Of a stretch of DNA of 64,000 nucleotides, positions 1 through 64,000 are shown in pieces; positions within the stretch are counted from its first letter, which is position 1, and each line of letters begins with the position of its first letter. This DNA is from Tachypleus tridentatus (taxonomy: Eukaryota; Arthropoda; Merostomata; Xiphosura; Limulidae): the NCBI RefSeq assembly GCF_004210375.1, contig NC_134834.1, positions 153,593,290 through 153,657,289 of the forward strand. Reading direction: 5' to 3'. The notes under the pieces are model-generated. The model was not told the DNA's origin and did no database searches. It saw only the letters and a list, made by a program, of their open reading frames with translations. The translations under genes were made by a program, and so were the position numbers.

Positions 1-505
1 CAAAATTGAAATGTCAAAGTAATAATAACCTTCACCAGCATATGAAGTTGAATTATTCAAAATGAATAACATCCACTACCATATCAAGGTGAAATACAGA
101 AAATAAATGATCTTCACCTTCGTGCAAGCTTAAAATATCAGTATAACCTACACTGTCATATCGTTGAAATTTTCAAAATAAATAACCTTCACTACCACAG
201 GAAGTTGAAATATCAAAATAAATAACTTACAAAAATATTGATTTGAAATTAATATAAATAACTTCATCATAGCAACTTGAATTATTCAAAATAAATAATA
301 TTCACTGTCTCATGAAGTTGAAATATCAAAATAAATATCCTACAAAAAAATATCAATTTGAAATATTTAAAATAAATAACCTTTATTATCATAGCAAGTT
401 GAAATATTCAAAATAAATAAGATTTACTATCATATTAAATTGAAATACCCAAAAATCCTACTTCATCATATCATGTCAAAATATTCAAAATGAATAACCT
501 TTTTA
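1..505. repeat. AT-rich minisatellite array (unit about 40-50 bp)
   Basis: A phrase of the form GTTGAAATATTCAAAATAAA followed by TAACCTTCACTATCAT recurs roughly ten times with many substitutions and small indels. The unit is about 40-50 bp. The array is cut by the left edge of the window, so its true length is unknown. There is no open reading frame. It looks like an old, diverged tandem array rather than a mobile element. Confidence 0.7.
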
Positions 506-1540
506 TTAGTTTGTTAAAAGAAACGTTAGAGTGGGATGAGTCAACAAAATAAGCTTTATTCTTACACAGATCAAGGTTCATAGTTTTGACAGTGTTAGGC
601 AGTCAAAGTATGTTTGTTGTTTTCTCAGCTTTTTGTGACATAAATTTTTCCAGTGTATTTTAAAGGTGATGTGATTAATATAGAGCACTAGGTAAGTGGT
701 ATTGAATTGTGTTAGAGTAAGCTCTTAAAATATTAGAAGAATTATTTATCTCAGTTGCTTGTACCTCAGGATTTTAATTTTCTAACATCTTTAGAAACTT
801 TCTTTATAACAGTTGTTTCTACAGTTGGCATTTCTGGGAATGTTTATGTGTGTAAAATCAAACAAAAATGGCTTTCTTTGTTGATGACTTACTTTTACAT
901 TTGTTTTCTAGCAAGATAAACCTGAAGAAGTAACTACTTTACTGAACATTATTTAATAATTTTTATTACATATACTAAGCTTATAGTATTTGATTCATTT
1001 ATTACATACTGCAAATTATAAAATTAAAAAAGGCATTCACCAAAGCTTGACACAGTCTTCAAAAACATCAAAACTTGTGTCCAACACATGATTAGCACTC
1101 AAAACCCTGCTTTGGGCTGTAATGCATTTTCCAATCATTCCTCTTACTTTAAATTATGAGTTACCTTCATAAATTACAATTGAAAATTTACATTAAAGAG
1201 TGTGTAATACATCTTAAAACTCTGTGTGCTAAAGACATTTTCCTATATTCCTACCTTTTTTTACAATCTTAAATGTCAGCCTTCATTGGCAAATACCAGA
1301 AACTTGAAATTAAAGTATTGATTTTTTTCATACTTAACGTATAATGAAACAATGGGAATTTTTCTATTTTTCTTTCTCAGACTTAACCCTATATGCAGAG
1401 GTGGGAGTCAAAGTGTGCATGCTATAACCTTTTACAGAGTGCCATTCAACATGGTGTTATGTATTTGATGACAAAATTATTTTACCCTTATGGCTGATTT
1501 AGCAACAGGTCATGATGGGGAAGAGTATGTATCAGATACC
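506..1540. other. AT-rich non-coding stretch, nothing identified
   Basis: No open frame of useful length, no recognisable protein similarity and no clear repeat on either strand. It may be intergenic or intronic for a gene outside the window. Confidence 0.5.
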
Positions 1541-1648
1541 TTAGTGGGACAGTAGTACGTTCATAGAGCTACATGTGTTGCAATCCAAATCTTGATTCCC
1601 CATAGGGACACAGCAGATGTGCCTTTACTCTAAAGGAAAACAAATAAT
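1541..1648 (+). mobile_element. Diverged short tRNA-derived SINE (B/C type)
   Basis: The order of blocks matches the better-preserved short SINEs elsewhere in the window: a head like TAGTGGGACAGTAGTACG, then TTGCAATCC, a box-B-like GATTCCCC, then GGGACACAGCAGATG and an A-rich tail. It is strongly diverged, so the call rests on block order rather than identity. Confidence 0.4.
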
Positions 1649-2242
1649 AGATTTAATATACAGGGATAGAGTAAATGTTTAAAAAGCTAGATACAAATTT
1701 GGAGGTTGTCAAGGGTATATGAATGGAATATGTAAATTGCACAATAAACATTATTTGAACCATGGCTCATCAGACTGACTTATCAGTTCATGGACATATC
1801 TTAATAGCAAATACTTTTCTAATACCTCTGATTTTTTGTTTATAGTAGAAATGTACATCTCAATAAACGTTTTTCACACTTCATGAAGGTGGACTAAGTA
1901 AATTCGAAATTATAGTTTACATTCCTTCTGCAGTTTGTGGTTGACTCTGTGCTTATTCAGTTAACAGATAATTTAGGTAAATTTCTTTTTCCTGTTTAAT
2001 CTTCCCTGATTTCAGATTATTCAGTTGATTTTAAGTCTTATTAATATTATTTCATCGGTCTTTTAAAAAACTATTTTATGACAAAGTGGCATCATATATT
2101 ACATACCAAGTTTTTGTTTAACTCAGTTTTTATAACAATATTTATTTAGAAAATGTTTAGAGAATATTTTATGACAGAGTAGCACTATTTATGATAATCT
2201 TCTTTTTTTCTTTAATTGACTACTGGGTTTTCATAACTACTT

Positions 2243-2345
2243 GCTCCCAAGTGACGCAACGATATGTATACAGACTTAAAGCGCCATAAACCGACTTTCA
2301 ATACCCTTGGTGAGCGGAGCATAGGCAGCCACTTAACTACAAACA
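2243..2345 (+). mobile_element. Short tRNA-derived SINE, C type
   Basis: Head CCAAGTGACGCAACGATATG, middle with CTTAAAGCGCCATAAACCG and box-B-like TTTCAATACCC, then GGTGAGCGGAGCATAGGCAG. It lines up block by block with the better copy near 13.13-13.25 kb. The 3' tail is worn away. Confidence 0.55.
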
Positions 2346-2805
2346 ATACATTGCATAACTCTAGCACTGTTGGTATGTGTAAATAATTTTTCCAGTACCA
2401 TATGGAATGTTAGAGACGAATCCATTTGTAGAAGTTTAGTTGACAAGTCAGTATTTTACTTTTAATTTTTTACTTATTTGATCCATAAACAAGTATAACT
2501 ATAATGACGTTGAAGATATTCTAATTGACATTATGATCAAGAATTGTTTTTGTTCTTGTAAATAATCAGTAGTAAGTTCGAATTCACATATTTGAACTAA
2601 AATACTTTTTCCTTCACTACCATCTTGTAGAAAACATAATATTGAAAATTAAAATTCATTAGTAAAATAAAATTTGACGCTATTTCTAGATTGTTTCTCT
2701 CTGCACACAATAAATTTGTATTCTGCCAGAGTTTTTGATTTTTCAAACCTGTAAATTGTGTGTGCGCATTACGTTATTATTTCTCATCAAATATTTTTAT
2801 GGATT

Positions 2806-3066
2806 GGTTTGTTTTGAATTTCGTGCAAAGCTATACGAGGGCTATAAGCGCTAGCCGCCTTTAATATAGTAGTGTAAGAGTAGGGAAAGGCAACTAGTCA
2901 TCACCACCAACAACCAACTTTTGGGCTACTATTTTACCAACGAATAGTGGGATTGACCGTCACATTATAAGATCCCCACGGCTGAAAGGGCGAGCATGTT
3001 TAGTGTGACGGAGATTCAAACCTGCGACCTTTAGATAAGGAGTCGAATGCCTTATCCACCTGGCTG
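2806..3066 (-). mobile_element. SINE-A copy (tRNA-derived, about 265 bp)
   Basis: Read on the minus strand this has a tRNA-like head with GGATAAGGCATTCGACTCC and a degraded box B, then a body with the conserved block around ATAATGTGACGGTCAATCCC, and a tail ending in CTTTGCACGAAATTCAAAAC. Nine full or partial members occur in the window. The CpG sites are mostly decayed, so it is an older copy. Confidence 0.85.
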
Positions 3067-3375
3067 TATGAATTGGACTGTAATTAATTCCAAGAATTAG
3101 TTGTAACCAATAAAACATCGGATTTGTATTCGCTCTGCTACACCTATATATTACGTTTATGTACATAAAGTGAAGGTAAAACGTATATAGTCTTGTAAAG
3201 TATAGAGGTAGCATGTAGTATATCTTAATTTAAATTCGTGGAGTAAGTATTAAGTGTAACGTATTTCACCTATCCTATTGACATAATTATGTAAATATAA
3301 TAAAAACGCATCTTTTTTGTTAATTTTTAGTTTGATTAAATAAGAGCACGAAGTAAATTGTTGAAGATTTGAAAC

Positions 3376-3810
3376 TAGAGGGGCTGTTGTTAACGCGCAT
3401 ATCTCCGCCACGCAACATTTATGATATTTGGCTCCTAAAAAATTCGAAAATCTGAGCTTATGTGACCATCGTTATCAACAGAAACACACCATTTTTGATA
3501 AGACAATGAAGATCAATATTTTATATGCAAACACCAAATATCATCAAAATACGATTATTTTTGATTGAGTTATAGGGCAAAAATAGTGTAAAAAAAAAAA
3601 AGGTCCACATGTTAACAGATAGGGATTTTGTTTATTCTTGTAACCTTCATCTATGGCTTCGATCTTACAAAATTTTCTGAGTTGGTTCATAATCCAAATG
3701 TATACCAACTTTCTCCCAATTCTATTCAGCCTTTTTAAGAAATTTTTCTAACAAACACACATAGGGGTGAAAACTTAACTTCTGCCTACCGCCAGTGGCG
3801 GAGGTAAAAA
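3376..3810. repeat. Unnamed dispersed repeat with a terminal hairpin
   Basis: The stretch starts near GTTAACGCGCATATCTCCGC and ends with a perfect CCGCCA-G-TGGCGG hairpin at 3789-3801 followed by AGGTAAAAA. The CTCCGCCAC at the left end is an approximate inverse of GTGGCGGAG at the right end. The interior is AT-rich without coding potential. I recall similar sequence in other invertebrate assemblies but cannot name the family. Orientation is not settled. Confidence 0.4.
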
Positions 3811-4377
3811 TGAATATAGTGCCTTATTATATTGCACTACTGGAACCACTTGTTAAATTTCAAGCTATATTTTTGCAATGTAAATTTTATCATTAGAATT
3901 TGAATACATTCCAGTTTTGGACTAATCTTATGTTATATTTTTAAATTATAATGTTTCTTTAACTATCGCAGCTTATAAGCTTGCTTGAAGTAAAAGTTAT
4001 CTTAGAAATTATATATTTATCTTTTTCGGTTAATAAAGCAACAGTGACTCATTAAAATACATAAAAAATGTAATTATTGACTGAATTGTGTTTTTGACAC
4101 ATTTGTTTTTTATCTTCAATGTCTATTAAGTCGTGAAATTCACGACTTAATACCATTAATCCTCAAGTCATTTACATAGTTTAAATTGCACAATTTTTAA
4201 CACATATAATTATTTGAAAGAGTCATCCAAAAAGTATGCAATAATAAAAGGTCCGGTATTATTAAATACATGCACATATATACATTTATAATTTACTAAT
4301 TATGTTTGAAATAAAATCTACTGATAAAAAGTAAAGTTTTAGAATGAATTCTAATCTAAAAATGACTCTTCTCCTCC
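3811..4377. other. AT-rich non-coding stretch
   Basis: No gene or mobile element recognised. A local palindrome (AAGTCGTGAATTCACGACTT, about 4130-4149) is the only notable feature. Confidence 0.5.
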
Positions 4378-4492
4378 ACCAGTGACTCAGCGGCAAAGTC
4401 TGAGGGATTATAGCGCTAAAAATCGGGTTTTGATGACGTGTTCGATAGAGCACAGATAGCTTGTCGTGTAATTTTGTGCCCGATAACAAATG
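4378..4492 (+). mobile_element. Short tRNA-derived SINE, C type
   Basis: A box-A-like head AGTGACTCAGCGGCAAAGTC is followed by TAGCGCTAAAAATCGGGTTT, the middle block, then GAGCACAGATAGC and TGTAATTTTGTGC. The GCACAGATAGC...TTTTGTGC part is the 3' module shared with the other SINE families and the LINE 3' end. Confidence 0.6.
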
Positions 4493-4529
4493 AAAAGTTA
4501 TTCAACCTGTGGCAAAATTCTTGCAGGTA

Positions 4530-4652
4530 GTGTGTGTGTGTGTTTTCTTACAGCAAAGCCACATTGGGCTATCTGCTCAGCCCACCGAGTGGAATCGAAC
4601 CCCTAATTCTAGCGTTGCAAATCTGTAGACTTACTGCTGTACTAGCATGAGG
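4530..4652 (-). mobile_element. Short tRNA-derived SINE, B type
   Basis: On the minus strand: head GTACAGCAGTAAGTCTACAG, then TTTGCAACGCTAGAATTAGG, box B GGTTCGATTCC, the block GGTGGGCTGAGCAGATAGCC, CAATGTGGCTTTGCTGTAAG and an ACACAC tail. This is one of the better-preserved B copies. It lies 38 bp from a C-type copy in the opposite orientation. Confidence 0.75.
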
Positions 4653-4814
4653 CTTTGCAGGTAGTAAATATTGTAGCTAGTTCGGCTTGATCATTATTTG
4701 AAGGTAATAAAAGCTTTATAAGTATAATCATACCAGTACCATAAGCACCGATATAGAAGGGCAAGGGAACATTTGATATGGGAATACATACTTGGAGAGC
4801 TTAACCCTTTCCCC

Positions 4815-4841
4815 TATATATATATATATATATATATATAT
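4815..4841. repeat. (TA)n microsatellite
   Basis: A run of about 13 TA units with no interruption. Confidence 0.95.
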
Positions 4842-4978
4842 GCGTCTAGTATGCTGCTGCACTAATTTCATAAATATTGTATAATCGCGATCACGACAGT
4901 TTCTGTAAATTGGCGTAATAATGTACGTAGTGTGATCATATTATTTAAATGACAAAGTGACTGGTGTAAGACCACAAT

Positions 4979-5219
4979 TTGTTTGTTTTGAATTTCGCAT
5001 AAAGCTACTCGAGAGCTATCTGCACTAGCCGTTTCTAATTTAGCAGTGTAAGACTAAAGGAAAGGCAGCTAGTCATCACTAACCTCCGCCAACTCTTGGG
5101 CTACTCTTTTACCATCGAATATTGGGACTGACCATCACATTATAACGCCCCCACGGCTGAAAAGAAGAGCATGTTTGGTGTGACGGGGATTAGAAGCCGC
5201 GACCCTCAGATTACGAGTA
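4979..5219 (-). mobile_element. SINE-A copy, 5' truncated
   Basis: Tail, body and box B region are present (GTTTTGAATTTCGCATAAAG to ACGGGGATTAGAAGCCGCGA as read on the plus strand). The sequence leaves the family at ATTACGAGTAA, so most of the box A half of the tRNA head is missing, as expected for a 5'-truncated insertion. Confidence 0.85.
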
Positions 5220-5326
5220 AATGGATAGAACATACTCTCAAAGGTCTGGATATTTAAAACAGTTTCGGCACATTCGTGTGTTTTCAAAAAGGAAAATTTG
5301 TCAACGACACCTAAGTAACTCCAGAT

Positions 5327-7692
5327 CAGGGGTGGGCAACAGTTGTGGTCAGCTCGAGTTTAGGAATCAACTTTTTCCTTCATTTATTTTTTATCGCAAA
5401 TTTGGTAATCAGCAACTGCACTGCCTCACGTCATCGCTAATGTCGCGCCCTTCATCACTGACACGGATTCCGCCCATTTTGTATCGTCTGGTTTAGATGG
5501 TTGTTATCGAGTATGCGTTGTTTTGTATGCGCTTGAAAACATATTTTTATTGTGCAACTTTCAAGTTTTTAAATATAATTTGTTTTTAATCCCGTGATAT
5601 TTATAAGAGGATAATTCGAAACCGAAAGAATCCAGATGATGGTGAACAGTCAGAAAATAAAGACAATTTAATTGATTCTTGCATTACTTCCAAAAAGAGA
5701 ATGGCGCGTGACTGGTAAAACGTGAATTTAATGAAAGTTGGGAGTTAAAATTTGCAGTGATTGAAGCAAATAATAAGCCAGTGTGTCTTTTGTGTAACAA
5801 AGTTTATAGGAATAATAAAGTATACAACCTTGAGCAATATTTTAACAATTTTCACAACGAATTTGATATAAAATTTCCAGCTGATAGCAAAAATCTTATA
5901 AATGAAATTAGTCGTCTGAAAACACAACTTCATGAACAAAAAGGAGACCTAAAAAGAGTTTTATCGTCGAGAGAACTAGTTACGTTAGCTAGCCATAAAG
6001 TAGCTTGGATTCTAGCTCAAAAAAGAAATCATTTTCTCATACTGAATTGTTAAAAAAATATTGATTGTGGTCATTGAAACTCTTTTGGAGGATAATAATT
6101 CAAAAATAAAAGATATTCTTCAAAAGGTAAATCATTTGCAATTAAGTCGAAGAACAATTGTCCGCAGAATGCTAGAGTTAGCGAAAGGCATAGAAAATCG
6201 GTTGCTTGAACAATTAAAAGACTGTTTGTATTTTTCTTTAGCACTAGATAAATCAACAGATGTTAGTGATACTGCACAGTTGATATTTTGGGTTCGATAT
6301 GTAACTTCAGATCTTCCAGTGAGGGAAGAAATGTTTGGCATTTGTGGATTACGAGAAAGAACATGTGGAAAAAACATCTTTAAATTTTTTTGAAATGTAG
6401 AAAAAAATTCAGTCTGGATTTTAAAAAAGTGGTTTCTGTGACAACATATGGTGCCCATGACTGGGGCGAAATCATGATTTGTTTTTCTTTTGAAACAGCA
6501 TTTAATTGAAAATAGTGCGAACTCCACGCTGCCATCTTTTCATTGCATTTTGCATCAGGAAAATTTATGTGCTTAGATGTCTAAAAGTGATAAATTGAAA
6601 ACTTTAATGAACATTGTTGTAAAAAATGTGAATTATATAAGAAGTAGTAACTCTCTCATTCATGGACAGTTTGTTGAGTTTTTGACGAAAAGCAGTGACT
6701 GTACTTTTGATAATTTTGCAAAGGCAAGATGGTTAAGTAGAGGAAAAGTCTTGAAACGATCTACTTCCTTACTTCCTCAAATAAAAGAGTATGTTGTTGA
6801 AAAACATAAGATTCAAAATGTCCTTGAAATTTAAACATTGTCATGGCAGTGTGATTTGCTCCTTTTGTGCGACATGATGGCTCACTTGAATGATTTGAAT
6901 ACGAAGTTTCAGGGAAGGGGTAAAATAATAAGCGAGAAATCGCAGTCTATTCACGAATTTCAATTAAATCTAACCCTCTTTGCGGAACAATTACAAAATA
7001 ATGATTTGACACATTATGCAAAGTTGAATAGTTTTCTAGAAAATAATAAGGACTATGATTTCTCTGGTGCTAAAGATGATCTCTATGTAAACTGGATCAA
7101 AAATCTATCTCAAAAATTTGAATCACGTTTCTCCAAATTTAAAGATTTGAAATTGATATTTGAATTTTTTCATGATCCTTTTCACTTTGACTTAGGAAAT
7201 TTCAGTAAGGAAATTACATCTTTTTTGTCTTTGGATAAGTGTGGAGTTGAATACGAGATGCTTACCCTGCAAAGTGTAGAACACATAAAAGATAAACAAA
7301 AATATTCTATAAGAGAGAGGTGGCTCACTATTCTGATAAATGAGAATCTTCCAAATTTAAAGATAGCAATTTCAAAATTATTTTCCATGTGTGTGTGAGT
7401 CAAAATCTTCTACGCTAGATTTTTTCAAGTTTAGATACCGATCTCAGCTTACTGACATAAATTTAAAGGCAGAGCAAAGATGCTCATTGAGCATAGATAT
7501 CAAGTCAAATTTTACGAAACTTGTTGATAAAAACCCCATCAATTTTTTCCCATTGAAGGTTAGTTGAAATGCAATTACTTTTATTAAGCTAACATCTTTC
7601 AATTTTTTTTTTTTTTTTTTGAATAGTGTGGCCAACGGTGTTTTTATTGGTCACAGTTGTGGCCTCTATGAAAAATAAGTTGCCCACTCCTG
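5327..7692 (+). mobile_element. hAT-superfamily DNA transposon, decayed, 2366 bp
   Basis: The ends are imperfect 14-bp inverted repeats: CAGGGGTGGGCAAC at 5327-5340 and GTTGCCCACTCCTG at 7679-7692. They are flanked by an 8-bp target duplication with one mismatch, CTCCAGAT (5319-5326) and CTCTAGAT (7693-7700). An 8-bp duplication and CAGGGG termini are hallmarks of hAT elements. The interior encodes a broken transposase of the type found in GTF2IRD2-like and ZBED-like proteins. The near-identical flanks and readable protein suggest moderate age. Confidence 0.85.
5640..7398 (+). pseudogene. hAT transposase relic (GTF2IRD2-like)
   Basis: Four open stretches cover the protein in order. At 5757-6053 there is a degraded BED-like zinc-finger start (VCLLCNKVYRNNKVYN, where relatives have CxxC then HxxxxH). 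At 6061-6393 lies the first catalytic-Asp block, SLALDKSTDVSDTAQL, followed by RYVTSDLPVREE. At 6490-6575 there is FHCILHQENLCA. At 6577-6834 lies ARWLSRGKVLKR, a typical hAT block, and 6838-7398 continues with the helical insertion and C-terminal part (KFQGRGKIISE, FLSLDKCGVEYEM). At least two frame changes and two in-frame stops separate the pieces, and the second catalytic Asp is not readable. No activity is possible. The start near 5640 is approximate. Confidence 0.8.
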
Positions 7693-7730
7693 CTCTAGAT
7701 CTCCAACTGGAGGTCGCCCTCACAGTGACG

Positions 7731-7849
7731 TGTGTGTTTTCTTATACAAAAGCCACATCGAGCTACCTACTGTGTCCACCGAGAGGAATCGAGTCCCCGA
7801 GTTTAGTGTTGTAAATCCAAAGATCTACCGCTGCCCCATCGGGAGACGC
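7731..7849 (-). mobile_element. Short tRNA-derived SINE, B type
   Basis: As read on plus: TGTGTTTTCTTATACAAAAG, CCACATCGAGCTACCTACTG, box B complement GGAATCGAGTCCCC, then TTGTAAATCC and CTACCGCTGC. It lies 38 bp beyond the hAT element's right end. Confidence 0.7.
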
Positions 7850-8193
7850 TCCCAGTAGCAAGATATTGTTGTTGTTTGTTTGTTTTTTTGTCATCGTAAC
7901 GTGAATAGTGGTGTAAATTATAACTGTGATTACTTATTATTTTGGATATGTTAATTTGATGTTTATAATAGGTATGGGATGATTTATATACGTATTACCC
8001 GTTTTCATTTAGACATGTCTTGTTAATTTATTATATAAACAAATATAGCGAATGAACTCCACCCGTTTTTACCATCCCTTCTCCCACACAAGTTCTTAAC
8101 AGGTCGATTACTTTTACCGGTAGTCTTAACATCCTATTTAATTCTTAATTAAGACTTAAACAATTCCTGAAAAATAAATCCAACATCATTTAT
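7850..8193. other. Non-coding stretch
   Basis: AT-rich sequence without a recognisable gene or repeat. Confidence 0.5.
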
Positions 8194-8499
8194 GTTTGTT
8201 TGTTGTTGTTGGTGGTTTTAATTTCGTGCAAAGCTACACGTGAGCTATCTGCGTTAGCCGTCTCTAATTTAGCAGTGTAAGACTAGAGGGAAGGCAGCTA
8301 GTCATCACCACCCACCGCCAACTCTTGGGCTACTCTTTTACCAACGAATAGTGAGATTGACCGTCATATTATAACGTTCCACAGCTAAAAGGGCGAGCAT
8401 GTTTTCTTTTATGCGTGTTTTTTTTTTTTTGGGGGAGGGCGAACCCGCGACCCTCAGATTACGAGTCGAACGCCTTAACCCACCTGGCCATGCCGGGCC
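8194..8499 (-). mobile_element. SINE-A copy with internal T/G-rich insertion
   Basis: A near full-length copy from the tail (TTTAATTTCGTGCAAAGC on plus) to the extreme head CATGCCGGGCC. Around 8400-8440 the usual block between the body and box B is replaced or expanded by a poly-T and GGGGGAGGG run, making the copy longer than its relatives. Confidence 0.85.
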
Positions 8500-10029
8500 C
8501 CACTATTTATGTGAAAAATTCGTTTCTTTTGAAGAAGTCAAAAGTGAACAATTTCTTCGACATCACTTCTTTATAGCCGTTTTATGACCTTTTATAAATA
8601 CCATGTAATTACATCGAAAATTAAATTTGTCATTAATCATGTTTTGTATTTCATAGAACTAATGTACTTTTATAAACTTTTGTATTATTATTATTTCACA
8701 TCAGATCATTATTTCAAAAGTCACTGTGAACAACCTTTTTTACCAGTTTACGCTCTAAAAATGCAAGATACCCATCTTAATTACCATTTGTTAAGTTTTT
8801 GATAAACAAACGGCGATAATTTTTAATTTAGTAAAGTAGAAGCATTGAGAATTTGGTTTGACAGTAGTTCTAGATAAGATGTCTGGTCAGCTTTGGATTA
8901 ACTTAGTGTAACACTGCACCTGCTTATGTAACCATTTTACCTAAGGAATTTGGAACGCACAATCAGAAATAAGATTATTAACCGTTAACTGTATACAGCT
9001 GAAAACATTGTTTAGTTTTTGCTGTTTGTGTTTGTTAATTTGATACATATTAGTTTATGCAGGGGAAACCATTCAGTTCTGTGAGATGGCTTTATTCCAC
9101 ATTACTCAGTTGTTCAACGTAAACTCAATGTTGTCATAGTAACTGTTTTTGTTTCGTGTTTAGAATTAGCATTCGAGTTGTCTGCAGTGTTGTGCAGAAG
9201 TACCGCAGTGCGGCGTTTCTTTCGGAGACCTTGAGATTTCATGTATGTACATACATACTCTGTTAACATTTTTTGTTACTTTACGTAACGAGTCGAAAGA
9301 CTGCGCTGCAGTGATGCGCTGAACAACTATAAAATATTTTAAAGTTTTATTATGATTCACACATACTCCTGCACTTTTCACATGACAACCAATAGGAATA
9401 GAACGTTCGTTTGTAAACTTGAGCACTTCTTTAAATCCTTCCAGTGTATAAAAATTACACAAAGAACGAATTAACATTCACCAAAATTTCCAAAATATCA
9501 TTGAAATGATAGGCATAAGGCAAAAATCAAATCTAGAGTACGTGTATAGATAATAGGTTACATATAAAAGCACACCAAGTAACTTGAAACAACATTTTGA
9601 GTTATTTGATGCATCTGGCTAAGCTTAATCGGAAACGCATATAACTTAGCTTTTTATGCAATAACCATTAAATATATTAAAAGTGCAAGGTGCAGTTTTC
9701 AAATGCTGCGATGTAAAATCGAGCTACAACATCAATATATTTTCTTAGCCGAGTAGATTTAATAGAAAAGAATCACTGAACAGATACAAACCTACACAAC
9801 AGTAATTTGGATCTTTTTTTTTCACAGTTGTATTATGAAATGCAGAACTAAGACTTTTGAATGATTAAAAAATGTTATAATCGAATCTCGAGATATGCTA
9901 ACAAAAGTTACTGTTTAAACTTAATATTGTGACTTTAAATTTAACTTTTTTATTCTTTAATTGATATTTCTTTAGATTCATTAAAAATTGATATAATATA
10001 CATACAACGTCTTTACTTTACCCTAAGCC
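8500..10029. other. Non-coding stretch with one unassigned 103-codon open frame
   Basis: Mostly AT-rich. A minus-strand open frame at 9166-9477 (103 codons, several Cys and His) shows no family resemblance and no splice context I can recognise, so I do not call it a gene. No repeat family is evident in the rest. Confidence 0.4.
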
Positions 10030-10105
10030 TAACCAGTAGCTCAGTAGTAAGTATTCGTACCAAAAACCTGTTTTCTATGCCCGTGGTCAGCATAACAGCA
10101 TCCAA
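10030..10105 (+). mobile_element. Partial short SINE, C type
   Basis: CCAGTAGCTCAGTAGTAAGT, then AAAAACCTGTTTTCTATGCC and CGTGGTCAGCATAACAGCAT correspond to the head and middle of the C family. The 3' third is absent or too diverged. Confidence 0.4.
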
Positions 10106-10634
10106 CAGAACTTTTAACATGAATACTTTACCTTCTTTTAATTGATATGCATGTATCTTCACGTTGTTCTAAAAGAAGTTTAATCTTTGTAGTTTTTCCC
10201 TTTAATCCCAGATTATTATACACTTTCTTTATATTCACTCCGAAGTTCTTATTAATTAATAAAAGGGATGAATGGTCAATTTTTCTGATTACGTTTCGTT
10301 GATAATTCATGCATCCAAGTCCTGATTTCTATTTGTTATAAAACAAAAATACAAAGTAATGTTCAATTGGTAAAATTTTTGAAACCTAAACTGATTGAAT
10401 TGCTTAACACATTTGAAATTTGGATTAATTAAGTGTAATGTTTTTACTTGCTGAAAACAAAGGCTTTAATATTGATTTAAAATTTGTTTTTAACATGAAT
10501 GATGGTGTGTAGTCATCCATATTAACTTCTTCTCTCTTTTGAAACGATTGAAAGTTTCTAACAATCCTATACTGGTTATAATTTAACAAATGATGAAGAA
10601 TTTAAATACTAAAAACATTTGGCTTAACATGAGG
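10106..10634. other. Non-coding stretch
   Basis: AT-rich with one 60-codon minus-strand open frame at 10128-10310 that I do not recognise. No repeat seen. Confidence 0.4.
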
Positions 10635-10991
10635 TACAAATCGGTTTCATGGATGACGATGTACGATTAATTCCAGCTCACAGCTGATAATAACAATTTT
10701 ATTCCAGCTCATGGATGATGATGACTGATTAATTTCGCCTTGTGGCTGATGATGACTGATTAATTCCAGCTCATGGATCATGATGACTGGTCAATTCTGG
10801 TTCATGGTTGTTGATGACTGATTAATTCCAGCTCGTGACTGATGATGGCTGATTAATTCCAGCTCATGGTTGATGATGACCAATTCATTCCAGCTCATGG
10901 ATCATGATTACTGGTCAATTCTGGTTCATGGCTGTTGATGACTGATTAATTCCAGCTCGTGACTGATGATGATCGGTTAATTTTGGCTAAG
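10635..10991. repeat. 31-bp minisatellite with a 124-bp higher-order period
   Basis: From 10666 the array consists of ten consecutive 31-bp units of the form ATTAATTCCAGCTCATGG plus ATGATGATGACTG, with a partial unit at each end. From 10759 four unit variants repeat in fixed order: GGATCATGAT type, GTCAATTCTGG type, CTCGTGACTG type and GGTTGATGATG type. The first three then recur from 10883. This is a 4 x 31 = 124-bp higher-order repeat, showing that recent expansion copied four units at a time. Confidence 0.9.
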
Positions 10992-11204
10992 CAGTTTGTG
11001 TTATTTTAGCATTTTTTGTTTGGTATATTCTGTTACTCCTTATTGAGGTATAAATACTATGCGTTTGGACAATAAGTAGTCTGAGTTGTCATTACAAATT
11101 TTAAACTGTATTTGTGAAATATTTAATAACTACTCCTAAATATACTAATTATGGGTGTCTCAGACTTTTCTCGTTCAGTGAACTCTGTTAGTTCAGTGTT
11201 AAAC

Positions 11205-11312
11205 ATAACCCAAAGCTCAAAGTAACCAAATGAGCTATCGGTGAATAATTCAATCCAGGATTTTAGCATTGCAAGTCTGAATACTTATCGCTGACCTACC
11301 AGGGAACGTCAT
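11205..11312 (-). mobile_element. Diverged short SINE, B type
   Basis: On plus, AGTAACCAAATGAGCTATCG, box-B-like TTCAATCC, TTAGCATTGCAAGTCTGAAT, ACTTATCGCTGACCTACCAG follow the block order of the B family. Identity is low. Confidence 0.4.
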
Positions 11313-11529
11313 GCAGTTATGCACTAGATCTCTGACTTACCATCGTATGCTTAAGTTAAGTCGATTATCTCAAACACATATCCCATTCACACAATAACCA
11401 CGTTTTCCATTTCCGATGTTTTATCTTAAGAATATTGCAGACGCAGCTATTTAATCGAGGTGTACGTGTGTGCGCCACAAAGATATGATCACAAGAAGGA
11501 CGTTTTAAATTGTTAACATGAAATATTTT

Positions 11530-11990
11530 TTCACTGTATATGAAAGGTACACATAAAATTCACTTTCTGATAGGGGTAACTATACATAATTCATTGTGTA
11601 ACAAAAGGTTACTATAATACAAGGTTACTATACATACTTCGTCGTGTAACACAAAGTTACTATACATATACTACTATATACCAAAAATTTACAACGTATA
11701 TAGTTCATCGTATAACAGCAGGTTATTAGAAATAGTTAACATTAGAACAGAAGATTATATATACATGTAGTTCACTGTATAGCAGAAGGTTACTTGCACA
11801 CAATCAGTTACCTGTGTAGCAGAAATTTACATATATATAGTTTATACCGTGTAACAAGAGGTATTTATATAGATAATTTACCGTAAGGCAGTAGGTTACA
11901 TACTAATAACTTACCATATGGCATGCGGTTACTGAACTTTGTTCACCATGCGGCAACTGGTTATGTTAGTTCACTGTTTATGAGCTACTA
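11530..11990. repeat. Degenerate minisatellite (unit about 40-50 bp)
   Basis: The phrase GGTTACTATACATA followed by TAGTTCACCGTGTAACAGAA recurs about nine to ten times with changing spacing and many substitutions. There is no open frame. The units are more diverged than in the 31-bp array at 10.7 kb. Confidence 0.7.
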
Positions 11991-12785
11991 ACCAGAGGGA
12001 AGGCAACTGGATAGAAAACAAGTAGTAGCAGTTTACAACGCCAACAGGTGGAAGTGCCAATCATGTTATTCACATAACTTCTTAACTTTTGAATTGTTCG
12101 ATCTACTGAACACTTGGCAACACGCGACCCATAGATTTTTTTTTTTTTTTTTTTACATACATACTTTAAAATTATGAATTTATATGAAAACTGAAATACG
12201 ATGATTTTGAATTTCACCTGTGAACTGGAGGGATTTTACAAACCCACGCAGTGCGAGTGCGATTTTCTTTTATGTGAAAGACAAATGTTTTCCAACAACG
12301 TCACTGTAATTTCACTTTTTCATTCTCTAATGTTAATGTATTTACGACACTTCAGTTAAGTTTATATATATAGTGAAAAATATGTGCAAATGATCATACT
12401 TATTTGCCTTATTGTGGTATGTTAATGAACAAGAAGGAATTCTCAGTAGCCACGGCACTTAAATTTCTTGTATACTGGATTACACTAAATTTGTTTATGT
12501 GACCTCCCCCATTATTTATATTTTTTTGTGCGTCAACAATACCAAGCTTGTACCTAAATCGATTTTATTACTGATAAAGATCTCTACTGGTCTATCCTTA
12601 AATTAAAATTCTTTTAGTCAGAATTAGAGTAAATTAATCTAAAAGAGTTTGGGCTTGGTCAAAAACATCAATCGAAATGGTTTAATCTCTTGAATCCAAA
12701 ACTTTAATTAGATCTCAAATCGATCAAGAGATGACAAACCTTAAAAGTTTGTACTTAAAAAGACAGCACATCTATGATCCGTTAT
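11991..12785. other. Non-coding stretch
   Basis: AT-rich, with a poly-T run at about 12138-12154. No gene or named repeat recognised. Confidence 0.5.
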
Positions 12786-13045
12786 ACCGGGCACTCGACT
12801 TGTAATCTGATGGTCGCGGGTTCGAATTCCCGTCACATCAAACATGCTAGCCCTCTTAGCCGTGGGGGCGTTAAAATGTGACGGTCAATACCACTATTCG
12901 TTGGTAAAAGAGTAGTCCAAAACTTAGCGGTGGGTGGTAATGACTAGCTGCCTTCCCTCTAGTCTCACACTGCTAAATTAGGGACGGCTAGCGCAGATAA
13001 CTCACGTATAGCTTTGCGCGAAATTCAAAACAAACGAAACAAACC
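12786..13045 (+). mobile_element. SINE-A copy, well preserved
   Basis: Head CCGGGCACTCGACTTGTAAT lacks the first part of box A. Box B GGTTCGAATTCC is nearly perfect. The body and the tail CTTTGCGCGAAATTCAAAAC with an AAAC-rich end follow. The GCGCA (12991-12995) and TGCGC (13015-13019) arms can form the 3' hairpin shared with the LINE family. Confidence 0.9.
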
Positions 13046-13130
13046 GTCATACCGCGGCTATAAATATGAAGAATTTCTTCTAGACTAAGTGTAATGTGAT
13101 CCCATTTTTTGGAGTCCAAATAGGGACGCT

Positions 13131-13254
13131 TCCTAGTGGCACAGCGGTAAGTCCGCGGAATTAATATGCTAGAAACCGGGTTTCGGTATCTGTGGTGGGC
13201 AGAGCGCAGATAGTCCATTCTGTAGCTCTGCGCTCAATTTCAAAGAAACAAACC
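13131..13254 (+). mobile_element. Short tRNA-derived SINE, C type (best copy)
   Basis: Head CCTAGTGGCACAGCGGTAAG resembles a tRNA box A. The middle is CTAGAAACCGGGTTTCGG, then GTGGTGGGCAGAGCGCAGAT and an A-rich tail. The 3' part contains a perfect 9-bp inverted repeat, GAGCGCAGA (13202-13210) and TCTGCGCTC (13227-13235), with a 16-nt loop. It lies 85 bp after a SINE-A copy in the same orientation. Confidence 0.75.
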
Positions 13255-13879
13255 AAAATTGGACACCTAATTGATGAATAAAAAATGAGTTGCATTAAAA
13301 AATTAAAACTTCTTTACATAAAAAATGCATAGCATCTTATTACCATGCTTTTCATCAGATATTATTTTCTTTAATAAATCAGGAGTGCATTTTGGAAACA
13401 TTTAATAGAAAATAATGATATTCATGAAAAATATATACAATCTAATCATCACAATTCTTATTTGAGGGCATGTTCTTAAACAGTCTGAGAATTTTAAGGG
13501 GCATGTTGCAGTAGAAACAATTGATAAAGTTGTCAGTAATATACAATAAACGACCATACTTAATGCAGTTGTAATTAACCTAGACATGATAATTAATTAA
13601 GAAAATTTTCTGAAAAAAATACATGTTCTTTAACATATTAATATAATGATTTTTCTATAAATGAAATGTTACAGTAACAGCTCTATATAAGCTGATATAA
13701 GCTGCAAACATTTGAGACATAATAAAGTTGAAACTAAATCGTCAAAGATGTTTTGGACATTCAACGCGTATCCCGAAATAAAGCAGACTAATTTAATAAA
13801 TAAATTGCATTATTATACGAAAGTGTTTTTAGAACAACATATATTATTTGATGTTCAGTCAAATAGTGGTATTGAATAT
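13255..13879. other. Non-coding stretch
   Basis: AT-rich sequence with no recognisable gene or repeat. Confidence 0.5.
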
Positions 13880-14625
13880 TTAACTTGACTAAACATAATA
13901 TAATGTTCAGAGACTATAAAGGACCTATTACTCCTTCTTGGCTGTCCCATCCTCTAAACTAAACTAAAACTGTTAAATAACAAAATTAAGCATAAACATC
14001 TTGAAGCCAGTCCCTATCATTTACATAATTATCAAGAATTATCTTAAACTCACTTAAATTTACTGCCTCCTGTTAGAAAAATAGAACTATTAGCTGAAGA
14101 TAACTCTTACTTTGCCAAAATGTATATTTGTGTCCTTTAGTCATATTATTCTCGTCGTCAAGTATGAAAAGTACCAGCACTAAAAATTATCTTTATAATC
14201 TTAAGTACCTCAATCGGATCCCATCTAACTTTTATTTTTTCAGCAGAAAATAATTTCAAATATTTTAATCTTTCCTCATATGGCAAACACTCCATCTAAG
14301 GCGTCATTCTAGTTACTCTTCTCTGAACCCTTTCCGAAAAATCACTGCCCTTTCCAAGCATAATATTCCAAATGTGGCCTAATCTGCAATCAATATAATG
14401 AAATTATAATCTCTTTAGCCTTGCGCATTATCTTGCATTTATTATATTAAAACCTGGCTACCATTTATTTGCCGAACTCACTAAATGATCTAAATCATTT
14501 TATAAAACAGCAATACCCTCTTCGCAGCTAGCAACACCTAAGACTTTAAAATTATCAGCAAATTTAAGTAATTTATTGTCCTTTCGTTTATTTATGTCTG
14601 TAAGATATGCACGTCTTTTCATTTA
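13880..14625 (-). mobile_element. CR1-type LINE fragment (RT C-terminal half to 3' end)
   Basis: Minus-strand translation gives, in order, a degraded RT catalytic block (KFADNFKVLGVASCEEG, where FADD has become FADN), NDLDHLVSSANKW, a HIWNIMLGKGS block, RVQRRVTRM, and PYEERLKYLKLF, the typical CR1-group C-terminus. Stops and frame changes interrupt it. The 3' end (GACAGCCAAGAAGGAGTAAT on the minus strand) also occurs at the end of the larger CR1-type copy near 59.85 kb, showing they are one family. Confidence 0.75.
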
Positions 14626-14755
14626 AATTTAATACAAGAGTTATGATTTAGATAGTTATAAAGGGTTAGTGTTAAATTAGTATTCTTAGAAGAAATAATT
14701 TATCGCAGGTTTGCTAACGTGTTTATGAATCATTTGTTGCGAGTTGATGTCATGT

Positions 14756-14842
14756 TCACGGCTGAAAGGCGAGCATGTTTGGCGCGACGGGGATCCTCTG
14801 ATTACGAGTTGCACGCCTTAACGCGCTTGGCCATGCCGGGCC
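14756..14842 (-). mobile_element. SINE-A fragment: head half only
   Basis: Covers the box B to head region (TCACGGCTGAAAGGCGAGCA to CATGCCGGGCC on plus). The body and tail are missing. It faces a second half-copy 120 bp downstream in the opposite orientation. Confidence 0.8.
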
Positions 14843-14965
14843 AACTATTCAACATGAAGAATATCACAGAAATCTCCATCAGTACAAACTGAAAAAAAAA
14901 AAAAAAAGAATTTAATAGCCCACCCATCTTATAATCATCATCCCTCAAGGGCCCTACCCCCATTC

Positions 14966-15126
14966 CAACCGTATGGGCGTTATAATGTAACGATCAATCC
15001 CACTATTCGTTGGTAAGAGGGTAGACCAAGAGTTGGCGGTAGATGGTAACGACTAGCTTAAACTGCTTAACTAAGGACGGCTAGCGCAGACAGCCCTCGT
15101 AGCTTTACGCGAAATACAAACCAAAC
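14966..15126 (+). mobile_element. SINE-A fragment: body and tail half only
   Basis: CCAACCGTATGGGCGTTATA through the conserved body to CTTTACGCGAAATACAAACC. The tRNA head is missing, and a short internal block near 15058 is deleted. Confidence 0.85.
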
Positions 15127-15332
15127 TTTAAACGTCGTTCTACATCGTAAAAGTTTCCTTTAACCTCATATAACTATATTTTAACATATTGAATTTTATT
15201 ATGTACTAAGCCAGAAACAGTATTGATAACAAGTACCGTAGTGCACACATTTGGATTCATTAAGTATATAAATACATTAAACAGATGAAGCACTGATAAT
15301 TCGTGATGACAAGAAACCCACTCGAAGTAAAA

Positions 15333-15529
15333 ACGTATCTCAGGACGACTAGTTTGGGTATTAACATTTTTACTAAAATAAAAAAGAGAACAACGTTTCG
15401 ACCTTCGTAGGTTATCTTCATGTTAACAAAGATAACACAACCTGAATATGACTAGCAAGGCCGAAACGTTGTTCGATGCTTTATTTTGCTAAAAGCGTTA
15501 ATACCCATGCCAGCCGTCCGGAGATATAC
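15333..15529. repeat. Foldback (palindromic) repeat, about 197 bp
   Basis: Two arms of about 73 bp (15333-15405 and 15457-15529) are imperfect reverse complements; CAACGTTTCG at 15390-15400 pairs with CGAAACGTTG at 15462-15472. The loop is about 50 bp. A core ending GAACAACGTTTCGACCTT is shared with the repeat near 39.46-39.50 kb. It is non-coding and MITE-like, but I do not see a convincing target duplication. Confidence 0.75.
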
Positions 15530-16226
15530 AGTCTTTTAGTACTTAAAATGCTTGGAAAATCCCAATAATTTATCGTGGCACTTTCACGGTTCCACACGTA
15601 AGCAAAAACTAACAATATATCTTGGTAATATAACTAAACGGAAAAGATATATACCTGATACTTAATAAACTATAAATTACTATACATCCGATAGCTCCTG
15701 TTAAATACTAAAAACCATTCATATATATAATTATGAAACACAGGGAAGTAATACGTGTGCAAGACGCACGACAATACGTCAACGTTCTCTTCATTCTTCT
15801 GACTGACTGCATGAATTCATACATTTGGATGACGCATTGCAGGTACTCTACGACCAATCCTGCTGATTGTAACCAACAACGTTGAATGAAGTCCTATCTT
15901 ACCGCCAAACTCTGGCGCACATTTCACCGGGTCACTTTCATGGTTCTACGCGTATAAATAAACACCAAGACAATTTCGTGTAAACTGTTAATAAATTTAC
16001 AATAAGATGTCAAAAAATTGGTTCTAAATAATAAATATTTGTTCTTGTTTTTTTGTTGACTTTTAAAATATTTTTAAAGTATCCTGAAATTGAAGGGTAA
16101 AACAAGCGGAATGATATTTACGTTCCCTCAAAATCCGTTGACATTCGATTTTGACGAGTTCAAGTTGCAGACGATTTTGGACTTTCTTAAAGAAAAAGTA
16201 GAAATTTTATCCATTGTACATCAAAC
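15530..16226 (+). promoter_or_regulatory. Calmodulin upstream and 5' UTR region
   Basis: Sequence before the proposed calmodulin start is richer in CpG than its surroundings. TATAAATA at 15953-15960 is a possible TATA box. A related segment (CACTTTCACGGTTCCACACG, about 15579) lies about 350 bp upstream of CACTTTCATGGTTCTACGCG (about 15932), directly before that TATA-like site, so the region may contain a local duplication. The transcription start and any 5' UTR introns cannot be fixed from sequence alone. Confidence 0.3.
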
Positions 16227-20707
<4,481 letters not shown>

Positions 20708-21430
20708 AGAAGTGGCATATTTGTAATTAAACGTTTTAAATGCTTTTCCACTTGTTGATTACAATAGCATGCATCAACTGACTATTTCGTTTTTGTACTT
20801 TTTACTAGAGAAATTTGTCCTGTTTTTCCTTGTTCTGTCTTTGTTCTTTCTCCAATTCTAGGTTGTGCTTTTGTAAATTACTTATTCTTTGTTATTAAAC
20901 TCCGGTTTTTCAGATTTTGTTTGCAGCACCATTTGCTATTACATAATTTAACCTACATTCCATGTTTTAGCAAATAATTTTAACACTGAGGAATAGTAAA
21001 GTAGAGCACATGTTTAATTGTTTAAACAAACCAGTATGCTCAGTAAAATATAAAAATGTTAAATACCGTTATAAATACATTTTCATTACATACAACTTGT
21101 GAGATGCCAGTGTATCAAAGTTTTAAATAACTTAAATCCATTTTAGTTTAATCCAATTTTTCAGTTTTTTTAAATCACTAAGTTTTTTTATGTTACAATG
21201 TCTACTAGAAATCAAGTTCAGAAACCTAAGGTAATAACAGCACAGATAGGTTGGTGTGTACACAAAAACAGATTTACATTGTGGGTAAGCCTGCATAGTT
21301 TTATATATTGCTGTTACACTAGCATGGTAGAAAAGGAAGTGATAATTTAATTTTTAAACTTGTGTAGTTAATTCCATGTATCCTTTCTTAACAGAAATAA
21401 AAATGCATGTATTAGATTATTAATAATAAA
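20708..21430 (+). other. Calmodulin 3' UTR (proposed)
   Basis: AT-rich sequence after the stop. Candidate poly(A) signals are ATTAAA at 20894-20899, AATAAA at 21396-21401 and AATAAA at 21425-21430. Several signals are compatible with the multiple transcript lengths usual for calmodulin genes. Which is used cannot be told from sequence. Confidence 0.5.
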
Positions 21431-21559
21431 CTGAAAGAGTACTCTTCTCTGTTCAATTGACCAAATTTGACATACATAAATCAAATGTTACAAACATTTG
21501 TATCTTAGTCATGTGATTTGATGGGGTCTGAGTGCAAAACAAAATTTTTGTCCATATTG

Positions 21560-24500
21560 GTTGGTTGGTTTGGTGTTTTATGGCGCAACTAGGCTATCTG
21601 CCACAAACAAGTAAAATTCATAAAAGGAAATTAAGATAAAGCTAAGGTTTTAATTTCTGAATTAAAACAAAAGTTGAGTTACTGCTATTTATCTAATTTA
21701 CAGCAGTAAAAGAGAAACTACAGTAATACAATTTGCAAAGGACTTTCTATGACTTGAGTGTTTGCACAGACAACACATTGGTGCATCAGTCCATGACTGG
21801 AAGAATGGCACAGCATTTCATAGTGTACATCATCAGGTCTAACTGATAAAGGGCCAGTTTGAGTTCCACCAGTGTAAAGGGATGATTATAGTCATACACT
21901 CAGCTCGAAAGGAAAAAGGTGATTGCTCTGCCCGAGTCTCGATGGCTAAGGAAGTGGAGGACTATGCAGAAGTACTAGCAAAAGCTTTTGCCTAGGGTAT
22001 CAGTAATTTCCTGGCCATCAGAGAGCAAGATCAAGAAGGGGACAGAATTATATTACCTACTGCCTTTTTGATTCTTGTCCCATATGACTTTCAAACTGGT
22101 GGTACAAGATATGGTGGTTGTGAACGTAATTCAAGAGTCCTTTTAGCTTTCAATTCTTACCCACTAAGCATGTACACAGACTTGCTGGAAAATAATGCAA
22201 TGTGAGAGTATGGGATTCCTATGAAAAGTATCTCCAGGGCCATTTTTGAGCCTTCCATACCCTGTGGCAGGCAGGATTCCTCCATGGATGAGGATATTGT
22301 GGAAAACTTCAAAGTTTTAGGAATGCAGTCAGTTCCTGCTGCCACACAGTCATATATTGATGGCAGGATCAAGCTCTGAGAAAACAGTGAAAAAGGGCCA
22401 CTTTGCTTGATTCAGATTCCACTGGGGCATGCAAGTTTGGTGGCACTGACCATGGCAAGTATCTCAAAATTATAGGAAAATGATCACTGTCTCATGGATT
22501 GTCAACTCTCCATGAAAAGTGGGAGAATAGTGAAGGAGAGCAAACTGAGAGATCAATAGCACTAAAGGACACACTAGGTGCATGAAAATAAGTATAAGAA
22601 CCACTACTGAAAAGAGAAAGGATGTGATAAGAGAGCATACACTCTACAGAACAACCCCTCCCATCAATATCAGCACTTCCAACAAAGGGGATGATGTCCA
22701 TTAAACTCCCACCAGGATTAAAAAAGAGAGTACAAATGTTAAATGAAAGCATAGGTCTCTCCAGATGACAGGTGAAGAGAAACAGCAATGGTAAGACCCA
22801 AAGAAATACAGATGGTTACAGTTTCCAAGGGTGGGCTACATGCTGATCAACAAACAGTGCCATCCCTCCATGCCTTCGTCTGTCACATAGCCTGTCATTT
22901 CTGTACCAAGAAAACTGCCGAAAGGTGACTATGTCGGCAGGTTTCGGGAATGTTTCCTATAAGGAAATATGTACAGGATGGTAGAAAGCAATCAGTGCCT
23001 TTGTTATCCAGATTAAAACATAACCCTTGACAGTTCCATTGTATCAAGGTGCCCATTTTTATTTTTGTGTAGGCAAATTGGGTGAAGAACCCTTCTAGTT
23101 ATGATCATGTTTTTATCTTTATTTGAGGGAGGTCTGTTGACCTTAATGGATCCTGCCCTGGGTCAGTTGGGCAGGTCTTTGCTGTTGGAAGAGGATTCCA
23201 GTGACTGAGGACATGAACAAATGATAGTTTTGCATCTTGAGGTGGAAGATGTACCAGAGGAAATGCCTGTATCCATAACCAAAGAAAGGGGATCTTTGGG
23301 TTTGCTGGAATGTATGTTAGGTACAGAGATGGGTGGTGAAATTCATCTTTTTTAACCATGGAGGTCAAAAGACTTCGTTTGGTTTGAAAATGATTCTTTT
23401 GGAGGTACAGAGAGATCCCATCTGCACTCCTGCTGTAGTAATTGAAGGAAATGCAGCAGAATATGTCTGATATGAAGTGGTGGACAACTTTTGAGACTCA
23501 AGTTAAGTAATGTTTTGAATCATTTTAAAATACTGCACCTCTTTTACTTCCAACTATTTGGGGCAAGAACAAAAGTAGTATGGGTGAGAGTCATTGCAAT
23601 TAATGCAATGAGGGTCCGTTTCACACTTTTATGCATCATGGTCCTTGCCACCACAACAAGCACACGTCAAGGAACCACAGCATGACGTCTTCGAGTGACC
23701 GAACTGCTGACATGGGAAACATTTGAGAGCGTTTGGAACCAATGGCCGTACCTTGCAATTAAAATAACCTACCTTGATGGGGGCAGGTGGACGTGATGTA
23801 AATGTCGGAATGAGAACATTGGTTGGCATCATAATTCCTATATTTGTAAGTGGAGATACGCATCACTACAGAAACTCCTTGGGTGGAGAAACCAGCAAGA
23901 ATCTGACTCGGATGTTCTTCAAATCCCACTCAATAACTCTTTGTGACAAATTCAAAGTAGCATGAGGTGTTACCTCGATAGGTATATCCCCAATTGCTTT
24001 TGAATGCAAAAGGAGTTTACTGTGGTGAGATGTGGATGTTTTCACCAATATGTCACCTGAGTGAAGCTTCTTTACTGACTTTGGAGAGCCAGCAAGTTCC
24101 TCTTGTCCTTGCTGAACAAAAAAGGGAGACATCTGTCCTGCAGGTTTGTCTGAAAGAATATGTAATATAAGAAAATGAGGTACAGATGTTGAAGATTGCT
24201 GCTAGAAATCTTCAAGATGTGGTCATTTACCTATGGACTGTTTTTTCACTATTTTAAGTTTTTATTGGGAATATCCATAATAATAAAATTTGGTGCCCAT
24301 TGCCCCTACCCACCATGGAGCCCTAGGAAGGGATGCACTACAATGTCAAACAAGGACACTGCAACACCACCAGGGTTTCATGAGTACTATACCCAAACAC
24401 CAGCATCAGATACAATATCCACAACACCTGTTGAGAACATCCAATACTGGTACTTGGTTGACCCTAGTCTAAGTGGACTAGCCAACTGACTGAAGGGGAG

Positions 24501-24715
24501 CTCCCTGTCTTCAGCTGTTTGTAGTTTTATAGCATCAAGAGATAATTACTTTTTAGACCCCTCAACTACCAGGATCCTCTTCTACCCTTCACAGGTCACC
24601 ATGCATGGCAAACACGTGGGTGGATGTTTAGTTCCCAGAGTAGGTAAACTGAAAGAACAGAACTTTCCCTGGGAGGTCCCCTCACTATGGGGTCCATATT
24701 AAATTGAATACTGAA
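21560..24715 (-). mobile_element. I-type LINE copy A, internally deleted
   Basis: Reading on the minus strand from 24715: 5' UTR, ORF1 (about 24250-23060), ORF2 starting with ATG at 23056-23054, then endonuclease and the start of RT to about 21800. The copy then jumps to the end of ORF2 (21755-21800) and the 3' UTR, ending at 21560 in CCAACCAACC. Compared with copy B it lacks about 2 kb (RT core plus RNase H) and about 0.5 kb between ORF2 end and 3' UTR. The ORF1 CCHC region survives as CFPCQQFGHSKTSC and CACCGGKDHD. Many stops and frame changes make it inactive. It lies between the convergent calmodulin and EAPP genes. Confidence 0.9.
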
Positions 24716-25458
24716 AAACATGGATTAGAATTAGAAATTTGCTTTCAGCTTTTATTTTTGTCAAAATTTAATATTTTTCATATTAAGAATTAATTTGGAA
24801 GTGCATAGAAATTTTTTGGGCACAAGTAGTTTTTGAAAAGTAATACTTCTTGATGCTATAAAACCACTAATAGCTCTAACTTTTATTTCAATTTAAATCT
24901 TGTAAGAAAGTGTTTTGACTATTTTTGTGAAAGTGTGAATGCAATAAAACTATGGTTACAGAAGAAACCAAAGTAAATTAAATAAATAGACAAACTGGTA
25001 GACATGTGAGTGTATTGACTAATTTATATTGTCTTCCAATAATTCCATTTTTGTTCAAACTTTTGTGAAGTTTGATTGTATCAAGGATACAATCCTTTTC
25101 ATCTTTATATGAGAATAATTTTTCTGTCTAAAAACAAGTTTTGAGCTTTGTTGTTACAAAACTTGTACCAGCTATTTTATAATATAACCACATTGTGTAC
25201 CATATATGCAGGGTAGGCTAATGCCAAAACCAAACCAGTCCAAACAGCAAGAGTAAAGGATCATTTGTTTAACATCAAAGAATCTTAATAATCCTGCCAT
25301 ATATTATTCATAAATCTGTGTTGCTGTCAGTCATTAGTGATTTTCAGAATTAGACTTTACACTTGAGTATAAACCAAGATGTAGCCCTTTTGAACAATTT
25401 AATATTTGTAGAGAGTTTATTCTTTATAAAAATTAAGTACATTAGCATACATATACTG
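24716..25458. other. EAPP 3' UTR and intergenic sequence
   Basis: The minus-strand EAPP stop is at 25459. On the minus strand AATAAA lies at 25421-25416, about 40 nt past the stop, and is a candidate poly(A) signal. The rest is AT-rich with no feature recognised. Confidence 0.45.
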
Positions 25459-25693
25459 TTAGTAACTAGCCAACACATTAAAAAAGTGATACACTTCTTC
25501 CTTGTCAATAACAGCAACCTCTGTGTTGCACACAAAACATTTCACAGGATGGTAAATATCAGAATTACTGCCATCAATAGGAAGCCCACCTCGCTTTGAT
25601 TTCTTCTTGTGTGAATAACGAAGAACTTGTTCATTATCCACCATACAGTTTGTAACAAACATGGCTCGATACTGTGTCTTGTACAGTTCATGT
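25459..25693 (-). CDS. EAPP: EAPP exon 4 (C-terminus)
   Basis: The acceptor TTTATTTTTAAG precedes ACATGAACTG. It encodes the rest of Arg, then HELYKTQYRAMFVTNC through HFFNVLASY and TAA. It holds the last Cys of the first Cys cluster, a basic KKKSKR stretch and the second CxxC (CFVC). The most conserved part of the protein is here. Confidence 0.96.
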
Positions 25694-28600
25694 CTTAAAA
25701 ATAAAAGATAAATTTATAACATACTATTGACTGGTTTAGTCTCTAAGATTTTAATAACCCAAGTCAATTTTTACCTCAAAAGCTCAAATTGTATGTCAAA
25801 TGCTCTGAAGTTCATTCCACTAACAACAAACAATTTACATACAGTATGTAACTGTTAGTGGCACAATAGTTCTATATTTACTGTCACACTGGAGAACAAC
25901 AAAGAATAAATCTGTTTCAAGTACTAAGGGCAGCAAAATAAACTTAAAAATTGTCTTGATCCAAAATTTTCTAAAAAACAACAATGAAAGGGTAATATTT
26001 AACATTATATTTTAAGTCAAAAGAAATCTGAGTGGTTGAACCTCATGCTAGTACTCTTACCACTGAGCTGTCTTGAGAGCAAAGTTATCTATATTCAGCT
26101 ATGTTCACATGTAAACTTGGTTGAGTGTGATCCATTCATAGTATGTTGTGGTAGATACAGTCCAAATCATAAGAAGTTATCCAAATATTAATAACTATTT
26201 TAAAGTTCCATTAAGAAACCACAAAAGTGTAATATTTAACATTAAATTTAAAATGAAAAGAGACTGCAGGACCCCTGGCTAACAGGACCAGTGCTCTATT
26301 GCAGCTATTTATGAGTGCACCACCTTCCTCTTCAATGTTATCTTATAAAGTTTATTGTTTAATACATCATAATCAATAGACAAGTAGATCAAATCCTAAG
26401 AAGTCTTTCCAGAGACTTGAACTCTTGGATAGCTTAAAAAATGGCACTGTTAGCCAGAGATACAAAGCTCAACCAGACCTGAACTTTATTTATCAGCTTT
26501 TCATATTTAAAATTTAACAATATTTTCTAGCACTTTTCTGTGTTAAATTACAGTACTAACTGCTTATTTCATGTAATTGAGATTTAATGATTTACCCTTA
26601 ATATATAAAAACTATTTTTAAAAACAAAGGTTGTATTTTCAGCTATGAATATTTTTTAGACGTTAGTTCTACAGAAGACAAATGAACCAATAAAACACAG
26701 ATTAGGTATGAATGGAATTTCAAAAAAAAAAAAGTGGGGGGGAGCAGCATATGATAACAGTAGAATAGAGATGAAAGACTACTGTTAAAAACAGTTGCTT
26801 TAAACTACTAAAATGAGTTAACACTAACATTGAAACTTTCTAAATTTTGTTTTTTAAAGCAACTGAAAAGAATAAATATACAATAAGGAACAGTCTTGAG
26901 GTCTCTAAATAACTAGCAGATTCGAGATTTGATAAACAAGTTTACTGTGCAAATGCAAAACATTACAAGTCCCTGAACACTAACATTATTTTGAAAGAAC
27001 TAATTCAAATAACAGCAGATTTGCTTTGTTTTTGTTTGTAAAACTGTACAACAATACAACGGTTAACAGATTTTTTATTATTATTATTGAGTTATTAAAT
27101 TTTAGTACTAAAAATCTCATTTTACCTTTAATAGCAATATTTGTGATCAAATATACATGTTGATATAAGCACAAAATTAGTACCTGGTTTAGTAAACTTT
27201 TTTGGGTGTGCATGTGTTCTCATAAAAAAAAAAAACTGGTTGAATAAAGGTCTACAGAACTTTAAATCTCTTAGATATCATTAGGTATGATGATGGCACA
27301 TTTGTAATTTTTAAGAAAGAAAAGTATGTAAATTTGTTTTTAGAATTTGTTGAGAATAAAGCATGTTTTCAAAATAAAGGGAAAAATCTATAAACTTCAA
27401 TGCTCTCACATTCTTCAGGAATATGTTTGTTTTCAAAGTAGATGAGATTATATGAGATCAATCATGCACTTAAAAGTAATATATAACAAAGCAACTGAAA
27501 CTTCATATATCTTCAGATGTATTCAACAAGAAATTGATGGAACTATAGATGAAAAATAAATTCAAAATAAAATGTTTCAATAATAAATAAGATGCAAGGA
27601 TCAAAGAAACCTTGTGTATCAAGAAACTGAAATTAAAGTTGAATATTAATAAGGATAAATATAGAATATATTATTATGATTATGGAAAGTGAAATATTGC
27701 ATTCCATGCAAGATGCGAATGTAGAGCATGATGGTGGTTTAAATTAGAATGTAGAAGTCTGCACTCATAAGTTCATCCTCAAAAACTAGTGACTTATATT
27801 TTATAAAGTACTTTGCAGTTTAAGTTATTACTTAAAGAAAACTACTGAAAATTTGTGCTTTGTTGTTTAAATAGATTAATGAAAAACATTTTTGTCACAA
27901 TATGAGAGCATAGGTTATTAAATCTATTACATGGTATGCTGTACTCTGAAAAAAGCACTATGTAAATTAAAAACAATATTTTCTTTTGGCTATTTATTCC
28001 ATTGTGAGACATGTTCTCATGCATCATACCCCATGTATCTGTATCATGTAAAACAAATTTTCTTTTATAATTCATACATGCATTCACCAAAATATTAATT
28101 AACAAAGTATCACTGTTCATGGCTGGTGTCATTAAGATCAACTGGCATAAAATTTACTGTTGTTGACCGATATGTCTTCATAAATACACATAAAAAACTC
28201 TCTGAACACAGATTTCATACAATCAAATAATACAAGTAACTTCAAATCCTTTTCCAAAGAATGGAGATATGTCAAGAATCATTGATACAATTTATTCATA
28301 CAACACTGTATCCATATATCTTATGTTATGAATTAGAATGTCCTTCTTTCAAATGCTCACTTTCACAGCATAGGCTTAATGACCAATTCAAATCACAGAA
28401 ATCTGCATAAACATGATGCAAGGGAGCAAATGGAGTGACATTATTGTAACTACAACATCATCAATTCCATTTACCACTTAACCATTTTGTCCAGTACATA
28501 CAGGACTGAGATAAAACTTCTAAATATAAATGGAACTGTAATAAAAAAACAACTTTAATGCATTAACACAAAGTTATTTATTACAAAAAAAAAACATTGT

Positions 28601-31600
28601 GCTTTCAGCTGAAAAATTAATGAACATGGATATTACACATCTGAAACCAAACTATTTTTTCACAGGATTGTTACTTTCTAAAGATACAGTACCTTGCCCT
28701 TAGAAAATTAATCTGCATAAATTTTCACAGTTTAATACCATTTACTATGGAAATAATTTTATTAAAGATGTATTGATTTGGTGAGGTTAAACACTGCTGG
28801 TAATGTAGGTCAGTATTAACTCAAAACATAAAACAATATTGACAACATTCCACAGATTATGATGGTTAGAGATGCTTCTTCAAAGGAGGCACATAACTGG
28901 CAAAATGAAAGTGCTCAAAAGAATAACTGATCAAAACTTAAGCAAAAACCCACTTTTCCAATCACAAATAAATCAGGTGGAACTTTAAGCTTTGAAACAT
29001 TTTCTTTTCTAGTATAAACCAAACTTAATGTTTTTGAAAATGATATCATTAAGAACAAAGCATGAACAAAAGTAATAGGTAATCCCAACCACAGATGCCC
29101 TTTTCATTGAGTGTGTATAGGCTCAGTCTGGCATACTAAGTCTATTGAAGTAATATTGAATATAATTCCAAAATTACCATCTGTATCATCAATAAATGTG
29201 GCAAGTACAAAGCTGTTGTATGTAAATAATCAGATGTGTTAATGAAATGTGTTCAAGATGTGCCTGAACTGATGACGTTAGTCTTACTCAGACTCTAAGA
29301 AGTTAAAGTACAAGGTGACATTCAAATCTGTATCAATATAATAGTACTGTTTGTTGTATGTCCAAGTATCTACTTTGTGGGGCATGAACGGATCTTCAAA
29401 CCTGGTATGAAGGTTTAGTGAGTCCATTGGGATATACATAAAAAATTTCAGTTTTGCAGTTTTTATGGACATCTTTGCATTTTATTCCATGACCTCACCT
29501 CCTGTAGATGGAACTTCACCAAATTTGGCAAGAAGATTTGTTAAGTTAGTGAGAAGACAAGCAAATTTGCAGCTTCATATTTTGCATTGTGCAATTGTTA
29601 TAAGGACTTTTTACATTTTGTACAATTAAATATACAGGAAGTGACAATATAACATTTCACTAATCATGAATTTGCATATGTTCCATCCAGGGTATGGGTA
29701 CTCCAGCTAGAATGAAGAAGAAACATTTTTGTTCATTGTACAGTCTGAACATTGTAGTTACATAACTTCTAGAACTTCTGGAATGCATATCAACAGATTT
29801 TTTTTCCATACCTCTCATATTTCTCTCTTCTATCATGAAGTGTCTAAAATAACAATGTAGGGTTAAATGAATAGTTGATAACTTGCATCAAACACCATAC
29901 TGAATGGCACTTCAAAAAAAGGCAGAATGCACACCTATACACCCATCCGTGCATACAGGGTTAACATACAATACAGCTGTGTTCAAATTTTAAGAATGGT
30001 TAAATTAAAAATATATTAAGCACACACGATTTTATAAACATATATCAGATGCTACTTTTATGTGAAATTGTGCACACATTACTCAAAACTTTCTATTTGT
30101 GCACAGAGCATGTAATTTATTTTTCAGCATAAAAATCTCACCTGGACATAACAGCAGGAGTTTTTACAATTCACATTTAAAATCATTGTTATTCAAAGCT
30201 CTTTGTTTTCTCTTTGGGTTTTAGTTGCATATTTGACAACAGTATGTACAGACAATCAGCTGGATATTGATGAGACCAGTTGTAAGACAGATAAAACTGT
30301 GATGGTTGATTTAGTGTTTTATGGCACAAAGCAGCTAGACTATCTGTGCCAAACATCTGGTAAAAAGTTAAAATTAAATTTAGTAAAATTCATGAAAGGA
30401 AATTAAGGCAAAAATAGCATAAAACCAATGTTTACATCTAGACTACAATGTGAAGAGAAACACTACAGTAATACAAGCTGTAAAGGACTTTCTGTAGCAT
30501 AATTGTAATTATCATAACTCACCAGAAAGATTAACAGGTAAGTACAAAAACCACCACCAGTCATCTGAAGTTGACCTTTCCAGTACTGGTTCCAAGTTAT
30601 TTGATGTTATGGTCATTTTCAAAAAGTAAAGTTTTAAAAGACTTGTAGCAATATTTTAATAACTTGCCAGGATGACTAACGGGTAGTTCAAACAACAAGC
30701 AGCATTAGTCACCTGAAGTTGGCCTATCCAGTCTTGGTTTCAAGTTATTTGATGTTATGGCCATTTTCTAATTTCAAATTGAACAAGATGGACATCAATT
30801 CTTAAAAGGGAATCACATCACAAAAAGTCTAATGTTATCATAAATTAAACAAACTTAAATACCATTAACAAGATTAATTGCTTTTAAAAAAACTGAAAAA
30901 ATTTCCAAGATGGATAGTGTCACTATCATCAATAACACTAACGTTATGAATAAACCTTTGGACAGAACATGTTAAAAATGATGCTGTCATAATGACAGCA
31001 AGAAAGTAAAATGTGGCTTATTGTGACCTGAGTGTCACACAGACTACACACTGGTGCATAAGTTCCAGATAAAAGAAAACAGTGAGTTACAAAACTGTGA
31101 CCAATGAGTATTCTAATTAGGACAACTTTATCTTTCGATAATTATGGAAGCAAGGTGGCCAAAGTCCAATATAGGGTTTTATTTAGAAAAGCTTGTTTTC
31201 ATGTTGCTCACTCCAAGTTGACTGCCAGCTGGCACGGAGCCGAGCCTTGAATACAGGACCATAGTCCATGTATAGAACAGGCACAGCAGTGATAGTGCAA
31301 GAGCAGATAGATTTTACTGCAGCATCAGTGAGCTTGTTCCTGTAAATACCAATGTGGTCCAGGATCCAGAAAAAACTGGATAGAAGTAGATGTTAAAGAG
31401 AAATGGGCCAGATGGTTTTGAATATCAGCAAAAACTAAAGTGAAGCAATTCCAGGGCCAGCAGAGAACTAAGCAAGTCACTACAAATAGTGCAGTCTGAG
31501 TACTGCTTAGCATCTATGTGATCCAGGGCAAGAGAAATGGCATACAGTTCAGCAGTGAACACAAAAGCTGAAGAGGGGATTCTGCATGCAACCACCAAAC

Positions 31601-34600
31601 CATGGCAGAGCCCACACAGTCACCTGATTTTGAACCATCTGTATAAATAGGAATGGAAGGATGGTTCAAAAGATGTTCAGCAAATAATAGACACAATTTC
31701 TAATCAGGAGTGCCTCTTTTTCTCAGATGACTTAAAGATAGGTCACATATGGGGACTGTAAGAAGCCATGGTAGGATAAGCTGACCAGTGGATACAGCAA
31801 TGTTATACAAGGACAGACCCAATTCATCCAATTGCTCCTGGACATGGAGGCCGAAAGGAGCAATGGCAGACCATCTGTTCTGAAAAGGTATGGCTCACTG
31901 AGGAGGAAGGAAAACACAACCTCAGGTGGGATGCTTCAGTAAGAAACGAAATTTCGAAGCATATAGTAAAGACAGTTGTAAATGATGGAGGTGTGAAGAA
32001 GGTTCACGGGACTACATATATGCTCTGAACTGGGGAAGTGTGAAAAGTCCAGAGCCGAAGTCCTTGATGATGAATGGTGTCCAGCATCATTGAGGCTGAG
32101 AGTCTGGCAGAGCCATAGACCAGTGATCCATGGTTGAGTTTCGACTGAATAACAGCACAATATATCTTTAGCAAAGAACATCAATCCGATCCCCAAGTGG
32201 TGGAGGAGAGGACATGGACAATGTTCATTGTTCTTGTACATTTGACATAGCTGCTTGATGTGGGGTATAAAGGTCAGCTTATGGTCAAAGATAAGTAAGC
32301 CCCAAGAACTTTGTCTCAGGGGCCACAGATAGCAAAACTTCACCAATATGGAGTTCAGGATCAGGGGGAATACCACATTGGCAGCTAAAGTGCATGCAAA
32401 CTGTTTAAAAGAGAACGAAGTTAAAGCCATTTGCTGTGCTCCACTTCAGTATACGACTGAGGGCAATCTGTAGCTGCTGCTCAATATACCTCATGTTGGA
32501 CAACTAACATGAGATGTGAAAGTCATCGACATAGAGCCCCTTTGCAACAGTAAGGAGTTCTTCAGTGATGGCATTAATTTTTACACTGAAAAGTATGACA
32601 CTCAAAACACAGCCATGAGGAACTCCAAATTCCTGTAGAAACGAATGGGAAAGTGTTGAACCCACATGAACTTGGAATCTCCTGTTCAATAAAAATATTT
32701 TACTAAGAATGGGCAAATGGCCACGTAACCAATATACATATGGAGGGCTCACAAAATGCCATACCTCCATGTTGTACCATAAGCCTTCTCAATGTCAAAG
32801 AAAACTGATACAAGATGTTGTCATTTGAGAAAGGCTTCTCTGATTAATGTTTCAAGTCAAATCCGGTGGTCTGTGGAGGAGTGCTGTCCACGGAACCCAC
32901 ACTGGGTGGGCGAGAGGAGGTTGTTTGATTGAAGAAACCAAACAAGACGAGCATTAACCATCCTCTCTGAGGTCTTACAGAGACAGCTCATCAAAGCAAT
33001 TGGATGGTAGTTTGAAGGAATCTTGGGATCCTTTCCAGGCTTCGAGAAATGTAAGGCAACAGACTGGCACCAGGCATTAGGAGAAACATTCTCCTGTCAG
33101 AACCAGTTAAAAACAATCAGAAGAATAGCAAGAGAAGCAGGAGATAGAAGGCACAATATTTTATAGCATACATAATCAGTTTTGACTGATGTACTACCAG
33201 ACTAATGAAGGACCAGTTTGAGTTCCACCAGTGTAAAAGGACGATTATAGTCATAGAGACACTCAGCTCGAAATGAAAGAGGTGATTGCTCGGCCGAGTC
33301 CTGATGGCTAAGAAAGTGGACGAAGAATCGGTAGTTATAGGTATGCAGCAAAAGCTTTCACCTAGAGTATCGGTGATGCTCCAGGTATCAGCTACATCAT
33401 GGCCATCAGAGAGCAAGATCAAGAAGGGCACAGAATTATATTGCTGACTAACCTTTTGAATCGTGTCCATATGACTTTAGAACAGGTGGTAGAAGATGTG
33501 CTGGTTGTGAACTTAATCAAAGATTCCTTCTGGCTTTGACATCTTACCCTCCGAGCACGTGCAAATTGGAAAGCGATGTGGTTCAAGACTGTGGGATATC
33601 TATGGAAAGTAACTCAGGCACATTTTTGAGCCTTCCGTGCCAGGTGGCAGGCAGGATTCCACCACGGTCTAGGTTTTAGGAATACATTGAGCAGTTGCTT
33701 GCATAATACAGTCAGTTACTGCAGCCACACAGTCATCTATTGATAGCTTACAGATGATGGTAGGATCAAGTTCTGTGAGAGCAGTGAAAGAGGGCCAGTT
33801 GGCATGATCCAGCTTCCACTGGGGCACATGGGTTAGGTGGCATCAACCACGGCCAGTCTCTCTCAAAATTATAGGAAAATGATCACTGCCTCATGGATTA
33901 TTGTCAACCCACCATGAAAAATGGGAGAATAATGAAGGGAAGCAAATTGAGAGATCAATAGCAGTAAAAGATTAACAAAGTGCACAAAAAAAGTATAAGA
34001 ACCAGTATTGAAAAGAGAAAGGTTGTGATCAGACAGTAGATGCTCTACAGAGCGACCCCTCATATCAACATCAGCACTTCCCAAGAGGGTATAATGTCCA
34101 TTAAATTCCCCCAGGATTAAAAAGGGAGACAGCAACTGTTCAATGAAAGCATCAAGGTTTAATTGATCATATGTCTCCCCAGAAAACAGGTACAGAGAAC
34201 AAACAGTGATGGTATGACCCATGGAAACATACATGGATATGGTCTCCAAGGGTGTGTTGGGTGAGTACCTGCTGAACAACCAACAGTTTTACACCTCCAT
34301 GCACTCATCCATCACACAGCCAGTCATTTTTGTACAAAGAAAACCACCAAAAGGTTTCAGAAATATTTCCTGTAAGGAAAAATATACAGGATGGAAGGAA
34401 GCAATCAATGCTTTGATGTCATCCAGATTAGAACATAAACCTCAACAGTTCCATTGTATCAAGATGGCCATTTTATTTACATGTAGGTGAATTGCGTGGA
34501 GAACCCTTCTGTTTATGACCAAGTCCTTTTTCTTTGTCTTTATTCAAGGAAGATTTATTCACCTCCATGGATCCTGCCCCAGGTCGACTGGGAAGGTCTA

Positions 34601-37600
34601 TGCTGTTGGAAGAGGATTCCAGCAAATGAGGATATGAACAAATGATCATTTTGCATTGTGGAGTTGGAGAAGATGTATCCAAGGAAATGCCTGTACCCAA
34701 AACCAAAGGAAGGGGATCTTGGGATTTGTTGAAATGAGTGTTAGGAACAAAGATGGGTGTTGACGTTTATTCATCAACTTTTTTAACCATTAAGGTCAAA
34801 AGGCTTTTCGTTTGTTTTGAGAATGATTCTTTTGGAGGCACAGAGAGATCTGCCTGCACTCCCACTGTAACAGTGGAATGAAGTGCAGCAGCATATATCT
34901 GAGATAAAGTGGTGGACAGCAACTTTTAAGCCTCAAGATAAGTAATGTTTTGAATCATTTTCAAATGCTGCACCTCTTTTTCTTTCAACCATTTAGGACA
35001 AGAACAAAAGTAGGATGGATGAGAGCCATTGCAATTAATGCAATGAGGGTCCGTTTCACACTTGTAGGCATCGTGGTCCTTGCCACCACAATGAGCACAT
35101 GTCAGGTAACCATGACATGATGTCTTTGAGTGCCCGAACCTCTGACACTGGAAACATCGGAGAGGGTTTGGAATGTAGGCCGTATCTTGCAATTTAGATA
35201 ACCTGCCTTGGTGGTGGCAGGTGCAGGTGGTGATGTAAATGTCAAAATGAGGATATTCGTTGATACTGTAACTACATCTTTGCAAGAGGAGATGCACCTC
35301 ACTGCAGAAACTCCTTGAGTGGAGAGACCAGCGAGAATCTCCGACTCGGGGACGTTCTTCAAATCCCTCTCAAAAATAACTCCTCGTGATGAATTCAAGG
35401 TAGCATGAGGGGTAATCTCAATAGGTACATCCCCAATAGCCTTTGAATTCAAGAGGAGTTCACTGTGTTGGGATGTGGATGTTTCAACCAATGTCTCCAG
35501 ATCAAAGCTTCTTTACTAACTTTGGAGAGCCAGGAAGTCCCTCCAGTCCCCAGCAGTTTTCTGAATAAAAAAGGGGGGCATTTGCCCTGAAGGTTTTTTT
35601 TGAAAGAATGTAGGATGAGAAAATGAGGTACAACTGGTGGTACAGACGTTGAAGATTGCTGATCAGTCTTCAAGATGTGGTTGTTTATCTATTGACTGTT
35701 TTTTCACTATTTTATTTAAATTTTTTGTAGGAGGATCCATAGGAAAAAAAAGAAAATTTTGGTGCCCACTGACCCCATCCACCATGGAGCCTTATACCCA
35801 AAAACACCAGCATCAGGCACAATGTCCACAACACCCCCGAGAACTTCCAACACTGCTACTTGGTTGACTCTAGCCCAAGTGGAACAGCCGATTGACCCAA
35901 GGGGGGCCACCCAAAGGCTGCCTGTTTACAGGAATTCAAGGCCAAAGTGGTGTGTTAGGGTTGAACCCCTCAACCACCAGGATCATCTCCTCCCCTTCAC
36001 GGGTCACCACGCATGGCAAACACATTGGTGGATGTTTAGATTCCAGAGGAAGTAACCAGAAAGAACAGAACCTTCCCTGGGAAGCCCCCTCACAACGTCC
36101 AGGAATCCACACCGAGGGGGGGGAAGGAAAACCAAATAATCTAAAGAAGGAAATCACTTAATATGAAGAGAGAAATCATAAGACACAGGAGAAAGTTGAA
36201 AAATACTGAAATCTGAGTAATTAACTGTAAGAATGACACTGAAGATTGAACATCCTCCATTGTTCTCTGAAAAAAAAGCATAATATACAAAAAAGTAAGA
36301 AAAACTTAGTCAAATTCATTCTCCTTATGCCCCTTATCAGCTCATGCTGCTACATATGAAGAAGATAAACCACGTCCCATTTAGAATGCTAACTCCAACT
36401 AAAGTAAAGCTTGCACATCCAAGACTCATAGATATAGGTCTTGAGTAATAAAGTTAAACGTGTCTTCAAACAAAGCAGGAGCCAACATAGTAGACAGTAT
36501 ATTTTGAGTTCCTAATTGGCAAAAAAAGTGCAAGAAGTACATGTAATAAACTTTAAATAAACAGTAAGCAAAGTAAGTGAAAATATACATTAATGTGGAA
36601 AGAAAGCAGTAAATTTTCACATGAGAAATCAAGAGCAAGAGGGTGTCACAGGCACTCTGTTTGCTAAATTAACAGTGCAAACTGAGAAACATAAAAAAGG
36701 CTAATACATTAGGCAATAATCAAGATTTTTAATGTTTTAGAAGGCATTCCAAGATTGAGAAAAGCATTATACATGACAGAAGGTACATACTGTGTCAAAT
36801 TTATATTTTAATAGTGTATATACTTATCAATGCTGGATTAACTGTGTACCAAGGATTGGTCCATTTGACAGAGCCTAATTCCAAATTTACTTCCTTTTAT
36901 TAAACATTAAAAACATATGCTGCAAACCAAAAAGAAAAAAATTTAATAAAGTATTTCTACTAATGATTTACCTGAGAACCTACTGTGTCAATCAAGAAAA
37001 GAGAATTTTGTGAAAGGAATAAATATTCATATTTTTCCATTTCGTATTTTATTTGCACAACTTCTAGCATCTCTCAAAATAATACTAAATTTTTGTTGAA
37101 AATTATTGTATATTTTATCTGTAAATTTCTCTACACAAACATCATACTTGATTCTAAGGTATTTATAAATGTAATTTAAGTATAATGAAAAGAAAGATTG
37201 AAAAACATGGGAAAAATTGAATAACAGTTATTTCCTTTCAAGTACTGACTGTAAAGTAACAAATTACTTATATTCACAGTTTAAGCTTTTATTCTTTCAT
37301 TAAACATGTTTTGTATTTTGTTACTAGTTTTTCATATGGAACACTAATCCCCTTGGAAAATAAAATAATACATCACAGTACCAACCATTTTTAGTGTCCA
37401 GCAAACTAGCATTTTGTATCAGTCGCAAGCAAATTCATGTAAAGCTTTTAGTTAAATCTTACTAAAGCAGCAAGCTAGAGAAACATTTGCATTATAGCTT
37501 TGTAATATTTATAGTATACTGAATTTATACCAAACCAAGAAAATCAAAGAACAGATGGAAAAAATGGGTCAGCACAGATGCATCACATGATATAGAGAGG

Positions 37601-40600
37601 CAAATAATGAAATATTTTAAAAAGGAAATGTTTAATGAGAAACTAAACTTGTATAGTATGAAATTTAAAATCATAAACTATGTTTTGATGCTACGTTCAT
37701 TGACGTACAATCATGATAAAGGTTTGGAAAATGTTCTGAGATATGCACTTTGCAAATGAGTAGAACAAGAAATTTATAATTATGTGGTTAAACTAGTCAT
37801 CAAACTACAAATAAAATTAAAAAAACTTAGTTATTTCATACAAACCTATAAAACAGAGGGCTAAGTATACTATATTAAAACAACTTAGAATATCCAAATT
37901 GGCAAGTCATAAGGCAAGCACAGCTGGTATAATGTCAGTGATTATATTGGAAATGTATTTTAACAGGGTGTACCACCAAAAACTTGATCACTTTTGAAAG
38001 GATATGAAACAGCTCTTATTGATTTAAAATATTCATACTTTCAGATAAAAGAAAGTGTTCATATAGAATTTAAGAGGGAGATACCTCTGATACTTAATGA
38101 CGTTGAAAAATAGAGGAATTTGGATCAACATGGAGAAACACTAATGTGTAGAAAGAGACCTACAAACAAGTTGTACCCCATCCATAGTAAGAAAATTGTA
38201 GAATCTGGTAAAAAGGTAAAAAATCTATGGAGATAAAATTTAGTGACAAGTTCTCACACCATCTAAAGAAAGTATCACAAGTCACATGTACACATGTTGC
38301 TTCCATGACATGTCTGTTTGACCATTGCTTACCTTAAGCAGTTCCCTCATACACTAGGTAGATAATGGAAGCCTACAGTATGAAATGGTGAGCTTTGTAT
38401 ATAACTATGACCACACTACAGGCCAGTCCTATTATTAAGATGCATAACAGAAAGATAGAACATACTTGAATGTAATAACATGGACTGTAACAACTTACTA
38501 ACTCTCTAGTATATTTAATGTAATATACTGAACCTTTGTATAATGCAAATATATTGGTGAATTTGAATTCTTTAGTTCTTAATATATCAAAATAGTGCAA
38601 TACCCACCTCTGGCAGTCTAAACACAACAAACTCATACAGGCTGGGCAATTTAAGACTGCATCACTATTTGGAAGAGGCACAACTTTTTCTGAAGAAGTT
38701 TGAAACTTTGGAAATATATATGATCGACGTTTATCTTCAACCCACTTCTCATCATCTTCATCCATTTTAGGATTATAAAGAAGGTCATCATTAGACGGTT
38801 CTGTAGCTTTTGCTTGTCCTAAATTATAGTACAAACCTTTAACTCTGCAAAGTGAATTATTTAGTTCAGTTTAATTTCTTTATATTTTTGCACATCTTAA
38901 AGACAAACAAAAAAGAATAAGCCCATTTGGTGAGAATAACCCAATAAAGTTACAGAGAAAAAATGGATTTTGGTATTTTGGATGACCAGTTTCTAAAGCC
39001 ATCCAAGCAGTGTGTTGTTCCTAGTGATAAATTAAATAGGATTTTGGGTTGAATTTGTAAAAATATTGAATATAAGTCTGAAGAGAAATATATATGTAAA
39101 AATGGCTTGTTTCTACTGAATGATGAAAAATGGAAACCAGATTCAAAGAACATAAAAAGTCACCTTAACATGTTTTTGAACACTGCCAGTCAAATAAACA
39201 CAACATAACCACAGAAAACACTCAAATACTAAATAAACAAATGCAAAATCAAAGAAGCTTTACTTATAACAACTCAAGCCCAAATAAACCAATACAAAGG
39301 AACACCTTTATACCTATATTAAAAATAATAATAATAAAATAAATATATAAAATGGTATATTCAAACATCTAAGCACACCCTCTACATTCCGACACTCAGT
39401 TATACAACCCCTTTCAAACATGTGGTCAAGCTTCTGGTCAGTTATCTTTTCCTTTCTTTGTGAACCTGACAATGACCAAAAAAGGTCAAAATGTTGTTCA
39501 CTCTTCTACGTTAAAAATTTTCTCAACCCAAATGAACCATTTTTACATATATATCTCTCTACAAGTGGGTTTTCTTGACATCACTTCAAACTTCAGACTA
39601 TGTTCAGTTTTGGGATCCATACCTTACGAAAGACACTGAATTGTAGAGTTATAATTTTTCAATATTGAATGTGCATTTCCGATAGATACTTATCTCCATT
39701 TTGCATGAAAAGACATTGTTGTTCAGTGCTGCCCTCTATGCAAAAATATTTTCATATACCACAAGCCTTGAACTCTTATATATCCTTAGATCAATGTGGT
39801 TCAACTGCATGCAAATCATCATGTGAAGACCCTCCACCAACAGGAATGTAACACACCCTCCTGATAAATGTGACATCCTCTACTCAATTTTACCACACTA
39901 TCACTTCAAATATTTTTGCAGAAAATGGTTTTTCAGTGGGGAGGTATGGCTGATTGGTTGTTTAGTGTTTATTGGACTATCTGCACCATACAGCTGGTAA
40001 AAAGGAATATCAGTAAAATATGTAAAAAGAAATCATGCTAAAACAGAACATTATCCAATTTTTGGGTTAAAATCTTCAAGTTAAAAAAACCAATAGCCCT
40101 TAAAAATTTAAAAACACAACTGAGGTGGACATTATCACCCTCACCAATGACACTGACCAATATCAAGAGTGAACCCAGCACAAAAATATGTTCAAAATGG
40201 TGCTTTGGCTCTTGATCATAATGATGGCATGACAGTAATATGTGTGCTATTGTGATTTGAGTGCCACACAGATCACAAACTGGTGCATCAGTGCCAGAAA
40301 AAAGAAAGTGGTGAGTTACAAAACTGTGAACAATGCATAGCCTAGCCAGGACAAGTTCCTCCTTCAAATCTTTACAGAAACAAGATGGCCAAAGAGCAAT
40401 AGAAGGTTTGATTTGGAAAAGCTTATTATCATGTTGCTCACTTCTAGTTGACTGCCAACTGGCATGAAGCTAAGCCTAGAATACAGGATCATAGTTCATG
40501 TATGGGATAGGCATAGCTGTGATACTACCAGAGCAGATTGAGTTAGCAGTGATGTTGGGGAGCTTCTTCCTGCAAATACCAACACAATATGATATCCTGA

Positions 40601-43600
40601 AAAACTTGACAGAAGTAGATGTAAAAGAGAAATGGGCCAGTCAGTTGTGAATATCGACAAGAATAGGGTGAGAACTGATAAAGTGATTCTAGAGCTAACA
40701 GAGAGCTAAGTGAATTGGTATAAGTAGTACAGTTTGTGTACTGCATATCTTATATAGGATTGACATCATGTGAAATGGCATACAATTTTACTGTGAACAC
40801 AGAAACTGTGGAGGGGATTCTGTGTTCAACAACTGAATCACAGCAAACTATGGCAAAGCCCACAAAGTTACCTGATTTCGAACCATCTGAATAAAAGAAA
40901 ATGGAAGGACAGTTTGAAAGATGTTCGGCAATCAGGAGGTAATACTTCCTATTAGGAGTATCTGTCTTCTTCAGACAACTCAAAGAAAGGTCACATTTGG
41001 GAATAGTAAATAACCATGGTGGGATGGGCTGATCTGTGGATACTGCTATGTCATCCAAAGATAGACCAAATTCATCAAACTGCACCTGGATATGAAGACT
41101 AAAAGAAACAATAGCAGAATGTCTATTATCAAAAATCATGCTTCACTGAGGAAGGAAAACACAACCTCATGAGAGATGCTGTGGTAAAGATTGAAGATTT
41201 GAAGCATACATTAAAGACAATTGCAAATGACAAAGGTATAAAGGGGGTTCATGGGACTCCGTGTGAAACCTCTGGACTAGAGAAGTGCAGAAGGCACCTG
41301 TGCAGAGCCAAAGCCCCTGATGGTGAACAGTGCCCAACATTTCCAAGGCTGAGATTCTGGCAAAGCCATAGACCAGAGACCCATAATCCAGTTTTGATCA
41401 AACAAATACACAATAGATTTTTAGCATGGAACATTGACCCACACCCCAAAGGGTGGAAGAAAGGACACAAAAGATGTTCAGTGCCCTTGTACTCTTGACA
41501 CATAGCTGGTTGATGTGTGGAATAAAGGTTAGCTTATGGCCAAAGATAGGTCCCAAGAACTTTGCCACGGATCACAGGTAGCATAACTTCACTGATATGG
41601 AGTTCAGAATCAGGATGAATATCCTGTTGATAACATAAGTGCATGCAAACAGTTTTGGAGAGAAAAAGGTTAAAACCATTTGCTGTGGTCCAATTCAGTA
41701 ACTGATTGACAGCCATTTGTAGCTGCTGCTCAATAAGCCTCATATTTGATGATTAACATGAGATGTGAAAGTTATCAACAAAGAAACCGTTTGTAACTGT
41801 AGAGGTTAGTTATCTGATATCATTAATTTTTATAATGAAAAGTGTGACACTCAAGACACAGCCCTGAGGGACTCCAAGTTCCTGTGGGAAAGAATGGGAA
41901 AGTGTTGAACCCACGTGGACCTGGAATTGCCAGTTTATTAAAATATGTTTAATAAAAAATCAGTAAATTGCCACACAACCCATAGAAGTGGAGATCTCAC
42001 AAGATGCCAAACCTCCATGTTGTATCACAAGCTTTCTCAAGGTAAAAAAAATAAAGAAACAAGATAGTTGCTTGAGAAAGGCTTCCCTGATTGATGTTTC
42101 AAGTTGAATCAGATGGCCCATGGTGGAGTGCTGTCATAAGAATCCACACTGGGTGGGCAAGAGGTTGTTGTTTGATTCAAGAAACCAAACAAGATGAGCA
42201 TTAACCATCCTCTCTAAGGTTTTAAAGTGATAGCTCATCAAAGCAACTGGACAGTAGTTTGAGGGAATCTGCAATCTTTCGCAGACTTGAAGAAAGATAG
42301 AACAATAGCCTGGTGCCAGACAACAGGAAAAACATTCTCCTGCCAAATCCAGTTAAAAACAATCAGAAGAATAGCAAGAGAAGCAGGAGATAAATGGTGC
42401 AGCATCTCATAGTGTACCTCAACAGGTCCAACCAATGTACTTCCAGACCAATGAAGGGCCAGTTTGAGTTCCACTAGTGTAAAGGGGCAATTATAGTCAT
42501 GGAAACAATCAGCTCAAAAGGAAAGAGGTTATTGCTGTGCCCATGTTTTGATGGCTAAAAAGGTGATGGATGAAGCAGAGGTGCTAGATACATGAGAAAA
42601 GCTTTTGCTAAGATTATTGATGATGCTCTAGACATCAGCAACTTCCTGACCATCAGAGAGCAAGATCAAAAAGAGGGCAGAAGTATATGGGCAACTAACC
42701 TTTCGAATCTTGTCTCATATGACTTCGAAACTGGTGGTAGAAGAGATACTAGAAATGTATTTAATACAAGATTCCTTCTGGCTTTGACATCTGACCTGCT
42801 GAGCATGTGCATGGGCCTGCTGAAATGCAATGTGGTTTAAAAATATGGGATACCTATGAAAGGTATCCTAAGCCTATTTTGAAGCTTTTCTTGTCATTTG
42901 GCACAGGCAGAATTCCATCAAAGACAAGGATACTGTGGGAAATGTGTCAAGGTTTTAAAAATACACTGAGCAGCTGCCTGGACAATACAGTCAGTTACTG
43001 TTGCCACACAGTCATCTATTGACGGCTCACACACAATGGTAGGATCAATCAAGTTTTGAGAGAGCAGTGCAAGAAGGCTAGTTGGCCTGGTCCAACTTCC
43101 ATCAAGGCTCACCAGGCAGATGGCAATGATCATGGCTAGTCTCTCTGGAAATGATAGGAAAATGATCACTGCCCCATGGATTACTGTAAACCCTCCAAGA
43201 AATGTAAGTGAAAAATAAAGGGGAGCAGATAGAAAGATCTAAAGCAGTAAAAGACTAACTAGATGCATGAAAATAAGTATAAGAATGAGTATTGACGAGA
43301 GATATGTTTTGGTCCAAGAGCATATGCTCTATAGCTCAACCTCTCCCATCAATACTAGCATCATCCCAAAAAGATTAAGTCCATTAAAATCCCGCAACAG
43401 TAAAAAGGAGAATTAATGTCTGACTGATTATAGATCTCTTCAGGAATCAGATAGAGAAAACAAATAGTGATGGTATGACCTCAGGAAGCATGGATGGCTA
43501 CAGCCTCCAAGGGTGTATCAAGTGACAAAGACATAGTGGGCACATGCTGATCAATCAGCAATGCCACTCCACCATGCACTCATCCATCACACAACCTGTC

Positions 43601-46600
43601 ATTCCTATACAAGGAAAACTGTCTAAGGGAGACTGTATCAGCAGATTTCAGAAATGTTTCCTGTAAGGAGAGACATACGAGGTGGTAAGAATGAATCAAA
43701 TACTTGATGTCATCTTTATTTGATCAAAAACCTTGACAGTTCCACTGGATCAGAGTGACCATTTTTATTTACATGGAAAAGATTGTGGCAGGGAGACTTC
43801 CTATTTGCAACCATGTTTTATTATTATTATTATTATTGGGCAAAGACCTAACACCCTCCATGGACCCTGCCCTAGGTCAAGTAGGCAGGTCTCTGTCAGT
43901 GGACAAAGATTCAAATGACAGAGGGTGTGAACAAAAGATTGATTTACTTCTTGGGGCTGTAGAAGAGAATGGACCCAAGAAAACACCTGAACCTAAAAGA
44001 AGTGGAACTAGGTAGTCACTGGAAAGAGTGGTAGGGACACAGATGGCAGTAGACATTGATGCATCAACTTTTATAATTATGAAGGGCACAAGATTCAAAA
44101 GATGTTTTGCAAATGACTCTGTTGGAGCCACAGAAAGATCTCTCTGCACTCCCACTCTGGTACTGGAATGGAGTGCAGCAGCATATATCTGAGATAGGGT
44201 TGGGAGCAATAATGTCTGAGCCTCTGAGCAGGTGATATTATTAACAGTCTTCAAGCATTGCACCTCTTTTTCTCCTACCCATTTAGGGCAAGAAATAGAG
44301 TAAAAGGGGTGTGGGCCACTACAGTTAAAACAGCATGGTTCCAAGTTACACTTGCAAGCTTCATGGTCTTTACCACCACAATGAGCACATATCAAAGAAC
44401 TATGACAATGTTTTTGAGTGACCAAACTGCTAATACTCAAAATATCTAAGAGGGTTAGGAATGTAAGGCCATACCTTACAGTTCAGATAATTGATTGATT
44501 GATTGATTTAGTGTTTTATGGCACAAAGCAGCTAGGCTATCTGCGCCAAACGTCCAGTAAAAAGGTGAAAATAAAGTAAATATAGTAAAATACATAAAAG
44601 GAAATGAAGGTAAAACAAAACATCATTTAAAAACATAAATAGCATAAAACCAATGGTGACATCCAGTATACAATGTTAAGAAAGAAACTACAGGAAGAGA
44701 AGTTGTAAAGGACATTCTCTAGAAAAATGGTAATGATCATAACCCGTCAGGAAGACTAACAGGTAAGTTCAAGAACCACCGTCAGTCACCTGAAGTTGGC
44801 CTTTCCAGTCCTGGTTTTGGGTTGTGTGTCATAGCAGCCATTATCAAAATGTACAATAATAGAAGTTTTAAAAAACACATAGCAAAATCGTAATAATGAG
44901 TAACCAAATGTCCAGTAAAAAGTTTCAAGTCAAGTAAATGGACTAAAATTTGTAAAAGTAAATGAAGGTAAAAAAAACAGCAATTAAAACAGAAAATGTG
45001 ATAAAACCAATGTTGACATCCAGTCTACAAAGTTGTAAAGGACTTCCTGTAGCAGAATGGTAATGATCATAACCCGCCAGGAAGACTAACAGGTATGTAT
45101 AAGAATCATCGTCAGTCACCTGAAGTTGGTCTTTCCAGTCTTGGTTCCGGGTTATGTGTCATTATGGCCAGAACTAAAAGGTAAAGTAGTAAAAGTGTTA
45201 AATGACATGCAGCAAAAGTGTAATAACAACTCGCCAGGACAACTAACGAGTAGTTCAAACGAATAGTTCAAACAGCAGCATTAGTCACCTGAAGTTGGCC
45301 TCTCCAGTCCTGGTGTCGAGTTATTTAATGTTCTGGCCATTTTCCAATGTCAAATTGAACTCGAGAGAATGAAACTGTAAAAAAGAAACCATAATTAAAA
45401 AGGTGTAATGAATAAATGTGCAACACTTCAATGAGATTAAAAAGATTAATGACCATTAAAAAAATAAAAACTTTATCAAGGTGGACAGTGTCACCATCAC
45501 CAATAACACTGTCCAAAGTTACAGATAAACCTTGGGAAAAAACATGTTTAAAATATTGCCGTCGTTGAGAATTGTAACGATGGCAAGATAGTAAAATGTG
45601 GCTGATAGTGATTTGAGTGTTACACAAACTACACATCGGTGCATCAGTTCCAGATAAAATAAAACAATGAGTTAAAAAACTGTGACTAATGCATAGCCTA
45701 GTTAGAACAACTTCCTCCTTCCGAACTTTATGGAAGCTAGATAGCCAAAGCCTAATATAGGGTTTTATTTGAAAAAGCTTCTTCTTGCGTTTCTCATTCC
45801 AAGTGGACTGCCAGCTGGCACGAAGCCAAGCCTTGAATACAAGACCATGGCCCATGTACGGAATAGGCACAGTGGTGATAGTGCTAGAGCAGATAAATTT
45901 AGCTGCCGTGTCTGCAAGCTCGTTCCCTCAAATACCAACATGGCCTGGTATCCAGAAAAACTGGATAGAAGTAGTAGTTAATGAAAAATGGGTTAGTCAG
46001 TTTTTGAATATCAGCGAGAACAGGGTGTGAGCCAACGTGTAGCAATTCCAGGGCCAGTATAGAACTAAGCAAGTTAGTATAAATAGTGCAGTTAGAGTAC
46101 TGCTCAGCTGCAATATGATCCAGGGCAAGAGATATGGCATACAGTTCAGCAATGATCACAGAAGCTAGAGAGCAGCAAACCATAGCAGAGCCCACTGAAT
46201 TACCTGATTTAGAACCATTTGTATAAATAGGAATGGAATGATTGTTTGAAAGATGTTCATTAAATAAAAGATGATACTTCCAATCTGGAGTATCTGCCTT
46301 TTTCAGATGACTGAAAGGAAGGTCATATTTGGGGGCTGTAATAAGCCATGGTGGGATAGGCTGACCTGTGGATTCTGCAATGTTATCCAAGGACAGACCC
46401 AATTCATCCAATTGCGCTCGGATGCGAAGGCCAAACGGAGCAATGGCAGATCGTGTGTTTTGAAAAAGTATGGCCCATCGAAAAAGGAAAACACATCCCC
46501 AGGTGGGATGCTATGTTAAGGAACGAAGTTTCGAAGAATATTGTAAAGATAGTTGCAAACAGCGAAGGTGCAGAGAAGGTTCATGAGATTCAACATATAA

Positions 46601-49600
46601 GCTTTGAACTGGAGAGGTACGGAAAGCCCCAGTGCAGAGTCGAAGTCCTTGGTGATGAATGGGGTCCAGCATCTTTAAGGCCAAGGGTCTGGCAGAGCCA
46701 TAGACCATTGATCCATAATCGAGTTTCGATCTAATAAGAGCAAGATATACCTTTAAGATTGAACAGCGATCTGCCCCCCAACTGGTAGAAGAGAGAACAC
46801 GGAGGATGTTCAGTGCTCTTGTGCATTTGACCCGAAGCTGCTTTAAGTGTGGTATAAAGGTCAGTTTATGATCAAAGATAAGCCTCAAGAACTTGGTCTC
46901 TGGAACCACTGGCAGCAAAACTTCACCGATATGAAGTTCAGGATCAGGGTGAATACCCTGTCGACGGCAAAAGTGCATGCATACAGTTTTGGAGAGAGAG
47001 AAATTAAAGCCGTTCGCCAGAGTCTACTTCTGTACACAATTGAGGGCGGTTTGTAGTTGCCGCTCAATATATCTCATGTTTGATGACTGACATGAGATGT
47101 GAAAGTCGTCGACATACAGCCCATTCGCAACAGTGAGAGGGAGTTGTTCAGTGATGGTATTTATGTTTATACTGAAAAGTGTGACACTCAATACACAGCC
47201 TTGAGGGTTCCAAGTTCCTGTACAAAAGAACGGGAAAGTGTCGAACCCACACGAACCTGGAATCTCCTGTCCATTAAAAAAATTTTAATAAACATGGGTA
47301 GATGGCCATGTAACCCATATGTATGGAGGTCTCATAAAACGCCATACCTCCATGTTGTGTCGTAAGCCTTCTCTATGTCAAAGAATATTGATACAAGATG
47401 TTGGCGGTTGAGAAATGCTTCTCTGATAGATGTTTCAAGACGAATTAGGTGGTCTGTGGTGGAGTGCTGTCAACGGAACCCACACTGGGTGGCGAGAGGA
47501 GGTTGTTTGATTCAAGGAACCAAACAAGACGAGCATTAACCATCCTTTCTAAGGTCTTACAGAGACAGCTCGTCAAAGCAATTGGACGGTAGTTTGAAGG
47601 AATCTTGGGATCTTTCCCTGGCTTAGAGAAAGGTAAAATGATAGCCTGGCCCAGGCATCAGGAAAAACATTCTCCTGCCAGATCCGGTTGAAAACAATCA
47701 GAAGGACATCTAGAGAAGCAGGAGATAGATGGTGCAGCATGTAATAATGAATATCATCAGGTCCAACAGACGTACTGGCAGACTGATGAAGGGCCATTTT
47801 TAGTTCCACCAGGGTAAAAGGACAATTATAGTCAAAGAAACAGTCAGTTCGAAAGGAAAGAGGTGATCGCTCTGCCCGAGTCTTGATGGCCAGGAAGGTG
47901 GAGGAACAAGCAGAAGTGCTAGATACCCGGCAAAAGCTTTCACCTAGAATGTTAGCGATGTTCCGAACATCAGTCACCTCCTGACCATCAGAGAGTAAGA
48001 TCGAGAGGGGGATAGAATTGAAGTGTCCATTAACCTTTCGAATCCTGTTCCATATGATCTTGGAACTGGTGGTAGAAGATATGCTGGTTGTGAACTTAAT
48101 CCAAGATTCCTTCTGGCTGTGACGTCTTACCCACCTAGCATGTGCACGGGCCCGTTGGAAAGCAACTCGGTTTGAAAGTGTGGGATATCTACGAAAAGTA
48201 TCCCAGGCCTGCTTTTGAGCCTTTCGTGCTAAGTGGCAAGCAGGATTCCACCACGGACGAGGATATCGTGGAAAACGTGTCGAGGTTTTAGGAATACACT
48301 GAGCAGCTGCATGTGTAATACAGTCAGTTACCGCTGCTACACAGTCGTCTATTGGTGGCTGATTTACGATGGCAGGATCAAGTTCTGTGAGAGCAGTGAA
48401 AGTGGACCAGTCTGCCTGATCCAGCTTCCACCGGGGCACGCGGGTAGGGTGGCATTGACCACGGCCAGTCTCTCTCAAAAGGATTGGAAAATGATCACTG
48501 CCTAGTGGATTACTGTCAACCCTCCATGAAAAATGGGAGAATAATGAAGGGGAGCAAACTGAGAGATCAATAGCGGTCAAGGACTGACTAGGTGCATGAA
48601 AGTAAGTGGAAGAACCAGTATTGAAAAGAGAAAAATTGTGATCAGAGAGCATCCGCTCTACAGATCGCCCCTCCCATCAATAATAGCACTTCCCAGAGGG
48701 GATGATGTCCATTAAAATCCCCTAGGATTAGAAATGGAGATGGCAATTGTTCAACGAGAGCATCAAGATCTGATTGATCATATGTCTTTCCAGGGGACAG
48801 GTACAGAGAACAAACAGTGATGGTATGACCCAAGGAAACACAGATGGCTACAGCCTCCAAGGGTGTGTTGAGTGACAAAGACAGGGTGGGCACGTGTTGA
48901 TCAACCAACAGTGCCACCCCTCCATGTACTCGATCATCACACAACCTGTCATTTCTGTACAGAGAAAACTGCTGAATGGAGACAGTATCAGCAGTTTTGA
49001 GAAATGTTTCTTGTAAAGAAAGACAAACAGGATGGTAGGAAGCAATCAGCGTTTTGATATCATCCAGATTAGAACGTAAACCTCGACAGTTCCATTGTAT
49101 CAAGGTGGCCATTTTTAAGAACGGGTAGGTGAAGTGGCTGGAGAACCCTTCGGTTTACGACCACGTCTTTTTTCTTTACTGTCTTTAGTCGGAGAAGGTC
49201 TATCAACCTCCATGGATCCTGCTCTGGATCGGGTGGGCAGGTTTTTGTTATTGGAAGGGGAATCCAGTGACTGAGGACGCGAACGAATAATTGTTTTGTC
49301 TCTTGTGGTGGGAGAAAAAGATGTATCAGAAGAAACGCCTGTATTTGAAACTGAAGGACGTGGATCTTGAGGTTTGTTGGAAGGTATGGGAGGAACAGAG
49401 ATGGGTGTGGAAGTCAATTCATCAACTTTTTTAACCACGGAGGTCAAAGGGCTTTTCATTTGTTTTGAAAACGATTCTCTTGGAGTCAGAGATTGTCTGC
49501 ACTCCCACTGTAGTTGTGGAATGAAGTGCAGCAGCATATGTCCAAGATGGAGTTGTGGACAGCAATTTCCGAGCCTCAGGATAACTAATGTTATGTGTCG

Positions 49601-52600
49601 TTTTCAAACGCTGCACCTCTTTTTCCTCCAACCATTTTGGGCAAGAATGAAAGTAAGAGGGGTGAGAACCATTGCAGTTTATGCAATGTGGGTTCATGTC
49701 ACAGTCATAGGCATCGTGGTCCTTGCCTCCACAACGAGCACATGTCAGGGAACCACGACAGGATGTCTTTGAGTGGCCGAATCTCTGACATTGGAAACAT
49801 TGAAGAGGGTTTGGTATGTATGGCTGAACCCTGCAAATGAGATAACCTGCCTTGATGGTGGCAGGTGCATGTGGTGAAGTAAATGCTAAAACGAGGGTAT
49901 TTGTTGGCAGTGTAACTCCATCTTTGCGAGTGGAGATGCGCCTCACTGCAGAAACTCCTTGAGTGGAGAGACCAGCGAGAATCTCTGACTCGGGAACGTT
50001 CTTCAAATCCCTTTCAACAATAACTCCTCATGAAGAATTCAAGGTAGCATGGGGTGTAGCCTCAATAGGTATATCCCCAATTGCCTTTGAATTCAAGAGA
50101 AGTTCACTGTGTTGGGATGTGGATGTTTCAACCAATATGTCACCAGATCGAAGTTTCTTTACTAATTTTGGAGAGCCAGCAAGTCCCTCTAGTCCCTTTT
50201 GAATAAAAAAAGGGGACATTTGCCCTAAAGGTTTTTCCGAAAGAGAATGTAATATAAGAAAATGAGGTACGTGTGTTACTGATGTTGAAGATTGCTGTTC
50301 TGAGTATTCAAGACGTGGTCGCTTACCCATTGACTGTTTTTTTACAATTTTATTTAAATTTTTTAGAGGATCCATAGGAAAAAGAAAAAATTTCGGTACC
50401 CACTGACCCCACCCACCATGGAGCCCTACAAGGGGACGCACTACAAAGTCACGCAAGGACAATGCAGCAACGCCAGGGTATCGTGAGCACTATACCCAAA
50501 CACCAGCATCAGGCACAATGTCCACAACACCCGTTGAGAACTTCCAACACTGGTACTTGGTTGACTCTAGCCCAAGTGGACCAGCCAATTGACCCAAGAA
50601 GGGCCACCCAAAGGCCGCCCATCTACATGAATTCAAGGCCAAAGAGGTGTGTTAGGGTTGGACTCCTCAACCACCAGGATCCTCTCCTCCCCTTCACAGG
50701 TTGCCATGCATGGCAAACACATGGGTGGATGTTTAGATCCCAGAGGAGGTAAACTGAAAGAACAAAACCTCTGGGAGGTCCCCTCACCATGTATACAGGA
50801 ATCCACACCTAAGAGTGGGTTATGGTGGAAAGGGTGAGGAGATGCAAGTACCTATCGGAAATATATTTTAAATATAGGGAAATTATAATTTCCAATATGG
50901 TGCATTACCTCCTTCCATAGGTGAAGGGACACATTCAAGGGAAAGAAAGAAGCATCCTCTGAAAGCATCCAATGGACACCCTATAAAGCAGATTTTCACA
51001 GTAGAGGAAATAAATGGGAGACAGCACCATTTCTGTACCAGGTACACTCTTCACCCAGTGTGGAAAGAGGTGTGATATGGACACAAGTGGAAATTGGAAG
51101 AGAATAAAGGTTGGTCAGGGAATATGAACTATACAATATTGGAACTTCAATCCCAGAGAGTACATAAATGTGGGTGAGAGTAAAAGAATGTACTTCTACA
51201 TGTAGCATAGCTATGTTGCAGTGTAAGATTTACAGCCACTGTAAATCAACATCCATATAGGGGTATGAAAGAGGATCATACAAGTAACAAGCCAAAACCA
51301 ATCCAAAACCTAGCCATCTGGTGGGGGATAGGAAAGAGCATCATGCCATCTTCACCTCAAGTTCAGCAGACTGGAGAAAAATCCTGTATCCTCCCCAAAC
51401 TACTAATAGGACACATGATATCATTGTGATAAAATATTTGACTAATCAGCATAGTAAAAAGCCTTTTTAATGTAAGCTATCATACTTTAAACCAATCTGA
51501 CAGGAGCTGCAACCAACAAAATCATATCCTAAGAAAAAGATATTCATCAAGGGATAGAGTAAAAGGAAGAACCATATTAATGTTCCACCAACATGAACCA
51601 TAAGATGGGTGAAGAGATGTTCTTGCATTATGATGTGTATGCAAGATACAGTGGAACCACATTGATATTAGGAGTATGAGGGAGCTCAAGGCTTGTGATA
51701 TGCAAAGCAAACTGTGCTCATACAAGGCAACACTGAATGAAAATACCAATTTATGTGATTAGAGGTAATGTATCAAATTGTAAGTGTTCAATGGAGAACT
51801 GCTAGAGTGAAACCCGAGATGTAAGATTGTCAAACATGTTAAGGTCTGTAAACATGTTTGTTTGTTGTTAATAAAGAACGAAGAGATAAAATAAAGCTGA
51901 ATGAGGTGATCAAGATTTTTAAGGGCATTGATAATACTAATATTACACTTATCATATTTAATAGTAAGAATAGTAGATAAAAAAAGCAAAAATAATTTTT
52001 GACAGTTCAAGAGTTATTTTCAGCTTCAATGCTTACTTTTAAAGCAATGTTGCTGGCCTATCGAATGGATTACCTTCATGTGGAGGATGCAGTACATTTA
52101 AAAGAAGTTAAGGAAAGGCTCAATAAATAGTTAAAATGAAAAGAAAGAGCTAAAAAAACAATGTTAGTTTTGAACTAATAAGATGAAATGCAGAATGCTT
52201 TGTTTTTAACCTAGCAAACAAAACAAACATCTAGTTATTGTAACATGTGTGCCCATTGGCTCAATAATTATACTAAGACTCACATCTGACATCCCAAACC
52301 CATAAACATAATTGTTATAGTATATTTTTCTAATTTTGTAACTATGATTATTACAGTTCTAATAATAAATTAAACATTCAGAAATTGAGAAATATATAGA
52401 TAAAGTAACTGTACTGTATATACACAAATAAATAACCACACATTTAACCCTTTTGTTATGGGCCACTGATTAAAGACAATGTCATTGCATTTCTCGACTT
52501 GCACTCAAAATGTTACTGAACTACTATTTTATGAATTTACATCAATACGTTTGAAATCAAATTTTAAATTATAATTCAAACTTTAATATTATATATGAGT

Positions 52601-55600
52601 TAATTTCTTAATTTAAGAGCTAATGTTAAAAGAACATATCTTATAAATTTTAGTGAGTCACATGGTATGTTGAATTCAGCACTGGTTAAAATTTGCTGTT
52701 TGTGATGTCAAAATACTAAATCTATACTTCAGTACAAATTAAGACAAGCTACTAATATTGATATGCTAGAATATAAAATAAGATCTTCATAACTTTTTAT
52801 TTTGCTGAGATATAGTTTATGTGCCAAATCAAACAAAATGGTCCCATTTGCCTCCTTCCATTTTTGAAAACAGTCCCTTATATACACTTACTTCAATATA
52901 TGGCATGTGAATAACCAATCAACAGCTTAGAATGTCTTTTTTTTTTAATCTATGTACATTTTAGTTACTAAGCTTAATAAATTAAAGTGGAATTCTATGG
53001 TATCAATATATTAATTTATGATTTTTGGCTATTCTACTGTATATATAAAACCTAAAAAAATTTTTGTTTGATATTTTCCATGTGCAAAATTTTAAAAAGA
53101 TTTAACAACCTCTGTCTAGCAGCAACCAACTACAAAGGTCGTAGTGAGAGGAGATAAGTGTTTGCATTTTGTCTTGATTTATTCTTCTATATTTTAAGAA
53201 AAATAAGTTTTATAATTTATTTCTTAATGGTAATAAAATATATAATGTATAATGATTGAAATGAGAATATGCATTACAAACTACTAGTCTACTAAAACAG
53301 AACTGGATACGAAACAAGTGCTCATGCACCTTATTAATGCAAGTTACGTAATGTCAGATTGGCATGATTGGAAGGTCAGTATAATAAAAAAATAAACATG
53401 TAAATATGTAGCATAATGAGACTTAAGCTACTTACACTAAACATTTGTATTTTCATGTCACAATATGTAGTCATTTTTGCATGAAAAAAGTATAATTTAT
53501 ATTTTTTTCCTTATTTTTTCTTTATGATAGTTATGAGGTTGGTTATGTGACAGACCCCACATAATTAGAGTATAGAAAATAACAAAATAAAAACTCTTCA
53601 TGAAAACAAATGTTTGAAATGTATTTAGGAGGTTCTGGAGATTACATAAATAATATCTGAGATTTTTGAGATGAACAACACTGTTTTTTAATCATAACAT
53701 GAAATCACTTTGCTTTCAGACTAGTAAAGAAGAAGACTATTTTCACAAACAAATCTTTGGTAAAAATATTTCATTACAAAAATCTGTATTTTTTTTGTGT
53801 ACAAAATACTTATCTTCAATAAAAGTCTACCAAATTTTGGAAAAATACACATGCTGTATGAAAAGTTGTATTGCAAATAGTTGATGTCTGCAAATGTGTA
53901 GATGAACTCATGTATATTATATATAGCCCATAGCAAAAGGGTTAATAATAGTAATATAGTAACAATATCATAACTTAAACAATGCCTGTAGATTTAGCTA
54001 TGGAACAGCTCTGTGGTATGAAGAACAGTTTTCAGGAGAACTTCTGTATTATGAGTAAGCATTTATAATTAGCTTACTTTCAATTAGTGTTACTAATAAG
54101 ATAATAATGCTTCTCTTAAACATCATACATAAATGCATTTATCAAAAGATATTGCATTTTGTGTTAAAAGTAGCTGAGAGAATTGAATTTCATATAACAT
54201 ACAAGATTCAGGAAGATGCAAGTCCAATTTATAATTAAAGTCATGTAAGAATATCACAACTTCTTCAAGTTAGAACTGCAAATTATAGGAAAACACAAAA
54301 TTCTGCAGATTTAGTAATTCTGAATATTAAAGTCAAAATCACGACTAAGAAAACAAATTGATATCTGCATACTATAATTTTGTAGCATAATTTATGTTTT
54401 CAATATTATTTTAAGAAAATAAATATTAAGTTAACAATCAAAATTCTGTTGGTACTTTCACTTAAAGAAAAAAAAAGAGTTTAAATAAATTTATTATTTC
54501 AATTATACATCTCAAATATATATTTTAAATTATCAATTACCTGGTGAAAGCTTGATTGACAAAATAAAAGGTATTTGTACAATTAAAAACACATTTTAAA
54601 TTACATTCACTTCTACAAATATCAATAATTAATAGATTTCCACATTATATAATTGAAAATTACCTGATAAATCTTCATCATCTGATTCTGATGAACCATC
54701 ATCAAATTTAATTTTATTTTTGTATTTGGGTAATGCAGAATTATGACTTACACCTTCTAACTCCATACTTAAAATACTTTGTTGTTCACGCTCCTTTAAT
54801 TCATTGGCAAGCTCACTGTCCATTTCTTGCTCAAAGTTATCAGGTTCACTTATTTCAAACTTTTTCTTGATATATGCTTCTAAGTCATCTTCTGAACTAT
54901 AAAAGAAAAAAAAAACTAAACACACCAACCAACTTGATAGAATGAATATAAGGTTCACGTTTCGTGATAGTCACTCAAACCTTTTTAAAGTCTTTCCTTA
55001 TCCACAAGTTTTTACAAAGTAAAAGGCTATGTACACACCAGATAAAATATAAAGAATTGATTCTGTTACTTTTGTATATTTAAAACTACAATGAAATAAG
55101 ATACCAGTTTATCTTGTCTCTCACAGTCAAGGTTATCAATATATTCTCAACATTCCATTTCTTAGAGCAATCAAAAATCTTAACAGTATATTTTCTAAAT
55201 GCATTTAAAGAATTACCACAGAGTTCTCTTAGTGTTCTGTGACTTAAAAATTGAAAAAATAGTATAATATCCTAAATGTTGGGGAATTTATTGAAAGTTA
55301 CAACTTTTTCAGAACTTATAATAAAATTTTAAAACATCAATATGTTAACTTATTCTAAATTTTCTTTTTACAAAATCATCATGTTACAATAATTTTACTG
55401 AGATAACCTTAATACTGTTATAAAAGAAAAATATCTTAACATCTAAGTTTATTAGTCTCTTAAGCTACCCTTGCAGTGTGCTGTTGCTAATGATAAGCAC
55501 ATAGAATTTTGGGTTTTATTGATAAAAATATTAAAGACAATTTTGAAGTGATTATCATTTCATACTACAGGTTACTGGATAAGTTTTGCCTTACTTTAAG

Positions 55601-57666
55601 AATAACACTGAATTGATGAAAAGTGTTTAAAGGAAATAAACTAGAATATGTCAGTAGGAATTAACTTACAAGGGCAGATTTAGACCTCTAAATCATTTTC
55701 TCTTCAAAAAACAAGAGTTAGAGGGAATCAGATTGAGGTGTTTATCATTATCATAGGAATTGATAGCATCAATACACTAGCATTTTTTAGACTTAATATT
55801 AAGATTGGTAGGGCAATGGGACACAAAGTAAATTTTGTTAGGGCAAGAATCATTTACAGCTCAGACAGTTTTAATTTTCTAATACTGTTAATAACCTTTG
55901 GATTGAGGTGTTTATCATTATAGGAATTGATAGTATCAATACATTAGCATTTCTTAGATTTAATATTAAGATTGGTAGGGCAATGGGACACAAAGTAAAT
56001 TTTGTTAGGGCAAGAATCATTTACAGCTCAGGCAGTTTTAATTTTCTAATACTGTCAATAACCTCTGGAATTGGTGACTTCATATATAATGGTTACAATA
56101 AATATAATGGAATTTTAGAGAAAGCTCAATAAAATATTGCATGATCAGCACTATATTTTAGTTGTTTTTTGAATGGATAAAACAGTTTTCAGTGGAATAA
56201 TAGACTTTTAAATTTTATCTTATCTTTTCTTTATTACATTCATTGCAGTTGAGAAAAGTTTATGCTAATCACTGATTATTAATAAGTCTCTTCCTCTTTC
56301 ATTTTGGATATAAAAGTCATAACATTATTTGCTAGCATACACACAAAGCTTTATTGTTTGTAAAATACCTTTATGCCATTATATGATGGCTTAAAAACAC
56401 CTGTCTAGAGCAAAATTCAATTCACATGACATGTACAGGCATACCTCATAATGTCTTTCTCTCACCCATCCTTTTGCATTATTTTGTGACTTATCTCATG
56501 AATTTGTATTCTAAAACAAGTAAGGTCTATAAGATTCCTCTTATAAGTGCTCACCTGTGTATATGTATTCAGAATATATACCTATCCTGTATGCTTTATA
56601 ATTCTGCCTCAGACTCCACAGACTGCAAGTATTATCAAAGGAACACTTGTTTCAAATATTTGGCAATACCTTTAGATGGGTAGTGAAGCTCTATTATGAA
56701 CCAGAGAGGGAAGAGAGTTCTGAAACTAATAAGTATCACTATAGACATAATGCATAGGCAATGAGAAATAACATGGTCCTTCAAGGTTGTCCTTGAGAAA
56801 AGTAAAAGTTTAAACCCATAATTTAGTTTTCAGAAAATTTAGACCCACAGTAAAACCTTGTAAAAGTTCCAACCTTCAATACTGCTGAAAGCCAGTTGTT
56901 CCATAAAAAATATCAATCTGAACTATGAAATAACCTTATTCTTTTTTCCAAATTATTTGTTTCTTATTATTCTATTGTATGGAAAATAAAGTATAAAGAA
57001 ATCAGAAAATTTTATGTTATAAATCTCCTGATTATCCTTGTGAACTATGTCAAGATCACCCCTTATCTTTTTTTTTTTTCATTGTAGCAGAGCTAAAACA
57101 GTCCGTGCAAGAAAACTACTACTCCTTGTATGCTCCTCCAAGTCGTTTCCAAAAACCAAATAATTCAATATCCTCCCTTCGAGATAAGTAGACTAAAACT
57201 GTACACTTTATTCCTATTGAGTTGCATAGAGATAATTATAGCCTCGTAAAGTATTACTTGTGTAATATAGTAATTATTACAGTAATTTGGTATTGGTCAT
57301 TTACTAACACGCAACATTTCATCAATCAAAGGATCGCACATCTTATCCATCAAATGTCAGTAAAGGCAACCATGAAGTATACTTTATTAAGACTTAGTTT
57401 GTTTCAAACTTACACTTAAAGCTAACGATCTCTTCTGATGACACTGAAGCATTGCTAAAACTAAAACTTGTAGTAAAAGTAAAATGTCTCGATGCTTTCT
57501 GGTATTTAGGTACTATTAACTAAAATACATCTTAACTAATAGTATTGCTGTTAGTATTAGTATTACCGATACGCCGAAATACAATATAGTTTAACCCTTA
57601 CCTACAAGGCTCGTTACTATCATCATCACTTTCACTAGGTTCAAAAACCAAAAAATCATCTTCCAT
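25459..57666 (-). CDS. EAPP: E2F-associated phosphoprotein (EAPP) orthologue, four coding exons
   Basis: Coding exons, in order: 57666-57602, 54896-54664, 38842-38608, 25693-25459 (65+233+235+235 = 768 nt, 255 residues plus stop). Joins preserve frame at GT-AG sites. The acidic N-terminus (EPSESDDDSN, then FEQEMDSEL) resembles human EAPP. The conserved core reads NDDLLYNPKMDEDDEKWVED, then PNSDAVLNCPACMSLLCLDC, QYRAMFVTNC, IYHPVKCFVCNTEVAV and HFFNVLAS, with CxxC pairs that suggest metal binding. In mammals EAPP is a nuclear protein that binds activating E2Fs and affects proliferation; a role here is inferred by orthology. Human EAPP is 285 residues, mostly longer in the variable acidic part. 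Introns total 31 kb and are full of LINEs. Confidence 0.93.
25694..30289 (-). other. EAPP intron 3, 3' part
   Basis: Mostly AT-rich. It contains a pair of tRNA-like repeats at 25980-26470 (separate entry). An open frame at 29284-29472 on minus (62 codons, with RFEDPFMPHKVDTWTYN) follows AAATTTGGTGAAGTTCCATC; it looks like part of an unnamed dispersed repeat and not an exon. Nothing else was identified. Confidence 0.45.
25980..26470 (-). repeat. Two or three diverged tRNA-like repeat copies
   Basis: On the minus strand, AGCTCAGTGGTAAGAGTACT then GAGGTTCAACC (26070-26030), and TAGAGCACTGGTCCTGTTAG then GGGTCCTGCAG (about 26300-26265), resemble the D arm and T arm of tRNAs. Both are followed by the same AATGTTAAATATTA body, so they are diverged copies of one unit about 230 bp long. 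A third tRNA-like stretch (GAGTTCAAGTCTC) lies at about 26425-26410. They do not fold as intact tRNAs and look like an old tRNA-derived SINE family. Confidence 0.35.
30780..34471 (-). pseudogene. LINE B ORF2 (endonuclease, RT, RNase H), broken
   Basis: Blocks in order on minus: degraded APE endonuclease (ITVCSLYLFSGETYDQ, LILGEFNGHYTLL where DFN has become EFN), the RT N-terminal region, RT catalytic box GLYVDDFHISC near 32510, RT thumb, and RNase H (PIYTDGSKSGDCVGSAM near 31650-31600) with its first Asp intact. The C-terminal Cys-His cluster lies near 31030. Frame changes and stops are spread along the length, at least six by comparison of reading frames. This copy keeps both RNase H aspartates that copy D has lost. 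Confidence 0.85.
34475..35740 (-). pseudogene. LINE B ORF1 (CCHC gag-like protein), broken
   Basis: Start at ATGGATCCTCC, matching copy D. A conserved region has HATLNSSRGVIFERDLKNVP and SEILAGLSTQGVSAVR, then three zinc knuckles, CFQCQRFGHSKTSC, CAHCGGKDHDAYKC and CINCNGSHPSYFCSC, and a Pro/Ser-rich C-terminus. The copy keeps Arg in the NSSRG position where copy D has a stop. It has at least two frame changes. Confidence 0.85.
36131..38607 (-). other. EAPP intron 3, 5' part
   Basis: AT-rich with no long open frame and no named repeat that I can recognise. Confidence 0.5.
38608..38842 (-). CDS. EAPP: EAPP exon 3
   Basis: It encodes VKGLYYNLGQAKATEPS to LCLDCQ and two bases of Arg. The acceptor region reads CTTTGCAGAG-TTAAAGG. 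Use of the second AG gives the reading frame; use of the first AG, two bases upstream, would lead to an early stop (TAG after seven codons). Donor AG-GTGGGT. It holds the PNSDAVLNCPAC signature. Confidence 0.94.
38985..39080 (+). mobile_element. Small CR1-type LINE fragment
   Basis: Translation KPSKQCVVPSDKLNRILG followed by ICKNIEYKS matches a region about two-thirds along the RT C-terminal part of CR1-group elements. A similar stretch occurs near 55470-55550. It ends where the next repeat begins. Confidence 0.5.
39081..39600. repeat. Foldback-like dispersed repeat related to the one at 15.3 kb
   Basis: ATATATATGTAAAAATGG at about 39089-39106 is inverted as CCATTTTTACATATATAT at about 39535-39552, giving a stem with a loop of over 400 bp. 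Inside, GAACCTGACAATGACC and GGTCAAAATGTTGTTC (39463-39499) correspond to the core of the 15.3-kb foldback element. Non-coding; family name unknown to me. Confidence 0.5.
39601..39944 (-). other. EAPP intron 2 sequence
   Basis: AT-rich sequence between a foldback repeat and LINE C. Nothing recognised. Confidence 0.5.
40080..43762 (-). pseudogene. LINE C ORF2, broken
   Basis: Recognisable pieces: linker (near 42990), RT start (LKLALHWSGSTLVGPVEVHY near 42470), RT middle with NYCPVALM and MVNAHLVWFLESNNNLLP (42346-42134), RT thumb (near 41500), RNase H (IFFYSDGSKSGNFVGFAIV, 40925-40850) and the C-terminal CDLCGTQITIAHILLSC (near 40275). Many stops and frame changes separate them. The second RNase H Asp block reads YTNSLSSLLAL. 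Confidence 0.85.
43766..44489 (-). pseudogene. LINE C ORF1, 3' half only
   Basis: Keeps the zinc-knuckle region (CAHCGGKDHEACKC, CFNCSGPHPFYSISC, then CPKWVGEKEVQCLKTV) and a diverged C-terminal part. The first knuckle is partly lost at the truncation. A TTA microsatellite (about 43818-43837) lies in the C-terminal coding part. Confidence 0.8.
44490..45324 (-). repeat. LINE D 3' UTR with three repeated modules and a terminal hairpin
   Basis: The plus-strand phrase CACCTGAAGTTGGCCTTTCC occurs at 44787, 45117 (with GGTCTTTCC) and 45286, each with flanking GCCAGGA...ACTAAC upstream and GGGTTATGTGTCAT-like sequence downstream. Spacings are 330 and 169 bp. The first two belong to a larger duplicated unit that also contains CCAAACGTCCAGTAAAAAG. 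Near the end, GGCACA (44520-44525) and TGCGCC (44542-44547) form the terminal hairpin. Confidence 0.85.
45325..49112 (-). pseudogene. LINE D ORF2 (APE endonuclease, RT, RNase H), about 1260 codons, broken
   Basis: Endonuclease motifs: WNCRGLRSN, LQET, GDFNGHHPLW and GSDHFPIL (49112 to about 48490). Then a linker (PWWNPACHLARKAQKQAWDT), RT start (STSVGPDDIHYYMLHHLSPA), RT core with the catalytic box LYVDD near 47105, RT thumb with KLDYGSMVYGSARP and QGLRLCTGAFRTSPVQSLYV (46978-46511), RNase H (46411-45899) and a C-terminal CSLCNTQITISHILLSC cluster (45870-45325). The RNase H first Asp is Asn here (YTNGSKSG) and a later one too (IYTNLLSS), so RNase H would be dead even with an open frame. At least five frame breaks. 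Confidence 0.9.
49115..50375 (-). pseudogene. LINE D ORF1 (CCHC gag-like protein), about 420 codons, broken
   Basis: Start chosen at ATGGATCCTC because copy B keeps it; the open frame extends further upstream to 50462. Three zinc knuckles follow in the middle: CFQCQRFGHSKTSC, CARCGGKDHDAYDC, CINCNGSHPSYFHSC. The C-terminus is Pro/Ser-rich and basic (KEKRRGRKPKGS). One in-frame TGA at 50028-50030 replaces an Arg codon seen in copy B, and one frame change lies near 49490. The stop TAA is followed after two bases by the ORF2 ATG (TAAAAATG). Confidence 0.9.
50813..51864. other. Unassigned, less AT-rich sequence next to LINE D
   Basis: This kilobase is visibly less AT-rich than the surrounding intron and contains phrases such as CCTTCCATAGGTGAAGGGAC and GTACCAGGTACACTCTTCAC. 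There is no long open frame. It shows no counterpart beside copy B, so it is not clearly part of the LINE 5' UTR. It may be a further mobile element that I cannot name. Confidence 0.35.
51865..52145 (+). mobile_element. CR1-type LINE fragment (C-terminal end)
   Basis: Translation gives NEVIKIFKGIDNTN, then a degraded region, then YLHVEDAVHLKEVKERLNK, which corresponds to the EVFKIIKG to end-of-protein part of CR1-group elements. At least two frame changes. Confidence 0.55.
52448..53941. mobile_element. piggyBac-like non-autonomous element, 1494 bp, TTAA flanks
   Basis: The left end CCCTTTTGTTATGGGC (52448-52463) and right end GCCCATAGCAAAAGGG (53926-53941) are inverted repeats matching at 15 of 16 positions. 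Both ends are directly flanked by TTAA (52444-52447 and 53942-53945), the target duplication typical of the piggyBac superfamily, whose ends usually begin with CCC. The interior is AT-rich with no open frame longer than about 70 codons and no recognisable transposase, so it would need a transposase supplied elsewhere. Located in EAPP intron 2. Confidence 0.8.
53946..54663 (-). other. EAPP intron 2, sequence next to exon 2
   Basis: AT-rich sequence between the piggyBac-like element and the exon 2 donor GTAATT. Nothing recognised. Confidence 0.55.
54664..54896 (-). CDS. EAPP: EAPP exon 2
   Basis: 233 bp with acceptor TTTTCTTTTATAG and donor CAG-GTAATT. It encodes the rest of Ser, then SEDDLEAYIKKKFEISEPDN, FEQEMDSELANELKEREQ and FDDGSSESDDEDLS. 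Acidic, Ser-rich clusters are likely phosphorylation targets, in keeping with the family name. Confidence 0.93.
54897..55440 (-). other. EAPP intron 1, 3' part
   Basis: AT-rich, with nothing recognised before the CR1-type fragment. Confidence 0.5.
55440..56145 (+). mobile_element. CR1-type LINE fragment with an internal tandem duplication
   Basis: Translation contains PLQCAVANDKHIEF, then RVRGNQIEVF, GIDSINTLAFFRLN and GHKVNFVRAR, matching the C-terminal part of CR1-group elements (compare the copy at 57.8-59.9 kb). A unit of 170 bp (55731-55900) is repeated at 55901-56067 with a 3-bp deletion and a few substitutions. Antisense to EAPP. Confidence 0.6.
56146..57601 (-). other. EAPP intron 1, 5' part
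   Basis: AT-rich. An 85-codon open frame on plus (56426-56683) shows no family resemblance. No named repeat was found. Confidence 0.5.
57602..57666 (-). CDS. EAPP: EAPP exon 1 coding part
   Basis: It encodes MEDDFLVFEPSESDDDSNEP, Cys and two bases of Ser. The start is supported by an in-frame TAA upstream (about 57692) with no ATG between. Donor AG-GTAAGG. The sequence just before (minus strand, AAGAAGAAGAAGAA) is purine-rich 5' UTR. A CTTATTTCAG at about 57708-57699 could be a 5' UTR acceptor. Confidence 0.88.
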
Positions 57667-58114
57667 TTCTTCTTCTTCTTGTCCGTTTATTTACACACTG
57701 AAATAAGAATTAATTATAAATCTTCAAGTTTACCTTTTGCTCATATATAAACATTCTTCGTATATAAAACGCTACCTAGTGCCACTGAGCGCAAACGTTT
57801 GTTCTAATATTTTAATCATAGCATGAGCTGGTTGAGACAAATTGTAAAGTTTTAAAAAACGATAAGGCTCCTGGACCAAATAATATTTGGTAAATAAGGT
57901 AAAGATTGTCTATGTGAGCTACTTACTAATATTGTTTGTCTTTCCTTGAAAAGTGGGCAGGAACCAGAAGATTGAAAGTTAGCTAATGTAACTCCTCTTT
58001 TTAAGTGAGGTGATAAAAATTGTCCAAGTAATTACAGATCCATTAATTTTACATAGGTTATAGGAGAATTTGGAAAAGTCTATTAAAATATGCTTTGCAA
58101 AGTCATTTAACAAG

Positions 58115-58384
58115 GGCCTGACATGGCCAGGTGGGTTAAGGCACTCGACTCATAATTTGAGATCGCGGGTTCGAATCCCCGTCGCACCCTACATGTTCGC
58201 CGTTTCAGCCGTGGGGGCTTTATAATGTGACAATCAGTTCCATTATTCGTTCGTAAAAGAGTAGCTCAAGAGTTGGCGGTGGGTGGTGATGACTAGCTGC
58301 CTTCCCTCTAGTCTTACACTGCGAAATTAGGGATGGCTAGCGCAAATATTGCTTTGTGCGAAATTCAAAAACCAAACAAACAAA
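58115..58384 (+). mobile_element. SINE-A copy, full length, inserted in the CR1-type LINE
   Basis: Complete from GGCCTGACATGGCCAGGTGG (box A) through box B GGTTCGAATCCCC (perfect) and the body to CTTTGTGCGAAATTCAAAAA and an AAAC-rich tail. It is the best copy of the tRNA-like head in the window. It separates two RT blocks of the host LINE. Confidence 0.95.
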
Positions 58385-58603
58385 ATATAATTTTATTGGA
58401 TACTCAATATGGTTTCACTAAGAAAACATCTTGCCTTATAAATCTTTTGATGTTCTTTAAAAAGGTTACAATTTATGTAAATGAGGGTAAGGATGTAGAT
58501 TTAGTATATCTAGATTTTCAGAAAGTAGTTGACAAAGTGCCAAGTCTTGTAAAAGAAGTTGTTTCTGTAGACCACCTGTCTATAGTTAGCAAACTGGAGA
58601 GAT

Positions 58604-58875
58604 TGTTTATTTTGAATTTCGCTCAAAGCTAATCGAGAGTTACCTGCGTTAGCCGTCTCTAATTTAGCAGCATAAGACTAGAGGGAAGACAACTAGTCAT
58701 CACCATCCATCGCCAACTCTTGGGCTACTCTTTTACCACCGAATAGTGGGGTTTACCGCTATTCTAGTGGAATTTAACGCCCCCACAGCTGAAAGCATGT
58801 TTGGTTTGACGGGAATTCGAACCTGAGACCCTTGGATTACGAGAGGAGTGCCTTAACCACTTGGGCATGCCGGGC
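58604..58875 (-). mobile_element. SINE-A copy, full length, inserted in the CR1-type LINE
   Basis: On plus from TGTTTATTTTGAATTTCGCT to GGGCATGCCGGGCA. A short extra block near 58765-58780 (CTATTCTAGTGGAATTTAAC) lengthens the body. It lies opposite to the copy 220 bp upstream and also splits the LINE coding region. Confidence 0.92.
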
Positions 58876-59885
58876 AACTGCATAAAAGAAAGAAAGTAAA
58901 GAGTTATTACAAATGGAGTTCAATCAAACTGAATTAATGTCAAAAGTGAAGTATCTCAGAGCTCAGTCTTAAGGCTTTTGTTCTGTTTATTTACATCAGT
59001 AACATAGGAAGAGTCATTAAATTACTTAAATTTGCAGATGTCTTGGATGTTGCTAACTTGGATGCTACTGACTGCTATTTTCTAAAAGGACTTAGATCAT
59101 TTACTGAGTTGGGCAAATAAGTGACAGATATGTTTTAATTATAATAAATACAAGATAATACATATGGGCTGAGTTATCGAAATTTGAATTATAAGTATAA
59201 TTTGGGTAGGAATAACCTTACGAACGTTATGAAGGAAAGGTATTTTGTTGTAAGCAGTGTTCTGGTGGTAGGGCAAAGAGGATTATAGCTTATATCTACA
59301 GAAATAGTGAATAATACAAGCCTTAAGAGTTTTTAACTTCATTGTACATGCTACTGGTCAGGCTACATCTGGAATATTGTGTTCAATCTTGGGCTCCTTT
59401 CCTTGGAAAAGGCATCGTATTGCTGGAAAGGATTCAAAGGAGGGATATTATAATACTGCCACAATGGAAAGGTTGTTACATGAGGAGAGGCTAAAATCTT
59501 TCAAAATATTTTGTAATGGTGGGGATCTGCTTGAGGTGTTTCAGATTGTAAAGGGAATTGATAGAGTTCGTGCGTCTTTTTTTCACATTTAACAGTGAGA
59601 ATAGTAGAACTAGAGGACGTAAGTTTAAATTTTGGGAAGTATGAGTCATCTTCAGCTAAGAGAATTTTACTTTTCTAAAAGTATGCTTGGTCTTTAGAAT
59701 ATGTTACCTTCAGATGATGTAGAGACAGTAAATTTAAAGGAGTTCATGAAAAAACGTAACAAGTATGTGAACCATAAGGATTGGCTTTAAGAGTTAATTT
59801 TAAAGTTAATTTAGTTTAGAGTCTTGAACAGCCGAAATGGTCTATTAGGTCCAATGCTGTCTCAAAACATCATGTTATGTTATGT

Positions 59886-62800
59886 TGCATCTTGAATAGA
59901 CTAAAACGCAAATTTTTCTGAGGGTCTTCCCAAAGTCATAAAATGTTTTCTTGCAAAAATTGCTAAAAAGCTTTGATATTTACAAGCAAAACATTACTTT
60001 AAAAATGTATTTTATTTCTTACACATGAAATTACCGTATCATATTTAGCACATCAAAACTGCTCTTAACCAATTAAGACATTTCATTTTTTATTACCAAA
60101 CTACTGTAAAATACAGGCACATCATTTATTTTATATGTGTGTTATAGAGACTTTTGTTAATTTTTTCGCTGTTTAGTTTCTATATTGTAAGGGAGACAAG
60201 ATCACCTCGTTCTAGTTACTTTGTTTCTTTGTCCTCTATAGTATATATGTATATTCTGTTCGAGGAAATATTGCAGTAATATAAGTTATATGGGTTAAAA
60301 GTATTGGCACTGTAATATCCTTTGCCGACCACTTACGGTTTTGACTAAAGTATTAGTCATCCAATGCTTTGAAGAGACTTAAGAAGGGATGTGACGCTAA
60401 AGCTGAGCAAATAATACAACTTTACCTACTGAACTCATGCGCTTTTCTTTTATCATTTACTTCTTGAAGACCATTTAGTAAAAACTTAATTATTCCAAAT
60501 ACAACTTTCTTGAGTTCTAAGAATAATAATACCGAGGGAAAGAAACGTATAGAACTAAACATAACTAGTAGAAAAGCCTGTGATTTGGGGTGAGTAGATA
60601 TGAATACTATGTTTTTGTCTATTTATTAAGATAAATATTATGTTAGTTTATTTGAACTTATCCGCACTCATTATTTTGATGTTACGGGAATTCAACATAA
60701 TTACTTACTCTAAAAAACACCCCCTTGTTTTCTTGGTCGATTTTACTATTATTTGAAATAGAAATGGATTTTCTTGATCACACTACGAGGAAATTCTGAG
60801 GTTAAATAAATCCAGCTATGATAAATGTGATGAGATATTGTTCTCATTATATGATAAAGTAAGAAGCTTGGTGCTTCCGATTTTTGGCTAACTTCTTAAC
60901 TTCTCGGCAAATTTGAAATACATTTTGAAATGTGATCAAGTATTTCATTTCTTAAGCTTACTCGAATGAATGATCTACTCTTAACTTATCCCTGCCAAGA
61001 ATGTTTCTCCTGGACACTGATGTCAGCAATATAGAATTAAGAAACTGGTGTTATAGTTAGAGAATGAAATAGAATATACATTCATATACATTAGTCATAT
61101 GCTCATGGCTCCTGAACGTAGACTCCATATGAGAAAAAGGTTCTTCGCTTTATTTGGTCTGATAAAATATTATTGATACTACTTGTATGTTAGAAATTTC
61201 AATATTTAGGTGGACCATGCTTTGTTGAAATGGTTGGAAAACGTTAAAATTCCAGGATAGATAATAGCACACTGCATAAAAGCATTCCAAAAATATGACT
61301 TTTTCATATTCCATCATTCCAGCCTGCAACATTAAAATATGGATTATTTATTTCACTGCATATTAAGGTCTCATTCATTCATGGAACATCCTGATTTTTG
61401 ATACCATGTGGGAGTTGGAACCATAGCTACTTTAACCACTGAAGAATTGATACTAAAGTTTAGATTTCAGGAGATCTGAGATGAAAAACTGAAATAACCA
61501 GCAAAGGTCAGTCTGACTAACAATTGTGAAAGAGTATAGCATTGATACAGAAAAACTGTGACATCTGTATAAGTAGTTCTGAGTGCAAGAGGTGTGCTGT
61601 ACTATTGTTGCCAGCCTATGAAGTGTAGTACTCTGACAATGTTGAAACTGGCGGAACCCAGTGGTTTGTAGGAAAAAGTACTTTAGACTTTGTACAATAC
61701 AAAGATGTGATACACTCTTGTGTTAATATTTGACAGCACTTCTAGTTGTGCGAGTCAATATGTTCAGTGATGATTTGAATGCTGTGCTATATGCCACCCA
61801 TATACATTAATAGAAATGCTAGCAAAGATGATAATGTATGCATTAGCCAAGAACTTGATATAATGATTCAGGGCAATAAAGAAAATCTGTGTGGACCAAG
61901 GAGCTAACTCCAACAGCTAACTGTTTCCAAGTTAATATTATCATACCTATCTTAGAATTTAACAGAATGGGTAATGCACACTAACATGATGAAGGCTATG
62001 ATGTTTGTTAATCCTAACAGGACCAACTAGGATGGGCACTTGCCATATGTAATGACTGCATGTAGAGCAATGAAATAGGAATCAACATGTTTGAACATGG
62101 CTCATCACCACGAGGAAGTGAAAGAACTAGGATCAATAATAGTCTACACATGAATTTGCTCAACAACAACACTGAAAATCAGCATGAACAAAAAAGAATT
62201 GCCATGATGCAATGAATTGATTTGGTTGTAGCACATACCAAAAGCACACAAACTGAGTTCCAGCCTTATTGGCTCATACCTATAACTCTGACATGTTAAA
62301 CCTCTAACGTTTGAGCTACAGTGGACGTGAGACAGATGAACTGTTGGTCGTTTGGCTCAATGAGGAGTATGAAGAGAAAATTCAACAGGTGGGAAGAATA
62401 CGAGAATATTGCTTAGAGACATCTCGACCCATCTAATGATGTAAAATAAGCTGTGGATGCTTATCTGGTGTTCTTGGATGAACCAGATGAAGAACTGCTA
62501 GAATTGTAATTAACTAGCTGCACTACCCAACAGATGTAATGTCAGAATCAATTTCCCAGTTGACATGAATGGGACTAGTCATCAACGGTATCACAATCAT
62601 GAGATTAAGCAGTTCGTTAAAAGAAAGTAGTGCTCCTGGCTTTACATGTTCTAGAATGATGCACACTGTAATGTATGCACTACACTTTGTGATTTAAATC
62701 TGATAATTAAAATATAAAATGGTCAGATAGTTGGACGAATGCTAACTAAAATATAATTGCAATCTTTTGCTTTCCAAAATTACTGGAATTACAATGCATG

Positions 62801-63115
62801 CACTACATTCTAAAGCTACCTTTAAAATTAAAGAATAAATTTCACAAAGGGATGCTGTTGAATGAATAATAAAAACTGTGCTTTGTGCGAAATTCAAAAA
62901 CAAAAACAATAGAATTAATATTTTTTCGTGTGAGGTTGTTTTTTAGTTTTTTTATGAAACTATGTTGATGATTTTGCGTGAAAATTCTTTTAAAAAGTTG
63001 TTTAAGATACTGTTTTGAGGTGTTTCAGGGAAACAGATGTTTTCAGTTCTACCTGGAAAGATAGGTTGTTGATTGTCGATGGAATTGTTATCCAAGTTGT
63101 CTTCTTTCTGGTTGC
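59886..63115. other. Unassigned region
   Basis: From 59886 to 61050 the sequence is AT-rich with nothing recognised. From about 61050 to 62680 it is less AT-rich and looks like decayed coding or repeat sequence, but no frame stays open and no motif could be placed with confidence. A short SINE-A tail (CTTTGTGCGAAATTCAAAAA) lies at 62880-62910. Confidence 0.4.
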
Positions 63116-63230
63116 ATGTGTGTTTCCTTATAGTAAAGCCACATTGGGCTTTCTGCTGAGTCCAGCAAGGGAAATCGAACCACCGACTTCAGCGTTGTAA
63201 ATCTGTAGACTTACCGCTGTACCAGTGGGG
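63116..63230 (-). mobile_element. Short tRNA-derived SINE, B type
   Basis: On plus TGTGTGTTTCCTTATAGTAA, CCACATTGGGCTTTCTGCTG, box B complement GAAATCGAACC, then GCGTTGTAAATCTGTAGACT and TACCGCTGTACCAGTGG. Well preserved. Confidence 0.75.
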
Positions 63231-63653
63231 AACTTTTCTGGTGTTTGTGATAAGGTACGGATTCAGTGATTATAGGCTTTGGGAGGCAGGACGTAACAGA
63301 AAGACCGCTTAATGTATTGCTGTTTGTTATGAGATTCAAAAGAGCACAAATTAAATAGAGAGACGTAAGTAAGTATTGGTACTTGAAACGTATAATATTA
63401 CGTATACACAGTAGAAAGTAGAAAGTATTATGATATACATAAATAGTTTTTATTCCGGAACTAGGTAGAACAAAAGATAACCTATAAGGAGAGCAAAATA
63501 CCCTCGCATTAGTTCTTCTAGGTTGTCCTATCCGCCAAAGTAGACTTAAAAACAACAAAATACTGAAACTAGCCTGTATTATTTAAACATTTACCACAAT
63601 TAAACTCCCTTAAAATTATTGATTGCTGTGAAGAGGGCGCTAGTTTCAACAAA
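63231..63653. other. Non-coding stretch
   Basis: No repeat recognised. The minus-strand open frame at 63211-63558 runs into a SINE and is not credible as a gene. Confidence 0.45.
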
Positions 63654-63755
63654 ATGCCGAAAACAGGTGAAAACGAACGGTTTTGGGGAGATTTATTTCC
63701 TACCAAGCTGGTGCTTTTGTCTTTGTGTCCTATATTGTTCTTTTTATTAACCAAG
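63654..63755 (+). CDS. Possible first coding exon of an unidentified membrane protein
   Basis: ATG in a good context (CAACAAA-ATG-CC) opens a 34-codon frame that ends at a possible donor AAG-GTAGTG in phase 0. An in-frame TAG lies about 80 bp upstream. The peptide has a short polar start (MPKTGENERFWGD) followed by a hydrophobic stretch (LVLLSLCPILFFLLTK) that could be a membrane anchor. The rest of such a gene would lie beyond the right edge. I do not recognise the family, and chance is a real possibility. Confidence 0.22.
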
Positions 63756-64000
63756 GTAGTGTTAACTTCTTCTTTCATTTAATAAATTGAAGTTATTTAT
63801 TGATAATAATGCTAATTGTACAATAATTAGTGTAAACTTTTTTGGAAAACATTGCTATAGACTGTAGTATATACTGATTTAATATTGTGTACTAATGGTA
63901 ATGTGTATAAATCGTCACTTTATGTCTATCGTTTTGAGTTTTTTCTGTAAACTTATCTGTTGTCAGTGTTGCAGTTATCATACACAACTTTCAGTTGTAT

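Follow-up and report, generated by a model that had tools for sequence, protein, structure and literature searches.

A 3' hairpin shared by an RNase-H-bearing LINE and three tRNA-type SINE families of Tachypleus tridentatus suggests a LINE-SINE partnership

A near full-length LINE (LINE D) in a 64,000-nt stretch of Tachypleus tridentatus DNA (NC_134834.1, positions 153,593,290 to 153,657,289; hereafter the window) raises the question of whether its group drives the SINE families that surround it, as a preliminary description had proposed. The words GATAGCC and GCTTTG, together with compatible stem arms, are common to the 3' end of LINE D and to three tRNA-type SINE families of the window (SINE A, B and C). 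The LINE features, in window coordinates, are:

44490..50815, minus strand: LINE D, near full length, by self-comparison; 5' end at about 50815, 3' end at 44490, reading frames broken
44520..44547, minus strand: LINE D 3' hairpin, GGCGCAGATAGCCTAGCTGCTTTGTGCC, by sequence reading
44490..44519, minus strand: flank after the LINE D hairpin, ATAAAACACTAAATC, with the (AATC)n end, by sequence reading
30303..36113, minus strand: LINE copy B, grouped with LINE D, by self-comparison and reading
30323..30350, minus strand: LINE copy B 3' hairpin, GGCACAGATAGTCTAGCTGCTTTGTGCC, by sequence reading
21557..21604, minus strand: LINE fragment A, 3' end, with the hairpin deleted and an (AACC)n end
39952..39987, minus strand: LINE fragment C, 3' end, with half of the hairpin lost

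LINE D retains an endonuclease domain (Pfam PF03372, E 1.7e-12) at 48642-49154 and, by direct reading, a CCHC-knuckle ORF1 on the minus strand at 49431-50027, a region that gives no Pfam match. In another member of the group (locus L104), RVT_1 (3.3e-31) and RNase_H (6.2e-13) lie within one 1040-codon frame, which among solved structures is similar to LINE-1 ORF2p and R2 (E 5e-13 and weaker). A single stop lies upstream of this frame, in the endonuclease part, and a TCG-type tail with (AATC)n follows 3' of it at L104 position 4424. The I-clade combination of an APE-type endonuclease, reverse transcriptase (RT) and RNase H is present in the group, the endonuclease in the window and the other two domains in L104. 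Judged from this domain content, the group fits an RNase-H-bearing, I-like kind, and the earlier assignment of LINE D to the I type stands in that broad sense. The LINE D 3' UTR also contains a tandem repeat of approximately 330-360 bp (window 44546-45226) that is present in other copies too.

Read in the RNA sense (minus strand), LINE D ends in GGCGCAGATAGCCTAGCTGCTTTGTGCCATAAAACACTAAATC(AATC)n or, in a longer rendering, GGACGTTTGGCGCAGATAGCCTAGCTGCTTTGTGCCATAAAACACTAAATC(AATC)n. The stem arms quoted previously lie where they had been placed (GGCACA at 44520-44525 and TGCGCC at 44542-44547 in LINE D, GGCACA..TGTGCC at 30323-30350 in copy B), while the strand on which the LINE D end had been read is to be corrected to minus. 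Across the genome searched (2.17 Gb, 205 contigs) the pattern TTTGGCGCAGATAGCC..GCTTTGYGCC has 651 exact matches, with a 5-nt loop in every place among the matches listed. Thirty-three LINE 3' ends were read: 20 were picked from the list for this pattern so as to vary the loop, 7 are near-best BLAST copies, 2 lie in the window and 4 have other origins. Younger copies carry TGTGCC and AATC repeats, and older, more diverged copies carry TGCGCC and AACC-like repeats. The stem pairs in 33/33, a count that is partly built in because the pattern that supplied 20 of the 33 copies holds both arms constant. Folding predictions describe the LINE hairpin as robust and stable: the consensus hairpins reach z values of -3.2 to -4.1 relative to shuffles (0, 5 and 0 of 200 shuffles equally good), and the predicted pair probability is 1.0 with 0, 14 or 40 nt of upstream sequence.

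The SINE copies in the window are:

12780..13045, plus strand: SINE A, tail hairpin words at 12991-13019
4978..5218, minus strand: SINE A, by BLAST/copy comparison
8198..8404, minus strand: SINE A, by BLAST/copy comparison
2804..3051, minus strand: SINE A, by BLAST/copy comparison
58140..58384, plus strand: SINE A, by BLAST/copy comparison
58605..58852, minus strand: SINE A, by BLAST/copy comparison
14969..15126, plus strand: SINE A without the tRNA head, by copy comparison
13125..13256, plus strand: SINE C, stem arms at 13202-13210 and 13227-13235
4531..4656, minus strand: SINE B, tail words at 4551-4577
7730..7833, minus strand: SINE B, relative of the 4531..4656 copy
63117..63225, minus strand: SINE B, relative of the 4531..4656 copy

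The window additionally holds, next to a SINE B copy, a plus-strand motif that resembles the tails (4451-4479), as well as a 31-bp direct-repeat array (10616-11017) and a calmodulin-like exon recognised by eye on the plus strand (20026-20346).

The stem words reported for SINE A (GCGCA at 12991-12995, TGCGC at 13015-13019) and for SINE C (GAGCGCAGA at 13202-13210, TCTGCGCTC at 13227-13235) are found at those positions, and the SINE B pair AGCA..TGCT, previously quoted without coordinates, is located at 4551-4577 on the minus strand. The consensus 3' ends are AGCGCAGATAGCCCTCGTGTAGCTTTGCGCGAAATTC for SINE A (37 copies, from 96 BLAST rows reduced to 50 spanning rows and then by dropping 13 pattern-selected ones), GAGCACAGATAGCCCATTGTGTAGCTTTGTGCTTAATTC for SINE C (13 copies from 24 rows) and CTCAGCAGATAGCCCAATGTGGCTTTGCTATAAGAAAACACAC for SINE B (15 copies from 19 rows, 3 of the 15 being C-type copies left in). 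ARAGORN at a lowered threshold recognises tRNA Ile-AAT in the SINE A consensus and a tRNA in 6/6 copies tested of the A2 type (Thr-CGT in 4, Ser-ACT in 2), identifying a small RNA gene as the source of the SINE A head; in the window itself neither ARAGORN at its default setting nor cmscan reports a tRNA.

The proposal that LINE and SINEs share a 3' hairpin is upheld by their consensus tails, which are homologous beyond chance. Local alignment of the LINE tails (young, TCG and old forms) with the A1, A2, B and C tails gives scores of 22-35, which 0-48 of 10,000 dinucleotide-shuffled LINE tails attain, and the top pair, the old LINE form with A1, scores 35 (0/10,000 shuffles). A separate shuffle run gave 0-25/20,000. 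When windows of LINE D are aligned to the SINE A tail the two 3'-terminal windows are the best of 256 (24, the next being 21), and, of the SINE A segments aligned to the whole of LINE D, those near the SINE's own 3' end score 23-27 versus 17-20 for the others. Jockey-like 3' ends, taken from three LINEs, reach only 14-18 with the SINE tails. Scanning 1.8 kb at each of five additional RT loci (four Jockey-like, and L108, RTE-like by reading) gave top window scores of 19-23, in the range of the weakest LINE-SINE scores; a lone low score is thus no proof. The shared stretch spans approximately 45 nt with indels, and the loops differ; the SINE 3' end qualifies as derived from that of the LINE, without being identical to it. 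The SINE A and SINE C tails score 53 with each other, versus 22-35 for SINE with LINE, and the SINE tails therefore form a lineage of their own. The two sides also lack the common terminal repeat of a partner pair, the LINE ending in AATC or AACC and the SINEs in AAAC or AC.

The further claim that the stems differ in sequence yet stay paired holds for part of the stem. In a hand-made alignment of eight consensus tails, pair 1 of 8 is G-C in the LINE, A-U in SINE B and C, and a broken A-G in SINE A, while pair 4 is G-U, G-C or A-U. Pairs 2, 3 and 5-8 are invariant apart from SINE B, in which two stem columns are gone from both arms. Few stem pairs thus covary (pairs 1 and 4), the SINE B loss is two-sided, and SINE A departs from the rule at pair 1. 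The SINE hairpins fold no better than shuffles (z -0.4 to -1.8). Taken alone, the SINE-A hairpin has a predicted pair probability of 0.90 (A1) or 0.98 (A2), but unlike that of the LINE it drops to at most 0.01 once at least 34 nt of upstream SINE sequence are included, and with 10 nt upstream the outcome hangs on a single 3'-flank nucleotide. We considered a fold switch, in which the A1 tail avoids the LINE-like stem and A2, selected for the hairpin, takes it; this was dropped, since A1 and A2 both form the stem when no upstream sequence is included and neither forms it with at least 34 nt. The haplotype pairs of the SINE-A tail (A-U 71, G-C 19, G-U 8 and A-C 2 among the first 100 matches listed) were likewise rejected as strong covariation, and the p-value of their linkage is not used as evidence of structure, because the linkage mostly reflects subfamily descent and CpG-type changes.

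SINE A2 is a very young subfamily. Median divergence from the own consensus is 2.3% for A2 (8 copies), 13.2% for A1 (29 copies) and 29.1% for SINE C (13 copies). A SINE-A-type tail with three two-letter places has 69,214 exact occurrences; the A2 haplotype makes up 70 of the first 100 of these listed and the A1 haplotype 11. The other 19 include G-A-C (8) and G-A-T (7), potential intermediates on the way from A1 to A2. Provided that the share of A2 in this listing is representative, the subfamily accounts for tens of thousands of exact tails. LINE copies of the TCG type are 91-94% alike and those of the TAGCT type 87-92%; set against the 2.3% of A2, these values indicate that A2 was active about as recently as, or later than, the LINE copies compared. 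The youngest LINEs seen are Jockey-like, mostly 93-98% alike, and lack the tail. Members of this Jockey-like family are followed by a histone-H2B-like reading frame at L039 (C14:8837846) and L040 (C19:13218849), and at L043 and L068 the Jockey-like 3' end continues into an L041-type LINE, neighbours that perhaps reflect a target preference.

Insertion marks are found at the tails themselves. In 30 loci picked for a SINE tail without a SINE in front, 10-12 nt duplications (score at least 8) occur at the hairpin start in 12/30, compared with 22/870 mismatched flank pairs; the 18 loci without duplications include rearranged SINEs. Insertions reduced to hairpin plus tail and flanked by such duplications are what one expects of target-primed reverse transcription that begins at the tail. 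For the LINE, target-site duplications are present in 1/4 shortened copies (L101).

We favor the reading, at a probability of roughly 0.6, that the SINE tails descend from an older member of LINE D's I-like group and that the SINEs are probably mobilised by the RT of that group. This older member would have donated its 3' end to the three tRNA-derived SINE families; the LINE protein would bind the SINE tail, the group's RT would start target-primed reverse transcription there, and a single LINE group would serve all three families. In support of this reading are the similarity of the tails and their position at both 3' ends, the LINE hairpin, the lower Jockey-like scores, the stem changes, the endonuclease, RT and RNase H domains, the marks of target-primed reverse transcription and the roughly compatible timing of A2 and the LINE. 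Weighed against it are the closer likeness of the SINE A and C tails to each other, the lack of an exact SINE tail on any LINE seen, the differing terminal repeats, SINE hairpins within the shuffle range, the Jockey-like identity of the youngest LINEs and chance windows of 19-23. Of the original proposal that this LINE drives the SINE families, the homologous 3' ends and the I-like character stand, while the missing exact tail, the differing repeats and the disfavoured SINE-A fold count against it.

The main competitor, which we regard as unlikely although worth serious weight, is that another, unsampled LINE matching the full tail (8-9 nt loop, AATTC flank, AAAC repeat) drives the SINEs and that the LINE D group is its cousin. 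The SINE tails have approximately 50 nt in common that the LINE is without, and A2 is younger than the LINE copies compared. Direct searches for such an element returned little: a tail pattern asking for a non-SINE start gave 38 matches, of which 30 were read without finding a LINE, and a second gave 11, the 10 read including L072, a LINE of the LINE D group, and the ambiguous locus L075; the other reads are intact, cut-down or rearranged SINEs. A C-type pattern with a non-SINE start gave 0 matches, and searching viral and prokaryote contigs for the tail words likewise gave 0. A biased sample of 334 kb of genomic sequence contains 125 tail motifs, 64 of which belong to SINE A or C and 33 to the LINE D group; among the remaining 28, the pattern searches account for 24, and the last 4 resemble SINE tails that sit at the end of a locus or have a diverged start. 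Across the tail-pattern reads and these 334 kb, the exact SINE-type tail is on no LINE. The protein route leads mainly to Jockey-like LINEs and the LINE D group (6/6 RNase-H loci read, 4 with its tail in reach). It leaves room for an unseen partner, because scoring covered the best 150 of 23,990 RT candidates (PF00078; 35 read) and 150 of 1,019 RNase H candidates (PF00075; 6 read), and few families were read. No better-matching LINE family appears among the 3' ends looked at, neither the Jockey-like ones nor L108 (C2:116220430-116222230), an RTE-like coding remnant whose 3' end is unlike the SINE tails.

That the likeness is convergent or accidental, with two independent origins of a short hairpin built of common words, is very improbable. 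The shared block is indeed short, the SINE hairpins fold no better than their shuffles, and two of the variable stem bases are CpG-type changes, but the shuffle tests and the placement at both 3' ends argue otherwise, as do a GGAYG upstream that is common to LINE and SINEs and the same result in three SINE families. The tail relationship of LINE and SINEs is a true one, most likely reflecting partnership or its heritage. Returning to descent from the I-like group, a fuller version can be offered only tentatively, at somewhat under even odds: one I-like LINE group would have given rise to the tails of three separate tRNA-type SINE families, these would since have evolved along structure-keeping paths (in SINE B the removal of two columns from each arm; in SINE A G-C to G-U to A-U), and some RT would still, or until very recently, read the diverged tail, as A2 shows.

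If the favored reading is true, an I-type LINE serves as partner to several abundant SINE families of a single animal and extends the short list of published I-clade pairs, and the large young A2 subfamily with its intermediates supplies natural variants for the letters and pairs that an I-type RT needs. A literature search found no account of this LINE-SINE pair (a weak negative, as most subscription journals lie outside the search), and the tail words retrieved no title on transposons. The pair looks new as a pair, I-clade partnership having already been published.

UnaSINE1 and UnaL2 form a stringent pair with a recognised 3' hairpin and ends that are close to identical. As here, the two elements share a 3' end with a short terminal repeat; only approximately 45 nt with indels are shared in the present case. 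SINE3 elements are, as the name is used in the field, of 5S type, and SINE3-1_TC of Tribolium, unlike the SINEs here, is not tRNA-derived. In the accessible portion of its source SINE3-1_TC seems to be mobilised by the I clade (PMC7245038), and in this it resembles the SINEs here by description. The accessible portion of a second source (PMC3747384) has CR1 and RTE partners predominating among SINE/LINE pairs, lists UnaSINE1/UnaL2 as such a pair, and in its Table 1 places the Gecko SINE with the I-clade LINEs I-74_AAe/MosquI of Aedes aegypti. With Gecko and SINE3-1_TC in print, the suggestion that an I-type partner would in itself be notable was too strong. Gecko, as that portion presents it, is a close parallel by description: like the SINEs here it is tRNA-derived with a 3' tail assigned to an I-clade LINE, and it differs in being one SINE where three SINE families are found here.
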